Source: Pseudomonas shahriarae (GTDB taxonomy: Bacteria; Pseudomonadota; Gammaproteobacteria; Pseudomonadales; Pseudomonadaceae). Taken from it: a stretch of 64,000 nucleotides of DNA. How positions within the stretch are numbered: position 1 is the stretch's first letter; the number at the start of each line of letters is the position of its first letter. The notes beneath the pieces are model-generated. The model saw nothing but the letters and a program-made list of their open reading frames with translations. It had not been told where the DNA came from and searched no databases. Shown in pieces: positions 1 through 64,000 of this stretch. The stretch covers positions 4,257,001 to 4,321,000 of the forward strand of contig NZ_CP077085.1 in the NCBI RefSeq assembly GCF_014268455.2. The letters run 5' to 3'. The position numbers and the translations under genes were made by a program.

Positions 1-3000
1 GCTTGCGAGTCACCTGGTCATTGGCGTTGTAGAAATATTGCGTAGTGAGGTTGTACCCGTTGGGATCAAGTCGTTCGGCGGTGCGACGGCCCAGGTTATC
101 GAATACATACAGAACGATCTGCTGATTCGGATTGGCGGTGGTGCCGCGTGCCACCTGGACCTGTCGACCAAAACCGTCATAGGTGTAGGTGGTCGTCAGC
201 TTGAGGCCGTTCGGGTCTTGCACCACCGTCAGCAATTGACCCTTGCGGTCGTAGGCATAGTCAGTGATGCGTTGACCCGCCTCGGTCATACGCACTTTGC
301 GCCCCTGCCCATCAAACGCATATTGGGTCACGACCCCGGCAGCGTCGGTACGACTGATCATGCGGTTCGCAGCATCGTAGCCATAGGTCGTCACCCGGCC
401 CACTGCGTCAGTCACGCTCAGCAGATGTCCGGCGGCATCGTAAGTATTTGTATTGGTGCGACCCAGACCATCGGTACTGGCGATCTGTTGACCGTTTTTG
501 TCATAGCTGAAGGCCTGGGTACGGCCTTTGCTGTCGGTGATCGTCAGTGTTTCACCGTGACGATTACGCACGGTAGTCATGGCCAGGCCATCCGGCGTGG
601 TCACCACCAACGTGCGCGTGCTGTCGTTGTAGCTATAGGTCGTGATCAGCCCACGCGCGTCCATCTGGCGCAAGACACGGCCAAAGGCGTCATATTCGCG
701 GCCCTGAGTCTGGCTGAGGGGATTGCTTTCAACGATCATGCGACCATTTTCTTGGTAGCTGGTGCTGTTGATCTGCCCTCGTCCATCGATCCTGTTGATC
801 ACCCGTCCGAAGGCGTCATAGGAAAGTCCGGAAGTGCGCGATAAGCCGCCGACATCCTCTTCCTTGCCAATCAACTCACCCCGCCGATTATAAGCCAGGC
901 TTTCACGAATCTTGGTGCCACTGGAGCTGGTACGCAGGCTGCCAACCTGCTCGCCGAACAGGTTGTAGGCGTAGCCAACGGTATTGCCCAGCGCATCGGA
1001 ACTGCCAGCCAGCGTGCCGGAGGTGGTGTAGGTGTAAAAGCTGCGATTATCGGTGTTGGCATCACGAATCGCCTGAACCAGCGCATTGACCTGCACCGTC
1101 AACAAGCCGCCCGACAGCGTGGCGGTGTTGGCCTTACTGAGTCGGTTTGTCAGGGTCGCGCGCTCGCTGGCATCACCGAAGGCGGTATAGCGGGTTTCAC
1201 TGACTTCACCCAGGGCGTTGATTACATGGGTCAAACGTCCTGCCGCGTCGTAGTAGGACAGCGTCCGGTTGCCCAATGCATCGCTGGCGCTGGCGACGCG
1301 GCCAGCGGCGTCGTAATGATAGGTCAGACCGTATTGCGCATAAACGGCGGCCACTTGGGCGTCGGTCATGCCGACCGTAATGCGACCCGACGCCGCGCCC
1401 AGCAGTTTTCCGATGGTTTGCCCGAAGGCGTCATAACGGGTGAGTACACTGCGAGCCTCGGGTGTACCTTGAGCCTGGGTTTCGCTTACCAGGCGTCCTG
1501 CCGCGTCATATTTATAGGCAGTCACCGTACCGTCGGTAGCCGTACGCTGGGCCACTCGCCCCTGGCTGTCAAAAGCGGTGGTACTGGTTTGCCGCGCACT
1601 GCCGGACACCGCGGCCTTGAGCGTGGCGAACCCGGTATTGCTGTTGACCGCAGCGGTATAGGCTGCGGCGTATCGGACGGTTTGCTGGGTGTTGGCGGCT
1701 TCGTCGAACACAGTCTCAGTGACAAACTGCTGCTCATCGAGGCTGCCAACCTGCCTGCCGGCCGCATCATAAAAATACCAGGTCGACAGGCTGCCACCTT
1801 TACTTGGCCTCAGTTGATCAAGTGTGCCTGATTCGCGGTTGGTGGCAGCGGTCACTGCGGCATAACGAAGGGTCTGGACCAGTCGGCCAGCGGCGTCATA
1901 ACGGTTTTCCCGCAGGTAGCCTTCAGCATCCAACTGCCCGGTCTGATGTCCACTGGCATCGTAGAAAAACCGCGTGATGCGATCCCCACCCTGCTGCCGC
2001 ACCAACTGCCCAAGGCCGTCATAGTTGAGGGTCGTCACCAATCCCGCCGGTGTGGTGGTGGTGCTCAGGCGCCCTGCGGAGTCGTAGGTGAAAGAGGTGA
2101 CTCTATCATCAGCGTTAACCGGGGGCCGAACCCGCGTCACTTGGGTGAAGAACACAGTTGTGCCGTCATACCCGCCAGTGGTATCGATTAAGGTGGCGTA
2201 GCGTTTTTCCTGGATCCGCTGCCCCGCGGCGTTGTAGACAAACTCTGTGACAGCTCCCAGGCCGTTGACCTGCGCACTGACCCGTCCCGCCTCGTCATAC
2301 AGCACATAGGAGCGCACGCCCGTAGCGTCCTGGACCATGGTTTGCCGGCCAGCCGCGTCATACACATAGAGCGTCGAGCGCGGCGCGGCATTTACAGCCG
2401 TTTCGCTTTGTGTGATCAACCGACCCCTGGTGTCGTAAGACTGGCTGATGGTCAGCCCTGCGCTGTTGGTCGTAGTGACTGTACGATTGAGACCGTTATA
2501 GGTCGTTGTACGTGTGCCGGATGCATCAGTCTGACTGAGGACTCGGCCCATGCCGTCATACACAATGGAGGTGAGCACGGCCTTCGCGTTTCTATCAGCT
2601 CCACGCACAGCCAGCGTCTGGAGCAACTGGCCGTGTTCACTGTAAATAAACTCCGTAACGTTCGCAGCACTGTCCAGCAGACCCGCGCCATTGACAGCCA
2701 CAGCGGCATACACCACACGACGGCTCAGGTTGCCGCGATAGTCATAGCTCAGTTCGGTCAGCGTCGAACGTGTTTTATCCCTTGCGGCCGCCCATTTGCT
2801 CAGCGACGACTCGGACAAAACGTCGGCAGGCGCCAGCCCTGACACCGCAAACTGCGCATCACCGTAACTGACTTCCTGCGTACGCAGGCCGTTGGCGTTA
2901 TAGCGGTACTCCACCACCTGGCCTGCACCATCCACGGTAAATCGCAGGCGGTTGGTACTGTCATAGGCATAACGCGTGATCTGGGCACTGCTCGCAGGCG

Positions 3001-4243
3001 GCTCGGTCCAGCCGGTGCCGTTGCGGGTAGCAGGCACGCGATAGCGCACCTCGTTGAGCAATTGATTATCAGCGTTGTAGCTGCGTGTGATTGTGTTACC
3101 TACGCTGTCACGCTCCAGGACCCGATTACCATTGGCATCGTAGCCATAGCTCACCGAGTTGCCGCGACCGTCGACGACCTGGAGAACATTACCGTCGGCG
3201 TCGTAGCTGTAGCGCGTGGTCAGACGCTGGCCGTTGACTGCCGGCGTGCGTACCTCGATCAGTTGATCCTGAGCGTCGTAGTAATAGCTCCACTGGTGCC
3301 CCAGCCCGTTGAGCACATCGGTGCGACGGTTGACCGTGTCATAGCTGAAACGTGTAATTCCGGACGCGTCAGTGACGATGCTGACACGGTAATCAGCCCC
3401 CACCTTTTCGTAACCGAAACTGACGGTGGTGCCATCGCTCTGCGTGACGCTGGCAATGTAGAAACTCGAGTCAACGTACGTGTAGGACGTGGTGTAGACA
3501 TTGCCATCGGCGATGCTGTTGCCTTGCGGGCTCAGGTCAGTGCTGACACTGGTCAGGCGGCCCAGACCGTCATAGGTGTAATACACCTGGCGCGTCAGTG
3601 CCTCGCCCGCCGAACGCCGCGTGTCCAGGCGCTCCAGCTTGCCAGCGGCGTTATAGTTAAGCACCAACTCCTGACCCGAACTGTCTTTGACGCTGCTCAA
3701 ACGCCCCTGGGCGTCATAGCTGAAACTGATCTGGGTGCCATTGGCATCGGTAGCGGATACAAGTTGGCCTTTCCCGTTGTAACGTTCAGTGGTGCGTCTT
3801 GAACCATCGGTCCATACCATTTGCCCTGCGGGCTTGTCCCAAGTGAGGGTGTCATGTGCACCATCACCTTCGGAGGACTGATATCGCGCTCCGTCCCAGC
3901 GATAAACCGTTTTGTGGCCATCGCCAGTGATACGGATCATTTGGCTACCGGCCGTGTTCACAGTACCCACCAACGTTAAGCTGCGCTCGGCATCCAAGCG
4001 CCAGCCATCACCGTCGCTGAAATCGCCTCGAGTGTTGTAGGTCCGGGTATGCAATAGATCCTGGCCAAGACCGGACAATTGCTCATCGGTAAAACGCAGA
4101 ACCAGGTTGCCGTTGCTGATATTGACCAACGCCTGGCCGCCAGCCTGACCGAGGTTGCCCTGGCCGGGCGAACCGATGCCACCCAGCGAGTTGAGCGAGG
4201 TGTTGAACAGACCCAATCCATTGCCAGCAACGATCGCTACCAT
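1..4243 (-). CDS. YD-repeat (RHS-like) protein, 3' end outside window
   Basis: The minus strand is open from an ATG at 4243 to the left edge: 1414 codons without a stop, with frame confirmed at several points (for example codons at 3715, 1249 and 4). The start is preceded by GGGGGAG/AGGGA. The first ~120 residues (MVAIVAGNGLGLFN...) are Gly/Asn rich and are followed by tens of YD repeats of the form Y-D-x-x-G-R at ~20-residue spacing. YD/RHS proteins are large secreted or surface proteins that form a hollow beta shell, often enclosing a variable C-terminal toxin; that C-terminus lies beyond position 1, so toxin or adhesin function cannot be decided. There is no obvious Sec signal peptide at the N-terminus. 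It is divergent from the TPR operon at 4481. Confidence is high for the YD-repeat assignment and low for function. Confidence 0.88.
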   Translation of the reverse strand, partial: MVAIVAGNGLGLFNTSLNSLGGIGSPGQGNLGQAGGQALVNISNGNLVLRFTDEQLSGLGQDLLHTRTYNTRGDFSDGDGWRLDAERSLTLVGTVNTAGSQMIRITGDGHKTVYRWDGARYQSSEGDGAHDTLTWDKPAGQMVWTDGSRRTTERYNGKGQLVSATDANGTQISFSYDAQGRLSSVKDSSGQELVLNYNAAGKLERLDTRRSAGEALTRQVYYTYDGLGRLTSVSTDLSPQGNSIADGNVYTTSYTYVDSSFYIASVTQSDGTTVSFGYEKVGADYRVSIVTDASGITRFSYDTVNRRTDVLNGLGHQWSYYYDAQDQLIEVRTPAVNGQRLTTRYSYDADGNVLQVVDGRGNSVSYGYDANGNRVLERDSVGNTITRSYNADNQLLNEVRYRVPATRNGTGWTEPPASSAQITRYAYDSTNRLRFTVDGAGQVVEYRYNANGLRTQEVSYGDAQFAVSGLAPADVLSESSLSKWAAARDKTRSTLTELSYDYRGNLSRRVVYAAVAVNGAGLLDSAANVTEFIYSEHGQLLQTLAVRGADRNAKAVLTSIVYDGMGRVLSQTDASGTRTTTYNGLNRTVTTTNSAGLTISQSYDTRGRLITQSETAVNAAPRSTLYVYDAAGRQTMVQDATGVRSYVLYDEAGRVSAQVNGLGAVTEFVYNAAGQRIQEKRYATLIDTTGGYDGTTVFFTQVTRVRPPVNADDRVTSFTYDSAGRLSTTTTPAGLVTTLNYDGLGQLVRQQGGDRITRFFYDASGHQTGQLDAEGYLRENRYDAAGRLVQTLRYAAVTAATNRESGTLDQLRPSKGGSLSTWYFYDAAGRQVGSLDEQQFVTETVFDEAANTQQTVRYAAAYTAAVNSNTGFATLKAAVSGSARQTSTTAFDSQGRVAQRTATDGTVTAYKYDAAGRLVSETQAQGTPEARSVLTRYDAFGQTIGKLLGAASGRITVGMTDAQVAAVYAQYGLTYHYDAAGRVASASDALGNRTLSYYDAAGRLTHVINALGEVSETRYTAFGDASERATLTNRLSKANTATLSGGLLTVQVNALVQAIRDANTDNRSFYTYTTSGTLAGSSDALGNTVGYAYNLFGEQVGSLRTSSSGTKIRESLAYNRRGELIGKEEDVGGLSRTSGLSYDAFGRVINRIDGRGQINSTSYQENGRMIVESNPLSQTQGREYDAFGRVLRQMDARGLITTYSYNDSTRTLVVTTPDGLAMTTVRNRHGETLTITDSKGRTQAFSYDKNGQQIASTDGLGRTNTNTYDAAGHLLSVTDAVGRVTTYGYDAANRMISRTDAAGVVTQYAFDGQGRKVRMTEAGQRITDYAYDRKGQLLTVVQDPNGLKLTTTYTYDGFGRQVQVARGTTANPNQQIVLYVFDNLGRRTAERLDPNGYNLTTQYFYNANDQVTRK

Positions 4244-4480
4244 TTCCCTGACTCCCCCGACCCAACTGAACCGACCTGGCGGTTCAAAACAATTTGGCTG
4301 CCCGCGAGCGCGGTAAATCAGCCCCTATGTCAGTCCTTATGCGTCGATTTCAAGGATTGTTTAGGGTGGGTGGGATTTTTTTATTTCGCCAGAAAATTGC
4401 GCTGTTCCCCATGACAGCGAGCCAGTGCCAAGGCAATAATCCGGCAAACTGCTACCCATGCCCCAGGGAAGGATTGATCA
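4244..4480. promoter_or_regulatory. Divergent intergenic region between YD-repeat gene and TPR operon
   Basis: These 237 bases separate two divergent genes and must hold the start signals for both. A T-rich stretch near 4370-4385 is the only locally AT-rich part. I could not assign -35/-10 boxes with confidence. Confidence 0.35.
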
Positions 4481-5665
4481 ATGAGCACTGACGGCATCCT
4501 CGCCGAACAACAGCGACTGGCAAGGCTACTGACATTTCTGGACCACGACCCAGGCAATCTGACGCTGATTTGCGACGCCATGCGCCTGGCGATTGTGCTG
4601 GGTGATCAGGCCGTCGGCCAACAGTTGATTGATCATGTGAACATCCACGGCATCGAGGATCCGAGGGCGTTTGCGCATGCCGCTCATTTGCTACTGCAGG
4701 CAGGCGACTACCTGGCAGCCGCGGCCTTTGGCGACAAGGCGATTGCGGGCGGCCTCAATGATCCTGCCGTCGTGTTCAACACCGCGCTTGGGCATTTTCA
4801 CAGTGCCGACTTCAGCGCTGCCGACGCCCTGCTTGCCCATCTGACCCAGCACGCCGATTGCCCTGCTGCCACCTTGCTGATGCATGCCCGAGCCCTGCAT
4901 CAACTGGAAGAAACCGAGGTGGCCGAAGCCCTGGTGCTTCGAGCACAACAACTTGAGCCCCACAACCTGGATATTCGCGGCTTGCTGGCACTCCTGTTGT
5001 ACGAAAACGATAATCTTGCCCAGGCGCTGAGCACTGCTCATGAAACCCTGGCCATTGACCCGGACCAACGCGACGCATTGATAGCATGCGCTACGGTGCA
5101 ATTTGAGCAACACAACGTAGCAGCGTCTCGCAAGGCATGGCTACATACCCTCAAGTCCTATCCAAACTGCGGCCGAGCCTGGTCGGGGCTAGGCCTTTTG
5201 GAATTCGGCGAACTTGAGTTCGACCTGGCTGAAAGTCATCTGAAGAGCGCCGTCCAGTTCATGCCTCACCATATTGGTACCTGGCACCTGCTGGCCTGGA
5301 TTTACATCCTGCGCAACGACAGCACTCAAGCACGCGCGGCGCTGGAGCAGTCCTACGCACTGGACCGCAGTTTTGGAGATACCCATGGCGGGCTGGCGGT
5401 AGTTGATATCCTCGAAGGCTACTCGGACAGAGCACGCATAGGCATCCGCAAAGCGCTGCGTCTCAAGCCCGACAGCATGGCGGCCCACTACGCACAGGCA
5501 CTCCTTCTGCAGCAGGCCGGAGAAACCGATGAAGCCAGGCAACTGATCGATGGCCTCTTGGAGAAAAACCGCCCAGGCATTGAAATCACTGGCCGTACGC
5601 TGGTCAATCAATGGCTACAACGTCACCAGCAAGGCACAACGCCGCCCAATCCCGGCCAACACTGA
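4481..5665 (+). CDS. Tetratricopeptide-repeat protein (394 aa)
   Basis: The start ATG has AGGGAAGGA just upstream. The protein is almost entirely helical, with successive 34-residue TPR-like units, for example AGDYLAAAAFGDKAI near residues 72-86, later the unit ending in LEPHNLDIRGLLALL, and LRLKPDSMAAHYAQALLLQQAG near the C-terminus. There is no signal peptide, membrane segment or catalytic motif. TPR proteins act as scaffolds or chaperones for protein-protein contacts. It is the first gene of a rightward three-gene unit (25-base gap to the next TPR gene) divergent from the YD-repeat gene; a role in handling or secreting that protein is plausible but only an inference from position. I do not recognise a more specific family. 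Confidence 0.8.
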   Translation: MSTDGILAEQQRLARLLTFLDHDPGNLTLICDAMRLAIVLGDQAVGQQLIDHVNIHGIEDPRAFAHAAHLLLQAGDYLAAAAFGDKAIAGGLNDPAVVFNTALGHFHSADFSAADALLAHLTQHADCPAATLLMHARALHQLEETEVAEALVLRAQQLEPHNLDIRGLLALLLYENDNLAQALSTAHETLAIDPDQRDALIACATVQFEQHNVAASRKAWLHTLKSYPNCGRAWSGLGLLEFGELEFDLAESHLKSAVQFMPHHIGTWHLLAWIYILRNDSTQARAALEQSYALDRSFGDTHGGLAVVDILEGYSDRARIGIRKALRLKPDSMAAHYAQALLLQQAGETDEARQLIDGLLEKNRPGIEITGRTLVNQWLQRHQQGTTPPNPGQH

Positions 5666-5690
5666 AGTCATCCCTTATGGAGTCCCAACT

Positions 5691-6236
5691 ATGCTGGACG
5701 CAATCGAATACCTGCATCTGGCCATTCACGCCAGCAAGGACGGCAATCACCACGCCGCCTTGAACTACCTCAACACCGCACTGGAACATCAGCCGGATAA
5801 TGCCGCCGTGCGCTATTTCCTCGCCGCCGAACATGCGGAGCTAGGGCTGATGGATCGTGCCCATGCCGGCATGACCTTAGCCCTGGAGCTGGATCCTCAT
5901 CTCGATATCGCTCGCTTCCAACTGGGCCTGCTGAACCTGCAACAGCAACACGTCGAAGAGGCCCGTGCGGCGTTTAACCACCTGCACCACCATGCACAAG
6001 ACAATAGCCTGAAATGGTTCGCCACCGCCTATCTGGATGTGCTCAATGAGCAGCCTGAGAACGCCGTCGAGAAGCTGAAAAACGGCCTTACCGATTGCGT
6101 CAATCCCGCTTTGAAGGCGGACATGACTCGCGTGCTTGCAAGTCTGGCTGATACCGTTATTGCTCCAAAAAGCGATACCATCGCCGCTCCCAGCGTGTTC
6201 CTTGGCGCTTATCGTGAAAACCTCGAGACTCCGTGA
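5691..6236 (+). CDS. Small TPR protein (181 aa)
   Basis: I chose the ATG at 5691 because GGAG lies 9 bases upstream and it begins after the stop of the preceding gene; the frame is open further upstream but would overlap that gene. The sequence begins MLDAIEYLHLAIHASKDG and holds about three TPR units (residues ~1-110), followed by a helical tail ending with an Ala/Thr-rich segment. It lacks a signal peptide and a membrane segment. It probably works with the TPR protein encoded immediately upstream, since both have similar repeat architecture and lie in one operon. Its stop overlaps the start region of the next gene (GTGATAATG). Confidence 0.78.
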   Translation: MLDAIEYLHLAIHASKDGNHHAALNYLNTALEHQPDNAAVRYFLAAEHAELGLMDRAHAGMTLALELDPHLDIARFQLGLLNLQQQHVEEARAAFNHLHHHAQDNSLKWFATAYLDVLNEQPENAVEKLKNGLTDCVNPALKADMTRVLASLADTVIAPKSDTIAAPSVFLGAYRENLETP

Positions 6237-6238
6237 TA

Positions 6239-6610
6239 ATGAGCAAGATCGACCCCACTCAACTTTCCCGCGTCGTGGCCGCCCTGGCTAGAAGCAAGGA
6301 GCGAGTGACGTCGAGCGCAAACAGCCAGGCTACGCCCAGTAAAAGCCAGACTGCAGGCAAAAGCCTCGAGGTTCTGAGTACACGCCTACATGGTCGCCTC
6401 AAAGCTCTTAAGTCAGATGTGGAAGGTTTTCGTGATGCTGCTCCGGTTGTCACGATTCAGGAGATTTTGTGCTGGAAGTTTGGTGAGGGGATTTCTGAGC
6501 ACAGTGAGTTTAAGCAGATCGCGCAGAAAGTAGCGGAGACAATGATGGATGACCCGCAACTGGGGAAAACGATTCGCGCCATTATTGATGAGGCCCTATT
6601 GGGAAGATGA
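6239..6610 (+). CDS. Hypothetical protein, third gene of TPR operon (123 aa)
   Basis: A GTG at 6233 or, more likely, the ATG at 6239 can start this frame; both lie on the stop of the upstream TPR gene, indicating translational coupling. The first half is Ser/Thr/Lys rich and probably disordered. The second half (from about residue 65) is a compact helical segment with the sequence EILCWKFGEGISEHSEFKQI and a conserved-looking C-terminus, IRAIIDEALLGR. I do not recognise the family. Coupling to two TPR proteins suggests it is a client or partner of theirs. Confidence 0.65.
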   Translation: MSKIDPTQLSRVVAALARSKERVTSSANSQATPSKSQTAGKSLEVLSTRLHGRLKALKSDVEGFRDAAPVVTIQEILCWKFGEGISEHSEFKQIAQKVAETMMDDPQLGKTIRAIIDEALLGR

Positions 6611-6985
6611 GGCAGGGCATTTTGAGATGCTCAGGAGGCTACTAATTTCTGGCGCTGCTGGTATGGCGCCCTGGATTGGGTCTAGCCCACCAGTATTAGG
6701 CGACAAACGGATGAAATCGGCGAAACCCGCTTTTATGCTTAGCTGCCACTCTGCCAAGGCAGTTGCGGATCTCACGAGCATCCGGCCATCCAAAAGGCAG
6801 GCAGCAACGCGGGATTAATTCACTACCATCGACCTCCCCCGACGTAGCCAGCAGCCGGATTGATGAGTTGCAGCCGCTGAGGTGAGAGAGGTGGTTTGCA
6901 AGATGGCTGGGCCGGGCGCTTACAGACGTTATACGAAGCCTTTCAAGAAAGAGACTGATCCTCTCCTCCTTGAAGTCCAAAAAAA
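6611..6985. other. Intergenic stretch without a supported gene
   Basis: Short open frames exist on both strands but none has a ribosome binding site or recognisable protein. The stretch lies between the 3' ends of two convergent units. Confidence 0.5.
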
Positions 6986-6987
6986 CT

Positions 6988-7008
6988 AAGGGCCCATCAC
7001 AGGCCCTT
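6988..7008 (-). terminator. Rho-independent terminator of the MvaT-family gene
   Basis: Perfect 7-bp stem AAGGGCC/GGCCCTT with a 7-base loop. Read on the minus strand it is followed by AG and a run of seven T. It lies 21 bases past the stop of the MvaT-family gene. Confidence 0.85.
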
Positions 7009-7028
7009 ATGCTTGCAAAGCATTGATC

Positions 7029-7394
7029 TCACTTCGACAGCCAAGACTCAACCGTGTCTGAGCCGTGCTCGGATTTCCATTCTTTCAGAGTCTTGTGATT
7101 GCCACCTTTGGTCTCCACCACTTCGCCCGTGTGCGGGTTCTTGTATACCTTCAACTCACGAGCTTTACGGGTAGCCGTTGCAGGCTTGGCTACCGTTGCG
7201 CGGCGACTTGCTTGAGGGTCAAGGATATTGATTACGTCTTTTAAGCTTAAACCGTACTCACCCAACAGAGCACGAAGCTTTTTCTCGAATTCGATTTCCT
7301 TTTTCAGGCCAGAGTCGCTTTTCATGGACTCAAGCTCTGCAAGCTGAGCAGCCAGTTGTTGCTCGAGCTTACGATATTCTACTAGACGAGACAT
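7029..7394 (-). CDS. MvaT/MvaU-family xenogeneic silencer (H-NS-like, 121 aa)
   Basis: The protein has the two-part build of Pseudomonas MvaT/MvaU proteins. Residues ~1-60 are an oligomerising coiled coil (LEQQLAAQLAELESMKSDSG, then FEKKLRALLGEYGLSLKDVI). A basic linker follows, then the DNA-binding domain with KVYKNPHTGEVVETKGGNHK and LKEWK, which contains the GGN loop that enters the AT-rich minor groove. Length fits the family (about 120-125 aa). The N-terminal half resembles the MvaU/MvaV branch more than MvaT itself. Such proteins coat and silence AT-rich foreign DNA. It may be one of several paralogues in the cell or a copy carried by the element; its place at the edge of the accessory region leaves both open. 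It has its own terminator at 6988-7008. Confidence 0.93.
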   Translation of the reverse strand: MSRLVEYRKLEQQLAAQLAELESMKSDSGLKKEIEFEKKLRALLGEYGLSLKDVINILDPQASRRATVAKPATATRKARELKVYKNPHTGEVVETKGGNHKTLKEWKSEHGSDTVESWLSK

Positions 7395-7572
7395 TAAAAA
7401 CTCCTTAAAGGTATAAGCACTCAGAATAATAGCTACATATTATGGGAGGATTAGCTCTAGCCAGGTAAGTGAACCTGCCTTGGCTGGAAATTTTCAACCT
7501 CACCAGATTACGACACCAAAAAACGAAAAGCGCATACCTAGAATTAAGACATTCGGGGGTATGAGCATAGCA

Positions 7573-8274
7573 TCAGTTAATCATTTGATCAGAAATAATG
7601 CTTTGGCGCACCTTCCGCAGCTTAAGAAAGTCTTTAAACGAAAAGTGCGACTTCAACCGAAGATTAACTCCATACGCGTGCAAAAGTGGCAAAGCGATAT
7701 CAGGCTCAGGAAGCACTCTAGCCTCCCCTCTATAGCACAGGCTGTATACGTTGAAAGGCCGCGATCGAATTAGCGTAAGTTCAGAGGCAGCCGGATAGAA
7801 CACCTCCACTACGAGGGCTTTCATTTCTCTGGCTGCATCCTTAAATAGCTCAACTCTATTTTTCCCCTCCGATGCCACGTAGAGAGGAAGGTCACCGATC
7901 TTAAAAACTCTTGGGGAGTTATGATTGCGATCTACTTCCAATGTAGCCAGGGCATCAGACCAATCCATAACCTCGACTGCAGATAACGGTCTAAAGTGAG
8001 AATTATGGGAGTAGTCATTATAGGTCCCACTGACAATCAAAAAAGGATTAATATATTTAGGCTGACTTTTTTTGTAGTCGAAGCCGGTCACAGAAAAAGG
8101 GAGTGCCTGCATAACAAATTTACCTGGATGTATAGCTGACCAAGCTCTTTTTGGCGGTTGGTACCCTCTGATCTTTCTTAAGAATCGCTCCCACCAGATA
8201 CCAGACACCTTACTCCGCCCTTCTCTGTCAATGCGATCCTTGGCTCGTACAAAGGCTTCAGCAGCATCTTGCAT
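7573..8274 (-). CDS. Hypothetical protein, possible ParB/sulfiredoxin-like fold (233 aa)
   Basis: The ATG at 8274 is preferred over a TTG at 8298 because AGAGGAG lies 6 bases upstream of it. The gene is less GC rich than the backbone. The N-terminus contains a basic helix (IWWERFLRKIRGYQPP). Around residues 145-170 the sequence PLYVASEGKNRVELFKD followed by A-L-V-V resembles the G-x-x-R helix and following strand of ParB-N/sulfiredoxin-like domains, which can be nucleotide-binding or nuclease domains. This likeness is weak and based on a short motif. No membrane segment or signal peptide is present. I do not recognise a named family. Confidence 0.6.
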   Translation of the reverse strand: MQDAAEAFVRAKDRIDREGRSKVSGIWWERFLRKIRGYQPPKRAWSAIHPGKFVMQALPFSVTGFDYKKSQPKYINPFLIVSGTYNDYSHNSHFRPLSAVEVMDWSDALATLEVDRNHNSPRVFKIGDLPLYVASEGKNRVELFKDAAREMKALVVEVFYPAASELTLIRSRPFNVYSLCYRGEARVLPEPDIALPLLHAYGVNLRLKSHFSFKDFLKLRKVRQSIISDQMIN

Positions 8275-8571
8275 TACGACTCCTCTAATTTTAGTCAACG
8301 ACGCTTTAGCTCAGCTATCAACGTAAGTCGAGCTTATCTCCAGAGTATCGGCACTTCTACTCTCCACATGAGCAATCACCGTGAGAGGTCCCCACCATCA
8401 GCAAGGACCGAACTCTCGACACCTACATCCTCATCAGAATAATCCAACTTCCCAAACAAAACGTATAACCCAATCATTGGTACTGAGGTTCAACGGTGCA
8501 CGCCGACTGCGAAAACCGTGCCCTTCCATTTTCAGCAGCTAATCCTGCTCCCAGACAGTGGTACGAATGCG

Positions 8572-8889
8572 ATGAATACCCCACTCGCCCTATACAAGGC
8601 ACTCAAATCAATGAACGTGCCAGAAGACATGGCAAAAGCCGTACAGACCGCATGGGAATCCGATCTCGAGAAGCTTACTCTGAAATCCGAAACCAAGCTG
8701 ATTGAGGCGAACACTCAAACGCAAATTAAAGAAATGGAAGTTAAAATAACGTCATCCATACCCGGCCACCTTGACAAGTTGTGGTCATCGCTATTCAAGA
8801 TGCAGACAAAAATTGATATTGTATTTCCACCCGTTGTTTTGCTTATCATATTTATATGTACCTACTCACTATTTAAGCAACTGTTTTGA
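8572..8889 (+). CDS. Small coiled-coil protein with C-terminal membrane helix (DUF1640-like, 105 aa)
   Basis: I start at ATG 8572, where similarity to the paralogue at 9284 begins; the ribosome binding site is weak. Layout: a short N-terminal helical segment (LALYKALKSMNVPEDMAKAV), a WESDLEKL helix, a coiled-coil stretch, and a hydrophobic C-terminal helix (about 85-103, VVLLIIFICTY). This is the usual architecture of bacterial DUF1640/CCDC90-like proteins: a coiled coil tethered to the membrane by its tail. The gene at 9284 shares the N-terminal module and domain order, so the two look like diverged duplicates. Function is unknown. Confidence 0.6.
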   Translation: MNTPLALYKALKSMNVPEDMAKAVQTAWESDLEKLTLKSETKLIEANTQTQIKEMEVKITSSIPGHLDKLWSSLFKMQTKIDIVFPPVVLLIIFICTYSLFKQLF

Positions 8890-9283
8890 CTCCTAAACAC
8901 GTCCTCAATAAAACGTACTACCCCCTACACCATGGTCATTACGCAGAACGCGAATATACCTATTAATGAGGCCGTTCGAGAAGAGAGCAGAACCGGAAAC
9001 ATCCTACATAGACTACAAATCTGTAAGAAACATCTGACTAGATCCTCGATGCGTATAAAGCGATTATCTCACCTGGATAGCTGTCGCCGACAGCACCTAC
9101 CCAGGCGACCATGATCTTGAGGGCCGCGGCGCGCATTACGTGTGTTGATCAGTTCCAGTTCGCTACGCATTCGAAAGTGTGAACAGTCGCCGATACCTCG
9201 CCGACAGAATGCATATCCCCACAGTGACGGGAGCCAACCGTCAGGTGGTTGCTCTTCGTCGCTTGCCAAACGCAGGAGACACG
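8890..9283. other. Spacer between the two DUF1640-like paralogues
   Basis: About 390 bases. It holds only short frames with no ribosome binding site or recognisable protein. The ribosome binding site AGGAG of the next gene is at its right end (near 9272). Confidence 0.4.
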
Positions 9284-9646
9284 ATGAAAATGTCACTTCC
9301 TCTATATGACGCACTCACGTCCATAAGTGTGTCAGGAGATAAAGCCACAGCGGTAGTAAATGCTTGGGAGACTGACGTGGAAAAGCTCGCATCCAAAAGT
9401 GATTTATTACAAACAGAAACACACTTGAAAGCCTCGATTTCCGAATTGGGCACCGAGGTCAGAGCAATGATCAAAGAGCAAGGCGCCTTGATCAAAGAAC
9501 AAGGGGCTGAGCTTCGAGCATTGATTTCGGGCTTGGAAGCTCAAAATAAGATAGTACGCTGGCAGTTTGGCGTGCTTTTTGTCTGCATCAGTGTTCCAGC
9601 AATCAAACTGGTATACGACTTTCTGAATAAGGCTTTTTTGGGGTAA
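9284..9646 (+). CDS. Small coiled-coil protein with C-terminal membrane helix (DUF1640-like, 120 aa)
   Basis: ATG 9284 has GCAGGAGACACG just upstream, a clear ribosome binding site. The N-terminus (MKMSLPLYDALTSISVSGDK, then VVNAWETDVEKL) aligns with the protein at 8572. The middle is a coiled coil with a tandem IKEQGALIKEQGAELRALI repeat. The C-terminus (about 93-118) is a hydrophobic helix after RWQFGVLFVCISV. This matches DUF1640/CCDC90-type membrane-tethered coiled-coil proteins. No catalytic residues are visible. Its role is unknown; the pair may form a heteromer. Confidence 0.72.
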   Translation: MKMSLPLYDALTSISVSGDKATAVVNAWETDVEKLASKSDLLQTETHLKASISELGTEVRAMIKEQGALIKEQGAELRALISGLEAQNKIVRWQFGVLFVCISVPAIKLVYDFLNKAFLG

Positions 9647-9745
9647 CTCAAGTATCGCCTACCAGCTATAAGCCTTCGAGCTATGGCCACTAGTTACCAG
9701 ACGTTGGCGTTGTCCACGTCCTGATTCACACCTATTCAGCCCATG

Positions 9746-9807
9746 CGGGGAACACTCCCCGTGCGGGCGACGTGTCTCTCCGTTTTGGGCGTTTTTTGGA
9801 GAGACAC
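9746..9807 (+). promoter_or_regulatory. Leader with two hairpins, the second burying the ribosome binding site
   Basis: Hairpin 1 is CGGGGA (9746-9751), loop ACAC, TCCCCG (9756-9761). Hairpin 2 is a perfect 10-bp stem, GTGTCTCTCC (9772-9781) with GGAGAGACAC (9798-9807), and a 16-base loop. The right arm contains the GGAGAG ribosome binding site and ends on the base before the ATG at 9808. In RNA this would block translation unless melted or bound by something. The arrangement suggests translational control of the next gene. Confidence 0.7.
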
Positions 9808-10446
9808 ATGAAGATCGAAAACCTCACCTCGCTTCAATCCAAGCTGCTTCAGCTGCCAGTCATCTTCTCGCGAGACGCCTGGCACGAAGCGGTTTATCTA
9901 GAGCAACCAGCGAGCCTTGGCGACCTGGGAAACAGATTGGGCGAGACCCTTCAAGCCGCGTACGCGTGCCTTTTGTACAGAACAGAAAAAGTAGACGCGG
10001 TGGAACCGTTCTACGAGTTTGGCCTGTACCGCTTTCTACCAAGCGGTGATCGTGTCGATCGACACTGGTTGGAGATGCGGTTGATCGTGGAGCATATAGC
10101 GGATCAACCGTCCACACTACGTATCGTGCTTCGGCGTGAAAGCTCATCTTTGGATTTGAAGGTACCTGACGTCTTTTTTGAGCCAGGCCTTATGATGATG
10201 ACCAATGGCGTGCACTCACTCATCGAGCAGGGATTGTTGGATGTGCATCCTTATCTCAACCGTCACCTTGTCGGCGACTGGGGAGATTTGTGCGACCAAG
10301 ACAAGCTGAGTAATGAACAGGCGCTTCAGTACGGTGAACGCTTGTTCTCGTCCTACGAGATTGAAGCTGGGCAGGAACGAAAGCTCTGGATCATCACGGA
10401 GAGGGATAGAAGCGTCACCACCGTGCTTCTCCCCTCCGAGTATTGA
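9808..10446 (+). CDS. Plasmid/ICE-type hypothetical protein (212 aa)
   Basis: ATG 9808 follows GGAGAG by 5 bases; an upstream in-frame extension to 9772 would place the hairpin inside the gene and is less likely. The N-terminal two thirds (MKIENLTSLQSKLLQLPVIFSRDAW...) are unfamiliar. The C-terminal ~65 residues (HPYLNRHLVGDWGDLCDQDK, then ERKLWIITERDR and a final TTVLLPSEY) resemble the tail of a conserved plasmid/ICE accessory protein family: G-D-W/F-G-D, several acidic residues, and W/V-I-T-E-x-D-R before a TTV-x-L-P segment. No enzyme motif is seen. The leader hairpins point to translational control. A weak 7-bp hairpin (10478-10497) lies just downstream. Confidence 0.7.
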   Translation: MKIENLTSLQSKLLQLPVIFSRDAWHEAVYLEQPASLGDLGNRLGETLQAAYACLLYRTEKVDAVEPFYEFGLYRFLPSGDRVDRHWLEMRLIVEHIADQPSTLRIVLRRESSSLDLKVPDVFFEPGLMMMTNGVHSLIEQGLLDVHPYLNRHLVGDWGDLCDQDKLSNEQALQYGERLFSSYEIEAGQERKLWIITERDRSVTTVLLPSEY

Positions 10447-10477
10447 TTCATCACATTGCCGCGCTCATCACCCATCT

Positions 10478-10497
10478 ACGCGCCCTTAAAGGCGCGT
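10478..10497 (+). terminator. Possible terminator hairpin after the 9808 gene
   Basis: Stem ACGCGCC (10478-10484) with GGCGCGT (10491-10497), loop CTTAAA. Only a short interrupted T stretch (CTTTTCC) follows, so this is a weak call. It may act between the convergent genes at 9808 and 10644. Confidence 0.4.
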
Positions 10498-10643
10498 GGA
10501 GGGCTTTTCCGGACTGCCTTTGTACTTCATCCGCAAGGGTCAGAAAATTATCGTTGGATAAGCTTCCACAACAGCAAGTTCGTCTAGAGCTCATAATCGC
10601 GTTCCTGGCTGTGCAAGACCGAATGTCCTCGCAGGGTGTGTAA

Positions 10644-12542
10644 TCATCGGTCACTGAGCAAAAACCAGGGCACTCGATTCGGGAAAATCAGTGATGCGCA
10701 GATAGCGCCGATCCGAGTTGTTGGGTCTCGAAGCGACAGGTCATTATCCATGTGCGGTTTGCACACCTCTACCCAACGCTGAACAACATCTGCCACCGTC
10801 CAAACTTTGTGGCCGATCTGGAACACATGGTTTATGCCATTAGAAACGAGTGGTTGGCTGAACTCCAGGTAACTTTGCGGGATGAAAATGTTGAGGTGAG
10901 CGTGATCGAGACTCGCCAGGTTGTAATCCAACTCCTCCTCCAACGAGTGTCGCCCACTGATAAGCAGGACAAGGGCCAGCGTTTCAGAGGGTGAGTTGCT
11001 CAAGGAGCTCAAGGCAACTGAATCCTTGTCTGCGCGTGCCTTGATATACGCGTACACATCCTCTGCCGGCAGCAAGGGCCGGGCAAGCCGCCCCTCATGC
11101 TCAACAAGCGCATTGATCAACGTGCTGACGACTAATTCACCAAGGCCATTGAGGTCATCGGTTTTGATGGCTGTAAGGAAAGCTGCCCAGTACGGTGCTT
11201 CGTCTTCGCTCATACCAGCACACGTGCTTGCGTAGTGTTCCAGCAGAAGGACGCTCAGGTGCTCCAGTGTTTCTCTGAGTGGGGCGTCACTGATGCCGAG
11301 CTCCCGAGCCAGATGCACCGCTGCGCCGGCCCAACCCAAAATCCGCGATATGCGCTGCGGGAGGTAGAACAGGTCGGGAATGCCATGACGGCACAACGAG
11401 CCGGGATTCTCACGAAGTCCATTAACGATATCGCAAAGCAGGTGCTCAACCTCTCTTACGATCTCGTGGGAAAGCCCCCCCATGCAGTCACGTGAGGTGC
11501 TGTCCTTTTGGGAGGACTGAAGAAGCAGAGCTACGCAGGTCGCGCTCAGCTCTACCCGTGAGAAACTATTGGCATGAAGCCCTGTGCTCTTCTCCAGTGA
11601 TTGCCAGATCCCGCCAATGAACGCCCCGACTGAGTTGGGTATGTGGATCAGGCGATCAACGAACTTGGTGAGGACAGGAAAAAGCTTGTCCGGAGTAAGC
11701 TCGCGCTCCGGCGCGAACATGAGCGTGTAGAGCTCGGCGGAATGACTGCTGATGGCTTGTCCAGCTGGAGATGTGGGTAAGATCCCAGTGAGCCCCAGCA
11801 ACGAGGATGTTGGGCTGTCGGAAGCATGCGGATTGCCAAACAGCGGCATGTGACCGTATAGGTTTACGCCCCATACGGATGGCATTTGCCCCCCCTGAGT
11901 CTGCTCTGCCACATACTGTGCAGCGGGTCGGCCTATATCCACCAGATCGAGCATCCTGGCCCGCGAACCCGTGTCGATCTTTCCATCTAGGACCTTTAGC
12001 AACGCGAGGGTTCCATAACCACCACCACTGGTCTCGCCGGCGTACTGGTCTGCCGCAGACGACACAAAAAATGAGACGCCGAATGTCTTGGCCTTACCGA
12101 TCACTTCAGGCTTCAGCAGGATGCCCAGATTAGAAACCATACCGCCGGCGTTGCAGGCATCGATGATGACATTACAGTGCGCAGCTTTGAGCTCGTTGAA
12201 GTATTCGAACAAACGACTGAGGGCAAAGCCAGTGGTTGAAAGGCGATCAACTCGGGTGTCGCTCAGGCACAGGAAATAACTGTCATTGGCTTCTCCGCCA
12301 TGGCCCGCAAAGAAGAGCGTAAAACTCTCGATTTCATCGTACCGGTCTTGGATATCAAGCAGCGTCGCGTCCAGTTGATCCCGGGCCGGAGAGTTAAGCA
12401 GATAGGCATCCGCTGGCTGGATACTGCTCAAAGGCCCAGTGGAAAGCGCGGTATGGATAGAGAGCGCGTCGCGCTCGGCCCCAGACAGCTTATTGAGGGA
12501 CTGATAATCGTCGCAACCAATGCACAACAAAACCTTGGTCAT
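10644..12542 (-). CDS. Caspase-like (C14 clan CD) protease (632 aa)
   Basis: The N-terminal ~220 residues are a caspase-fold domain. The first strand is VLLCIGCDDY. The catalytic His lies in FFAGHG (His81) and the catalytic Cys in IIDACNAGG (Cys130), the standard H-G / D-A-C-x-x-G-G dyad of bacterial metacaspase-like proteases. The remaining ~400 residues are helical with no recognised domain and may sense a trigger or bind the partner. ATG 12542 overlaps the stop of the upstream gene (TGATG), so the two are translationally coupled. Bacterial caspase-like proteases are known from anti-phage systems in which cutting a partner causes cell death or arrest (for example bacterial gasdermin systems). 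The partner here does not look like a gasdermin, and no Gly-rich repeats or TPRs are evident in the C-terminal region. Confidence 0.85.
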   Translation of the reverse strand: MTKVLLCIGCDDYQSLNKLSGAERDALSIHTALSTGPLSSIQPADAYLLNSPARDQLDATLLDIQDRYDEIESFTLFFAGHGGEANDSYFLCLSDTRVDRLSTTGFALSRLFEYFNELKAAHCNVIIDACNAGGMVSNLGILLKPEVIGKAKTFGVSFFVSSAADQYAGETSGGGYGTLALLKVLDGKIDTGSRARMLDLVDIGRPAAQYVAEQTQGGQMPSVWGVNLYGHMPLFGNPHASDSPTSSLLGLTGILPTSPAGQAISSHSAELYTLMFAPERELTPDKLFPVLTKFVDRLIHIPNSVGAFIGGIWQSLEKSTGLHANSFSRVELSATCVALLLQSSQKDSTSRDCMGGLSHEIVREVEHLLCDIVNGLRENPGSLCRHGIPDLFYLPQRISRILGWAGAAVHLARELGISDAPLRETLEHLSVLLLEHYASTCAGMSEDEAPYWAAFLTAIKTDDLNGLGELVVSTLINALVEHEGRLARPLLPAEDVYAYIKARADKDSVALSSLSNSPSETLALVLLISGRHSLEEELDYNLASLDHAHLNIFIPQSYLEFSQPLVSNGINHVFQIGHKVWTVADVVQRWVEVCKPHMDNDLSLRDPTTRIGAICASLIFPNRVPWFLLSDR

Positions 12543-13162
12543 CACTGCTTCCTGCTACGAAATTTGGTTTTGCGCGCGGCTTCCTCTGCCAACGCCTGGG
12601 CGATTTTGAGCTTCTTGACCTCCCCTACCCTCGCCAGCAGTGCGGGTTCTTGGAGCGAAGGGTCAGAGTGTAGGCGTTTCGCGAGGCTGGGGTGCATGCG
12701 AAACTCTGGAAGCGATACTTGACCATCCCGACCCACCAAATATTCGACTTGCTCGATGGCTTTGAGCATCTGCTCGCCCAAGCTCCCTGTGGAGCCATCA
12801 ATGACGTTGCCGCTCTCTTCGCACGTATCGGAAATCATCTGGTAAAACGCTTTGGTAAAGCTATCCGCCATGCTGTTGGAAATTTCATCGACTGTGCGCT
12901 CAATGACGTCGAGCCGGCCTTCCATGATGTCCTCGAAGCGCAACCTTGTTTCGTGCTCGATCGTCTGCATCTGGTCGACACGGTCAGGGGCGTAGCTGTG
13001 ATGTGACTGCCACGATCCTCCGTGGCTGAAGCGCTGGACTTCATCGCTGCCACCCACTTGTCGGCGCGCTTGATCGAGCCTCTCCCCCGTAGCTTTCATG
13101 AACGCTTTCATGACGACCTCCGCCTGCGCATCAAACGGGAAAGGATGGGTTTTATCCCTCAT
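12542..13162 (-). CDS. Partner protein of the caspase-like protease (206 aa, unknown family)
   Basis: The start has AAGGAGTGAGAC upstream, a strong ribosome binding site. The protein is soluble and mostly helical: an N-terminal helical segment (AEVVMKAFMKATGERLDQA), a His/Ser-rich linker (residues ~45-60), a long amphipathic region (RLRFEDIMEGRLDVIERTVDEI) and a basic C-terminus (ARKTKFRSRKQ). There is no membrane segment, signal peptide or enzyme motif. It is the first gene of a two-gene operon, with its stop overlapping the start of the caspase gene. By analogy with other protease-effector pairs it could be the substrate, inhibitor or activator of the protease. I do not recognise the family. 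Confidence 0.72.
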   Translation of the reverse strand: MRDKTHPFPFDAQAEVVMKAFMKATGERLDQARRQVGGSDEVQRFSHGGSWQSHHSYAPDRVDQMQTIEHETRLRFEDIMEGRLDVIERTVDEISNSMADSFTKAFYQMISDTCEESGNVIDGSTGSLGEQMLKAIEQVEYLVGRDGQVSLPEFRMHPSLAKRLHSDPSLQEPALLARVGEVKKLKIAQALAEEAARKTKFRSRKQ

Positions 13163-13886
13163 GTCTCACTCCTTGTTAATCAAGCTCGGCCCGGCCGGCC
13201 AAACCGCGTCGCTGCCAGAACCATGCGGCTGCTTCTGCCTCATGACGTGCGTGATTAACAAACACGCTGGCGGCACAAGCTCCTGCAATTGCTTCGGTAA
13301 CAGATGGCGATTGTATGGCATGTTAGCTGACTTCAAATGCGAGTCTATTGCACATGATGTGAGTAAACGTGAACAGGCCCACTTCCCTAAGGATTTCCGA
13401 GCCTCACAATTGAGGCTATTAGGAGGGGCCATGAGCAACCAGCTCAGAAGACAAACCACACTGCTCAATTCTGAGCCTGCCAGGGACTACCCGATTTTCA
13501 ACCAGATCCCAAAGCATGATTTTTCGAAAATCAGCATCCATACCCTCTGAACTGGGACCGTCAGAGTTCGGGGAGACGAGGCTAAGGACGGCGGGGAAAA
13601 CTAGGTCTATGAACATCAATCGATGAACAATCGCGCTAACTTCGAGTACATTGAGTCAGCAATTTCGGGCCCGTGAGCTACTTATGAACATCAGACATCG
13701 CCCATAAGTTAAACCGTGCCGAAGCCATCATTGCCCGTCTAGAACTGACGTTGAGTCATTGGATACCGCACTGGCAAAAACCGGAAAAGAAATATCAGTA
13801 ATCGCCAGTGAAGCCCGCCCAATAGCCTGCGCAAGGCATTTACCTATGACACGGGCCGTGGATATCGAACCTCTATCCTGCAGATA
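13163..13886. other. 724-bp region with no convincing gene; one small ORF candidate
   Basis: This lies between the divergent start of the caspase operon and the 3' end of the OGG-like gene. It contains a short hairpin GCCTCA-CAAT-TGAGGC (13401-13416) followed by AGGAGGGGCC and a 39-codon frame at 13431-13550. Near 13520 there is an A/T-rich inverted repeat (TGATTTT/AAAATCA). The remainder shows only short unsupported frames. Confidence 0.4.
13431..13550 (+). CDS. Possible 39-residue small protein
   Basis: The ATG follows an AGGAGGGG ribosome binding site at good spacing, and a hairpin lies 14 bases upstream of the ATG. The product (MSNQLRRQTTLLNSE..., ending in KISIHTL) is polar with no known motif. 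The frame is open further upstream, but nothing there has a ribosome binding site. It could equally be chance. Confidence 0.2.
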   Translation: MSNQLRRQTTLLNSEPARDYPIFNQIPKHDFSKISIHTL

Positions 13887-14651
13887 TCAATAAAATGGCG
13901 GGGCCTGAGTAGTCCAGGAAGTCATGATATGTCCTCGCCATGGGTGAGGAGACGTGCCACCAGAGCTGAATAGCATTTCCTCCGCCCTTTCCGGAGTGAT
14001 GCCTAGCCTCACGCCAACGTCTTCAACGAGAAGACAGAAGTCTTCATAGTCAACACTCGTCACTCGGTCGATCACTCTCACTCTCAGGTGAACAGGGTTA
14101 GAAGCCGCTTTAGCTTTTGTTCCATAGTCAATTGCTACGGCAGGCCACGCGCATTGTCCGGTCAACATATGGACACTGCGTGCGGTCCATTGGTCGAGGA
14201 TGTATCCATTCGCTTTGGGGTCGGCAAAGAAGATTATTTTTGTAAAGTAAGCGGGCCCCATTGAAGGCAACTGCCCAGCAGCTCGCAGAGCCGAGAACTC
14301 AGCAAATGCACTGCGTCGTGTGTGAACTCCATTTCGGACCTCCTCACAGAGGGGAAGCCAGAATGCCTTGGCCGTCCAGAAGTCACGACCATGATGGGCT
14401 TTCATGCCTCCCCACGCCATCGTAGCGAGGACACAGACTTCAGTACTGACTACGTTAGATGGACTTCGCCATAGGGCTCTTAACGAAGCCCTAGAGGGAG
14501 CGGCCATGGGAAGTCCCGCAAGTGATTGCAGCGAGGCATCAATGTGACCAGCCCACCGATGGGGACTCTTTCCTGGCCAAACAGCCAACGGTGTCGCTTG
14601 ATAAGCGGTGAAAACAGAAAGCTCGGAGGCTTTGAGTGGCGGTGGGGGCAT
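13887..14651 (-). CDS. OGG-fold (8-oxoguanine glycosylase-like) protein (254 aa)
   Basis: The region GPAYFTKIIFF (residues ~132-142) followed by GYILDQWTARSV (~149-160) resembles the helix-hairpin-helix Lys and the downstream Asp of OGG-type DNA glycosylases. Lys138 and Asp153 are the candidate catalytic pair, with spacing a little shorter than in OGG1. Upstream, WGGMKAHHGRDFW may belong to the helical domain. Such OGG-fold proteins occur as accessory-region genes with unclear roles, possibly acting on modified or damaged bases. The ribosome binding site is weak, so the true start could be slightly downstream. It is separated by only 90 bases from the exported nuclease gene and read in the same direction. 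Confidence 0.55.
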   Translation of the reverse strand: MPPPPLKASELSVFTAYQATPLAVWPGKSPHRWAGHIDASLQSLAGLPMAAPSRASLRALWRSPSNVVSTEVCVLATMAWGGMKAHHGRDFWTAKAFWLPLCEEVRNGVHTRRSAFAEFSALRAAGQLPSMGPAYFTKIIFFADPKANGYILDQWTARSVHMLTGQCAWPAVAIDYGTKAKAASNPVHLRVRVIDRVTSVDYEDFCLLVEDVGVRLGITPERAEEMLFSSGGTSPHPWRGHIMTSWTTQAPPFY

Positions 14652-14741
14652 TGATCAACGATTCCATGTTCTGGTTTTAGCTCCGATTGTAAACGAGGAA
14701 TAGATTAGTCAGTGGCCGGATTGAGGCTGCCTCGTAAGCCG

Positions 14742-15584
14742 CTAACACCCAATGCGACCTGCCAACTGCCCCTGTCTCGACTTCAAAGTGTTCTGGACAG
14801 GAAGCGGTAGATCACCCCAGAACGTGAGCCCCGATCGCTCCTCGATCTGATCGACAGTCACCTGGTAAGAGCAGAAGTTCGCGTTGCGTGGGGTCTCTTG
14901 ATTCATCACGAAGGAGGCATAGAGCCCGTTTTCTGGTGAAGGCCCTATGAAGATTATTTTCCAATATCCACTCGGGATGGTGTGGACCTTGTTCGTCCCT
15001 GGGAGCGTACCTACAAAATGTTCATAGAGCGGGCCGGTGGAGACATACACTTCGTCGTTTGCTGGATCCTTGCTTAGATTCCTCTCCTGATCCTCAAGGC
15101 GAGCCCAGGGCCCCTGGTTGAGCTCGGACTTCTGTGGAGTGATGTTCGAGAGGTAGTTGAGGGTATGCCAGTCAGGAACGCCCCCCATCGAGGCAAGATT
15201 AGTCTGATGACCGCGGTCGATCTTCAGCGCAACGTTTGCGCCGTTGTAGTCCACAGGATCAAGCGTCTCTCCCACCGGGACATCTGGGTCTGTCTTCCAG
15301 TTTCTAGGGCGTCCACTAGCTGGCGACTCTTTCGTGATTTTGTACGACACCCAGTTTGCAAACTTGGTCGATCCATTGTTGTTCAGCGTGTAAGCCTGGC
15401 GATTCAGCGTCAAGGGACTACCCCCGGATGGACAACCCACCGAGCAGTTATCGAACAGAAGTCCTTCCCCTGACTGGGTGTGCAACGCGTTTGCACGCTC
15501 CTGCGTTCTATCGGGCGTAGTACAGGCCGCAATGAGGGGAAGCATCAAAAGCGCCAGATGTTTGAGTTTTATACATCCTTGCAT
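14742..15584 (-). CDS. Exported DNA/RNA non-specific endonuclease, lipoprotein (280 aa)
   Basis: ATG 15584 has AAGGAGT upstream; the in-frame ATGs further upstream lack this. The N-terminus is a lipoprotein signal (KLKHLALLMLPLIAAC, lipobox Cys21), placing it on the periplasmic side of a membrane. The nuclease domain has the DRGH motif (residues 123-126) of the NUC1/Serratia nuclease family, followed by the Asn-containing block NITPQ...LNQGPWARLE (147-164) that binds the catalytic metal. Members cut DNA and RNA without sequence preference. Two Cys (47, 51) near the N-terminus and one close to the C-terminus may form disulfides. A periplasmic nuclease could degrade incoming DNA or serve in nutrient use; which applies is not visible. 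Confidence 0.88.
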   Translation of the reverse strand: MQGCIKLKHLALLMLPLIAACTTPDRTQERANALHTQSGEGLLFDNCSVGCPSGGSPLTLNRQAYTLNNNGSTKFANWVSYKITKESPASGRPRNWKTDPDVPVGETLDPVDYNGANVALKIDRGHQTNLASMGGVPDWHTLNYLSNITPQKSELNQGPWARLEDQERNLSKDPANDEVYVSTGPLYEHFVGTLPGTNKVHTIPSGYWKIIFIGPSPENGLYASFVMNQETPRNANFCSYQVTVDQIEERSGLTFWGDLPLPVQNTLKSRQGQLAGRIGC

Positions 15585-15844
15585 GGTGTAACTCCTTGGG
15601 GTTAAAGCTGAGCCCATGAGTGGTAACTCGGAAAACTTCAGTTCCATCGAGTTCGATTATGTTGGCCCTCCCGCGTAATCCTTAGCGCGTACCACCGTGA
15701 CCCGCCTTGTATGTGCGCCGAAATCCATCACTCCTCCCCCTGGTGCGCTGCTTCACCATGGTGGCTTTTGTATCGGCAGCTACGCGTGCTACCAAAATGT
15801 TCTCATCGACTAAAGGCAAATTGCTATTACTGTCGAACTTATTA

Positions 15845-15867
15845 AGATATGGCCCTTTGCCATATCT
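15845..15867. promoter_or_regulatory. Perfect 8-bp inverted repeat upstream of the membrane-active pair
   Basis: AGATATGG (15845-15852), loop CCCTTTG, CCATATCT (15860-15867). It lies 17 bases before the ATG at 15885, immediately before the ribosome binding site AAGGAAG. It could be an operator or an RNA hairpin in the leader. Confidence 0.45.
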
Positions 15868-15884
15868 GATAAGGAAGTCGCTGC

Positions 15885-16733
15885 ATGTTCAACGGCGATC
15901 TGAAAAAACACGCACTGGAGCAACTCGACAAGGCCCGCAACCGCTACCAACTAGTAGCCGCCGATGTGGAAAAGGGTTGTACAGAGCTGCACGGTGTACG
16001 TCACCAAGCCAGTACTGACTTGATGGCCACGGTTGAGTCATTCGTCAGCCGACTAGCCAACTCACCGAAAGAATTCGATAAATCCTACGGCACCTTCAAG
16101 GCAGAGACCCAGTCGTTTTGCGGCCTCGTGAAAAAGCTCAACTTTGAAGCGGCTAGTGTCGAGTTCACCGCCGGCTCTTCGGCCGCCGCTGGCGTAGCTG
16201 CCGGGGTAGGTACCGCCGCTTTCGCACCAACTGCTGCAATGGCTGTTGCGACGACCTTCGGCACTGCGTCCACTGGCGCGGCAATTTCAGGTCTTTCCGG
16301 TGCGGCGGCTACAAACGCTGCACTCGCTTGGCTAGGCGGTGGCGCATTGGCGGCAGGAGGTGGAGGTATGACTGGCGGTTCGGCTCTGCTGGCCCTCGCC
16401 GGGCCTATTGGTTGGGGTATTGGCGGGGCTGCCATCATTGGCGGCGGACTGTACGCTCGTAGCAAAAACAAGAAGCTGGCCGAGGAAGCACAAGCCCATC
16501 GTTCAGAGATTGAAGCTTCTACCCGGACATTGGGCGTCGCCAAGGACTGGGTCACCCGGATGGTCGGCTCCACTCGACAACACGTCCAAGGCATGAGCGA
16601 GCTCCTGGGGGTGCTGATCCGCACTGCGCCAAGGGACTACCAGCAGTTCAATGGGGGGCAAAAAGAAATGCTCGGCGCTCTCATCAACCACATGAACTCG
16701 CTGGCAAAACTGCTGAACAAGGCACCTGAGTAA
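15885..16733 (+). CDS. Gly/Ala-rich membrane-active protein, first of a pair (282 aa)
   Basis: ATG 15885 has AAGGAAG upstream. Residues 1-90 are a helical, charged domain. Residues ~94-190 are an uninterrupted Gly/Ala/Ser-rich hydrophobic stretch (for example AAAGVAAGVGTAAF, AGPIGWGIGGAAIIGGG) like the membrane-inserting hairpins of pore-forming toxins and glycine-zipper proteins. The C-terminus (~195-282) is again helical and charged. There is no signal peptide. The stop overlaps the next start by one base (TAATG), so the two proteins are made together. I do not recognise a named family; a pore-forming or membrane-disrupting effector is an inference from composition. Confidence 0.72.
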   Translation: MFNGDLKKHALEQLDKARNRYQLVAADVEKGCTELHGVRHQASTDLMATVESFVSRLANSPKEFDKSYGTFKAETQSFCGLVKKLNFEAASVEFTAGSSAAAGVAAGVGTAAFAPTAAMAVATTFGTASTGAAISGLSGAAATNAALAWLGGGALAAGGGGMTGGSALLALAGPIGWGIGGAAIIGGGLYARSKNKKLAEEAQAHRSEIEASTRTLGVAKDWVTRMVGSTRQHVQGMSELLGVLIRTAPRDYQQFNGGQKEMLGALINHMNSLAKLLNKAPE

Positions 16734-18163
16734 TGGCCGGAGATAAAGGCAGTACCGTCCGCGACCAACTCAGCGCAGTACTGGTTGACCGTATCAACAG
16801 CATCCGCATTGATACGACCGACCAATTCCTCAACGCCCAGGACAGCGCATTTCGGCTTGCAATCGCGCAGATCGACAAGGTCAGGGTCTTTATTGGATCG
16901 CCGGAAAAAATCCTGGGCAATCCTTCCACCAAGCACGGTGAAATTGCCGAACAGGTAGAAGTAGGCATTCGCAACGCCCGCTCCTTGCTTGAGCAGAAAG
17001 GCTTCGTGGCTACCTTCGAAGGCGTGGGTCGCACCGCCCCCGAAGACTACTTACTGGACGGCATCGCCGTTCAATCGAAGTTCATCAACGGCGCAAGCAA
17101 GGGTCTTGATCATGTATTGGAGCACATGGACAAGTACAAGCACTTCGGGCGTAACGGTTCGTACTACCAAATCCCCAAAGACCAGTACGAAACCATCACT
17201 GGCGTGATGAACGGTGACAACGGCCCGCTAAATGACAAGTCGGTCAGGGCCATCCTGGCCAAGGTCAAGGAAATTGAGCAAGCGTCCGGACAGCCGTTTC
17301 AGAACGTGGTTAATCCCAGCATTCAAAATTACGCAGACCCTCAGCAGGGCAAAGTCGTCGAAACCCTGAACAACGAAGAAGCCCAATTAGCCGAACGCAA
17401 CGATCAACGCAAAGAGCAGATCCTCACCGACAACGGACCTTCGTTGGCCGGTGCCGCCCAGGCCGCCGGGATCGCCGGCGCTGTAGGTGGGGCGGTAGGC
17501 CTCACAACTTCGTTGTATGACAAGTATAAGGGCGGTAAAAACGTCTTCAAGGGCGACTTCACCGCCGATGACTGGGCAGACGTCGGCATCGACACAAGCA
17601 AAGCCGCAATCGGGGGCGCAATCGCAGGTGGATCAATCTACCTGATGACCAACTACGCCGACATGGCGGCCCCATTCGCAGGTGCGGTCGTCAGCGCAGC
17701 TAAAGGCGTGGGCACCCTGGTCGCGGACTATAACGCTGGCAAAATCGATTTCGATCAATTCGTCAGCCTGGGCACCGTAGTCTGCGCAGAGTCCGCTATC
17801 GTCGGCATCGCCACCGCCGCAGGCCAGGTACTCATCCCCATTCCCGTCATCGGCGCAGTGGTCGGCTCTGTCGCGGGAAAAATGCTCGCCGAGTTCCTCA
17901 AAAGCCAGTCTGCACATATCCAGGCAGAGATGGATTCGCGTATGAAGGAGTACCTCGGGAAGCTCGATCACCAGTGCCAAGCGGTACTCGAAGAGATAAT
18001 GGGAGAGTTTGATCGTCTGGGCGACCTCATGACAGCTGCGTTCGATATTGAGCTCAATGCAAAGCTGATGCAGAGCAGCGTGGCTTTGGCGCTGTCGCTG
18101 GGTGTTTCTCCTGCGGTACTGATCACCGATCATGATGATCTTGATGCGTTTATGATGGCTTGA
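16733..18163 (+). CDS. Gly/Ala-rich membrane-active protein, second of a pair (476 aa)
   Basis: It is translationally coupled to the previous gene. Residues 1-235 are a soluble helical region with conserved-looking segments (FIGSPEKILGNPSTKHGEIAE, KHFGRNGSYYQIPKDQY). Three Gly/Ala-rich hydrophobic segments follow at about 238-260, 287-325 and 345-385, interrupted by an acidic stretch (DFTADDWADVGIDTSK). The C-terminal ~90 residues are helical. There is no signal peptide. The paired soluble/hydrophobic architecture in both proteins suggests a two-component membrane complex. A strong terminator follows at 18168, so the operon ends here. Confidence 0.72.
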   Translation: MAGDKGSTVRDQLSAVLVDRINSIRIDTTDQFLNAQDSAFRLAIAQIDKVRVFIGSPEKILGNPSTKHGEIAEQVEVGIRNARSLLEQKGFVATFEGVGRTAPEDYLLDGIAVQSKFINGASKGLDHVLEHMDKYKHFGRNGSYYQIPKDQYETITGVMNGDNGPLNDKSVRAILAKVKEIEQASGQPFQNVVNPSIQNYADPQQGKVVETLNNEEAQLAERNDQRKEQILTDNGPSLAGAAQAAGIAGAVGGAVGLTTSLYDKYKGGKNVFKGDFTADDWADVGIDTSKAAIGGAIAGGSIYLMTNYADMAAPFAGAVVSAAKGVGTLVADYNAGKIDFDQFVSLGTVVCAESAIVGIATAAGQVLIPIPVIGAVVGSVAGKMLAEFLKSQSAHIQAEMDSRMKEYLGKLDHQCQAVLEEIMGEFDRLGDLMTAAFDIELNAKLMQSSVALALSLGVSPAVLITDHDDLDAFMMA

Positions 18164-18167
18164 ATGG

Positions 18168-18193
18168 TTGGGGGCGCGTACAACGCGCCCCAA
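18168..18193 (+). terminator. Rho-independent-type terminator of the membrane-active pair
   Basis: The stem TTGGGG(G)CGCG pairs with CGCGCCCCAA around a TACAA loop with one bulged G, starting 5 bases after the stop codon and followed by CTATTT. Confidence 0.75.
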
Positions 18194-18288
18194 CTATTTA
18201 GCCAAGTCGATAGGCTCGCTCTGTAATGACCTATCCTCGCCGTCAACTTTGGGTCGTTTTCAGCCAATCGCGACAGGCAGAAATCGGC

Positions 18289-19899
18289 CGATTCTGTTGA
18301 AAAAGTCGGATTTTCAGATCGCCTGAACTCAGGCACGACCACCACCGGAGAACCTACTCACCACATTGAGTGGTTTTTCGGCCCTTCGGTGACCTTTGCT
18401 GCTCTGTTATTGGGTTAATTTGAGGTTTTTTGCTTGGTGCAGGCGCACCTATCCCGTGACTGGTGGCCCTTGAGATGAAAATTTGGCCAGCCGTCGCAGG
18501 TTCTGCACCGCAGCGGCCAGCGTGAATTCATCCGTCGCACCACTCATGCCACGTAGTCTCAGGCGATCCAATTTCAGGATGCGCTTGAGGTGGGCAAACA
18601 ACATTTCGACTTTTTTACGTTCGTGGCGAGAGCGCTGATATGCCGGCGTTGCTGCAATGCGCCGAGCCACATCGCGAGCGGCTTCATGGACGCTGCGAGC
18701 GATCTTGCGGAACGCGGTGTTCGGGCAGCACTTGGCTTTCATCGGACACGTAGCGCAGTCGGTCTGCCGGGATCGGAAGATAATGGTGTTGGCTTTGGTG
18801 ACGTGTGAACGCTCATTCTTGAAGGCTCGCCATTCGCTGCGCAATGGGTTGCCGGCCGGGCAGCGGTATTCCTCAGCCTCTTCATTCCAGTGGAAATCGT
18901 TGCTCGAAAAACTGTCGTTCTTGCGCTCGGTTTTGTCCCACACCGGCACATGCGGCTCGATGTCTTTTTCCTCCACCATCCAGGCCAGCATCGGCGCTGT
19001 ACCGTAAGCAGTATCGCCAATGAGGCGCTCCGGCTTGATGTCGAACTGCGCTTCGACCCGTTCGATCATCGTCTTGGTGCTCTCGACTTCTGCGGTTCGA
19101 TGAGCCGGTGTGGGTTCCACATCCATGATCACGCCGTGCTCTGTATCGATCAGATAATTCGTGGAGTAAGCGTAGAAAGCTGGGCCTCCTGGAGCAGCGG
19201 TCCAGCGGGCTTGAGGATCCGTCAGCGACAGGCGCTTCGGCAGCGTTTCGGCCAAAGCCTCTTCATCAAGTGCCTCAAGGTACTCACGCACGGCGCGGGT
19301 CCTCAGAACCGGATCGCTCCAGTTGACCGGTTCACCACCCGGTGCGCCGCGCTGCCGACTCGCATCCGCTTTGATAATGCTGGCGTCCACGGCAAAACCT
19401 TCGCCCTTGACCAGACCAGCGTCCATGCAGCGACGCAGCACTTCATTGAACAACCAGCGAAACAGATCACTGTCCCGAAAACGGCCGTGTCGATTTTTGG
19501 AAAAGGTCGAGTGGTTGGGGACTTCATCTTCAAGGCTCAATCGGCAGAACCAGCGATACGCCAGGTTCAAATGGGCCTCTTCGCACAACCGCCGTTCGGA
19601 GCGGATGCCATAGCAGTAGCCGACGATCAGCATGCGGATCATCAGTTCAGGATCAATCGACGGACGCCCAATCGGGCTATAGAAATCGGCGAGGTAATGG
19701 CGCAGGTCGCTCAGATCAAGACACCGATCAATGTTGCGTAGAAGGTGAGTGGCTGGGATGTGATCTTCAAGGTTGAACGAGTAAAACAGTCGCTCCTGCC
19801 CACTCGATAACTGTCCCATCATGTTGCGTGCTTCCCTGCTGGCCAATGCGGAGATTTTGCCGGAGGCCAGCCAGGGGAGCTACTTTTTCAACAGAATCG
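18289..19899 (-). mobile_element. IS1182-family insertion sequence (about 1.61 kb)
   Basis: Perfect 18-bp terminal inverted repeats, CGATTCTGTTGAAAAAGT (18289-18306) and its complement (19882-19899), bracket a single transposase gene on the minus strand. The size suits the family. The outer flanks also resemble each other partially (TTTGGGTCG on both sides, inverted), so the exact outer limit is uncertain by some bases, and I could not identify a target duplication. Confidence 0.82.
18449..19822 (-). CDS. IS1182-family transposase (457 aa)
   Basis: The protein has the N-terminal domain of IS1182 transposases (SFNLEDHIPATHLLRNID, RPSIDPELMIRMLIVGY) and a DDE core: DASIIKADASRQRG, then IGDTAYGTAPM, then RHERKKVEMLFAHLKRILKLDRLRLRG near the C-terminus, with the Glu of the triad in KVEMLFAHLK. 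A Cys cluster (CATCPMKAKCCPN) lies between the second and third catalytic blocks, as is normal in this family. I start at ATG 19822, which has GGGAAG about 8 bases upstream; a TTG at 19846 is less likely. The gene is full length and looks intact. It would catalyse movement of the element. Confidence 0.92.
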   Translation of the reverse strand: MMGQLSSGQERLFYSFNLEDHIPATHLLRNIDRCLDLSDLRHYLADFYSPIGRPSIDPELMIRMLIVGYCYGIRSERRLCEEAHLNLAYRWFCRLSLEDEVPNHSTFSKNRHGRFRDSDLFRWLFNEVLRRCMDAGLVKGEGFAVDASIIKADASRQRGAPGGEPVNWSDPVLRTRAVREYLEALDEEALAETLPKRLSLTDPQARWTAAPGGPAFYAYSTNYLIDTEHGVIMDVEPTPAHRTAEVESTKTMIERVEAQFDIKPERLIGDTAYGTAPMLAWMVEEKDIEPHVPVWDKTERKNDSFSSNDFHWNEEAEEYRCPAGNPLRSEWRAFKNERSHVTKANTIIFRSRQTDCATCPMKAKCCPNTAFRKIARSVHEAARDVARRIAATPAYQRSRHERKKVEMLFAHLKRILKLDRLRLRGMSGATDEFTLAAAVQNLRRLAKFSSQGPPVTG

Positions 19900-20001
19900 A
19901 CCCAAAGCTGACATCCGGCGATGGATGCTCTTGGCCAATAGCCATGATTAAGCAATCAGCGTAATCTTTCGGCCTTCTCGCACAATTTAGGCAAGCGAAA
20001 G

Positions 20002-20253
20002 ATGACGGAACAGCTTTGCGTTGTATTCATTCCGGCGCTTTCGGTGGTTTTGCAAAGCGCCGAAACGAACAAAGGCTTCCCACTTACAGAGTCCGAAGCA
20101 CTCAAAATCCGTGATCAAGCGACATGTGTTGCAGTTCCATTCGAGGTCGCCCTGGATATGGAGAACGAACGTGGTTTCCGGGACATAGTTGCCGAGGACT
20201 GCTGGAATGAATGGCAGCGACTACGGCTCTCGATGAAGAAGTTCCCCCTCTGA
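20002..20253 (+). CDS. Conserved small protein of unknown function (83 aa)
   Basis: Starts MTEQLCVVFIPALSVVLQSAE with GCGAAAG just upstream and ends shortly after WNEWQRLRLSMKKF. The acidic segment IVAEDCWNEW and the LKIRDQATCVAV helix look conserved, and I recall similar small proteins in other pseudomonads, but no function is known to me. There is no membrane segment or signal peptide. It sits between the insertion sequence and the giant NTPase with no close operon partner. Confidence 0.6.
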   Translation: MTEQLCVVFIPALSVVLQSAETNKGFPLTESEALKIRDQATCVAVPFEVALDMENERGFRDIVAEDCWNEWQRLRLSMKKFPL

Positions 20254-20585
20254 GTTGCACCAATACTCAGTCATAAGATGCATTCTTCACCTGCCCATTG
20301 CTGCCGAAATGAGGGGCCGCTCTTGGCCGACTCCAGCCTATGGCGACTGGCCGCCCCCGGCCACGACCTGTCGCTCGAATTTCCTGACTGAACGGCAGGA
20401 ATAGGCTGATGTTAGTCATTCACGCCCCATCTCGTGAATGACCGCTTCGATTGGAGCTGGCCAGGCTTCGTTTCAGAGCAACGCTCAATGACTTAGCCGC
20501 ATTTACCGTCTGTTGCTGGACGCCTCGGGTTATGCTGAAGCTGTTTTCTTGGTATCAGTTGGCGTCAACTACCTAATCCATTCAC
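20254..20585. other. Intergenic region upstream of the giant NTPase, with a perfect 10-bp hairpin
   Basis: GTCATTCACG (20415-20424) and CGTGAATGAC (20433-20442) form a perfect inverted repeat with an 8-base spacer, about 145 bases before the next start. It could be an operator or hairpin. No gene is supported. Confidence 0.45.
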
Positions 20586-23500
20586 ATGGCTCCAAAAATG
20601 TCCAAGAAACCGAATCCATCAACCTCTGTAGCTCCTGCAACTGCGCCGGCGGAAGGTGAACGTCGAGCACTCCGTGGATACATTGGCCAGTACCAGCGGG
20701 CGGGCGCTGCCATTTATGCTGCGCTCGAGCGCGACGAGCTGCTCTGGATCGGCGTCGCAGACCGCAACGCGGGTATTGCCGACGACTTGGTGCTCGGTTT
20801 CGATGGGGTGGTGGTCGGTCACCAGTTCAAGACGTCCAAGTTCCCAGGCACTTTCACTGTTGAGACGCTGTTTACTGGTGCCAACGGCCTGTTGAGGCCC
20901 CTGGTTCATGCTTGGCAGTGCCTGCGCAAGGACAACTCGGGAAGCCGGATCGAGATTCGCCTGGTTGTTAATGACTTTCCGTCGATTACTGACAAGCCAG
21001 GCGATGGCACGCCGCCCCACAGCGCGGCATTTCTTGAGGAACTCCAACAGCATCCAAATCGGCCGCTAGCGGATTGGTACACGCAGGAATGGAGTCGACT
21101 GATCAACCACCTGCGCCGTGAAGCCGGCCTGGACGATGACGACTTCGAATTTTTTTTGCACAGCCTCCGTGTGGTGTGCGGAGCTGCGGCGGACTTCATC
21201 CAGTCGCACAAGTTGAACGCCGAGCAGGCGCGGCAGGCATCCGAGATTGCAAGCGTACTGCCCAAGCTAGTCGCCGATGCCCGCGACAAAGACAGGTGGA
21301 CGCGTGACGAGCTGCTTCGTGAGCTTGGCTGGCGCGATCCCTCCAAGACGCTGCACATCCACCGGTTCCCAGTCGGCGCCTATGTTCAGCGCAACCGTGA
21401 CACTGAGGCCAAGCTGCTAGCCGCGCTGCATGCCGCCGACCAGGGCTACGTCTCACTCATAGGACCGCCTGGCTCCGGGAAGTCCACTCTCCTGCAGGTT
21501 GCGCTGGCCACTGAGGCTAATATCCGGCTCGTTCGCTACTTGGCGTACGTGCCAGGTGCTGCTCAAGGCGTGGGTCGCGGGGAGGCCGACAACTTCCTGA
21601 CTGACGTCGGCACGCAGTTACGCAACAGCGGTTTGGTTGGACTTCGTCTTCGCGACGACTCGCTGCATGAGCGCCGAGAGCAGTTCGGCGTCCTGGTACA
21701 GCAGGCTGGTGAACGCTTCGACCGCGACGGGATCCGAACAATCATCGTCGTCGACGGGCTCGACCATGTGCCTCGCGAAGAGCGGCCGACCAATTCGCTT
21801 CTGGGCGAGCTGCCTCTTCCCGCTGCCATCCCCAACGGGGTTGTGTTCATCCTCGGCACGCAGCGGCTGGATCTCGCGAATCTGAAGCCCGCAGTAAGAG
21901 AGCAAGCGGAGAAAAGCGAGCGACAGGTTCTCATGGGACCTCTCGGCCGCGAGGAGGTCGCCCGGATGGCAGAGGCGCTTGACCTGCCTGCCGAGATTCC
22001 AAGATTGGATCTAAGCAATCTTTCGCATGGCCACCCGCTGGCAACGCGCTACTTAATTCATGCGCTGTTGCACGCGGACGAAGCCGGCCGTAAGCACCTT
22101 CTCAGCGGTGGGATGCCGTTCGACGGCGATATTGAGACCGTGTACACCGCTGCTTGGCGCGAGATCGCAAGCGATGTCGATGCCATGGACGTGCTGGGCT
22201 ACATCGCTCGTGCTGAGGCACCTGTGGACCTGCGGCTGCTGGCCACAATGGTCAAGGAGTCCGCGATTGAACGCGCTCTGATCGTTGCACGGCACCTGCT
22301 CCGTAGTTCATCCCAGGGGTGGAGCGTCTTCCACAACAGCTTTCGACTGTTCGTCATCGCTCAACCTCGAACCCGCCTCGGAAGCGTCGATGCCGAATAC
22401 TCGCAGCGCGTGTACCGCGACCTCGCCCAGTTGGCGAAGAACGCGCCGCCCGAATCGGCGCAGTACTGGCTTGAGTTGCGCTACCGCGCCCGTGCCGGCG
22501 ACGGTGCCGATGTACTTGCGCTGGCGATGCCCGCTCGCTTCAGGCAGCAACTGGCTGACGGGCGTTCTATCGCCGAGATCCACGCCGATATCCGCCTGGC
22601 TCTGCTGGCAGTGCGTGGAACGCACGATGCGACCGCCTTCTCACTGCTGCTGCTGTGTCGTGACGAAGTGGGGCGGCGGGAAACTGCCCTTGAGTACGCC
22701 AACCAGCTTCCGCTGGCGATGCTAGCGGTTGGGGACATTGATGCAGCCCTGGCCTTCGTGCAGTACTTCCCCAGCCAGGGCTACGAGATCGTCGACGCCC
22801 TGTTAGCGCGAGGGGACTTCGAGCGGGCGAAGGAACTGTTTGAAAGCCTCGAGCCACTGTCGCAGCTCCATACGTCCAAGTTCCAGAGCCACGGGCACGA
22901 CCACAACATTACGGAATTCGAGAGGTGGGCAAGGCGCGCCGTCCACTTCCGAGACACCGAGCAGATCCAGATAGCGATTGACCACCTCGCCGCAGAGGGG
23001 CTACGCCAGCCCGAAAAGATGGATCCGCAAACTGTCGCCGCGTTGCAACTGCATCTGAGGAGGGAAGCCGCAGAGGCGATGCTCCTTCAGAAGGTTGGCG
23101 CCGATCCACAAGACCTCTGCAGCAAGCTCGGGGTAGCCAACGAAGACAAACCTTCGGTGATGGTTCACGCAGGTCTTGTGGCCAGTCGGCGTGGCGACGT
23201 TGCGCAAGCGCTTGCCCTGTTTGATGCTGCCGCCGCCCTTCCTGGCTTCGTAGAGGTACCCAACAGCTACCGACGCCGGATGGCACTAATTGCATTCGAA
23301 GCTGACCGTCGTTACCTAGCCGAGGCCCTGTTCGACAAGCTGGTCGCACCGATGATCTCTATGTGCGACGACGAGACGGACCTGGCTGGGCTGGGTAATC
23401 TGGTCGGTGCGGTGATGCATCACGCGAAGCTTTGCACGCTGCTCAATAAGCCGCTGCCAAGCGCGATACCGTCGAAGCACACCTTCCTTCATCCGTTTCA

Positions 23501-26500
23501 GCAGCACGCCTCGACGATAGGCGTGCTTCTAGGTCGCGCCGCCGTCGACAACGCGTCCGTGCCGGCCGGCAGCATCCAGGACGAAGCCCGCATTGCCCTT
23601 GGGTACGTCCTACGTCTGACATCAGAAGGCGGCAGCGAGTCATATCGCATCCAGCAGGCCTTCAAAGCGATCCCCATGCTCGTGCTAGCGCTGCTGAGGC
23701 TCGGCGCCAAGCGCGGCGAGACTGAGTACCGTGCGGTACTTCGGGAAATTGACGCAGCCATTGCCTCATCGACGCTGGGGGGCACTGCGTACCTGCGACG
23801 CAGATTGGCCGTCGATGCGTATAGGGTTGACGGTGACCGGGTGGCGGCCGCCGATCGACTCAACGCACTCGTGGCGGAGCTTCAGGAGAGCACGCCGAGC
23901 GAGCAGATCGACGGGTTGGCCGATCTGGCCATCGCGTTGGCTGCGGTCGGGGACTTAGAGCGGGCCAAACAGTTGCTGGCGACGGTTCCCGAGCAATGCC
24001 TTGGCTACGCGTTGGCCCCCAAGAAAGACCCGCAGTACGCAATCTGGCGAGACATCCTGGTCCTTGCGAACGCCGCTGACCCGGAGAACCGTGTCAAGCG
24101 AGTATCGACCTTAATGCGCCAGGTCGGCGGCATGACCGAAACGGAAGGGTCGTCGGCCGCGCATCGTTTGACCATGTCGCTAATCGAGGAAGCGACGCAG
24201 GTCGGACCTCGCTTCGGCTTCGAGGTGTCAAAGACACTGGCGGATTGGAGTCTGATTGGCTGGCCGAACCGTGTTGACCTGCTCATGACGGGGATGGTGC
24301 GGCGAAGCCCTGAACTCGTCTTGGCTTGCGCGACGGTCTGGTGCGGTCTGTGTCTGCCGTTCTACATGGAACCGTACTACCGGGACCCGCACCACGTCGG
24401 TGACTTCATCGACATCGCCGCCGACGCCGCGGGACCTATACAGATTGAACCGCTCGCGCGGATGTTTTTGGCGGTGATCGAGGTAGCCAGCAGGGCACAC
24501 GAGAGGGTCGGACTGCTCCAGCGCCTTCGCACCGCTGCCGGAAGACATGGGTTTTCATCTGCCGAGCTCGACGCCGCCGTAGCCCGGTGGACGTCAGAAG
24601 CGCCGGAACCTCGACACTCGTATACGCCAAGCAAGTACGACTCGGAGACCACTCTCGAGCAGCTTGAGCGCGCGTTTGAATCGGATGGCGACGAACTGAA
24701 CTACAACGCCCCGTACCGTTTCAGATATCTGGCCGAGACGGCCCCGCTTCATATGGCGCGGAGGATATTTGAGCGCTGGCAGGTCTTGCAGGACGACGCG
24801 CGCTGCCGCTTCCTGATGGTTAAAAGGTTGGCTGCGGCGGGGGAGGTCGATTACGCCAAGAAGCTAATGCAAGGCTACGAGTCAAGCAAGGACCCCTGGA
24901 GTTCCTGGAGCCAGTGGATGGGTGGCGGTAAGTTCTTCTACTTTGAGGCGAAGAAGCTCTTGCAGGGACCATCCACATGCCCAGCCGCCTTCGAGAACAT
25001 TGTCGATTCAGTAACGGCGGGCCAGGAGAACACCCAGTCACTGCTGACAGAGCTGGATTCGATACTTCCGGTAATCAGCGCGACGCCGGATTGGCCGGCC
25101 ATCTGGTCGCTACTTGAGGAGCAGATGGCCTGCACTCGCGAGTTCCAGCTGGGGCGACCCTTCCAGCCGAGCGAGCTACCGCTCAGCGACACGGAACTTT
25201 TGGTGGATCTGCTGCACTTTGCCTATCGGCTGCCCGTTGCAGAAGTTCAGCGACACGCACGCAATTGCACGTTGAGCCTGGCAAGGCAAGCCGGACTCGG
25301 CCAAGCTTTGTTCAAGTCCCTTATGCGGCGACTTATAGCCGGCGAATTAGATGCCCCCTTGCATGCGCTCGGAACTCTGCTGGCTGCTGACAGCGCGGAC
25401 CTTGCCCCCGAGTTGGGCAGCGCCGTGGCTGCGTTGGTCAGTCACCGTGACATTGCGGTGGCAGAGTCAGCCGCGCTCTTGTCGCATCGGTGGAGGCAGG
25501 CTGTCCCCTTGGACGAGATACCACTGCCGCTTTTCTATCGCCTTGAACTCGAGCACCCGCCAGAGGGTGACCAGGCATTCACGGACGAAAGAACTGGTGC
25601 AATGCGCGTCGAGTCGCCGCTTGGCTGGACCGAGATGTTGCGCTCGACGGCACGTCACATCGCGAAGGCGGCAGGCATTGAGGAGATGACAGTCCGCCGA
25701 CGCGCGGCGATGTTCATCCAGGATTGGGGTGGACTTGAGGCATTCGGGCCCTCTGCCACCAAAAGGCTTGAGACTCAGCTTCGCGTGCTCGACATGCAGA
25801 TCACTTACCTGAAGCCCCACGCCTACATTGCCCTTGCCGCACTTCGCCACGTCGCAGGAGAACTGCGGCTGGCCGGCAAATTGAAAGGCAGCGACATGCT
25901 CACGCTTTTGGAACGTTTGGGCTGCCCGCTTCCGCCTCGACCGCTGAAGCTGCCACGAGGGCGGCCCGAGTGGATCCGAATGCCGCTGTTGAACCGAAGT
26001 GCGGGTTGGTCCGAGCGAGAACGGAAATGGATTGACGAAGTCGACGGTGATGTTGCCCCCTTCCCAGCAGACAGCCACGGCCAAGTCGTGGCCGAAGTAT
26101 CCCGCTTCAAGATTCTCAAGCCACGGCTGTCGGAGCACCGTCTCTACCGCTTTAGAGCACCCTCGGCAGCGATTGACAGTGAAGACTTCGACGACTGCTA
26201 TGCCAGGCTGCCCATCGCTGTTTGGCTTGGCCAGTACTTCGCATTTGACAATGATCTGGCGCCAACGCTGGTAAGGAAAGTTGTTTGCTCGGTGGACATG
26301 GGCTTTGACGCAGCGGCCTATTCGTTCGCTTTGTGCCCGAACTGGGTGAAGCGGCTTCGCTGGAGCGCGCATGACGAGGAGCCCAGCGTCTTCCTCGACC
26401 CGAGCGGCGCTGTGGTCGCAAGGCTCTGCTGGTGGCGTGATGCTGGCCCGGTTGATATCGATGCGGAGTCCCTGTGGGGAGAGGGTTGCTACCTCGTCCT

Positions 26501-26645
26501 GACGTCATTAGGCATCGAACAGGTCACCACTGCCCGTGGGAAGCCGGACCTTGACATCAGCGTGTTCGCAAGCAGGCAGATCAAGCAACCGAGCAGCTAC
26601 GGGGAGTCTCTCTTGAAGACGGCGAAGAACGGTTACTCAATCTAA
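20586..26645 (+). CDS. Giant STAND NTPase with N-terminal nuclease-like domain (Avs-like, 2019 aa)
   Basis: The N-terminal domain (~30-210) contains DDLVLGFDGVVVGHQFKTSK, where Asp66/67 and Gln80-x-Lys82 fit the D...(E/Q)-x-K core of Cap4/DUF4297-type PD-(D/E)xK nucleases. The NTPase follows: Walker A GPPGSGKS (293-300), Walker B IIVVDGLDHV (386-395) and FILGTQRLDL as a sensor-like strand. From about 600 to the end the protein is helical with TPR-like units, the usual ligand-recognition part of STAND proteins. This order (effector, NTPase, long sensor) matches Avs-type immune proteins that bind a phage protein and then activate a nuclease. It stands alone and is strongly GC rich. I see no clear ribosome binding site; Met5 (20598) is an alternative start. 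The exact Avs class cannot be decided by eye. Confidence 0.82.
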   Translation: MAPKMSKKPNPSTSVAPATAPAEGERRALRGYIGQYQRAGAAIYAALERDELLWIGVADRNAGIADDLVLGFDGVVVGHQFKTSKFPGTFTVETLFTGANGLLRPLVHAWQCLRKDNSGSRIEIRLVVNDFPSITDKPGDGTPPHSAAFLEELQQHPNRPLADWYTQEWSRLINHLRREAGLDDDDFEFFLHSLRVVCGAAADFIQSHKLNAEQARQASEIASVLPKLVADARDKDRWTRDELLRELGWRDPSKTLHIHRFPVGAYVQRNRDTEAKLLAALHAADQGYVSLIGPPGSGKSTLLQVALATEANIRLVRYLAYVPGAAQGVGRGEADNFLTDVGTQLRNSGLVGLRLRDDSLHERREQFGVLVQQAGERFDRDGIRTIIVVDGLDHVPREERPTNSLLGELPLPAAIPNGVVFILGTQRLDLANLKPAVREQAEKSERQVLMGPLGREEVARMAEALDLPAEIPRLDLSNLSHGHPLATRYLIHALLHADEAGRKHLLSGGMPFDGDIETVYTAAWREIASDVDAMDVLGYIARAEAPVDLRLLATMVKESAIERALIVARHLLRSSSQGWSVFHNSFRLFVIAQPRTRLGSVDAEYSQRVYRDLAQLAKNAPPESAQYWLELRYRARAGDGADVLALAMPARFRQQLADGRSIAEIHADIRLALLAVRGTHDATAFSLLLLCRDEVGRRETALEYANQLPLAMLAVGDIDAALAFVQYFPSQGYEIVDALLARGDFERAKELFESLEPLSQLHTSKFQSHGHDHNITEFERWARRAVHFRDTEQIQIAIDHLAAEGLRQPEKMDPQTVAALQLHLRREAAEAMLLQKVGADPQDLCSKLGVANEDKPSVMVHAGLVASRRGDVAQALALFDAAAALPGFVEVPNSYRRRMALIAFEADRRYLAEALFDKLVAPMISMCDDETDLAGLGNLVGAVMHHAKLCTLLNKPLPSAIPSKHTFLHPFQQHASTIGVLLGRAAVDNASVPAGSIQDEARIALGYVLRLTSEGGSESYRIQQAFKAIPMLVLALLRLGAKRGETEYRAVLREIDAAIASSTLGGTAYLRRRLAVDAYRVDGDRVAAADRLNALVAELQESTPSEQIDGLADLAIALAAVGDLERAKQLLATVPEQCLGYALAPKKDPQYAIWRDILVLANAADPENRVKRVSTLMRQVGGMTETEGSSAAHRLTMSLIEEATQVGPRFGFEVSKTLADWSLIGWPNRVDLLMTGMVRRSPELVLACATVWCGLCLPFYMEPYYRDPHHVGDFIDIAADAAGPIQIEPLARMFLAVIEVASRAHERVGLLQRLRTAAGRHGFSSAELDAAVARWTSEAPEPRHSYTPSKYDSETTLEQLERAFESDGDELNYNAPYRFRYLAETAPLHMARRIFERWQVLQDDARCRFLMVKRLAAAGEVDYAKKLMQGYESSKDPWSSWSQWMGGGKFFYFEAKKLLQGPSTCPAAFENIVDSVTAGQENTQSLLTELDSILPVISATPDWPAIWSLLEEQMACTREFQLGRPFQPSELPLSDTELLVDLLHFAYRLPVAEVQRHARNCTLSLARQAGLGQALFKSLMRRLIAGELDAPLHALGTLLAADSADLAPELGSAVAALVSHRDIAVAESAALLSHRWRQAVPLDEIPLPLFYRLELEHPPEGDQAFTDERTGAMRVESPLGWTEMLRSTARHIAKAAGIEEMTVRRRAAMFIQDWGGLEAFGPSATKRLETQLRVLDMQITYLKPHAYIALAALRHVAGELRLAGKLKGSDMLTLLERLGCPLPPRPLKLPRGRPEWIRMPLLNRSAGWSERERKWIDEVDGDVAPFPADSHGQVVAEVSRFKILKPRLSEHRLYRFRAPSAAIDSEDFDDCYARLPIAVWLGQYFAFDNDLAPTLVRKVVCSVDMGFDAAAYSFALCPNWVKRLRWSAHDEEPSVFLDPSGAVVARLCWWRDAGPVDIDAESLWGEGCYLVLTSLGIEQVTTARGKPDLDISVFASRQIKQPSSYGESLLKTAKNGYSI

Positions 26646-27010
26646 GCCATGCAGATTCAGTGGCGATGTCAAGCGAGAGTGGCCGTGCTGGCTTGAGCTG
26701 ACTGTCCCGGAGGGCTGCTTCCGGTCGGTGGCTAGCGTTCATAGTACCCTAACGATTGATCGCTCCCGCTGCGTAGCAGCCATCGGACTTTCCAAATCGA
26801 ACTTCTGCTTTGGGTCGATTTGAGCCGATTACGACAGGCAGCTTTTGGCCGTTTACTGCCCCTCCTATCACCCAAGCCGTAGGACCTCCTATGGGTAGCA
26901 GGTAGACCTAATTAGCCTGAGAAAGCTTTATCGGCAATATCAGTTTCTTTGCAGCTTCTGCCCTTTTGATTTGCCACCTTGTTCTCCCCTCAACGTGCGA
27001 GGAAACAAGG
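26646..27010. other. Intergenic region before the first conjugation block, with a Pseudomonas repeat copy
   Basis: It carries TTTGGGTCGATTTGAGCC directly followed by GATTACGACAGGCAG and CTTTTGGCCG (about 26811-26853). This is a close relative of the sequence next to the insertion sequence at 18249-18290. A small GCTGC-GTA-GCAGC palindrome lies near 26770. The ribosome binding site of the PilL gene (GAGGA) is at its right end. No gene is supported. Confidence 0.5.
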
Positions 27011-27598
27011 ATGTCCTATCTGCTGAACAGGCCGCTGATGGCCACTTCACTAATCGCTTCACCGCTAGCGGCAGCCATTCTATCAGGCTGTATATCGTCC
27101 CACGGCTTGGTTGAGCCAGAGCCACTAACGGAGTCTGCACGTATTGCATTGCCCTTGAGTAACGCTACGGCTGTCGTATTTGCAGAGCCCTCACCGGCTA
27201 TTCGCTATGGTCGCTACACCCTTGCCAATACGTCGCCCAGGGCAGAGCAAATCGATCTGCTGAGCCAAGTGATCGACATCCAAATACCTGATGGACTTGC
27301 TCCTACCGTCCGGGATGCATTGGCGTACGTGTTGCGCCATTCGGGGTACCAGTTGTGCCCGACAAATGGTGATGTGCAGTTGCTGTACACGCATCCCCTC
27401 CCGGCCTCGCATTACCGCCTGGGCCCGATCTCATTACGCAACGCTCTCGTGACGTTGGGAGGTGTAGCCTGGCAGCCAGTTATTGATGAAAAGACGCGAA
27501 CCATTTGCTTTGAACCCCCCAGTCTTTATGAGCTCGCGTGGAATGTGGGCTCTGTAAGCAAGACCACAGACAGCAAGACGCGTACGGGAGGTGAGTGA
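27011..27598 (+). CDS. pilL: ICE lipoprotein PilL, PFGI-1 class (195 aa)
   Basis: ATG 27011 has GAGGA 9 bases upstream. The N-terminus is a lipoprotein signal (MATSLIASPLAAAILSGC). The body has the features of the ICE PilL family: GRYTL...P...Q.DLLSQVIDIQIP, TVRDALAYVLRHSGYQLC, then LPASHYRLGPISLRNALVTLGGVAWQ, a STN/secretin-like N-terminal domain. It is an outer-membrane-facing component linked to type IV pilus or channel assembly in PFGI-1-like elements. It opens the rightward block 27011-33247, with its stop overlapping the next start. Confidence 0.85.
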   Translation: MSYLLNRPLMATSLIASPLAAAILSGCISSHGLVEPEPLTESARIALPLSNATAVVFAEPSPAIRYGRYTLANTSPRAEQIDLLSQVIDIQIPDGLAPTVRDALAYVLRHSGYQLCPTNGDVQLLYTHPLPASHYRLGPISLRNALVTLGGVAWQPVIDEKTRTICFEPPSLYELAWNVGSVSKTTDSKTRTGGE

Positions 27599-28266
27599 TG
27601 AATCGCCGCTCTCTCCTCCCCGCTCTACAAAACGGAACACTAGTGCTGCTAACAGGTGCAGCGTTGTTTCTGGGTGCGCAGCTATCCGCGCTCTCCTCAG
27701 CCGTTAAGCAAACGCCTTCGAGCGATCAATTCGATAGCTTTCAGCTACATCTCGAAGAGGTAAACGCCAAGCTTGAGGCCTTTGAGCAAATGGGCTTCGT
27801 GACTGAGGAGGCTTATCGGATCCGTGAGCTCACCCTTCAGCAACAGCTTGATGTACTGAATCGGACCAGCGAGCAATCTGCCGATGTTCAAGAACTGCAG
27901 CGTGATTTGGGTGACCTTGCGGCGCAAGTGCAGCTTTTTGATACCCGACTTCTGGCGCTGAAAAACGCCATCGACAGCCTACCTCCTCTCGCTGCATCGC
28001 CAGCTGCCGCCTCCAGTCCACGACCTACTCAGCGAAAAGTCTTCGCCAACAAACCCGCCGCTCTGCCCTTCAACATCCTTGGTGTCGAGTCGCGCGGAGG
28101 TGTGATGTTTTTGGCAGTGGCGGCCACAGATCTGACTCGCCTGGATGATGTGGAATTGCTGCGTGTTTCCGGCTCATACATGCGCTGGAGACTGGACGCA
28201 CTCCAACCTGATTCTGCCCGCTTCAGACAGCCTGATGGCTCCTCCCACACTGCGATAATCCACTAG
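27598..28266 (+). CDS. ICE membrane-anchored coiled-coil protein (222 aa)
   Basis: ATG 27598 overlaps the PilL stop and has GGGAGGTGAG in front; the GTG one codon earlier is less likely. It has one N-terminal transmembrane helix (about 13-33), a coiled coil (~45-130), a Pro/Ala linker and a compact C-terminal domain (LPFNILGVESRGGVMFLAVA). Position after PilL and before the PFL_4693-like gene fits a conserved ICE gene, probably an inner-membrane assembly factor similar in layout to PilP/PilO-type proteins. The name is uncertain. Confidence 0.7.
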   Translation: MNRRSLLPALQNGTLVLLTGAALFLGAQLSALSSAVKQTPSSDQFDSFQLHLEEVNAKLEAFEQMGFVTEEAYRIRELTLQQQLDVLNRTSEQSADVQELQRDLGDLAAQVQLFDTRLLALKNAIDSLPPLAASPAAASSPRPTQRKVFANKPAALPFNILGVESRGGVMFLAVAATDLTRLDDVELLRVSGSYMRWRLDALQPDSARFRQPDGSSHTAIIH

Positions 28267-28276
28267 GAGGTCCGCG

Positions 28277-28999
28277 TTGAAACAAGCGTATTTGATGATC
28301 GCGCTGAGTGGACTATTCATTTCAGATTGGACTGAGGTCTGTGCGCAGGAGGAGAAATCAGTCATTGAAAACAGTCGCTTTCAGGAACAGCTAATCTCCT
28401 CGGAACAATCAAAAGCCCATGAATGGGGGCTTAAGGCTCAAGAGTGGCAGCGCTACCGTGAGCTTATGGAGGGGCCGCTGGGCATCTATTCGCCAGGCAT
28501 TGATCCCCTGACTGCCTTGGGCCTGGAGGCACGTGATAGCAACGAGCAGAAGCGCTACACGGAGATGCAGGCACACGCCGAGTACCGTCGGGTTACCAAG
28601 CTATTTGCCTATCAGAACGCCTACAACGAGGCCTTCGCGCGGCTTTACCCCAACCTACTCCCAGTAAATTTGATAGGTACGGGCAACACACTTCAATCCT
28701 CTCCCGTCTCAGCGCCGGCCAGACTGATGGTCTTCGTTACGATCGACTGCAAGGGATGCGTAGAGCAGGTTAAGTGGCTTCAAAATGCTAATCATCACTT
28801 TGATCTTTACCTGCTGGGGGCAGGTGGAAACGACGAGCTTATTCGAGGTTGGGCCAACACAGCAGGCATTGAGCCGAAGAAAGTCCGAAGCCGCGACATC
28901 ACCCTGAATCACGACAACGGTCGCTGGGCCAGCCTCGGAGACGGAGGAACTTTTCCAGCAGTAATGCGACAGGTCAACGGCCAATGGCAACGACACTGA
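28277..28999 (+). CDS. Integrating conjugative element protein, TIGR03759/PFL_4693 family (240 aa)
   Basis: It starts with TTG at 28277, supported by AGGAGG 7 bases upstream and by a signal peptide directly after (KQAYLMIALSGLFISDWTEVCA). Family marks: HEWGLKAQEWQRYRELMEGPLG, then IDPLTALGLEARDSNEQKRY, and a thioredoxin-like C-terminal half with a CxxC (DCKGC, in FVTIDCKGCVEQV). The predicted location is the periplasm, where it may handle disulfides or scaffold the transfer channel. Its end overlaps the lytic transglycosylase gene by 16 bases. Confidence 0.85.
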   Translation: MKQAYLMIALSGLFISDWTEVCAQEEKSVIENSRFQEQLISSEQSKAHEWGLKAQEWQRYRELMEGPLGIYSPGIDPLTALGLEARDSNEQKRYTEMQAHAEYRRVTKLFAYQNAYNEAFARLYPNLLPVNLIGTGNTLQSSPVSAPARLMVFVTIDCKGCVEQVKWLQNANHHFDLYLLGAGGNDELIRGWANTAGIEPKKVRSRDITLNHDNGRWASLGDGGTFPAVMRQVNGQWQRH

Positions 29000-29544
29000 T
29001 TGTCGCTGGTGCGTTGTTGATTGGAGGTCTTACCCCAGCAAGCGCCTCTGCTTACGAAGTTCCGCCACCGGCTTACCAGTTGGCAACACATCGTACCGGC
29101 GTTCCTGCAGAGGTGCTTTACGCACTCGCACTTCAGGAAAGCGGAACAGTGTTGCGCGGCCAAGTGATTCCCTGGCCTTGGACCTTGAATGTCGCTGGCA
29201 AGCCATATCGCTTTTCAAGCAGCGAGGCGGCTTGCAGTGCACTCCTCCAATCCATACGGAATGTAGGCGCTAAAGCGGTGGATGTCGGATTGGGCCAAAT
29301 CAATATTGGCTGGAACGGTAAGCGTTTCCTCCAGCCATGTGACGCCCTGGATCCGTATCGTAATTTGGCGGTGGCTACCGACTTGCTCCGAGAGCACAAA
29401 ACCGCAGACAACGACTGGGTAACTGCCGCCGGACGTTATCACCGCCCGGCAGGCGGCGTGCCCGCAGCGCGCTATCGAAGATCCTTTGCCCAACACCTCT
29501 CTCGTATTACCCGACCATCACTTCAAGGAACGAAGACACCATGA
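28984..29544 (+). CDS. Lytic transglycosylase of the conjugation system (186 aa)
   Basis: It has an N-terminal signal peptide (ATTLIVAGALLIGGLTPASASA) and an SLT-type domain. The catalytic Glu is in the ALALQESG segment, and the GLGQINIGWN motif and the AAGRYHRP segment complete the fold. It cuts peptidoglycan to make room for the transfer channel in the periplasm. It overlaps the genes on both sides (16 and 4 bases), consistent with one operon. Confidence 0.88.
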   Translation: MATTLIVAGALLIGGLTPASASAYEVPPPAYQLATHRTGVPAEVLYALALQESGTVLRGQVIPWPWTLNVAGKPYRFSSSEAACSALLQSIRNVGAKAVDVGLGQINIGWNGKRFLQPCDALDPYRNLAVATDLLREHKTADNDWVTAAGRYHRPAGGVPAARYRRSFAQHLSRITRPSLQGTKTP

Positions 29545-30056
29545 AGATCCCACTCGTTTTGGGAGTCGTAAACCTGCTCCTCACCGCATTCACTCATGCC
29601 GCGCTGATCGTGGTGGAGGATACGGGAGGTACTTCTGCTATTCCCTACTACCGAATACTCAATCTGCCTTCTGACGACCAGTCGGCCAAGCCCATGACCT
29701 TGCCAGCAGTGCGCATCAATCCATACAGCGAGGCTGATATGTTGCCGGTGAAGTCCAAACGCTTAAGCCCGGGCAAAATCGAAAATCGCGTAACCAATGC
29801 CCCTGGGCTTGTGCCGTTATTTCTTGTGGGTGACGACGAGCTTTCACGCCGCTGGTTAGCCGCCAGGGTGGATTTATTACGCGGAATGAGTGCAGTCGGG
29901 CTGGTGGTGAACGTGCAACACATAGAAGCGCTGAAAGAGCTGCGTGAACTCGGTACAGGGCTTGAAATCGTGCCAGCGTCGGCTGATGACCTTGCTCTAA
30001 GAATGGGTGTTAAACATTACCCCGTGCTGATCACGGCGACCGGCATAGAGCAGTAG
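29541..30056 (+). CDS. Integrating conjugative element protein, TIGR03765/PFL_4695 family (171 aa)
   Basis: ATG overlaps the previous stop (ATGA). The protein carries a signal peptide (IPLVLGVVNLLLTAFTHA) followed by LIVVEDTGGTSAIPYY and the block GLVPLFLVGDDELSRRWL, with a C-terminal KHYPVLITATGIEQ. These match the PFL_4695 family, located between the transglycosylase and TraD in PFGI-1-like elements. It is probably periplasmic; its exact task in transfer is unknown. Confidence 0.85.
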   Translation: MKIPLVLGVVNLLLTAFTHAALIVVEDTGGTSAIPYYRILNLPSDDQSAKPMTLPAVRINPYSEADMLPVKSKRLSPGKIENRVTNAPGLVPLFLVGDDELSRRWLAARVDLLRGMSAVGLVVNVQHIEALKELRELGTGLEIVPASADDLALRMGVKHYPVLITATGIEQ

Positions 30057-30058
30057 CA

Positions 30059-32227
30059 ATGACCCAGTCGCACACCATAGAAGCGTTGCTCCGTCCTGCT
30101 GTTGAGCTGTACACCGTAGCAGTATGCATAGTCGGGGCTTATCTAAGCCTGTTCGCGCCATGGTCACTGGCACTGACACCCTTATTTGGTGTTACCGCGG
30201 CTCTGTTTTTTCTGGGGTTTGGCTGGGTTCGTCTTCGCCAAGCGCTGGTGGTGCTGCGCTATCGACGCAACATCCGTCGCCTGCCGCGTTACGTGATGAC
30301 CAGTAAAAACGTTCCAGTCAGTAATCGGCGCCTCTTCATTGGCATTGGGTTCAAGTGGGAACAGCGTCATACACAACGGCTGATGCAGACCTACAGGCCA
30401 GAGTTTCGTCGATACGTTGAGCCTACAGCGTTGTTCCAAGCCGTTCGCCACATGGAGGAGCGCATGGAGTACGTCAGTTTTCCGCTGAACCTGCTGCCGA
30501 AAGCGACCTCCTGGGACAGCCCTCTGAATCCTGTGCGCCCTCTTCCACCTGTGGGAGGCTCTCCACGCCTTCATGGGGTCGAACCGATAGAAGTCGAAGT
30601 GTCGCTGCCCTTGGGGGAGCGAGTGGGCCATAGCTTGATCCTGGGCACTACCCGGGTAGGTAAGACTCGGCTGGCTGAGCTGTTCATCACCCAGGACATT
30701 CGTCGGGTGAAACAGGTCAACGGATTACCAGAGTTTGAACCCGTGATTGTCTTCGATCCAAAGGGCGATGCTGACCTGCTCAAGCGCATATATATCGAAG
30801 CCAAACGTGCTGGCAGAAAGGGAGAGTTTTACGTATTCCATCTAGGTTGGCCGGACTTTTCCTCCAGGTATAACGCCGTGGGCCGCTTTGGACGGATCTC
30901 AGAGGTAGCCAGCAGAATTTCCGGGCAGTTATCAGGTGAAGGCAATAGTGCGGCGTTTCGCGAGTTCGCCTGGCGCTTCGTTAACATCATTGCCCGCGCG
31001 CTGGTGGAGCTGGGTGTTAGACCTGACTACCTGAAGATTCAGCAGCATGTGATCAATATTGATGCCTTGTTTATCGAATACAGCGGCTACTACTTTGCCA
31101 AGCATGATCCTAAAGCGTGGGAAGTGATCGTCACCATCGAAGGTGCGCTGAACGAAAAGAATACCCCGTTCAATATGCGTGGTCGGCAAAAACGCGTGAC
31201 AGCCATTGACCAATACCTTGCGAAAACCCGGGTAGCTGATCCCGTAATGGATGGACTGCGTTCTGCAGTGAGGTATGACAAAACCTACTTCGACAAAATT
31301 GTTGCCTCGCTTCTTCCCCTCCTGGAGAAGCTGACCACCGGCCGCATGGCTGAACTGATATCCCCAAATTACACAGACTTGAATGACCCACGGCCTATCT
31401 TTGATTGGATGCAGGTCGTCCGTAAGCGCGCGATCGTGTATGTCGGTTTGGATGCTTTGTCTGACCCAGAGGTTGCCGCAGCCGTGGGCAACTCGATGTT
31501 TTCCGACCTGGTGTCAGTGGCTGGCCACATCTACAAATTCGGCATTGGCGACGGTCTACCCGGCGGTACCTGCGATCAGAAGATCCCGATCAATCTGCAT
31601 GCCGACGAGTTCAACGAGCTGATGGGGGATGAGTTCATCCCGATGATCAACAAGGGCGGCGGCGCCGGCATTCAGGTCAGCGCCTATACCCAAACCATCA
31701 GCGACATCGAGGCCAAGATTGGCAACCGCGCTAAAGCGGGCCAAGTGGTGGGCAACTTCAACAACTTGTTCATGCTGAGGGTGCGCGAGACAGCGACGGC
31801 TGAGCTGCTGACCAAGCAGTTACCCAAGGTCGATGTGTACTCAACCACGTTAGTGAGCGGCGCCACAGACAGTTCAGATCCCTCCGGCAGTACCGACTTC
31901 ACCAGCAACACTCAAGACCGGGTCAGCTCTACCAGCGTGCCGCTGATTGAGCCAGCTCACATTGTCAGCCTTCCTAAAGGACAGGCTTTCGCTCTGATCG
32001 AAGGAGGAAATCTCTGGAAGGTTCGCATGCCGTTGCCTGCTCCAGATCCCGATGAGCTGATGCCCAAGGATCTAAGAGCCCTGGCCGAGAATATGCGGAA
32101 GAGCTACGTCGATGGCGGTGGCGAATGGTGGACCAGTAGCGGAACACGCAACCTGGATGAATCGTTGCCGGCAGGCTTGCTGGATGACGTTTCGGCAGAG
32201 GCCGTTCAGGAGACACCGCACCTATGA
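30059..32227 (+). CDS. traD: Conjugative coupling protein TraD (722 aa)
   Basis: Two transmembrane helices lie in the first 60 residues. The ATPase domain has Walker A GTTRVGKT (196-203), a Walker-B-like block VIVFDPKGDADLL (about 231-243), and the motif INLHADEFNEL later in the domain. The length is normal for ICE TraD proteins. It recruits the relaxase-bound DNA and feeds it to the secretion channel at the inner membrane. It is followed with a 4-base overlap by a small gene. Confidence 0.93.
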   Translation: MTQSHTIEALLRPAVELYTVAVCIVGAYLSLFAPWSLALTPLFGVTAALFFLGFGWVRLRQALVVLRYRRNIRRLPRYVMTSKNVPVSNRRLFIGIGFKWEQRHTQRLMQTYRPEFRRYVEPTALFQAVRHMEERMEYVSFPLNLLPKATSWDSPLNPVRPLPPVGGSPRLHGVEPIEVEVSLPLGERVGHSLILGTTRVGKTRLAELFITQDIRRVKQVNGLPEFEPVIVFDPKGDADLLKRIYIEAKRAGRKGEFYVFHLGWPDFSSRYNAVGRFGRISEVASRISGQLSGEGNSAAFREFAWRFVNIIARALVELGVRPDYLKIQQHVINIDALFIEYSGYYFAKHDPKAWEVIVTIEGALNEKNTPFNMRGRQKRVTAIDQYLAKTRVADPVMDGLRSAVRYDKTYFDKIVASLLPLLEKLTTGRMAELISPNYTDLNDPRPIFDWMQVVRKRAIVYVGLDALSDPEVAAAVGNSMFSDLVSVAGHIYKFGIGDGLPGGTCDQKIPINLHADEFNELMGDEFIPMINKGGGAGIQVSAYTQTISDIEAKIGNRAKAGQVVGNFNNLFMLRVRETATAELLTKQLPKVDVYSTTLVSGATDSSDPSGSTDFTSNTQDRVSSTSVPLIEPAHIVSLPKGQAFALIEGGNLWKVRMPLPAPDPDELMPKDLRALAENMRKSYVDGGGEWWTSSGTRNLDESLPAGLLDDVSAEAVQETPHL

Positions 32228-32484
32228 GATGGCCATCGCGCATGGAGCTGCACTTTATCAATCTCAGAGCAATGACCCCCGCCGTAAGAGAAATCTCAGG
32301 TGAGCTCCAGTTGCTGCTGGGCTGCGCCAAGCTAGGCATCTACGACGGTCATGCGCTCTTTGAACAACTACAAGAGAAAGGCCTAAAGCCCTATTGGGCC
32401 AACCCCAGCAGCATACGGGTTGAAGACCCGCTAGCAGGCTCTCTGCTTGTTTGCTTTGAACACCGATGCATGACCATTCACTGA
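32224..32484 (+). CDS. Small ICE protein between TraD and the PFL_4697-like gene (86 aa)
   Basis: ATG overlaps the TraD stop (ATGA). The sequence is soluble and begins MRWPSRMELHFINLRAMTPA, with a central IYDGHALFEQLQEKGLKPYW. The tight fit in the operon supports it as real. I do not recognise a family. Confidence 0.6.
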   Translation: MRWPSRMELHFINLRAMTPAVREISGELQLLLGCAKLGIYDGHALFEQLQEKGLKPYWANPSSIRVEDPLAGSLLVCFEHRCMTIH

Positions 32485-32497
32485 TCAAGGGAAGACC

Positions 32498-33247
32498 ATG
32501 GCAAGTGCGACTGAGACCGCCAGAAGCCAGCAGCAATACCGTGATAAGAGCTGGTTCAGCAAAGCCATAGGCCTGCCATTTGCTTTACTCGGCATCCTGC
32601 TCATTTCACTGTTCTTCAGTATTGTGATGGAGTGGATTGGACTGTACTTCTTCTGGCAGGAAGAAGGATGGCATCACTCGAGGGACATGCTGAATAACGA
32701 GCTGGAGTGGATATCCAAGTCGTTCACCCAGAGCCTGTTGATTCAAGACCCGGACCACACAGCACGTTGGCTCATTGGATTGGTATACGAATGGTGTTTT
32801 GTGAAAACGGGTCTGATTGAATGGGTCCAGCTTTCATCCGTACAAGCAAGGATGAACAGCTCAAAGGGTGGAGACCTTCAGTACCACCTAGGACTAGCTT
32901 ACGTTCAAATCGAGAACTACGGCCTGGCAGCGATTTATGCGGCACTGACCTATCTGGCGAGGCTTTTGATTCTGACGCTGACTGTTCCTTTATTCCTGAT
33001 GGCAGTGTTCACAGGCTTTGTGGATGGCCTGGTACGCCGTGACCTTCGACGGTTCGGTGCAGGGCGAGAGTCGGGGTTTGTCTACCACCGCGCAAAGATG
33101 ATGATCGTGCCCATGATGGTTGCGCCCTGGATTATCTACCCTGCTCTCCCGATGACCGTAAATCCGATCTTGATACTGCTCCCCAATGCAGTTGCACTAG
33201 GATTTATAGTGACCATCTCCGCAGGAAGCTTCAAAAAATATCTCTGA
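32498..33247 (+). CDS. Integrating conjugative element membrane protein, TIGR03747/PFL_4697 family (249 aa)
   Basis: It is preceded by AAGGGAAGACC. Hydrophobic segments lie at about 27-50, 145-175 and 200-240, with a charged middle. Opening and middle motifs (SWFSKAIGLPFALLGILLIS, EEGWHHSRDMLNNELEWI) match the family that follows TraD in PFGI-1-like elements. It ends the first conjugation block; beyond it cargo begins and gene direction changes. Confidence 0.87.
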   Translation: MASATETARSQQQYRDKSWFSKAIGLPFALLGILLISLFFSIVMEWIGLYFFWQEEGWHHSRDMLNNELEWISKSFTQSLLIQDPDHTARWLIGLVYEWCFVKTGLIEWVQLSSVQARMNSSKGGDLQYHLGLAYVQIENYGLAAIYAALTYLARLLILTLTVPLFLMAVFTGFVDGLVRRDLRRFGAGRESGFVYHRAKMMIVPMMVAPWIIYPALPMTVNPILILLPNAVALGFIVTISAGSFKKYL

Positions 33248-33596
33248 GTGCAATTGCCCGCCCAGAACGAGAGTACATCGGCACGATGCAATGCCCTCAA
33301 GTATCTCGACCTACGACAGCAACTAGTGAGCGCCTGCCCTCGGCCAAAAGCGTTCATGCCTCCTGATAAAGCAGGCCTTCGATTAAAAACACAAACAACA
33401 AGCACAACACTTAACATCAGCAAAGATAACAACACTTAGATAGATCACCCTCCACAACAGGAAAAACCAACCGCACCTTCTAAATATCAGACTAAACGAC
33501 TACTTCACTGTTCGACAACGCAAAACCCTCAGCAGCTTATGAAAGCAACAAATCTCTATTTATTGAAATCCGCCAAGTAGCCACCTCTACCATACA
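33248..33596. other. AT-rich junction between conjugation block and cargo
   Basis: No gene is supported. Base composition drops abruptly to AT rich at about 33380, in step with the minus-strand cargo genes that follow. This is the left junction of the 14-kb cargo inserted between the two conjugation blocks. Confidence 0.45.
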
Positions 33597-34253
33597 TCAA
33601 TCTATATAATCATCTAAACGCTCCTGCAGATGAGGACTCAATAAAACCGCCCATCTTAAAAACGCAGAAAATTCTTGTTTTTTATGCATAAAATTCTTTA
33701 TAAGCTCGAAGGCTCGATCTCTATCAGAATCCAACCTCCCCTCATCGTCTTCATAAATGTTAATTTGTTCCAACAGCGAATAGTACTTCTTAAAAATACG
33801 TTTACGGAGATAAGCCCCTGCAACCATTCTATTACCCGTATCCTCCTGATTATATATACGACCTAGCAGCTCTGCAGTCTCTACAACCAACGGATCGTCA
33901 CTCATAGCCTCAACAATAACTTCTTTCCCATAAGCTGTAACTGGAGGCGAGTGCTTAATTAAACGACAGACGTCAAGGTTCGGATTTGTACAATCAACAA
34001 CTCTGGTTTCAGCAGCTTTGAAATTATTGCATCTAGCGCAAGAAAAAAACAAATTACTCCATTCAAACTGCATATCAGGCCGATCTCTACGAGATTCAAA
34101 ATGCTCAACATTAAAACTAAGTGGGTCTTTTGTCTCACACAAGTAACACTTATTCAGAAAATCTTTACGTAGAGCTTCTGCAATGTCTTTCCCACGCCAA
34201 CTCATTAACGCAAGGGTTATTGGAGCAGTCTCGCTTCTAGTCACATTAAACAT
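33597..34253 (-). CDS. HNH endonuclease of a Septu-like pair (PtuB-like, 218 aa)
   Basis: The HNH domain holds two zinc-binding Cys pairs, CYLC (36-39) and CARC (72-75), with the catalytic His in VEHF (His51) and the Asn in SNLFF (Asn67). The rest is helical. Its start overlaps the ATPase gene by 8 bases, so the pair is coupled. In Septu systems PtuA (ATPase) and PtuB (HNH nuclease) form a complex that restricts phage by nuclease activity. Gene order and domain content match; assignment to Septu rather than another ATPase/HNH pair is by domain logic only. The gene is AT rich compared with the ICE backbone. Confidence 0.8.
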   Translation of the reverse strand: MFNVTRSETAPITLALMSWRGKDIAEALRKDFLNKCYLCETKDPLSFNVEHFESRRDRPDMQFEWSNLFFSCARCNNFKAAETRVVDCTNPNLDVCRLIKHSPPVTAYGKEVIVEAMSDDPLVVETAELLGRIYNQEDTGNRMVAGAYLRKRIFKKYYSLLEQINIYEDDEGRLDSDRDRAFELIKNFMHKKQEFSAFLRWAVLLSPHLQERLDDYID

Positions 34254-35478
34254 CGTCTACTCCTTCGTTTTTCGGGCCAGATAGACGTAAAACTTTATTT
34301 TTAGCTTTTTCAAAGTACATCCTAGATTCCGGATCGAGAATTAGTTTGTAAGGTGAAACACTATCAATAAGTCCTTTAAATATCAGATAGTCCGGGGCAG
34401 GACTTGCCGCAAGCTTATCAAGCTGTACAATTTTCTCCTCCAGTTTTTTGGAAATCGCTGGCACCCCGAGTAGACCTTCGATAATAGAATCTACAGGATA
34501 CATAGATAAGTCATGTGCGGTTTTTCCCGATGACAAATCGTAGATCAAAACGTCATCAACCGATGAAAGCACAAAAGGAGAATGCGTAGTTACTACATAC
34601 TGAATCGCGGGAAACGACCGCATTAGGAATGGTAGAATTTTTCTTTGTAGAGAAACATGAAGGTGCGCATCTATCTCATCAATCAACACTACCCCTCTCA
34701 ATTCCGAAGGAATTATCTTATGGCGTTCACACCGCATCAGCAAATCTGCAATAATACTGAAAATAGCCGAATACCCTGACGACAACTCTTGAAACTTTGC
34801 TCTTGGCATACCATCGCGAGATATAAAATACCTAAGTAGATCAGCATCAAACTCCAGACTTAGAGAGTCATCTTCAAAAAGATACTTAAGATCCTGCTCA
34901 AACTTATCGAGCCACGACTCAATCTCATCAAACCGAGATAAGTCACTGCTATTTAACGACGCAACTGCCGCCCTAACCTTCAAATTAACTATATGCTGCT
35001 CCAGCTCCTCACCATACTTGAAATCAGCATAATAACGAGCATTCTCCTTAACAACACCACCAGCTCCAGAGACATCCTTTATCTCTGCCTGCCTAGTAGC
35101 AGAAAACAACTTTAGAACCGCCACATGCTCCTTGAGTGACTTAGAAAACTCTTCGACCCCACTAATCTTAAAAAGATAGTCTCCTCGATTCTTTCGATAA
35201 TTTTCACGGTGAATCTTCAGCAATCCTACATGAGATTCCATATGCTCCGGGTAATTCCGAATGCTAGCATGAGCATTTCTAATACCACTTATATAGTTAG
35301 CTTTATACGTGTAACCATGACCAAGAAAATCCTTTAAACTCTCATGCAACTTCCTTACAAAAGAAGTTTTTCCCGAGCCGTTTTGACCTACAATCAAAAG
35401 ACTTTTCCCACGAGGCTTTACACTTACATACCTCGAGATACTTGGCACATAACAAAGTATAGATTCTAAAGCACCCAT
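34246..35478 (-). CDS. ABC/SMC-type ATPase of a Septu-like pair (PtuA-like, 410 aa)
   Basis: ATG 35478 is chosen because GGAGG is right before it; the frame extends upstream to 35517 without another good start signal. Walker A is GQNGSGKT (31-38). A long helical insertion follows, then an ABC-like signature region (ELSSGYSAIFSI), Walker B VVLIDEIDAHLH and the H-loop-like VTTHSPFVLS. These are the marks of the OLD/PtuA/RecF-type AAA15 ATPase group. It is the first gene of the pair with the HNH gene and, like it, AT rich. It would sense infection and control the HNH partner. Confidence 0.85.
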   Translation of the reverse strand: MGALESILCYVPSISRYVSVKPRGKSLLIVGQNGSGKTSFVRKLHESLKDFLGHGYTYKANYISGIRNAHASIRNYPEHMESHVGLLKIHRENYRKNRGDYLFKISGVEEFSKSLKEHVAVLKLFSATRQAEIKDVSGAGGVVKENARYYADFKYGEELEQHIVNLKVRAAVASLNSSDLSRFDEIESWLDKFEQDLKYLFEDDSLSLEFDADLLRYFISRDGMPRAKFQELSSGYSAIFSIIADLLMRCERHKIIPSELRGVVLIDEIDAHLHVSLQRKILPFLMRSFPAIQYVVTTHSPFVLSSVDDVLIYDLSSGKTAHDLSMYPVDSIIEGLLGVPAISKKLEEKIVQLDKLAASPAPDYLIFKGLIDSVSPYKLILDPESRMYFEKAKNKVLRLSGPKNEGVDDV

Positions 35479-35925
35479 CTCACCTCCAAGGCACACAACT
35501 TCTCTTAAAAAAACCACCCCAACACCCAGTTAACCTTCGACCATAAACTCCCCCCAACGCTGACAAACATCCCACTCCTCTAGGGCTAGCAACATCCCTA
35601 GTAATAGCAAATTCTTCTTAACGAGAACGGCTGCACAAAATAAAAGAATGCAATAATTACTCAGGTCGTCACTCTATAATTCAAAGCTACCCAAGCAGCT
35701 CCTGAGAAAATTGACTTTTTCTTTTCATGAGCCTACGCAGATCTGCATAGATAGGGGTTGTTAACAAAACCCTAGCGGCCTGGCCTCATCATCCTTGAGT
35801 GTATCGGGGGTGTTGGTATTGCATTGACCCGCCGACACAGTCGTAGAACTGAAAATACCGTGATCGTGGCGAAAAGCCACCCTCTTTCAGTGGAAACCTA
35901 AAAATTTCTGAAGAAGCGCTGAGCA
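35479..35925. other. Intergenic region upstream of the Septu-like pair
   Basis: About 450 bases, AT rich on the left side, containing the promoter of the minus-strand pair by position. No gene or clear motif is seen. Confidence 0.4.
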
Positions 35926-36441
35926 TTATCGTCGAATCTTCTGAAAGCCCCCCCCCAACACCTCCACCGCAAACGGCTTCGTCAACACCCCCATCCCCAC
36001 CCCCAACTGCCCATACCCCATTACCGCATTCTCCGCGTACCCAGTAATAAACAACGTCTTCAACCCCGGTCGCAGTTCCATCCCCGCTTCCGCCATCTGA
36101 CGCCCATTCATCCCACCCGGCAACCCCACGTCCGTCACCAGCAAATCAATATGCACATCCGACCTCAGCAGCTTCAGCCCCGCCGAGCTGTCTACCGCTT
36201 CGATCACGGTGTAACCCAGTTCGCCCAGGACGTCGGCAAGCAGCATGCATACGGTGGATTCGTCGTCCACCAGCAGCACGGTTTCGCCGTGCTGGGCGAC
36301 TTCGATATCCACTTGCCCCGGAGTCAGTTCGTCACCCGGCGCCGTGGTGGCGTGGGAGGTAGAGGGACACGCAGGTGCCTTCGCCTTCGGTGGAGTGGAG
36401 GTGCATTGGCCGCCGAATTGTTGGGCGAAGTTGTAGGCCAT
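35926..36441 (-). pseudogene. Remnant of a hybrid sensor kinase: receiver domain
   Basis: The frame encodes a short N-terminal piece (AYNFAQQFGGQ) like the end of a histidine-kinase ATPase domain, then a receiver domain: VLLVDDES, phospho-acceptor Asp in LLVTDVGLPGG, and LTKPFAVEVL with its conserved Lys. The kinase part is missing upstream, where the sequence turns into GGGGACAGATTTATTT and the MITE-like element. The C-terminus runs into a 9-base C tract at 35950-35958 and ends in an unfamiliar tail, which suggests a frameshift. It is best read as a leftover of a chromosomal gene. Confidence 0.75.
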
Positions 36442-36487
36442 TTTCTTTCCGAAAAGCGAAAAGGGGACAGATTTATTTTTCTATCAC

Positions 36488-36695
36488 TGTCCGCTTTTGG
36501 CCGATTCTGTTGAAAAAGTCGGCCATGGTTTGCACATCAGAAAAGTATGCGTCCGAGATCGAAATCTTTAATTTTGTCAGAGACCTCCGGACTCGGATTT
36601 CACGTAGCTGCGTGCAGAAAAGGCTTTTTCACCGCTCAATGCAAGGGCCGCCAGGTTGGGTCGACTTTTTCAACACAATCGGCCGATAGCGGACA
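36488..36695. repeat. 208-bp MITE-like element with 33-bp terminal inverted repeats
   Basis: The left arm is 36488-36520 and the right arm 36663-36695; they pair at 30 of 33 positions, beginning TGTCCGCT at both ends. The arms contain GATTCTGTTGAAAAAGT, shared with the ends of the IS1182-family element at 18289. The interior has no open frame of note. It is probably a non-autonomous element moved by a related transposase. It lies 168 bases before the TrlF-type gene. Confidence 0.75.
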
Positions 36696-36863
36696 TTAGG
36701 AAGAGGCTATTGGCTGAAATCGGTTATGCAGGAAGACCTTCTAAGGCAAATTGTCTGGCGATCGGGCTGGCAAAAAGCCATATGAATCGGTCCTGCCATT
36801 CCGTTATGCTCCATGCGCAGTTTTGCATTCCAGGTACGGAGAGATTGGTAATGGGGATTTCAA

Positions 36864-39842
36864 ATGATTAGTCGTGGGTCTGAATGGCATCGGTGGGAGC
36901 CGCACATTCATGCCCCGGGTACGGTTCTGAACAATCAATTTGGCTCAGACAACCCGTGGGAACCCTACCTTCAATCGCTTGAAGAACTGATACCTTTAGT
37001 GGAGGCGATAGCTGTTACTGACTATTACGTCACGGACACCTATGAGGCCGTCCTTAAACACAAAGAGGCTGGCAGGCTGCCCAGTGTCCAGCTTCTCTTT
37101 CCGAACATTGAGCTTCGCCTCGATGTTGCCGCGAAATCCGGCTTTGTGAACATCCATCTGCTGATCAGTCCAGAAGATCCTGATCACCTGTCAGAGATCA
37201 AACGCATCCTTAAGCGCCTTCAGTTTCAAGCTTTCGGCGACCGGTTTGATTGCACACGGGATGAGCTGATAAAACTCGGGAAGTGCGCTGACTCCTCGAT
37301 TGTTGATGATGGCGCTGCTTTACGGCATGGAGCGACGCAATTCAAAGTCAATTTCGACCAGCTCCGAAAGGTTCTTGGTGAAAGCGACTGGGCGAAGAAG
37401 AACATCCTAGTCGCTGTAGCCGGTAATGCGGGCGATGGGACATCCGGAGTTCGACAGGCTGCCGACGCGACCATACGCCAAGAAATAGAAAAGTTCGCAC
37501 ATATCATTTTCTCTAGCAGCTCCGCACAGCGAGAGTTCTGGCTCGGCCAACGTTCTAGCATGACTCCAGAGGATTTGCGCATTCGCTATGGCGGATTCAA
37601 ACCATGCCTCCACGGCAGCGATTCCCACGACCAGAAATCGGTGGGACAGCCGGTAGATAAGCGTTTCTCATGGATCAAGGGAGCACTCGAATTTGATGCC
37701 CTCCGTCAGGCTTGCATTGACCCAGAGGGGCGCGCTCACGTTGGCGAGCTGCCTCCTCGTTCTGCCATGCCTTCCCAAGTTATTTCCCATATAAGAATCA
37801 ATAACGCAGCCTGGGCGGAATCGCCCAGCATCCCTCTAAATCCTGGGCTTGTGGCAATCATTGGCGCGCGAGGTTCGGGTAAAACCGCTCTCGCCGACAT
37901 CATCGCTGCCGGCTGTGATGCGATCACCGAAGAGAGTTGGAGCGCAGATGAGAACAGCAGTCCATCCTTCCTGGCACGTGCTCGACGGTTGATGGGAGAT
38001 GCATCCACTACTCTTACCTGGGGAGGGGGAGCCTCCATCGAACGCGCTCTTGATGGGAGGGACGCGAATGGCCATATGTCCTTTGCGCGGGCTCGCTACC
38101 TTTCTCAGCAGTTCGTTGAAGAGCTGTGCTCGGCAAAAGGTATGTCCGACGGCCTGGTGGACGAGATCCAGAGGGTCATCTTTGATTCACACACCCCAGA
38201 TAGTCGCGATGGAGCTATCGATTTTGGCCAACTTCGCGAGCAACTGACGGCTCGCTTTCAACAAGCTCGCGCTCGAGAGGCTGCGGCAATTGATGACATA
38301 TCAGAGCGAATCGCGATCGAATTTGAGAAGGAAAGCTCAGTTGCTTTGCTGACCACTCAAGTCTCTCAGAAAAAGCAGCAGCTCCATGGGTACTCCATCG
38401 ATCTGGCAAAGCTCGTAGTCAAAGGTACAGAGGCGCATGCGATTCGGCATGCCCAGTTAAGTACGGCGGCCGAAAGCCTGCGAGGCCGAATACGGGACTA
38501 CGGTAATCAGCGTCGCACCTTCGTCGCGTTACAGGACGAGGTACGGAGCATGCGAGCAACAGGTGCGCCTGAAATCCTTCGGCAGGCACAGGCCAGGCAC
38601 ACTAATAGCGGCCTAGGGCCTGAGCAGTGGGATCAGTTCCTCCTGATTTATAAGGGGGATGTCGACCAGAGTCTGACCGCCTATATCAAATGGGCTGACG
38701 ATGAGATCGCGAAGTTTAGGGGCGTTCCCCCACCACCAGGCGACCCTCTAACTCCTCTAGTTGCCGATACGGTGGACATTACCTCTTTGGCACTAGCACC
38801 TATCACTGCTGAGATGACAAGGCTCGAAGCGCTTTTCAGTGCCGATAAGTTGATTCAAGATCAGTTCAAAGCTCTTTCCGACCGTATCACTCAAGAAAAC
38901 ACAATTCTCAAATCTCTTGAGAGCAGGCTTACAGACGCTCAAGGGGCAGAAGCGCGGCGTAAGATGCTCCAGGCCGAGCGTAGTGACACGTATGGTCGTG
39001 TATTCGAGGCAATCATCAATGAGCAGGGGGCCTTAGCCGATCTCTACCATCCGCTAATGGTACGTCTGGAGGCCTCATCAGGAACCCTACAAAAGCTCGG
39101 CATATCTGTTCGTCGATCAGCCGATGTCGGCGAATGGGGAATCATTGGAGAAGAAAAGTTGCTCGATAGGCGAAAGGGCGGGCCGTTCAACGGCCGAGGG
39201 TCGCTGATTGATGCTGCAACAAGAGAGCTCAAGCTTGTATGGGAGACGGGTTCCGCTTTGGAAATCCAGACAGCAATGGCGGCTTTCATGGATAAGTACC
39301 GCAGGGACTTTATCGCTCATGCTCCAGTTTCTCAGTCCCAGCAAGGGGAGTTCCGCGCTTGGTCTAAGCAATTTGCTGCTTGGCTTTACAGCACTGACCA
39401 CATTACGGTCAGCTACGAGATTTTGTACGACGGTATCGACATCAGGAAGCTGTCACCAGGGACGCGGGGTATTGTGCTGCTCCTGTTATATCTGGCGCTC
39501 GACGACGCAGATGATCGACCTCTGATCATCGACCAGCCTGAAGAAAACCTTGATCCTAAATCGGTTTTCGACGAGTTAGTCTCTCTCTTCGTAGCCGCGA
39601 AAGCCAAGCGTCAGGTGATTATCGTCACCCACAACGCCAACCTTGTGATCAATACCGATGCCGACCAGATCATCGTGGCAACCTCGGGCCACCATACTCC
39701 GGGTGGCCTACCGCCTATTTCCTATGTGTCAGGGGGGTTGGAGAGCTTAGAGGTTCGTAAAGCAGTGTGTGAAATTCTTGAAGGGGGCAATACTGCCTTT
39801 CAGGAGCGAGCGAGAAGACTGCGGGTAAGGTTGGAACGGTGA
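36864..39842 (+). CDS. PHP-domain/SMC-type ATPase (TrlF-like, 992 aa)
   Basis: The N-terminal PHP domain has metal ligands in HIH (14-16), VTDYY (Asp53) and HGSDSHD (250-256), typical of PHP phosphoesterases. An ATPase follows: Walker A GARGSGKT (334-341), a long coiled-coil region (~450-700), an SMC/ABC-like signature KLSPGTRGIVLLLL, Walker B LIIDQPEENLDP, and the H-loop VTHNANLV. This is the TrlF-type arrangement, a PHP nuclease or phosphatase coupled to an SMC-like ATPase and known from defence islands. It stands alone in the cargo. The start has only a weak GGGG in front; the upstream frame ending at 36871 is not considered real. Confidence 0.82.
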   Translation: MISRGSEWHRWEPHIHAPGTVLNNQFGSDNPWEPYLQSLEELIPLVEAIAVTDYYVTDTYEAVLKHKEAGRLPSVQLLFPNIELRLDVAAKSGFVNIHLLISPEDPDHLSEIKRILKRLQFQAFGDRFDCTRDELIKLGKCADSSIVDDGAALRHGATQFKVNFDQLRKVLGESDWAKKNILVAVAGNAGDGTSGVRQAADATIRQEIEKFAHIIFSSSSAQREFWLGQRSSMTPEDLRIRYGGFKPCLHGSDSHDQKSVGQPVDKRFSWIKGALEFDALRQACIDPEGRAHVGELPPRSAMPSQVISHIRINNAAWAESPSIPLNPGLVAIIGARGSGKTALADIIAAGCDAITEESWSADENSSPSFLARARRLMGDASTTLTWGGGASIERALDGRDANGHMSFARARYLSQQFVEELCSAKGMSDGLVDEIQRVIFDSHTPDSRDGAIDFGQLREQLTARFQQARAREAAAIDDISERIAIEFEKESSVALLTTQVSQKKQQLHGYSIDLAKLVVKGTEAHAIRHAQLSTAAESLRGRIRDYGNQRRTFVALQDEVRSMRATGAPEILRQAQARHTNSGLGPEQWDQFLLIYKGDVDQSLTAYIKWADDEIAKFRGVPPPPGDPLTPLVADTVDITSLALAPITAEMTRLEALFSADKLIQDQFKALSDRITQENTILKSLESRLTDAQGAEARRKMLQAERSDTYGRVFEAIINEQGALADLYHPLMVRLEASSGTLQKLGISVRRSADVGEWGIIGEEKLLDRRKGGPFNGRGSLIDAATRELKLVWETGSALEIQTAMAAFMDKYRRDFIAHAPVSQSQQGEFRAWSKQFAAWLYSTDHITVSYEILYDGIDIRKLSPGTRGIVLLLLYLALDDADDRPLIIDQPEENLDPKSVFDELVSLFVAAKAKRQVIIVTHNANLVINTDADQIIVATSGHHTPGGLPPISYVSGGLESLEVRKAVCEILEGGNTAFQERARRLRVRLER

Positions 39843-40301
39843 AGTGTGAACGGGGCGGGAAGTCATACCCACCCCGCTCAGGGTCTGATGGTCTGCAAAC
39901 AGGTGCGATAGCGCTCGTGATTTAAGATGAGTACGGGTATGACCAAAACAATCATCAGACCTACCTCGTCCCTGATACATGCGTGGGCTGTTGGATGATG
40001 AAGCGTTGGGGCTTTTTAAGAATGTCATAGATAATCAGTCAATAGACTAGTCAAACCAGGACACTGGACCGCTGTTTGAATCCCCAAGGTTTTTGTAGAC
40101 GTTTCCGACAGTCCGCTTTTGGCCAACTATTGCTCGTACGAACGGTAGAAACCGTCCAATAGAGGTCATTCATCGTCTACAAAATCCCGAGCGGGCCGGT
40201 AGCTTCAAGCCCAAATCCGAAAGCACTTTGCAGGCGTACGGACTCGCTGCAAAATAAGATTAAGATCTCTCTGTGAACCGCTCAATTTTCAAGGACGACT
40301 G
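39843..40301. other. Intergenic region before the three-gene module, with left 17-bp inverted repeat
   Basis: Just after the TrlF stop is a hairpin CGGGGCGGG/CCCACCCCG (39851-39876) with one mismatch, a possible terminator without a T run. At 40108-40124 is ACAGTCCGCTTTTGGCC, the exact inverse of 47518-47534 beyond the three-gene module. The ribosome binding site AAGGA for the next gene lies at the right end. Confidence 0.5.
40108..40124 (+). repeat. Left 17-bp inverted repeat flanking the three-gene module
   Basis: ACAGTCCGCTTTTGGCC. The perfect complement is at 47518-47534, 7.4 kb away. The core TCCGCTTTTGGCC also occurs at the left end of the MITE-like element (36490). Confidence 0.7.
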
Positions 40302-43300
40302 ATGCCACCAGTACCGATCAAGCGCAGGTTCACACCGGTCCCCGCAGCGTATCAGAAGGACGATTTGCCACTCGACGAAGTGTGGACTCATCTTTCCCGA
40401 GGGCAGCACAAATGCTGGAGTGAACTACTTAACGAGTACCGCGTTGTCATCTTGGCGAACGCTGGCGCGGGGAAGACTTACGAACTCGAGTCCGCAGCAA
40501 GGGAACTTTGTACCCAAGGTAAACCAGCATTTTTTCTTCGGATTGAAGATATACATGACAACTTCGCAACTGCCTTCGAGGTCGGGTCTGAGGAATTGTT
40601 CGAGGAATGGTTGGCTGGTTCGGCCGAAGCATGGTTTTTTCTAGACTCCGTTGATGAGATTCGATTGACCGAGCCGCGCGCATTCGAGCAGGCAATTCGA
40701 AACTTTGCCAAACGAGTTCGCTCTGCGAGCCAACGCACGCATATCTATATTTCAAGTCGGCCTTATGCTTGGCGTGCGCAGCGTGATCGTTCCTTGATAG
40801 AAGAATTACTCCCGTTTGATCCTTTACGCCAGGAGGTCATCAATGACGATGATTCACCTGCTGATTTCCTTGATGGCGACATCGTAGAGAGGAAATACTC
40901 GACCACCAGCGTTCAAAAAAACGAGCCATCACTCCAGTTATACCAACTTGCGCCACTCGAACAAAAAGACATTCGTCTTTTCGCTGAGCACAGCGGCGTT
41001 GTGGACAGCAGTGCTTTTTTGGATGCGCTTGAACGGAGCGCCATGTTTCCACTCGCAAAATTACCCTTCGATCTACGCGATTTGATAGCAACTTGGCTTG
41101 AGAATCAACGGTTAGCCAGCCGGCTAGAAATTTTGCAACAAGGCGTTTTGCGGCAACTGAAGCAAGCACCGCTATCAGCACCGGGGTTGCCACTCGAGCG
41201 TGCTGAAGCAGGGGTGCAGCTAATCGCCATCGCGGCGATTTTAACGGGACGCTCTAATATTCTTCTCCCTAATTCACCGAACACAGGGGCAATGGACCCA
41301 AAAGTACTGCTGCCTGGTTGGACCGACGCCGAGATCTTAGCGGTGCTCACGAGCGGGATTTTCGGTGATCCAATTTTCGGAGAAGTGCGCTTTCGTCATC
41401 GAGAAATCCGTGAGTTGCTTGCAGCAAGTTGGATAAAGAACAATGTAGAACTCGAAGCTGCGCGTGGGGAAATTGAGCAGCTTATCTTCCGTCGACAGTA
41501 CGATGAAGATATTCTGACTCCCCGCCTAAGGCCGATTCTTCCTTGGCTGATATTGTTTGATGGCGCGATTCGCGATCGCATAATTCCAAACTATCCTCAG
41601 GTGGCCGTAGAAGGTGGAGACGCAGCTAATCTCCCTCTTCCTGTAAGACGCGAAATCCTGTCTAAGATGATTGAGCGCGTTCTTGATCCTATCTCAACAT
41701 TCCGTGGCGTAGATAACTCTGCAATAGCCAGAATTGCTCAGCCTGATCTGGCAGCCTACGTGCTTGAGTTGATTGAAGCGTACGCTCATAACGAAGACGC
41801 AATTTTTATTTTAGGACGCCTAGTCTGGCAGGGTGAAATGCGCACCTGCCTAGACGCATTGACTCGAATCGCCGTAGACCCAGAGCGTGGACTATATGCG
41901 CGAATGGCTTCCGTACGGGCGGTAGCATGCGTTGGTAATTCGAACCAACTTCACGCTCTATGGCGGTCACTCATTACCTTGTCGGAGTCAATTCCGGGGC
42001 GGTTAATGACAGAGATCACCGCTTATGCTCCTGCAACGGCAGAAACAATTGCGCTATTGCTAGAGTCACTCGATAAGCTAGAACTGCCTCAGAAATACCA
42101 AGCGTCTGGAATGCCCCACGCTATGAACGAATTTGTTCAGCGCCTGCCTATCATCTCAAGTCAAGCGACTAATCCATTGCTGCTTGAGCTTGCAGAAGGC
42201 CTACTCGGTTACCTTGAGCGTGAGCCCCATATCCAGCCTGGTGAATGTCCAATTTCAAAAACGTATATATGGCTAATGGACTGTGCACTGCACTGTATCG
42301 GGCGCTTGATCATTGCGCGTCATCCGTCGGCGTTATCTCCAGTCTCACTCACAATCCTGGCGGCAGCACCGACGATACGACTATGGCACGGTGAGGACCA
42401 TCAAGAGCACAGGTCAACTATTGATACGCATCTATCGCAGTGGCAGGAGCTCAATGATGCTCTCTTCTGGTGGACGGTAGCAGAATGTCGTAAGCAACAG
42501 GAGTCAAAGGGGAAGAGACTCCAGGACGATTGGCCAGTGACTTGGCCGGAGCATTTCTGGACATTTGATGAAACCAGCTTCGAGCGAACGCTTAATTGGA
42601 TAAGGGAGCGATCGCTTCACGATGATCAACTTGTGGCTCTATCTCGATCGGTGCGCACTTACAAAGGTATGGGGCAACCTTCGGCTTGGCTTGACGACCT
42701 ACGTCGTATAGTCGCTGGTAATCTTGAATTGGAAGCAGCCCTAGAATCCATACTAAATCCGCCAGTAACGCCCGATACGCGGCGCTATGAGGAGCAACAG
42801 CACACCTTCCGTGAAAATAGAATACGTCGTAATGAAGAAAATGCTTCGGCTCGCACAAAATTTGTGAAGCGATTGCGCTCCGATCCTAATATCATCCGAC
42901 ATCCCCCGGGCTTAAAACCCTCCGAATTAAGTACACCCCAGTTTCACTTGCTTCAAAGCATTGAAAATCACAACCATCTCAATCAGCATGCTGACGCAAA
43001 GAGTTGGAAAGTTCTGATCCCCGAATTCGGGGTTGCAGTCGCCGAGGCGTACCGCGATGCAGCAAAGGCTTTGTGGCGTGCATACAAACCCAAGACTCGC
43101 TCGGAAGGTGCAAATGCCGCCTCTGTTCCCTATGTGATTGTCTTTGGCTTGTCGGGACTTAATATAGAAATCGAAGAAAATAGCGCGATAATCGAGACAT
43201 TCGAAAAAACCCTGGCTCGGCACGCGCTTCGTTATGTCCTATGGGAGCTGAATGGTTTTCCACGATGGTTCGAAGCCTTTTATCGATCGTGGACAAAGCT

Positions 43301-44129
43301 ATCATTGGACTTCCTCTGGAAGGAGGTTGAGTGGGAGCTCAAGGAAAGCCCGGTAGAACAATCACTGCATTATGTTCTGCACGATCTCGTCTATTACGCC
43401 ATTTGGGTCCACGCCGATTTAGGGCCGAAACTCTACGGTTGGCTTCTGAAAAATCACGTGGCGAATCAAGACTGTCTGCGCTATTGCCGGATGATAATGA
43501 TGGGGGGCGGTGTGACAGCTCACGAAGTGGCGACGCTCGCCGGACAAAAAATAACGGACACCAGCACCCCGCCAGAACAGATCGCGTTTTGGCATGCAAT
43601 GAGAACTGATGCCGATCCTGCTCTCTCGCTGCCAGCCCTCATCGCCAAGTTCAATACCGGCACTCTTGAAGAACGCACGGAATTCGGTAGTGCCTTTAGT
43701 GTTGCCTTACTCGGTAGCCATCGAGATGTGCCTTCATCTTTCAACAAATTCAAAACTCCGAGTTACCTCAAACGGATTTACCTACTAATCCATGGCTCGG
43801 TTAAGGCTTCCGACGACATCGAGCGAGCCGGTAAGGGAGTCTATTCGCCAACGTTACGCGACGAAGCGCAGGATGCACGAGAGCGTCTGTTCTCACTGCT
43901 AGCCGAAATTCCCAACGAACTTGCCTATCGCGCAATCCTCGAACTAGCGGACGAGCATCCTGAGCCTCGCTATCGCGACTACATGCGCGTTCGCGCTTAC
44001 CAGCGAGCAGAACAGGATGGTGATTTGTCGGCGTGGAGTACGTCCCAGGTATCCCAACTTGCGTATCGTCTAGCCGGTCGCCCCGACAATAAGGTTTCGG
44101 CACCTGGAGACGACAATGCAAAAGCTTGA
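40302..44129 (+). CDS. NACHT-like STAND NTPase of a three-gene module (1275 aa)
   Basis: ATG 40302 has AAGGA 8 bases upstream. A short N-terminal part is followed by Walker A ANAGAGKTYE (52-61), Walker B FFLDSVDE (113-120) and the sensor strand YISSRPYAW (149-157), the pattern of bacterial NACHT NTPases. The remaining ~1000 residues are helical repeats (sensor/scaffold), with a Trp-rich segment near 920-1000. No effector domain is fused at either end, unlike Avs-type proteins, so the effector is likely supplied by the downstream genes. The 3' end overlaps the HNH-ATPase gene by 14 bases. Proteins of this sort detect infection and switch on partners. Confidence 0.82.
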   Translation: MPPVPIKRRFTPVPAAYQKDDLPLDEVWTHLSRGQHKCWSELLNEYRVVILANAGAGKTYELESAARELCTQGKPAFFLRIEDIHDNFATAFEVGSEELFEEWLAGSAEAWFFLDSVDEIRLTEPRAFEQAIRNFAKRVRSASQRTHIYISSRPYAWRAQRDRSLIEELLPFDPLRQEVINDDDSPADFLDGDIVERKYSTTSVQKNEPSLQLYQLAPLEQKDIRLFAEHSGVVDSSAFLDALERSAMFPLAKLPFDLRDLIATWLENQRLASRLEILQQGVLRQLKQAPLSAPGLPLERAEAGVQLIAIAAILTGRSNILLPNSPNTGAMDPKVLLPGWTDAEILAVLTSGIFGDPIFGEVRFRHREIRELLAASWIKNNVELEAARGEIEQLIFRRQYDEDILTPRLRPILPWLILFDGAIRDRIIPNYPQVAVEGGDAANLPLPVRREILSKMIERVLDPISTFRGVDNSAIARIAQPDLAAYVLELIEAYAHNEDAIFILGRLVWQGEMRTCLDALTRIAVDPERGLYARMASVRAVACVGNSNQLHALWRSLITLSESIPGRLMTEITAYAPATAETIALLLESLDKLELPQKYQASGMPHAMNEFVQRLPIISSQATNPLLLELAEGLLGYLEREPHIQPGECPISKTYIWLMDCALHCIGRLIIARHPSALSPVSLTILAAAPTIRLWHGEDHQEHRSTIDTHLSQWQELNDALFWWTVAECRKQQESKGKRLQDDWPVTWPEHFWTFDETSFERTLNWIRERSLHDDQLVALSRSVRTYKGMGQPSAWLDDLRRIVAGNLELEAALESILNPPVTPDTRRYEEQQHTFRENRIRRNEENASARTKFVKRLRSDPNIIRHPPGLKPSELSTPQFHLLQSIENHNHLNQHADAKSWKVLIPEFGVAVAEAYRDAAKALWRAYKPKTRSEGANAASVPYVIVFGLSGLNIEIEENSAIIETFEKTLARHALRYVLWELNGFPRWFEAFYRSWTKLSLDFLWKEVEWELKESPVEQSLHYVLHDLVYYAIWVHADLGPKLYGWLLKNHVANQDCLRYCRMIMMGGGVTAHEVATLAGQKITDTSTPPEQIAFWHAMRTDADPALSLPALIAKFNTGTLEERTEFGSAFSVALLGSHRDVPSSFNKFKTPSYLKRIYLLIHGSVKASDDIERAGKGVYSPTLRDEAQDARERLFSLLAEIPNELAYRAILELADEHPEPRYRDYMRVRAYQRAEQDGDLSAWSTSQVSQLAYRLAGRPDNKVSAPGDDNAKA

Positions 44130-46431
44130 GGAACGCGGCATTCCGCCCGATATTCTTCAGTCCAAATCGGCGGATTATTCGCGAAGGGTGATGCGGAGTT
44201 TCTTGGCCCTCAATCCGAATCGCCGAGCACAAACTAGTGTGCCGGCTATAGGCATCAGTGCAACAGATGAGCAGTTGATTGCCGCTGTTTCTAAACTCAG
44301 CCGGAATCGCTGTGCTTTCTGTGAAGCGGAAGACGAACTGTCGGTTCATCGCTTCCGGCCAGTCGGGAATGCCTTGCCATTCGTAGAGTCGAAAAACGCA
44401 CACCTTTACTACCTGTGGCTTGCCGATGCTTGGCAGAATTTGCTTCCTATTTGTACCGGTTGCATCCCGCTCGAACCCCAGTTCCCAATGACTGGCCGCC
44501 GCGCCCCGCTGCCTTCCGATCGTGAAATCTTCGACTATATCGAACGAAATGACGGTGTATGGCCAAATTACCCGCCGAAGGAAAACATCCTTTTGCTCGA
44601 TCCCACTCGCGATCGCGAGTTTGAAAAACACCTCACCCCCAAACTTGATGGCGAGCTGATAGGAAGCTCGCCAAAAGGCGAGGCAACCGTGCGTGTATTC
44701 AATCTCAACCGATCCGACCGTCGTGATCAGCGTTACCACACCTACCAATCGCATATTGATCGCTTTCTCCCGCTCTTTAGGAGTTACGGGAGATACGGAA
44801 ATGAGTCCGAATGGCAAGCACTCTTTGACTTTTCAGGAATGGAGTTCGGTGGTACTTGGTATCTTCTACTGCGCCGTATAGCCAGATGGATTAGCGCTGC
44901 GACTGGAGTTAAATGGAGGACTTCGCGCGATCACATCCTTTCGTTTTTTACGAGACTGGCCGAAACTCCTGACGCTCTGGATCGCGTTGAGTCGGCTCTC
45001 ATTACTATTAGCCGCGAGGATCGAGAGCTACAAAAGTTTCGTAGAAAAGATGGAAGGGTTTATCCCACACGCGAATCAGTCACTTCGGTTGAAATCAGTA
45101 ATTTCAAGGCAATTGAAGACCTCAGACTGACTTTCAGCGCACCGGCTGTAAGACCTGGAGATCTGTCGAGCAGACAAGCACCATCACTGATAATTCTCGG
45201 TGAGAATGCGACCGGCAAAAGTTCGATTCTCGAAGCGATTGCGTTGGCCCTGACAGATCCAGCTGCTCGTAGCGCATTAAATGTACCCTGGCGTCGCATG
45301 GTGCTCGATCCCTCTCAGTTGGGACTAGAGAGAACCTACACACCACAGGGAGCCAAAGTGCGCGTGAAGCTGAGCAACAATCAGGAGGTCATACTGACAA
45401 TCGATCAGGGGCTACCGGTTGTGCACAGCGATCTCGGTAAGCATCACGTGCCTGTATTCGCCTATGGAGCATTTCGACGTTTCATGACGGGTACACATCG
45501 GACTTCTCCTCATACACACATCCGCAATCTCTTCGACAGCAGCACTCTATCCAATCCAGAACCCTGGCTTAAATCTCTGAAGCTAGACCAGTTCAACATG
45601 GTGATTCGTACGCTGCGTGATCTACTTTCAATCGAAGGAGATTTTGAAGTCATACAGCGCGAGCCTCGCACACGCCAACTTCGCATGGTGACCTCGCTGA
45701 AAGAACCGGATGGAGAGCTCTACTATAATCGGACTCCGCTTCATGCGGTCTCATCAGGATATCGATCGATGCTCGCAATGGTGTGCGACATCTTGCGAGG
45801 TCTACTGGATCCCAATGTTTATGAAGGGTTTGAGAGTTTCCAGACGGCGCAAGGTATCGTACTGATAGATGAAATCGAGGCCCATCTCCATCCACGCTGG
45901 AAGGTCCAGGTTATGTCGAGCCTACGTGCCGCGTTGCCTGGAATGACATTCATCGTCACAACACATGATCCGCTTTGCCTGCGAGGAATGGGGGATAACG
46001 AGGTTGTGGTTCTCCAGCGTATCGCAACCTCCGACAGCCAGCGCCAAAGTCAGATGCCTATAGTGGTCGAGCGCATGGAAGGGTTGCCGTCAATGACGGA
46101 CCTTCGTATTGAGCAATTACTAACATCTGACTTCTTTCAGCTGCTTTCCACCGATGATGCGAAAGCTGATCGCCGTCTGGCTCAAATCGCCGATCTCATC
46201 ACAGCGCGTATGCGAGGAGAAGCAATGTCCGCCGAAGACAGTCGGATCCTCACAGCCTTTGAGCAGGATATATCTAGCGCGCTACCTGTAGGTTCAAGTG
46301 AAGTACATCGCATCGTGCAGTCAGCAGTTGCTCAATATCTTGCGCAGCGAAGGGACGCGAGCAGTCGAACACTGCAGCGGTTGCGTGATGAAGCAAGAGA
46401 CGAAATTCTGAAAGCATTGGAGGCAGTGTAA
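44116..46431 (+). CDS. HNH-ATPase fusion protein of a three-gene module (771 aa)
   Basis: The N-terminal ~220 residues are HNH-like with Cys pairs CAFC (66-69) and CTGC (113-116), and VHRFRP between them. Compared with VEHYRP in the neighbouring HNH protein, the residue in the catalytic His column is Arg79, and no Asn follows the second Cys pair, so the nuclease may be inactive. The ATPase part starts near 322 (TSVEISNFKAIEDL), with Walker A GENATGKSS (362-370), a RecF/AAA15-type Walker B GIVLIDEIEAHLHP, and VTTHDPLCL. It is in effect PtuB and PtuA joined in one chain. It is translationally coupled to the NTPase upstream and 2 bases from the HNH gene downstream. Confidence 0.82.
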   Translation: MQKLEERGIPPDILQSKSADYSRRVMRSFLALNPNRRAQTSVPAIGISATDEQLIAAVSKLSRNRCAFCEAEDELSVHRFRPVGNALPFVESKNAHLYYLWLADAWQNLLPICTGCIPLEPQFPMTGRRAPLPSDREIFDYIERNDGVWPNYPPKENILLLDPTRDREFEKHLTPKLDGELIGSSPKGEATVRVFNLNRSDRRDQRYHTYQSHIDRFLPLFRSYGRYGNESEWQALFDFSGMEFGGTWYLLLRRIARWISAATGVKWRTSRDHILSFFTRLAETPDALDRVESALITISREDRELQKFRRKDGRVYPTRESVTSVEISNFKAIEDLRLTFSAPAVRPGDLSSRQAPSLIILGENATGKSSILEAIALALTDPAARSALNVPWRRMVLDPSQLGLERTYTPQGAKVRVKLSNNQEVILTIDQGLPVVHSDLGKHHVPVFAYGAFRRFMTGTHRTSPHTHIRNLFDSSTLSNPEPWLKSLKLDQFNMVIRTLRDLLSIEGDFEVIQREPRTRQLRMVTSLKEPDGELYYNRTPLHAVSSGYRSMLAMVCDILRGLLDPNVYEGFESFQTAQGIVLIDEIEAHLHPRWKVQVMSSLRAALPGMTFIVTTHDPLCLRGMGDNEVVVLQRIATSDSQRQSQMPIVVERMEGLPSMTDLRIEQLLTSDFFQLLSTDDAKADRRLAQIADLITARMRGEAMSAEDSRILTAFEQDISSALPVGSSEVHRIVQSAVAQYLAQRRDASSRTLQRLRDEARDEILKALEAV

Positions 46432-46433
46432 CC

Positions 46434-47396
46434 ATGCGCCGTGTTGATCGCTCCGGCGTGGATACTCCAAAATCGCTTCTTCCTGGTGGTAAAGGTCTGG
46501 CCGAGCTGGCAAAGGCTAGGGATCACCGCAACGCTCCCCCTCCAGCAGATGGCACAAAAAAGAAGAGCTTCGAGTACAAAGCTTATAAGGGCGGCGACGT
46601 TCATATTGCATTAGAGAAACTGTTCCACGGAAAATGTGCGTACTGTGAAACAGTGTATGCCGCCTCAGCCCCCGTGGATGTCGAACACTACCGTCCTAAA
46701 AACTCAGTCTCCGAAAGCCCCGGACATGGCGGCTATTGGTGGATCGCTATGCAATGGGAAAATTTGCTACCTAGCTGCATCGATTGCAATCGTCAGCGTG
46801 GGCAAGTATTGGTTGCACCTTCTACCAGTTTGGCGGTACTTGCTGCCACCGCTAAACCGGCAATTAGCCAAGCTGGCAAGAAAGATAGCTTTCCGCTTGC
46901 AGATTCTGGCGTACGGACGATTGCTGAGAATACGGATTTTACTGCCGAACACCCTTTACTACTTAATCCTTGTCGAGATGACCCTGCCGCAAGCCTGATG
47001 TACAGTTTTGATCCGGTGAACGCGAATGGGTTGATCTTGCCAGCAGGTGATGAGGATCAACAGAAACGCGGCGCCGTCTCAATCCAAATCTATGGTCTAA
47101 ATCGATTAACACTCGTGCAGGATCGAACTCGGATATTGAGATGCCTCGAGTTTCTTGGTGATCTTGTAATCGATATTTCTGGCTCGATTGCAGACTTAGA
47201 AACGCCAGCCTCTATAGCAGCATTGGTTGGTACACCTGCTGAGGGAGTCGCATCGAGGTTACGGCTTCTGCGCGATCGTACTCTGGCTGAGATAAAAGAC
47301 TTTTCAGCTGATGAAGCTCCCTATTCTTCGATGGCTAAAGCCTGGCTTGAGCAATTCAAAGTGCGAATTTTGTCTACCCCCTCTGCCACTCCTTAA
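46434..47396 (+). CDS. HNH endonuclease of a three-gene module (320 aa)
   Basis: A clear HNH motif: CAYC (68-71), VEHYRPK with His85, WENLLPSC with Asn110, and CIDCN (115-119). The zinc ligands and catalytic residues are all present. The N-terminus (LAELAKARDHRN, FEYKAYKGGDVHIAL) and the loop after the motif resemble the HNH proteins paired with AAA ATPases in retron and Septu-type systems (TIGR02646-like). It follows the HNH-ATPase fusion after 2 bases, so three genes are made as one unit. It is the most likely nuclease effector of the module. Confidence 0.83.
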   Translation: MRRVDRSGVDTPKSLLPGGKGLAELAKARDHRNAPPPADGTKKKSFEYKAYKGGDVHIALEKLFHGKCAYCETVYAASAPVDVEHYRPKNSVSESPGHGGYWWIAMQWENLLPSCIDCNRQRGQVLVAPSTSLAVLAATAKPAISQAGKKDSFPLADSGVRTIAENTDFTAEHPLLLNPCRDDPAASLMYSFDPVNANGLILPAGDEDQQKRGAVSIQIYGLNRLTLVQDRTRILRCLEFLGDLVIDISGSIADLETPASIAALVGTPAEGVASRLRLLRDRTLAEIKDFSADEAPYSSMAKAWLEQFKVRILSTPSATP

Positions 47397-47419
47397 AAAG
47401 CGTAATTGCAAGGACCACC

Positions 47420-47488
47420 CATTTGCATTGCCGTTGACCAGTCAATTGCATCCGTGCTGACCAACCGTTTGCATTCCACCTGACTAGC
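47420..47488. repeat. Three 23-bp tandem units, possible IS21-family terminus
   Basis: TTGCAT occurs at 47423, 47446 and 47469, and TGACCA/TGACTA at 47435, 47458 and 47481, each with exact 23-base spacing. Multiple terminal repeats of this type are known at the ends of IS21-family elements, where the transposase binds. No istA/istB gene is present nearby, so this would be a remnant. Confidence 0.5.
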
Positions 47489-47517
47489 ACACGTCGTAGT
47501 GACGACCGACAGAGGAC

Positions 47518-47534
47518 GGCCAAAAGCGGACTGT
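47518..47534 (-). repeat. Right 17-bp inverted repeat flanking the three-gene module
   Basis: GGCCAAAAGCGGACTGT, perfect complement of 40108-40124. Confidence 0.7.
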
Positions 47535-47814
47535 TACGCAGGGTTAGCAGCTCTCTTTGAAGCCTGAAGGCGTCTACAGAAGAAGGGGCGATTCACCTTT
47601 TAATACCCTGGCAGTACCAATAACCATCCCCCATCACGTAGATACTGCATCCCTACACTCATCCCTTCAATAATTTACAAAGCGAAAATCCATACTAAAC
47701 GAACGACGTTTCAATTCAACTCTACGATAAAGAGAAACCCTCTACCCCAATCCAGTTTTCCTACTGGCAGGGGTATTTCCATGCGAGACACTCAGAACAC
47801 TCTCCTGCGCATGG

Positions 47815-48150
47815 ATGCCACCAATGCTCCTTCCCTACTCTCTCGGGCTTTCAGCTCTGCTGACGTGCAGCATCGCGTCATTTGCCTTTGCTTCTGCTAC
47901 CGGCGATGAGCATCAACAACTCTCCCTGATCCTTCGTCAGCTTGATGCTCTAAGCCGCCTGGCAGCATCACGCGACGCGTTTGTGATCACTCCAAGTGCC
48001 CGCTACAGCTTCGACTACCCGCGCCTGTCCGCTGACATCGACCTGATCCGCCAGGGCATCAATGGCTACATCACGCCCTCCCGCGCTCAACCTCGTAGCC
48101 CGCTGGAGGTGACCGGTCACTACACCCGGCCAAGCGCTTCACAGCCATGA
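47815..48150 (+). CDS. ICE protein, RAQPRD family (111 aa)
   Basis: It has a signal peptide (LGLSALLTCSIASFAFA) and a small periplasmic helical domain. The family's name motif appears near the C-terminus as SRAQPRSPLEV, following the FDYPRLSADIDLIRQGI segment. ATG at 47815 or 47824 may start translation. Such proteins begin the second half of the transfer operon in PFGI-1-like elements; they are thought to be periplasmic. It overlaps the next gene by 4 bases. Confidence 0.83.
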   Translation: MPPMLLPYSLGLSALLTCSIASFAFASATGDEHQQLSLILRQLDALSRLAASRDAFVITPSARYSFDYPRLSADIDLIRQGINGYITPSRAQPRSPLEVTGHYTRPSASQP

Positions 48151-48386
48151 GTATGAGTCAGCAACAACTCGCCGCGTTCCGGGCATTAGGCGGGTTCACA
48201 CCTCAGCAAAGCACCACGTTACTCATCGGTCTGGTTTTGGCGAGCGCATTGGTCTTCGCTGCCTGGGCGCTCGGTAGCGGCTATCGCGGTTGGGCTACAG
48301 GCCAGATTTCACAGGCGAAGTTCGTTGGCCTGACGATGAAGGTATCCCTGATCTACATCCTGCTCACATTCCTGTTGCTGCACTGA
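48147..48386 (+). CDS. ICE membrane protein, TIGR03758/PFL_4701 family (79 aa)
   Basis: A short protein with two transmembrane helices (about 23-43 and 60-78). The sequence (FTPQQSTTLLIGLVLASALVF) and its position directly after the RAQPRD gene match the DUF3262/PFL_4701 family. It is probably a structural part of the transfer apparatus in the inner membrane. Confidence 0.85.
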   Translation: MSMSQQQLAAFRALGGFTPQQSTTLLIGLVLASALVFAAWALGSGYRGWATGQISQAKFVGLTMKVSLIYILLTFLLLH

Positions 48387-48426
48387 TGCGGCACCAACGT
48401 TCACACATCGCCATTGGAGGCACACC

Positions 48427-48789
48427 ATGCCTATTCGCCCTTTCTTCAAAAACCTCGTTCGCCGCTTTGCGCCCTACTTCATGATCTGCTCCGCTGTTCT
48501 TTCTGTCGGCACTCACGCGGCGCTTCCTCAAATGGAGGCGCCCAGTCGAGGTGAAGGTAACGGCATCATCCAAACGCTGCAAAACCATGGTTTCGATATC
48601 GTAGGACTTATCGCGCTTGCCATTGCCGCCGCAGCCTTTTGCGGTGTTGCGTATCACGCCTATGGATCTTATTCCGAAGTGCAAAGCGGCAAGAAGACTT
48701 GGGGACAATTTGGACTGACATGCGGTGTAGGCGCCCTCCTCCTAGTGATCATCATCTGGTTGCTGACCAAAGGCACAGGCGTGCTGTGA
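48427..48789 (+). CDS. ICE membrane protein, TIGR03745/PFL_4702 family (120 aa)
   Basis: It has a signal-type hydrophobic N-terminus (~15-32) and two transmembrane helices (about 58-77 and 98-116), the layout of a VirB2/pilin-like protein. The starting ATG has a GGAGGC just upstream. Its position and the GWLLTKGTGVL-like ending (IIWLLTKGTGVL) match the PFL_4702 family. It could form the pilus subunit; that is an inference. Confidence 0.83.
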   Translation: MPIRPFFKNLVRRFAPYFMICSAVLSVGTHAALPQMEAPSRGEGNGIIQTLQNHGFDIVGLIALAIAAAAFCGVAYHAYGSYSEVQSGKKTWGQFGLTCGVGALLLVIIIWLLTKGTGVL

Positions 48790-48801
48790 GACGGGTGCTC
48801 A

Positions 48802-49206
48802 ATGAAAAGGGATCTCGATCAGCAACTGCCTGACGGCACCTTGCGCTTCATACCCACGCGCCTTAACCGCCAGCCCGTTATTGTCTTGGGGCTTACCGCT
48901 GATGAGATGTGGATCACTGTCGCCGTGTCCGCAGTGCTGGGCATCGCGATCGGTATTGCAGCAGCAGTGCTCTTCGAGAGCATTGCCCTGGGTCCCACGA
49001 TGATGATGCTGTGCATCGCCCTGGGTCTATTTATCGGTGGAAAGCTACTGCGCCGCCACAAACGTGGCAAACCTGAAACGTGGCTCTACAGGCACCTGCA
49101 GTGGTCCATCGCCAAGCGTTTCCCGTTACTCACTGCTTGGGCTGGCGGTGCTGATATCGTGGTGCGCTCAGGTCTTTGGAGCACTCGCCGGAGTCGTCAC
49201 TCATGA
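48802..49206 (+). CDS. ICE conjugal transfer protein, TIGR03750 family (134 aa)
   Basis: Begins LPDGTLRFIPTRLNRQPVIV and continues with two transmembrane helices (about 37-60 and 66-84). These match the DUF3487/TIGR03750 family, which resembles VirB3/TraL-type inner-membrane proteins. The stop overlaps the next start (ATGA). Confidence 0.85.
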   Translation: MKRDLDQQLPDGTLRFIPTRLNRQPVIVLGLTADEMWITVAVSAVLGIAIGIAAAVLFESIALGPTMMMLCIALGLFIGGKLLRRHKRGKPETWLYRHLQWSIAKRFPLLTAWAGGADIVVRSGLWSTRRSRHS

Positions 49207-49874
49207 GCCGCTTCAAGAACGAGGTGGCTCGACTTGACTCTCACGTGAAAACGTTACGGGTCGGGTGTGGGATGCTTCTCGGTGTAGCCCTGCTGATGGG
49301 CCTTGGCTGGTGGGACTCTCCGAGGGACCTGACTATTCATAACCCACCCGACCTGCGCTCAGGCAGTACGCGCAAGTGGTGGGAGGTGCCACCCGAGTCG
49401 GTCTACACCTTCGGCTTTTACATCTTCCAGCAGCTCAATCGCTGGCCCACCGACGGGGAAAAAGACTATCCGCGTGCGATCCATAAGCTCAGTGCCTACC
49501 TGACACCGAGCTGTCAGGCCGAACTTGAAGGTGACTTTCAGAAGCGTCAAACGGCAAGCGAGCTGCGCAACCGTACTCGCAGTGTTTTCGAGCTCCCGGA
49601 ACGTGGCTACGGGGATGACCCAGAGCTTCGCGTCAAGATACAAGGCCGAGACCGTTGGCTAGTCAGCCTGGACCTGGCCACAGAAGAGTTCTATGGCTCG
49701 GAACGCGTCAAACAAGCCTTTGTCCGCTACCCCCTGAATGTGGTGCGTCTAGACGTCGATCCAGAAAAAAACCCTTTTGGCCTAGCCCTGGACTGTTACG
49801 ACTCGTCCCCACAACGCATCGCTCCTCCCGCCCCGCCCATCAGCCGCTCCCCACACCAGCAAGGAGGCCAGTAA
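49203..49874 (+). CDS. ICE protein, TIGR03746/PFL_4703 family (VirB8/TraE-like, 223 aa)
   Basis: ATG 49203 overlaps the previous stop. One N-terminal transmembrane helix (~20-38) is followed by a periplasmic domain with TFGFYIFQQLNRWPTDGEKDY and HKLSAYLTPSC. These match the PFL_4703 family, a TraE/VirB8-type assembly protein. The stop overlaps the next start. Confidence 0.85.
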   Translation: MSRFKNEVARLDSHVKTLRVGCGMLLGVALLMGLGWWDSPRDLTIHNPPDLRSGSTRKWWEVPPESVYTFGFYIFQQLNRWPTDGEKDYPRAIHKLSAYLTPSCQAELEGDFQKRQTASELRNRTRSVFELPERGYGDDPELRVKIQGRDRWLVSLDLATEEFYGSERVKQAFVRYPLNVVRLDVDPEKNPFGLALDCYDSSPQRIAPPAPPISRSPHQQGGQ

Positions 49875-50761
49875 TGCGCCGATTGCGTTTTGCCCTGCCA
49901 CTCGGACTGGCATTCACAACCGTACAGGCTGTCGAGATCATGACGTGGGAACGACTGCCCTTAGCTGTGCCTTTGCATGTTGGCCAAGAGCGAGTCATTT
50001 TCATCGATCAGAACGTCAGAGTCGGCGTACCCCGAGCGCTTACTGACATCCTGCGTATTCAAAGCACTGGCGGCGCGTTGTACCTGAGGGCCAGCGCGCT
50101 AATCCCCCCTACGCGACTACAGCTCCAAGATGTACGCACTGGTGAAATCATCCTGGTGGATATCGCCGCTACTGAGGGCAACGATGGGCCATCACTTGAA
50201 CCTATAAAAATCGTCAAAGGTACCCGTCCCCCAAAGCGCTACGGATCTGATCATGAGCAGTCGAGTATCGGCAGCAAACCCTCCCTTCCTGATCCTGCAC
50301 AAGCAACACCAGAGCGTCATGAAACGCCGCTACCGGTTGCGCTCACCCGCTACGCCGCACAGAGCCTTTACGCGCCCTTGCGCACAGTAGAACCGCTCCT
50401 AGGCGTCATTCAGATCAAGCAACGCAGGGATCTGGATCTAACTACCCTGATGCCAACAAAGCCGGTGAACGCCTCTCTTCTTGGTGCCTGGCAATTGGAG
50501 AACTACTTCGTCAGCGCCATCAAGCTGAGCAACACGTCGACTCTTCGCTTAAGCCTGGACCCTCGCGAGTTACAGGGCGACTTCATCAGCGCAGCGTTTC
50601 AGCACCAAACCCTCGGACCCGTCGGCATATCCACCGACACCTCCGTCGTCTACCTAGTAACCCGGGGTAAAACCTTGGCTGAAGCGTTGCCACCTTCGGT
50701 GAGCCAGATCGACGCCAGCATCAACCTCAAGCCATCCCAGGGAGGTGCTTATGCACAGTAA
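49874..50761 (+). CDS. ICE protein, TIGR03749/PFL_4704 family (TraK/VirB9-like, 295 aa)
   Basis: ATG 49874 has AGGAGG upstream; the frame extends far upstream but this is the only start with a signal peptide (LRFALPLGLAFTTVQA). Family marks: MTWERLPLAVPLHVGQERVIFID, then LYLRASALIPPTRLQLQD. It is likely an outer-membrane-associated channel protein, in the TraK/VirB9 position between the VirB8-like and VirB10-like genes. Confidence 0.85.
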   Translation: MRRLRFALPLGLAFTTVQAVEIMTWERLPLAVPLHVGQERVIFIDQNVRVGVPRALTDILRIQSTGGALYLRASALIPPTRLQLQDVRTGEIILVDIAATEGNDGPSLEPIKIVKGTRPPKRYGSDHEQSSIGSKPSLPDPAQATPERHETPLPVALTRYAAQSLYAPLRTVEPLLGVIQIKQRRDLDLTTLMPTKPVNASLLGAWQLENYFVSAIKLSNTSTLRLSLDPRELQGDFISAAFQHQTLGPVGISTDTSVVYLVTRGKTLAEALPPSVSQIDASINLKPSQGGAYAQ

Positions 50762-52232
50762 TGGCTTGCTCAAATGGCTGATTCTGCCTCTGATATTGCT
50801 GGTCGTATTTGGGGCGTTTAAGGCTTGCTCCAACAAACCGCCTTCGACATCGTCCTCTAAGGCCAACGAACCAAGGCTGACCGAGGAGGAAATGAAGCAG
50901 CTCGGCATTGACGGCGATACACCGAACGACACCGTGGCCACTTTGGTAGCCCAGACCAAGGCCATGCGCAGCGAACTGAAAACCCTGCTCTCCGACAACA
51001 AAGATCAACAAGAAGAAAACAGCCGTTTACGTCAACGGGACAGTGAGATTGATCAGCGCATTCAGCAAGCCTTGAGCACCGAGTTGCAGAAAGCGCCGCC
51101 CAAAGACCAGCGCCGGCTAAACGATCAAGAAACGCAAACGCTGCTCGAGGATCTCAAGCAACGCCTTTCCACTGAGTTTTTGAGTAACCGAAGCAACGAC
51201 CTTCCCATAGGTCTGGGTTTGCAACCTGGTGATGGCGATCAGTTTTCCAAAGGTGAGGATGACCTGATCTGGATCATCCCTCAGGACGCCACCACGGTAG
51301 ATTCACAAGGCAAACCGATACCCAGCGGATCCAACAAACCGTCTACCGGTTTCAGCTTTCCTGATGCCTTCAGAGATGAGATCAATCGCGGTCAACGAGA
51401 ACTGAAAGCAACCACCGCAGCTGTAGGGCGCAACATCAGGACCTCCGAGGAGAAAGATTTGGTAACGCCCGTCTACACCCTCCCGGAGAACAGCACGCTT
51501 ACAGGCTCCGTCGCCATGACGGCACTTATCGGTCGGGTACCGGTAGACGGCGTGGTTAACGACCCCTACCCCTTCAAAGTACTCATTGGCCCGGACAACC
51601 TCACCGCCAATGGCATTGATCTGCCGGACGTCGCAGGTGCGGTCATTAGCGGCACTGCTGCAGGTGACTGGACGCTTTCCTGCGTGAGGGGGCAAATCAT
51701 CAGCATGACCTTCGTGTTCAATGACGGTCGTATCCGCACGGTACCCACCCCGCAGAAGCTCACTAACCGTCAAAGCACAGGCCAAGCCAGTGGATCGAAC
51801 ATGGACAAGATTCAGGGCGGAATTGGTTGGCTCAGCGATCCTTATGGCATCCCCTGTATTTCGGGTGAACGACGCTCAAACGCTGAGCAGTACCTAGGCA
51901 CTAAAAGCTTGATCACGGCTGCCGGTGCCGGCGTGGCCAAGCTGCTGGAATCAAACGAGCAAGGCTCAAACACGCTATTCAGTGCATCCGGCACGCCTGT
52001 AGGTAATGGGTCAAACGGCACCGACGCGATGAACACCATCCTCTCAGGCGGTGTGAAAGACATCGGCGATTGGGTTAACAAACTCTATGGCCAAGCCTTC
52101 GCCGCCATCTATGTGCAGCCCGGTGCCCAAGTGGCCGTGCACTTGGACCGACAGCTGGAGATCGACTACGAAACGTTGGGCCGCAAGGTGCGGCATGCTG
52201 CTGGAGGTACTTATGCATTCGAGCTCGATTAA
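50751..52232 (+). CDS. ICE protein, TIGR03752/PFL_4705 family (TraB/VirB10-like, 493 aa)
   Basis: ATG 50751 has GGGAGG 7 bases upstream. It has an N-terminal transmembrane helix (~7-25), a coiled coil (~65-150), and a C-terminal VirB10-type beta domain with TPVYTLPENSTLTGSVAMTA and IYVQPGAQVAVHLDRQLEIDY. It spans the envelope and links the inner-membrane motor to the outer-membrane pore. It overlaps the following lipoprotein gene by 20 bases. Confidence 0.88.
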   Translation: MHSNGLLKWLILPLILLVVFGAFKACSNKPPSTSSSKANEPRLTEEEMKQLGIDGDTPNDTVATLVAQTKAMRSELKTLLSDNKDQQEENSRLRQRDSEIDQRIQQALSTELQKAPPKDQRRLNDQETQTLLEDLKQRLSTEFLSNRSNDLPIGLGLQPGDGDQFSKGEDDLIWIIPQDATTVDSQGKPIPSGSNKPSTGFSFPDAFRDEINRGQRELKATTAAVGRNIRTSEEKDLVTPVYTLPENSTLTGSVAMTALIGRVPVDGVVNDPYPFKVLIGPDNLTANGIDLPDVAGAVISGTAAGDWTLSCVRGQIISMTFVFNDGRIRTVPTPQKLTNRQSTGQASGSNMDKIQGGIGWLSDPYGIPCISGERRSNAEQYLGTKSLITAAGAGVAKLLESNEQGSNTLFSASGTPVGNGSNGTDAMNTILSGGVKDIGDWVNKLYGQAFAAIYVQPGAQVAVHLDRQLEIDYETLGRKVRHAAGGTYAFELD

Positions 52233-52632
52233 CCCCTGGTCGCTGGTTCTACTCGGTGTGATGCTCATCAGCGGCTGCAGCACCGACAAGGATCAACTAC
52301 TCCCCCACGGCCCACAAAGCATGCTGGGCATTTGGTATGCGAACACCAGGGCGGCTTCACATCGCTCTGTCGATCGGCAACTCCATGAAGCTCGTGTATC
52401 CCTGCATCGACCAATGAATGAATCAATCACGGATGCCACTAGCTACTCCCGAACCGCTCAAACCGAAATTTACAGCCAGTTCAAACGCCTACCTAACCCT
52501 GACCTGGTGATGTACGTCTTTCCTCACTTGGCAGGCACCGATCCCGTTCCTGTACCCGGCTACAGCACCGTCTTCCCTTTCTACCAGCGTGTGCAATACG
52601 CCATGCCCGGCGAACGGACGGAGGACTACTGA
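52213..52632 (+). CDS. ICE lipoprotein, TIGR03751/PFL_4707 family (139 aa)
   Basis: ATG 52213 has GGAGG in front. Lipoprotein signal with lipobox LISGC (near residue 22). It contains the segment YSRTAQTEIYSQFKRLPNPDLVMYVFPHL and ends YQRVQYAMPGERTEDY, matching the family that stands directly before the VirB4-like ATPase. This is the TraV/VirB7 position, likely in the outer-membrane core complex. Confidence 0.87.
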   Translation: MHSSSINPWSLVLLGVMLISGCSTDKDQLLPHGPQSMLGIWYANTRAASHRSVDRQLHEARVSLHRPMNESITDATSYSRTAQTEIYSQFKRLPNPDLVMYVFPHLAGTDPVPVPGYSTVFPFYQRVQYAMPGERTEDY

Positions 52633-55427
52633 TGGAACAGAAAAGCTCGGATGCAGGAAAGGATCACATCGAGAAGCTCGCGGCTCATGGATTACCAGAA
52701 CCTGGTGCAAGGAGGACCTCTCAGACGCGTCCAAGCACAGTGGCTGACGAGAGAGCCCTCTACGCAAACGTGCCCAGCTTTGTCGACATGCTGCCTTGGG
52801 TTGAATTTCTTCCCGAGTCCCAATGCATGCTGCTTGAGGATGGAGAGTCAGTGGCTGCGTTTTATGAGCTGACTCCGGTTGGTACGGAAGGACGGGAGGC
52901 TAGCTGGCTGCGTACGGTGCGAGACGCCCTGGAGAATGCGCTGCAGGACAGCTTCGACGAATTGGAAGACCAACCCTGGGTCGTTCAGCTCTATGCGCAG
53001 GATGAAACGGATTGGGACGGCTACATGGGAAACCTCAGGGCGTACATCCAACCCCGGGCTCAAGGGACGGCTTTCACCGAGTACTACCTCCAGATGTTCG
53101 AGCAGCATCTGCAAGCTATTTCCAAGCCGGGCGGTCTATTCGAAGACACCGCGGTGACCAAGCTGCCTTGGCGGGGCCAAACCCGTAAAGTACGAATGGT
53201 CGTCTATCGCCGCAGCAAAAACTCATCCTCCCACCGTGGTCAATCCAGCGAGCAGGCACTCAACAGTATTTGCGATCGCCTGGTTGCCGGGATGGGAAAT
53301 GCGGGTGTGAAATCTTGTCGCATGAACGCCTCACAGGTTCACAACTGGCTATTGCGATGGTTTAACCCGAACCCGCGATTGCTGGGCAATACCGCAGAAG
53401 CACGAAGAACCTTTTACCAATTGGCAGCGTTGCCAGAAGACAACCCAGATGATGAACTGGAGCTCGCCAGTGGAACGGACTTTGCGCAACGACTGTTCTT
53501 CGAGCAACCCCGCTCAGATGCAGAGCAAGGCCTTTGGTACCTGGATGAACTGCCGCACCGTGTGGTGGTGCTTGATCGTCTTCGGTCCCCGCCCCCTACG
53601 GGTCATCTGACAGGCGAAACAGCTAAAGGTGGGGATGCTAGCAATGCCCTGTTCGATCAGATGCCTGAAGAGACCACTTTGTGCATCACGCTGGTGATCA
53701 CCCCCCAAGACATGCTGGAAGCCCACCTCAATCACCTGGCGAGAAAGTCAGTCGGTGATACGTTGGCTTCAGAGCAAACTCGGGAGGACGTCCAAGAAGC
53801 AAGATCTCACATCGGCAGCGCTCATAAGCTGTACCGAGGAACCGTCGCCTTCTATCTGCGCGGCGAGGACATTGGCCAATTAGAGGAGCGCACGCTGAAG
53901 CTTCACAGCGTCATGCTTAACGCTGGGCTACAGCCTGTACGTGATGAACATGAGGTAGCGCCGCTCAACAGCTATCTACGCTGGCTGCCTTGTGTGTTTA
54001 ACCCAGGCGTTCGTAACAGCGAGTGGTACACGCAACTGATGTTTGTACAGCATATCGCCAACCTGGCACCGGTGTGGGGACGCAGTGAAGGTACCGGCCA
54101 TCCAGGGATAACTTTCTTCAATCGTGGCGGAGGCACGGTTACCTTTGATCCGCTCAACCGTCTCGACAGGCAGATGAATGCACACCTGTTTATGTTCGGC
54201 CCGACCGGCGCCGGCAAGTCTGCAACGCTGAATAACATTCTGAACCAGGTCACCGCGGTGTACAGGCCGCGTATTTTCATTGCGGAGGCCGGCAATAGCT
54301 TTGGCTTATTTGCAGACTTCGCCAAACGCCTGGGTATGACGGTCAACCGAGTAAGGCTGGCACCAGGTTCGGGCGTCAGCCTTGCGCCCTTTGCTGATGC
54401 ATACCGATTGATTGATACGCCTGGCAATGTCAAAACACTGGATGCCGACGCCATAGATGACTCAGAGCCCACGGAAGATGGCGAGCGAGACGTACTGGGC
54501 GAGCTCGAAATCACGGCTCGCTTAATGATTACCGGCGGCGAAGAGAAGGAAGAACAGCGCCTGACTCGCGCAGATCGGAGCATAATTCGCCAGTGCATCA
54601 TCAATGCTGCAATAGCTTGCACAGCCCAGCACCGAACGGTCCTAACCCAGGATGTACGAGACGCACTAAAAGCCGCCGGTAGCGATGCAGTTCTGCCGGA
54701 ACAACGGCGCATCAGAATGCTGGAAATGGCGGACGCAATGGACATGTTTTGTCAGGGTTCAGATGGCGATCTATTCAACCGTGACGGGACGCCGTGGCCG
54801 GAAGCTGACATCACTATCGTTGACCTCGCCACCTATGCCAGAGAGGGCTACAACGCTCAGCTCTCCATTGCTTACATCTCTCTGATCAACACGGTGAACA
54901 ACATTGCTGAGCGCGATCAGATGCTCGGCCGGCCGATAATCAACGTCACAGATGAAGGACACATCATCACCAAGAACCCACTGCTCTCCCCCTATGTCCT
55001 CAAGATCACCAAGATGTGGCGCAAGCTTGGAGCTTGGTACTGGCTAGCCACTCAGAACATCGATGACCTTCCCAAAGCGGCAGAGCCGATGCTGAACATG
55101 ATTGAGTGGTGGATTTGCTTGAACATGCCACCCGATGAAGTCAACAAAATTGCCCGGTTCCGCGAACTCAATGATGCTCAAAAAGCGCTGATGCTCTCAG
55201 CTCGTAAGGAATCAGGGAAATTCACGGAGGGGGTTATTCTTTCGAAGTCCACAGAGGTGCTGTTTCGGGCGGTACCGCCGAGCCTTTACCTGGCGATGGC
55301 CATGACTGAGCCCGAGGAAAAGGCAGAGCGCTTCAGGCTTATGCATAAGCACGAGATCAGTGAACTGGACGCTGCGATAGCTGTTGCGTGGAGAGTTGAT
55401 CAACACCGAGGCATAGTACTAGGATAA
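52632..55427 (+). CDS. Conjugative transfer ATPase, TIGR03744/PFL_4706 family (VirB4/TraC-like, 931 aa)
   Basis: Walker A is GPTGAGKS at 523-530 and a Walker-B-like segment is PIINVTDEGHII near 775, followed by KMWRKLGAWYWLATQN. The length is typical. It supplies energy for pilus assembly and DNA transport at the inner membrane. The first ~500 residues are the VirB4 N-terminal domain. The gene starts on the stop of the lipoprotein gene. After it the conserved order is interrupted by a four-gene insertion. Confidence 0.92.
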   Translation: MEQKSSDAGKDHIEKLAAHGLPEPGARRTSQTRPSTVADERALYANVPSFVDMLPWVEFLPESQCMLLEDGESVAAFYELTPVGTEGREASWLRTVRDALENALQDSFDELEDQPWVVQLYAQDETDWDGYMGNLRAYIQPRAQGTAFTEYYLQMFEQHLQAISKPGGLFEDTAVTKLPWRGQTRKVRMVVYRRSKNSSSHRGQSSEQALNSICDRLVAGMGNAGVKSCRMNASQVHNWLLRWFNPNPRLLGNTAEARRTFYQLAALPEDNPDDELELASGTDFAQRLFFEQPRSDAEQGLWYLDELPHRVVVLDRLRSPPPTGHLTGETAKGGDASNALFDQMPEETTLCITLVITPQDMLEAHLNHLARKSVGDTLASEQTREDVQEARSHIGSAHKLYRGTVAFYLRGEDIGQLEERTLKLHSVMLNAGLQPVRDEHEVAPLNSYLRWLPCVFNPGVRNSEWYTQLMFVQHIANLAPVWGRSEGTGHPGITFFNRGGGTVTFDPLNRLDRQMNAHLFMFGPTGAGKSATLNNILNQVTAVYRPRIFIAEAGNSFGLFADFAKRLGMTVNRVRLAPGSGVSLAPFADAYRLIDTPGNVKTLDADAIDDSEPTEDGERDVLGELEITARLMITGGEEKEEQRLTRADRSIIRQCIINAAIACTAQHRTVLTQDVRDALKAAGSDAVLPEQRRIRMLEMADAMDMFCQGSDGDLFNRDGTPWPEADITIVDLATYAREGYNAQLSIAYISLINTVNNIAERDQMLGRPIINVTDEGHIITKNPLLSPYVLKITKMWRKLGAWYWLATQNIDDLPKAAEPMLNMIEWWICLNMPPDEVNKIARFRELNDAQKALMLSARKESGKFTEGVILSKSTEVLFRAVPPSLYLAMAMTEPEEKAERFRLMHKHEISELDAAIAVAWRVDQHRGIVLG

Positions 55428-55683
55428 CGTCGTACTCGTGCGGGCATTAAAATAGGCCGATGTGAAGATCATCTGAACCTCCATGGATTTCTGGCAACGC
55501 ATTCTCATAATTTAAGAGATAAATTCAGTTTATCTATGCCTCAACAGATCCATTAGCGCTATCAAAGAAACAGCTAATTGACACAAACTTTAAACCAGAT
55601 AGCATCAGATATGTGAATGGAATTGCGCCTTGCAAAAACCATTAAATCCGCGCCCCAGCAAGAGTCAATTGAGGATCAATAAA

Positions 55684-56307
55684 ATGAGGTCAAACCTGAT
55701 TATCAACACTAAAAGTACGAACGAATACCAAGAACACATTGTTTACCACGGCAGCTTGACAATAGGCATCAAATCATTCAGACCTGGAAGTCATTTTGGC
55801 GATATCAAACAAGCATTAATTTGTATTGGCGCACACGCATTCATTGATGATAACTCTCCTATTACGCCAATCCTATACAAATGCAAACTTACACTCAAAG
55901 CAGATAATATTTATGACCTGATGGACTGGGGAAGTCCTAACTATCAAGCTGCGCTCATTAAATACCTGAAGCAAATTGGCACTGATCGAGAAAAAATAAG
56001 AGAATATCTAGACGACCTCCAAAACTCGAACGATCAATCCGAGATTCTTGCGCTTAAATACTTACATGCCGAAATGTCGAAAAAGGGACATAGAGCCTTT
56101 AGATACGAAAACAAAGTAGAATCAGCGGGACAAAGTTTTATGGTGTTATATCCACAAGATATTGCAATTTTGGAAGAAACAGTGCCATGCAGAAAAGAGA
56201 TTTTTAAAGTTTTTTCAGAAAACGTTGATAGGCTGGCCCCTACCGATCTCGAATCCACAATGCAGAAGGCTCGTAATTATCGAGACGGAATCATCAGCCA
56301 ACTCTAA
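55684..56307 (+). CDS. Cargo protein with possible ADP-ribosyltransferase-like fold (207 aa)
   Basis: ATG 55684 is preceded by GAGGA 10 bases upstream. The N-terminal half has VYHGSLTIGIKSF, then SHFGDIKQAL and a later APILYKCKL-like strand (TPILYKCKL); this H-G-S / S-x-F-G pattern recalls compact ART-like domains that fold around NAD+. A C-terminal segment PCRKEIFKVFSENVDR is helical. No toxin neighbour or antitoxin gene is visible. The gene is AT rich, unlike the conjugation genes around it, and it lies in an insertion between the VirB4-like gene and the PFL_4709-like gene. ART assignment is tentative. Confidence 0.55.
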   Translation: MRSNLIINTKSTNEYQEHIVYHGSLTIGIKSFRPGSHFGDIKQALICIGAHAFIDDNSPITPILYKCKLTLKADNIYDLMDWGSPNYQAALIKYLKQIGTDREKIREYLDDLQNSNDQSEILALKYLHAEMSKKGHRAFRYENKVESAGQSFMVLYPQDIAILEETVPCRKEIFKVFSENVDRLAPTDLESTMQKARNYRDGIISQL

Positions 56308-56313
56308 TCTGTC

Positions 56314-57297
56314 TCACTGAGAAGCACCTACCGCACGCCAATCGCCCTCAAGCCTCGCAATTGCTGCCGCCTTCACTTTTTGAAGGCGTGCATGGGACTC
56401 ATGAAGCGGCCCTCTCACCGCTTCAAAACGTGAAACTGCGGCTTTCAGGCCTCTGCATGGCCCCATATCTGGAATGATGTCGCCCGGATGCACTGATGAC
56501 GCGTCACCTAGGCAGATTCCATTGAAAGCTGTCATCTGAGCGTTGAGCGAGGCCGCCTCCCGGACCATGTCTTCAATTGCGCCATCGATCGACTCGCTTG
56601 TGTTACGAATACCAGGCTCGGAGCCTTCGATCTGGACAAACAGACCTTCTGCTTGAAGTCGCTGCTGGTCACCCCCAGCTGCAAGCCTCTGTGCAAGCTG
56701 AAGCTTGGCGCCGATTTCTTTGCTAGCTTGAGCAAAGTACGACACGAAACGAGGGGTGTCGTTGATCTGCTTGTTTGCTCTCTTCACATAGGCATCTAAT
56801 GAGGCTTCGAGGGCAGACGCAGCCCGATTCAAAGCATCTACTCGTGCGCCTTTCAGCTTCTCGGCTTTGATGACCTCACCTGTTTGCGCAAGCCTCTTCG
56901 CTTCCGCATTGAAGTACTCGACACTGTCTCGGGCGAAATTAACCTTGGATACCAAGCCCGCTTTGCCTGATAAATTGAGCTCCAGGCCTTTGTCTGAGAG
57001 CACACCGCTGTAGTTAAGCTCAGTCGAGCTCATAGGTGTAGATATGATCAGTGTCAGTCTTTCCCCATCAACGACTCCCCTCACATTGGCCATCAATGTA
57101 CTGATCTCGCCTTTGGACGAGAGCTCAATAGTCCGAAGGCTACCGACGATTTCGCTACCTTGAGACTGGGTAAGCTCCAAGAGCTCGACCCCTGACGAGC
57201 GAGTGGCGACATGAGTGCCAGAGACGTGGGGGTCAAAACATGCCGTTAGCATTAGCGCCGCGGATACGACTGAAAACACGCGTGAAAGGCTTCCCAT
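56314..57297 (-). CDS. Lipoprotein of unknown function (327 aa)
   Basis: An N-terminal lipoprotein signal (VFSVVSAALMLTAC, Cys20) is followed by a beta-rich part (~35-115) and a long helical part (~130-327) with a C-terminal region WRAVGASQ. GGGGGTGTAGG lies just upstream of the ATG. The helical part looks like a periplasmic coiled coil. It points against the conjugation genes and ends 6 bases from the end of the ART-like gene. I do not recognise the family. Confidence 0.7.
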   Translation of the reverse strand: MGSLSRVFSVVSAALMLTACFDPHVSGTHVATRSSGVELLELTQSQGSEIVGSLRTIELSSKGEISTLMANVRGVVDGERLTLIISTPMSSTELNYSGVLSDKGLELNLSGKAGLVSKVNFARDSVEYFNAEAKRLAQTGEVIKAEKLKGARVDALNRAASALEASLDAYVKRANKQINDTPRFVSYFAQASKEIGAKLQLAQRLAAGGDQQRLQAEGLFVQIEGSEPGIRNTSESIDGAIEDMVREAASLNAQMTAFNGICLGDASSVHPGDIIPDMGPCRGLKAAVSRFEAVRGPLHESHARLQKVKAAAIARLEGDWRAVGASQ

Positions 57298-57342
57298 CCT
57301 ACACCCCCTATCCCGAGGATCTGAGTATAGGATGGCATCACA

Positions 57343-57588
57343 TCATCGCCCTGAAATAGCTCTAAGCTCGGCTAGGCGTTGCACTTCAGCGGCGGCCAGC
57401 TCCTTTATGAGCTGACAATGCTCTTCGACGCTAACGGCCTCAAGTTCATAGACTGCCTGGATACATCCCAAAGCCAACCAGCCCTTTTCGTTAACCTGCT
57501 CTGGGGTACGAGCCCCTCGAATACGACGTATCTCTACGTCGCAGATATGACGTGCTTTGACTCGATCTTCCTCTGTGTACAGCGGCAT
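57343..57588 (-). CDS. Small cytoplasmic protein (81 aa)
   Basis: ATG 57588 has GGAGAG 6 bases upstream. The product (MPLYTEEDRVKARHICDVE...) is acidic and helical, with no membrane segment. It is read in the same direction as the lipoprotein gene and separated from it by 45 bases, so they may form an operon. The family is unknown to me. Confidence 0.6.
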   Translation of the reverse strand: MPLYTEEDRVKARHICDVEIRRIRGARTPEQVNEKGWLALGCIQAVYELEAVSVEEHCQLIKELAAAEVQRLAELRAISGR

Positions 57589-57970
57589 TGGTGCTCTCCA
57601 TACGTGTGATCAACTATCCATTCTTGATTCCTGCTAACACTCGTCAATCTCTGCTTCGTACCGGTGGGCACGCTTGAAAGTAACAATGCATACAGGTGTT
57701 CACCATCATCTGTGAAGGCGATCAGACCTCAAAAACCGAAAGTGTCACCGAATGAAAATCACGACATCAGATCCCCGCATGAAAAAGTCGATGGGGTAGA
57801 GACATCCCTCGAGAATCGAACGAAATTCATCATGCAGATTGTTCAGCTCACCCTTGCCACCGGGCGGATATTAAGAACGCTTCGCCGCTGCCTGAACGAT
57901 AGGCAGAGGCTTCAAGAGGGGGCTTGTGTCCAGTACCGGCACGTTTCCGTGCCGGTGAATCGCTGTTGAA
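57589..57970. other. Intergenic region with a perfect 9-bp hairpin
   Basis: ACCGGCACG (57935-57943), loop TTTC, CGTGCCGGT (57948-57956) lies 14 bases beyond the stop of the DUF5623-like gene (minus strand). It could be its terminator, although no T run follows. A short open frame here (57664-57969) has no ribosome binding site and is not accepted. Confidence 0.5.
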
Positions 57971-59263
57971 TCAGCTACTTGCGCTTACAATATGTGAGCG
58001 CGCCGCATCCAAGCTCTTGAGCTGATCTCTCAGAGGTTTACTGTCAGGATAAGCGTTCAACAACGTAGAGCGCACAAAATCGACAGCCTCAAGTACCGCC
58101 GCAGTATTAGCAAAGCCTTTGATGTCTTTACCCCCATAGTAGACATCCACATCGACATCCTTTCTGCTCTCTCCCCTGTACTCTGCAAACATCCAATCCT
58201 CAAGCTCAGACTGAAGCCTCATAAGATTTGAGTGAGCGTTAAGAGGCGTGCGAGAAACGTATAGGCGCTTCAGTGTCTCGCCGAGCTTCTTGTGATTTTC
58301 CATACTCATTGCTTTAGCAGGACGCCGGCGGGGCGGATACCCCACACTCCATTGAAATTCGATGGCGTTTTTGCTTGAACCATAGGTGGTTCCCAAGCGA
58401 GGTTTGCGCTTTTTGCCCTCTAGTTTCCGCGCCGGACTTATGAACTGGGCTTGGTAGACATCTGTCTGTATGACCCACTCGTTATTCTGCTTAAGCGCAG
58501 CATCAGACATCCGCTCAACCGTCGTAACGGTTTGATTGAGCAGGTCAAGATTACCGGTAAGAATGTGCGGAACCGCGTTCCCTGGGTAATACAGACCACT
58601 CCACTTAGGCCTAGCCCAATGGAGGTCATTGGCAGAAACCCACTCCTCCCGCTTACCCAATTCTGGCTGCGTGGTTACATGGTCATATGGCTCATCCAGT
58701 ATCAGCCAGTCCCCCGTTTCTGCAGAGACCCACCTTGAGACGTGATCAGAGGCAGGCATTTCATCTGCTTTCTTCGTCGCCGCCCGCTGACGCTGACTTG
58801 TGACCGGTCGCAACCCAGTTGCCTCGATAAACTGCAAGGAAAGGGCTGCCCGAGTTAAGCGCTCCCTAGCTCGCTCCTGGGTCTCAACGTTGCCGCGCAT
58901 TTCCAGGTGGTCCGAATACTCGGCAAAGAACCCCTGAAGGTTTTGAGCATGACCACACTGGTGCTTGCTCAAAAAAGCCGTTAGCGGCCTCGGCAGCCTT
59001 ATCTCCAAGATCTCAAGACCTGCAGAGCGTGGCTTTGTAGACGCATCACTCCAGTACGCAGAAAGGAAAATACTGTGTAGTGAGGGAATGCCTTGGGTGC
59101 GCTGAAGCGCTCTTCTAGCGTGATGAAAGTTGTCGTACCCAGACTGCTGAGCAACAACATCCAAAGCTACGAGGTGTGAGAGATTGTTTTGGCGGCCGAA
59201 GGATTTGGCCTTACGCTTGATTCCGTCAATAGTAGACGGATTTACATTGGGGATAGTGCTCAT
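57971..59263 (-). CDS. DUF5623-type protein (430 aa)
   Basis: ATG 59263 has GGAGAAAAACC upstream; the frame extends to 59293 without a better start. Opens MSTIPNVNPSTIDGIKRKAKSFGRQ, then LVALDVVAQQSGYDNFHHARRAL, a glyoxalase-like or helix-turn-helix-like start often seen in plasmid and ICE proteins, and has a central block VSAETGDWLILDEPYDH. These features and the length recall DUF5623 proteins of ICEs and plasmids. Their role is not known. It is part of the inserted cassette 55.7-59.3 kb. Confidence 0.65.
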   Translation of the reverse strand: MSTIPNVNPSTIDGIKRKAKSFGRQNNLSHLVALDVVAQQSGYDNFHHARRALQRTQGIPSLHSIFLSAYWSDASTKPRSAGLEILEIRLPRPLTAFLSKHQCGHAQNLQGFFAEYSDHLEMRGNVETQERARERLTRAALSLQFIEATGLRPVTSQRQRAATKKADEMPASDHVSRWVSAETGDWLILDEPYDHVTTQPELGKREEWVSANDLHWARPKWSGLYYPGNAVPHILTGNLDLLNQTVTTVERMSDAALKQNNEWVIQTDVYQAQFISPARKLEGKKRKPRLGTTYGSSKNAIEFQWSVGYPPRRRPAKAMSMENHKKLGETLKRLYVSRTPLNAHSNLMRLQSELEDWMFAEYRGESRKDVDVDVYYGGKDIKGFANTAAVLEAVDFVRSTLLNAYPDSKPLRDQLKSLDAARSHIVSASS

Positions 59264-59599
59264 GGTTTTTCTCCGCCCATTCCGCAACGTCACCCGCCTA
59301 CGCAGCTTTAGGGCCTAGAAAAATACATGGCCTTTAGCAATAAAGATTTACTGGTAGTGCCGTTTCCAGCTTTCACTGACGGGTGAGGTGCGCCTACCAT
59401 TCGCCTGCCAAAATCTAGCAACCTGCTTTCTCATTTGCAAGCTTTGTATCAGACACATTCGCACAATATGGCCGCAACTGAAGTCGACGTTACGGCATGC
59501 CGGTTATTCCGTTAATACGACCGTTACAAACCAGTTTTCATGATGTGCATGGGTAAGCTTGCGCAGAGGATTCAGGACCCACTCCCCTGGATCTGAGCG
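59264..59599. other. Intergenic region before the TraW-like gene
   Basis: It includes divergent start signals for the DUF5623-type gene and the second part of the conjugation operon. No gene or strong motif is seen. Confidence 0.4.
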
Positions 59600-59995
59600 A
59601 TGAAGCCCAATCTCATTCTGGTAAGCCTTGCAGCGTTGGTCATCAGCCAAACCACCTCCGCCACCTCCTGGGTCATCACCGACAGCGCTCACCCCATTGA
59701 GCCAACAAATGACATTCGCGTCATTCTCATCGACCAGCTTTCAACGTTGGAGGAGCAGCTTTCCAGTGGGTTGCCCTTCTCACCTGCTGCAGCCCAAGCC
59801 ATGTTCGGCGAGCGAATGACCGATGAGATGAGTGCGAGGGTCGAGAGGTCTCACCAGGACATCATCGATGCTTGGAGCCTGGGAGTCACCAAAACCCCGG
59901 CGGTCGTGGTGGACAGGAAATATGTTGTCTACGGTGACTCAAACATAGAGCGAGCATTGTCGAAGATCCAGTCGTACCGGGAATCCCATCCATGA
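59600..59995 (+). CDS. ICE protein, TIGR03757/PFL_4709 family (TraW/TrbC-like, 131 aa)
   Basis: It has a signal peptide (ILVSLAALVISQTTSATS) and the family blocks SWVITDSAHPIEP and GVTKTPAVVVDRKYVVYG, the thioredoxin-like segment found in TrbC-type proteins. The gene restarts the conjugation operon after the inserted cassette. It overlaps the TraU-like gene by 4 bases. Confidence 0.85.
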   Translation: MKPNLILVSLAALVISQTTSATSWVITDSAHPIEPTNDIRVILIDQLSTLEEQLSSGLPFSPAAAQAMFGERMTDEMSARVERSHQDIIDAWSLGVTKTPAVVVDRKYVVYGDSNIERALSKIQSYRESHP

Positions 59996-60939
59996 GTAAG
60001 GACTGCAAATACTCCTGCCTTATTCCCATCGCCCCGTTACTACTCACACTTGCCTACAGCCCACTGAGCCTGGCTCTAAACACGGCGACCATCATCCCTA
60101 CGGTGATATCCCCCAGTTGCCTTGAATACCAGGTCGTAGGCGCTTGCTTCTGGCTTCGCTGCACCAACTTTGGGTGCCAGGTCAAAACATCTACCAAGGT
60201 TCGCCACTACGTTCCGGACGCTGTTGTCTCAAGCTATTCCTCAACAGGACAAAATCTCTGGAGTGAAGTCAGGGCACTCAGCGCACCGATCTCCCACGCC
60301 AAAGGCGGCGGCAGCGGTACGACCAACGATCAACACGAGAACAACCTCTCCATCTTCAAAAATGTGGATGTGATTGGCCATCCAGGGATCGCCGCCTTCA
60401 ACGCTTTCGCCAGCGGCTCCGGATACACCTGTGCCGGCGCCGGCACACCTTACGTGCCAAACATGCTGAGCACGCTGGATTACATCGGCTGGCGCTACGG
60501 CATTCCAGAAGGTGTCTACCCCCAATCACTCATTCCCGGCATTCGCGAGGTAGGCAGCAGGTTGTCTTTAAACCTGTGGGGGAGCATTTATCCCCGCAGC
60601 GGATTCCTGCACCAAGTGGATGACTACAAGGCCTCCGCGGTCATGGCTCAACGTGCAGGCGATATTGTGACCCGCCCTGGCCAGGTCCACGTGTACCAAC
60701 CGCTCCTCGCGTCACCCAGCGCAGGCTATTGGCCCGCGGGAGAACTGCGCGAATCAGAACCCGCCACGGGCAAGTGGCAACAGCTCGCACCTCGCCCAAG
60801 CAACTCTTGCGGTGTTTTTCCAGAGTCGGACCCTCACCTTCAAGCCATTGATGGGAGATACGCGTGGTCCCTTTGGCGGCCATACACCTGCTGTAAACGT
60901 GAAGGGCAAACCTTCCTCGGCAGCACCGGCCCTCATTAA
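59992..60939 (+). CDS. ICE protein, TIGR03756/PFL_4710 family (TraU-like, 315 aa)
   Basis: Signal peptide (CLIPIAPLLLTLAYSPLSLA), then CLEYQVVGACFWLRCTNFGC with several Cys, and a C-terminal CGVFPESDPH...YAWSLWRPYTCC. Cys-rich architecture and position match TraU-like proteins, which act in the periplasm during pilus assembly and need disulfide bonds. Confidence 0.87.
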   Translation: MSKDCKYSCLIPIAPLLLTLAYSPLSLALNTATIIPTVISPSCLEYQVVGACFWLRCTNFGCQVKTSTKVRHYVPDAVVSSYSSTGQNLWSEVRALSAPISHAKGGGSGTTNDQHENNLSIFKNVDVIGHPGIAAFNAFASGSGYTCAGAGTPYVPNMLSTLDYIGWRYGIPEGVYPQSLIPGIREVGSRLSLNLWGSIYPRSGFLHQVDDYKASAVMAQRAGDIVTRPGQVHVYQPLLASPSAGYWPAGELRESEPATGKWQQLAPRPSNSCGVFPESDPHLQAIDGRYAWSLWRPYTCCKREGQTFLGSTGPH

Positions 60940-60965
60940 CTCTCAATTCAACACGGAGCCTGAAC

Positions 60966-62363
60966 ATGACTCGGACGTCAGCCCCCCAACTCCCCTCAGC
61001 ATGCTGCTGGTTGGTCTTAAGCGCTGCTCTGTGGAGCGTCACCTCTATCGCCTCCGCATCCAGCTTTAGTAGTTCTGGCAACGTCATTGGCGACGATGTG
61101 CTGTACAGCATCGGCGGTGGCAACGCGGTCTCCATGGGCCGCGCGGGCAATATGCAAAGCATCGGCGTCGGTGTGGGTTGGAACAGCAACCTCATGTGCG
61201 GAAACATGGACCTGTCGACCACACTGCATAACCAACTCAATGGCTTGACTGGTGGGTTTCAAAGCATCATGGGGAGCGTAATTCAAAACGCGACAGGTGC
61301 TGTTGCCTCGCTGCCCGCGCTGATCATTCAGCGTGCCGATCCCGGCCTCTACAACCTGCTCACCAACGGCATTCTCCAGGCACGCTTGGATTTCGACAGA
61401 TCGAAAGTAAGCTGCCGCGCGATGGCCGAGCGCATGGCTACCATCGCTGGCAATCAAACTGGATGGGGTTCACTCTCAGAAGGCCAGGCACTCAAGGAAG
61501 CCATTGCCCAAAGCAAGGACGCAGTGGCAGCAACGGCTCAGGCCGAATCTGACAACGGTAATACCGGCATTCCTTGGATAGGCGGCAACAAGGCTGGCGG
61601 CCGAGGACAGCCTCCCATCAAGGTGGTCAGCGAGGTCACCAAGGCCGGCTACAACCTGCTCAACGGCCGTACCGCCAACGATACCTCTACGATCGCTCCA
61701 AGTGACTGCAACAGCGGCATGCTCTGCGGTACTTGGCGATCGCCTGAAGAGGCTGGCGCATTTGCCAATCGTGTCCTGGGCGAGGTGCAGCAACAAACGT
61801 GCGAAAGCTGCACCAAAAGTAGCGCAACCGCAGGCGTGGGATTAACCCCGCTCATTCAGGAAGAATACGAAGAAAAACTGGAGCTGCTGCAAGAGCTGAT
61901 CTCCGGCTCCAAGCTTCCTAACTCAGAGAACCTGTCTGCGGCCGGCAGCAATTCAATGCCCATCACCCGAGGCGTCGTCACGGCCTTACGTGACGAACCA
62001 GATCAAGAGATTTTGGCCCAGCGCCTGGCATCAGAGATTGCAGTCACCAGTGTTCTAGAGAAGGCGCTTCTGCTGCAACGCGCCCTCCTCGCCGGCAACA
62101 AAGAACCCAATGTGGCCGCCAACGATTTGGCCACAAATACAGTGATTAATGAGCGCCAGTCACTGCAACAGGAAATCACCAACCTGCGTACTGAGCTGGA
62201 ACTGCGCAGGTCCCTGACCAGCAACTCCCCCGCCGCCATCATCGCCCGTCATAAGGAGCGCAAAGACAACTCACGTGCCATTTATGAGGGCGACCCTGAT
62301 ACCAATCGCCTTGAAGAAGCAGAACGTGATGTGTCCAGTAACAGCCGGGGACGCAGACCATGA
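60966..62363 (+). CDS. ICE protein, TIGR03755/PFL_4711 family (TraH-like, 465 aa)
   Basis: N-terminal signal sequence (CCWLVLSAALWSVTSIASA), then SSSGNVIGDDVLYSIGGGNAV and the LSTTLHNQLNGLTGGFQ block. Two Cys pairs (for example CGTW, CESC) lie in the middle, and the C-terminus is charged and coiled. This is the TraH-like periplasmic pilus assembly protein. It ends with a 4-base overlap onto the next gene. Confidence 0.87.
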   Translation: MTRTSAPQLPSACCWLVLSAALWSVTSIASASSFSSSGNVIGDDVLYSIGGGNAVSMGRAGNMQSIGVGVGWNSNLMCGNMDLSTTLHNQLNGLTGGFQSIMGSVIQNATGAVASLPALIIQRADPGLYNLLTNGILQARLDFDRSKVSCRAMAERMATIAGNQTGWGSLSEGQALKEAIAQSKDAVAATAQAESDNGNTGIPWIGGNKAGGRGQPPIKVVSEVTKAGYNLLNGRTANDTSTIAPSDCNSGMLCGTWRSPEEAGAFANRVLGEVQQQTCESCTKSSATAGVGLTPLIQEEYEEKLELLQELISGSKLPNSENLSAAGSNSMPITRGVVTALRDEPDQEILAQRLASEIAVTSVLEKALLLQRALLAGNKEPNVAANDLATNTVINERQSLQQEITNLRTELELRRSLTSNSPAAIIARHKERKDNSRAIYEGDPDTNRLEEAERDVSSNSRGRRP

Positions 62364-62704
62364 CAAAAAATCCGTTACGCAGATTTTTCAGTCTGGGTCT
62401 CTGGGCTCCCATCGCAGTAGTAAGTCTGGTGGTCGTCATTGCTCTGGTGTTCAACCTTCTAGGCATTCAGGTCATGAAGGGACTGCCCGCCTAGCAAGAG
62501 TGGAGAGCCAACTCCTATTGGTATTTCTTTAGCTGGCGGGTGGCGCTTTATAGCGCCGTCCTATCCATCTGGCTGCGCTACCGAGATCGTCAGTTACGTC
62601 GCGAGCCCTCCTCCAAATCGCACGTACGCAAGGCAGAGACAGCCGTGACTGTATCGTTGCTGTTGCTGGAGCTAACCAGAGCTCAACTGCGACTGGGAGC
62701 CTGA
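62360..62704 (+). pseudogene. ICE membrane protein gene interrupted by an in-frame amber codon
   Basis: ATG 62360 begins a frame (MTKNPLRRFFSLGLWAP, then a hydrophobic helix) that stops at TAG 62492-62494 after 44 codons. The same frame then stays open for 69 codons to TGA at 62702-62704 and encodes a plausible rest of the protein: SYWYFFSWRVALYSAVLSIW, RDRQLRREPS and a final LLLLELTRAQLRLGA helix. In related elements, as I recall, one ~115-residue membrane protein occupies this place between TraH-like and TraG-like genes. So the amber codon looks like a nonsense mutation, or a sequencing error or read-through. Its effect on transfer is not known. Confidence 0.75.
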
Positions 62705-62705
62705 T

Positions 62706-64000
62706 ATGACGCTCTATACCAACGACTATCTGGAGTATTACCTGACCCTCGTGGGCTGGCTCATCAGCAACGGCATTTGGGACGTCCTGATGGACTCAGG
62801 CATGTTCGCCCTGCCCATCTTCACCATTCTGCTCCAAGAATGGCTGAAGGCCCGAGGAGAGGGTGCGGACGAGGGTAACAAAGGATTGTTGGCCAGCACC
62901 CGAATTGAGAGCCGGCTTTGGATGGCGACGGCCGTGATCATGTTCGCTGGTATGCCCTTCATCCATCTCGATCTGAGCACAATGCAGTTCGACGATAGTC
63001 GCTCACAGCAATGTCAGTACCAAGTACCCGCGCCAGAAGACACCGGCTGGGGCAGATCCTTCACGTCTCTAAACAATCAAAGCGCACAAGTCCCCGTCTG
63101 GTGGTTCTTCGTACACTCCATGTCCAAAGCGATAACCGGTGCCGCAGTTGCGGCCATTCCCTGCGGGAGTGATCTGAGGCAGATGCGTATGCAAGTAAAC
63201 AATACGCGCCTGCATGATCCAGTACTCGCCCAAGAGGTCGCCGACTTCACAAACGACTGCTACGGCTACTCGCGAGCAAAGCTGTTCATGAACCGTCCAA
63301 ATCTCAATGACGAGCTGACCAACGATATCAACTGGATTGGCTCTAGATACTTCACCGGTCAGCCTGGCTACTACGACACCTACCACTCCCGAACCCCACG
63401 TGCCGAATGGCCCTACGACTCTACGAGGGATATGGGGCTGGCCCAGGTGAGGAATGGTGGTGGCTATCCAACTTGCAACCAGTGGTGGGCAGACAGCAAT
63501 AAGGGGCTTCGCAGTCGATTACTCGCCCAGGTCGATAGCAGCCTGTTGGACCGCTTTATTCGGTGGGCCAGCTTCATGCCACAGGAAGAGGTGAACGATG
63601 CAATCATTCGTCAGGTGGTGTCGCCCAGTAGCCAGAACATGACTCAGGGCAAGGTATACACCGACTATGGCGGACAGGTCGGCGGCTCGCTGTTCAATGA
63701 CATGAGCCGGGCGACAGGCACCGTCGGTTTGACGGTGGGAACCCTAGCGTACTTCCCCGCAATGGACGTGGTACGCCAAGCGCTTCCGATGGTGCTGGCA
63801 GCTCTCAAGATGGCCCTGCTGATCTGCATTCCGCTGGTGCTGATGTTCAGCACTTACGACTTGAAGGCAACCATCACGGTATCCGTTGTCCAGTTCGCAA
63901 TCATCTTCGTAGACTTCTGGCTACAGCTCGCACGCTGGATCGACACCACCATCCTCGATGCGCTTTACGGGGCGAACTCTCCGCACTCCAGTCTGAATCC
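62706..64000 (+). CDS. TraG-like conjugal transfer protein, 3' end outside window
   Basis: ATG 62706 directly follows the stop of the interrupted gene. The 431 visible codons include TNDYLEYYLTLVGWLISNGIW, transmembrane segments at about 35-50, 80-95, 360-380 and 390-410, and the conserved-looking block YGYSRAKLFMNRPN. This is the TraG N-terminal domain family that ends the MPF-G operon; it acts in mating-pair stabilisation at the inner membrane. The remainder lies beyond the right edge. Confidence 0.88.
   Translation, partial: MTLYTNDYLEYYLTLVGWLISNGIWDVLMDSGMFALPIFTILLQEWLKARGEGADEGNKGLLASTRIESRLWMATAVIMFAGMPFIHLDLSTMQFDDSRSQQCQYQVPAPEDTGWGRSFTSLNNQSAQVPVWWFFVHSMSKAITGAAVAAIPCGSDLRQMRMQVNNTRLHDPVLAQEVADFTNDCYGYSRAKLFMNRPNLNDELTNDINWIGSRYFTGQPGYYDTYHSRTPRAEWPYDSTRDMGLAQVRNGGGYPTCNQWWADSNKGLRSRLLAQVDSSLLDRFIRWASFMPQEEVNDAIIRQVVSPSSQNMTQGKVYTDYGGQVGGSLFNDMSRATGTVGLTVGTLAYFPAMDVVRQALPMVLAALKMALLICIPLVLMFSTYDLKATITVSVVQFAIIFVDFWLQLARWIDTTILDALYGANSPHSSLN

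Follow-up and report, generated by a model that had tools for sequence, protein, structure and literature searches.

A tail-less HyoA-type NTPase gene forms a conserved unit with Septu-type ptuA and ptuB: a candidate case of effector replacement

Within a 64,000-nucleotide stretch of the Pseudomonas shahriarae genome (contig NZ_CP077085.1, positions 4,257,001 to 4,321,000; hereafter the window), three tightly packed genes encode a NACHT-like NTPase, an ATPase with an HNH-like region and a separate HNH nuclease, which raises the question of whether a STAND sensor here commands a Septu-like complex, as a sequence-only reading of the window had proposed. Inspection of the window confirmed the three open reading frames of that reading, with an overlap of 14 bases between genes 1 and 2 followed by a gap of 2 bases between genes 2 and 3. 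The features are as follows (window positions).

40302..44129, plus strand: gene 1, HyoA-type NACHT/STAND NTPase, short form, 1275 aa (ORF and NF058534)
40455..40478, plus strand: Walker A of gene 1, residues 52-59 (invariant columns, 29 sequences)
40632..40658, plus strand: Walker B of gene 1, residues 111-119 (alignment columns invariant or almost so)
40752..40775, plus strand: SSRPYAWR motif of gene 1, residues 151-158 (alignment of 29)
44116..44129, plus strand: overlap of genes 1 and 2, 14 bases
44116..46431, plus strand: gene 2, PtuA-type ABC ATPase with an N-terminal HNH-like domain, 771 aa (PDLC00291)
44311..44466, plus strand: degenerate HNH-like region of gene 2, residues 66-117 (alignments)
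45199..45222, plus strand: Walker A GENATGKS of gene 2, residues 362-369
46434..47396, plus strand: gene 3, PtuB-type HNH nuclease, 320 aa (PDLC00329, 409.4 bits)
46635..46790, plus strand: intact HNH motif of gene 3 (C68, C71, H85, N110, C115, C118, N119)

In the corresponding HyoA clade, 8 loci could be inspected, one of them the window's, and all 8 carry the trio in unchanged order, which indicates that the arrangement is not due to chance and that the trio is a conserved unit. The sequence-only reading had suggested a search for the same gene order in other genomes and had named homologous loci with the genes apart as evidence against its proposal; the clade loci keep the genes together. 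A ptuA start codon that gives the 14-base overlap is available in 6 of the 8 loci, with L004 and L081 lacking it, and earlier starts are also available in L002, L080 and L193. The flanks vary among trio loci. In the window, genes of an integrating conjugative element surround the trio, and the island also contains other defence genes. TrlF was considered as a fourth member and was ruled out, because a TrlF match above 100 bits occurred in 0 of the 7 other trio stretches. Promoter-like and terminator-like sites did not exceed their frequency in shuffled sequence.

Gene 1 belongs to the HyoA family by homology. It matches the NCBIfam profile NF058534 with 1198.3 bits over profile positions 1-1253 of 1430 (residues 6-1263), which is 1.7 bits below the curated cut-off of 1200 bits; the short relatives P0040 and P0010 score 1160.2 and 1187.9, and four long ones score 1561.9-1706. 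Homology to the HyoA sensor core (profile 1 to about 1250) is thus present, and 1135 homologues were found at E<=0.001 out of 7995 scored candidates. The Walker A and B motifs of the earlier proposal hold up in an alignment of 29 sequences that includes the window's: Walker A reads A52-N-A54-G55-A56-G57-K58-T, Walker B reads L114-D115-S-V-D118-E119, and residues 153-158 of the SRPYAWR motif are invariant. We take SSRPYAWR to be a possible sensor 1 and count it, through its SRP, with Walker A and B among NACHT-type motifs. Gene 1 matched no Pfam family at E 0.1, and the 29 members gave weak Pfam matches only (nSTAND_NTPase5 in 6, nSTAND3 in 1, NACHT in 1), so the description as NACHT-like rests on the motifs and the NCBIfam name. 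No HyoA relative was found in the PDB at E 0.1.

Genes 2 and 3 match the PADLOC models of PtuA and PtuB over their length (gene 2 to PDLC00291 with 1052.5 bits, 1-770 on 1-772/773; gene 3 to the whole of PDLC00329 with 409.4 bits). Gene 2 encodes an ABC ATPase with both Walker A and Walker B. The proposed fusion of an HNH region to a PtuA-like ATPase is therefore correct as an architecture, but the HNH has lost two catalytic positions: it keeps both CxxC pairs and N108, while the catalytic His column holds Arg (R79) and the last Asn column Ile (I117). The third protein is a complete HNH protein, as had been read, with H85, N110 and N119 kept (residue numbers in both HNH regions were counted by hand from alignments). 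The degenerate sequence suggests that the HNH domain of PtuA is probably inactive; we rejected two active HNH nucleases on this ground, and the trio probably has one. No relative of gene 3 was found in the PDB at E 0.1. PtuA and PtuB of the same architecture stand without an adjacent HyoA at 13 of 13 further Pseudomonas loci (drawn from 15 genomes in which PtuA matched and HyoA was not known to be linked; G587 and G1299 were left out) and at 5 of 5 plasmid loci, which suggests that PtuAB can apparently work without HyoA. A phage collection contained 7 records with a PtuA match, and none of these matches spanned 80% of the protein; E. coli genomes contained no near match, and of the 44 pattern matches from one scan of viral contigs with A1, none was a relative.

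The part absent from gene 1 is the C-terminal ~180 residues of the family (profile about 1255-1430), which in long HyoAs form a PD-(D/E)xK-like nuclease domain. The modelled tail comprises a helix, three strands, a helix and a strand (mean pLDDT 90.8), and E39, D73, E88-x-K90 and Q107 are invariant in 45 sequences; its profile gave weak PDB matches, at E 0.14 or worse. Gene 1 showed no match to this tail at E<1 and no other effector recognised by PADLOC or Pfam, which agrees with the initial description of an NTPase without a fused effector. We did not adopt mere decay as the explanation of tail loss, because most short HyoAs cluster in the phylogeny and a regular partner gene accompanies many of them. 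P0118 and L056 resemble damaged long HyoAs.

Loss of the tail goes together with particular partner genes. One genome scan yielded 80 HyoA loci, 63 with the PD tail, 10 without it and 7 truncated. PtuA directly followed HyoA at 0 of the 63 loci with the tail (59 of which have at least 600 bp visible downstream), in contrast to 6 of the 10 without it; the remaining four are L005 with Fic upstream, L053 with a tail ending in likely membrane helices, and L056 and L059 at contig ends. A similar pattern appeared when we compared the longest contigs of HyoA and PtuA clusters: among short HyoAs, the sizes were equal for 18 of the best 41 and 1 of the other 47, and among long ones for 1 of 32. Equal size is an indirect sign of linkage, because short sizes can agree by chance, as they did once here: the single long-HyoA coincidence involves a contig of 4690 bases, which could not carry both genes. 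Among the remaining short HyoAs, a Fic gene frequently takes the place of PtuAB, lying upstream and overlapping the tail-less HyoA gene by 4 bases. The longest contigs of HyoA and Fic clusters agreed in size in 16 cases among 48 of these short HyoAs, and in 0 cases among the 40 best short and the 32 long ones. In L061, Fic and the PD tail are both present with a split frame.

In a HyoA tree of 204 rows (151 labelled and 53 unlabelled, L053 and L056 among the latter; the split HyoAs L061 and L196 were left out), all 25 PtuAB-labelled rows fell into one 49-row clade with support 100, whose other 24 rows are unlabelled, their neighbour genes being unseen, and 0 are labelled otherwise. IQ-TREE on a chosen 59-row subset, which took in 22 of 25 PtuAB, 14 of 19 Fic and 23 of 107 PD rows, likewise placed the 22 PtuAB rows in one clade (SH-aLRT 100). 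The PtuA tree, from which proteins under 690 aa and near-copies were left out, placed 23 HyoA-linked PtuAs in one 52-row clade (support 99) with 0 of 18 stand-alone pairs inside. Distances of HyoA and PtuA correlated with r = 0.921 over 22 pairs, a value reached in 0 of 2000 permutations, with sensors as little as 42% identical; of the 19 contig-linked pairs, 5 were left out of this test (2 duplicate loci, 1 near-copy and 2 partial PtuA). For HyoA and PtuB, the correlation was 0.97 over 8 loci. The PtuAB-linked clade may reflect one evolutionary event, in which case its loci are not independent trials. On the simplest reading of the trees, which carry no inferred root, the fused nuclease would be the older state.

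Given this pattern of effector replacement, the best reading is that a STAND sensor commands a Septu-like complex. We consider it probable that the trio is one defence system, in which the fused nuclease of a HyoA sensor has been replaced by operon-encoded, Septu-type PtuA and PtuB. From sequence-level evidence, namely the parts, the absent tail, the conserved operon, the one PtuAB-linked clade, the matched divergence and the Fic-partnered relatives, we infer that HyoA would control PtuAB and that the trio would stop phages. The long C-terminal region of HyoA would recognise a phage product, upon which the NACHT domain would exchange nucleotide and oligomerise; this would switch on the PtuA-PtuB nuclease, which would cut nucleic acid (tRNA or DNA) and stop infection, probably by abortive infection. 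Tentatively, we further suggest that HyoA could act as an NLR-like plug-in detector whose weapon is exchangeable, be it a fused nuclease, a Fic protein encoded apart or a Septu complex encoded apart. In this branch, PtuA-PtuB would be recruited and switched on in trans by the activated HyoA assembly, much as an inflammasome recruits an effector that is not part of it, and the pseudo-HNH would serve for docking or as a scaffold.

Control could also run in the opposite direction, with HyoA holding PtuAB inactive until phage interference with HyoA frees the toxin. A sensor gene placed first, with the effector start overlapping it, would fit such restraint, which is analogous to the restraint of PtuAB by reverse transcriptase and msr-msd in retron-Eco7, as given in part of PMC11555353. 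However, PtuA and PtuB occur without an adjacent HyoA, and a nuclease fused to the sensor in long HyoAs suits activation better, which makes restraint unlikely. We regard it as decidedly improbable that HyoA and the Septu pair are two independent defences sharing an operon and its expression within a defence island: stand-alone PtuA/PtuB pairs and further defence genes in the island are consistent with this, but gene 1 lacks both the nuclease of its long relatives and any other recognised effector, PtuAB accompanies only tail-less HyoA, with correlated divergence at sensor identities down to 42%, and the flanks differ from locus to locus. That the trio targets plasmids or other mobile elements, or is a stability module of the conjugative element around it in the window, would fit its position there but is very improbable, as HyoA is named antiphage and Septu EcB88 was tested against phages according to part of PMC13096335.

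Taken together, these results suggest that an immune sensor in bacteria can exchange its weapon while the detector stays unchanged. If so, one sensor family would offer a natural comparison of a fused nuclease, Fic in trans and Septu in trans, and NLR-like signalling from sensor to effector in bacteria could be tested by comparing parts already exchanged in the course of evolution. Some software calls of Septu would then be explained as two of three genes seen with the sensor missed, and a second kind of controller that uses PtuAB would stand beside retrons.

PADLOC named genes 2 and 3 as PtuA and PtuB and gave no match for gene 1, and no single named system in PADLOC or NCBIfam matched all three proteins. 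The trio thus stands as a combination without a single name in the searched libraries, but both of its halves are known families. The only paper found under the name HyoA concerns pulmonary hypertension, the EruA papers are unrelated by their listing, and the main text of PMC13092281 contains 0 occurrences of Hyo, Eru, Septu or PtuA. Among the matches listed, no title or abstract opening named the combination of HyoA and PtuAB, with supplements and most subscription papers and preprints lying outside the search, and the combination may be in print elsewhere.

Compared with HyoA (NF058534, NACHT domain-containing antiphage protein), gene 1 is homologous over residues 6-1263 but falls under the cut-off, lacks the PD-(D/E)xK-like domain and has operon partners. 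EruA (NF058535) is a distant HyoA relative, to which gene 1 scores 98.2 bits, far below the cut-off of 1000. The Fic-linked short HyoA, for which we found no name, resembles the trio in being tail-less with a separate partner, but that partner is Fic and lies upstream. The trio carries the marks of Septu, a PtuA ATPase with Walker A and B next to a PtuB with intact HNH, and matches the entire PtuA and PtuB models (PADLOC PtuA1/PtuB1); Septu, however, consists of two genes with no further coupled gene, whereas ptuA of the trio starts inside the HyoA gene and its product carries a degenerate HNH-like domain. Retron-type control was ruled out, because the three trio proteins had no reverse transcriptase match in Pfam or NCBIfam and positions 39500-48400 had no Rfam match, msr-msd included, in a library that may lack the family. 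Retron I-A / Eco7 (PADLOC Septu type II) nevertheless provides a precedent for PtuAB as the effector of another controller, as described in parts of PMC11555353 and PMC8565338; the former states in part that PtuA and PtuB together arrest growth and that neutralising them needs both msr-msd and the reverse transcriptase, whereas the controller in the trio is a NACHT protein.

The three open reading frames proposed by the sequence-only reading, together with the overlap and the gap between them, were confirmed in the window sequence:

40302-44129, forward strand: gene 1, HyoA-type
44116-46431, forward strand: gene 2, PtuA-type, overlapping gene 1 by 14 bases
46434-47396, forward strand: gene 3, PtuB-type, after a 2-base gap

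The PADLOC check suggested by that reading identified gene 2 as PtuA (PDLC00291, 1052.5 bits) and gene 3 as PtuB (PDLC00329, 409.4 bits), each matched almost end to end, and left gene 1 without a match; with Pfam included, gene 1 yielded no family at E 0.1. The NCBIfam HyoA model matched gene 1 at 1198.3 bits (cut-off 1200), with positions 1-1253 of its 1430 aligned. Among its 120 listed homologues, 88 have fewer than 1400 residues and 32 are longer, and four of the long proteins match the entire model at 1561.9-1706 bits. Gene 1 stops where the C-terminal tail of the long HyoAs would start, and a profile built from the C-terminal 185 residues of all 32 long proteins found no match in gene 1 at E<1, which agrees with the earlier claim that gene 1 carries no fused effector. 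Across 45 aligned tails, E39, D73, E88, K90 and Q107 are invariant. The tail is predicted (mean pLDDT 90.8, pTM 0.89) to fold as a helix followed by three strands, a second helix and a fourth strand; D73 immediately precedes strand 2, E88-x-K90 lies in strand 3 and Q107 in the next helix. We take this arrangement to be the PD-(D/E)xK pattern; the tail profile gave weak matches to the PDB. The literature searched did not reveal where the name HyoA comes from.

The sequence-only reading had also described an HNH region on the gene 2 ATPase and a complete HNH protein in gene 3. Both are present, and gene 3 retains every position of the motif, but the gene 2 region is altered. In an alignment with PtuB, this N-terminal region has its two CxxC pairs and its middle Asn conserved. 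In all eight PtuAs encoded beside a HyoA, however, Arg occupies the catalytic His column and another residue takes the place of the last Asn. Among 18 stand-alone PtuAs, the catalytic column holds Arg in 12, His in two (L229, L230), Leu in two and Gln in two. Among solved structures, those closest in sequence to gene 2 are chains named PtuA, several of them retron I-A effectors, with matches confined to the ATPase part. For Septu EcB88, PMC13096335 reports that Walker changes in PtuA, or H75/N91 changes in PtuB, abolish immunity.

A scan of one genome per species with a HyoA alignment gave 109 loci, of which we retained the best 80. Of these, 63 encode the PD-(D/E)xK-like tail (PD tail), and PtuA lies directly downstream in none of the 63, with at least 600 downstream bases visible in 59. 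Ten loci lack the tail and seven are truncated. In six of the ten (L002, L003, L004, L023, L080, L081), PtuA starts inside the HyoA end and PtuB follows; L005 has an overlapping upstream Fic gene, the HyoA of L053 ends in probable membrane helices, and L056 and L059 lie at contig ends. The L053 protein (3125-7678), a HyoA relative of 1517 aa, has a tail without a PD-(D/E)xK match, its helices being judged by eye. A further Pseudomonas genome supplied another trio locus, L193. Where the sequence-only reading had raised the prospect of homologous loci with the genes apart, all eight inspected loci of the window's HyoA clade keep the trio together, in Pseudomonas, Stutzerimonas, Sphingobium, Caulobacter and a Sphingomonas metagenome-assembled genome, with flanking genes that vary from locus to locus. 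In six of the eight, an ATG or GTG start for gene 2 sits at the exact 14-base overlap; this start is missing from L004 and L081, and additional, earlier starts exist in L002, L080 and L193. The HyoA C-terminus reads A-x-x in 40 of 44 listed clade proteins compared with 5 of 43 Fic-group proteins, an ending that we read as a probable trace of the gene 2 start in the other frame.

A second, indirect check used HyoA and partner protein clusters whose longest contigs agree in size. Of the listed short HyoAs, 18 of the best 41 and 1 of the remaining 47 agreed in this way with a PtuA cluster; so did 1 of 32 long HyoAs, on a contig that could not accommodate both genes. Agreement with a Fic cluster was seen in none of the best 40 short HyoAs, in 16 of the remaining 48 and in none of the 32 long ones. 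Short HyoAs with an overlapping upstream Fic gene were found as follows:

L005, 4360-9281
L104, 4817-9702
L105, 4802-9705
L196, 1879-6859

The Fic gene overlaps the start of the tail-less HyoA by 4 bases in two Rhizobium plasmids and also at L005 and at L196, and PADLOC SoFic scores 71.7 bits against the Fic protein of L005. L061, with Fic plus a PD tail in a split frame, is an exception. Fic-linked short HyoAs are likely a second effector-swap variant. One short HyoA, P0054, has a C-terminal DUF433 domain, and its contig agrees in size with that of a Fic cluster.

HyoA relatives, whatever their kind, are infrequent: they occur in 14/369 genomes of the class, 15/398 of the phylum, 13/390 of the order, 12/259 of the Sphingobium family and 16/298 of the genus (overlapping samples); the trio type accounts for 4/298 in the genus sample, window included. 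PtuA matches at E 1e-40 or better occur in 19 of 268 Pseudomonas genomes, four of them HyoA-linked. Of the other 15, 13 were inspected and all 13 carry a PtuA-PtuB pair without an adjacent HyoA, as do all five inspected plasmid pairs. At L229, a stand-alone pair, a PD-tail HyoA lies about 4 kb away on the opposite strand. Pairs of the gene 2/3 architecture are common without HyoA, which indicates that PtuAB can do without it; the tie is of this PtuAB lineage to this HyoA lineage, not of PtuAB in general.

A FastTree of the sensor core (204 rows; labels PD 107, PtuAB 25, Fic 19) placed all 25 PtuAB rows, eight seen directly and 17 labelled by contig-size coincidence, in one clade of 49 rows (support 100), the remaining 24 of which carry no label, and the label distribution needs two changes. 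In an IQ-TREE of a 59-row subset, PtuAB rows again form one clade (SH-aLRT 100), but the Fic and PD rows do not separate cleanly, and the labels take three changes to explain. Both unrooted analyses thus point to a single origin of PtuAB linkage; the number of Fic origins is less certain. In the PtuA tree, all 23 HyoA-linked rows fall in a 52-row clade (support 99; 29 rows of unknown gene context) that includes none of 18 stand-alone pairs. Across 22 pairs, sensor distances track PtuA distances with a correlation of 0.921 (0/2000 permutations as high); with PtuB distances the correlation is 0.97 across eight loci, without permutation; the lowest sensor identity compared was 42%. This clade and these correlations fit a history in which sensor and PtuAB joined once and then descended together for long.

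In the window, integrating conjugative element genes surround the trio (TraD, TIGR03745, 03750, 03746, 03752, TraC, TIGR03755; all above cut-offs), on the single 6.05-Mb contig of the host genome. Other features nearby are:

10644-12545, reverse strand: caspase-like protein, EACC1-associated type (58.7 bits, cut-off 140)
16733-18163, forward strand: candidate defence protein PDC-M09B (663.4 bits, nearly full-length match)
20586-26645, forward strand: STAND-like protein of 2019 residues (partial Avs1b match, 60.2 bits, cut-off 1500)
33597-35517, reverse strand: second, ordinary two-gene Septu, about 5 kb from the trio (PtuA, 423 aa, PDLC00268, 384.5 bits; PtuB, 218 aa, PDLC00331, 215.9 bits)
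36864-39842, forward strand: TrlF-family ATPase (688.6 bits, cut-off 350)

The DNA around the ordinary Septu pair is AT-richer (GC 0.42 at 34001-36000). TrlF is a mere neighbour rather than a trio component, as none was found in seven other trio stretches. A TrlF-like gene also adjoins a PD-tail HyoA at L077.

Sequence comparison establishes the parts, their order, the missing fused nuclease, the clustering in a single clade and the joint divergence. The trio is best read as an operon-encoded nuclease replacing the fused nuclease of HyoA, and we infer that HyoA would sense a phage product and, once activated, would switch on PtuAB. A live rival is that HyoA instead holds PtuAB inactive. The trio read as a nuclease replacement is a conserved union of a known sensor family and a known effector, in a combination unnamed in the libraries and literature searched. 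Published work describes cleavage of tRNA-Tyr in the variable loop by Septu EcB88 (PMC13096335) and, for retron-Eco7, tRNA-Tyr loss brought on by PtuAB, an effector that RT plus msr-msd neutralise (PMC11555353). Retron-Eco7, as described there, offers a precedent for PtuAB as an effector borrowed by another controller.
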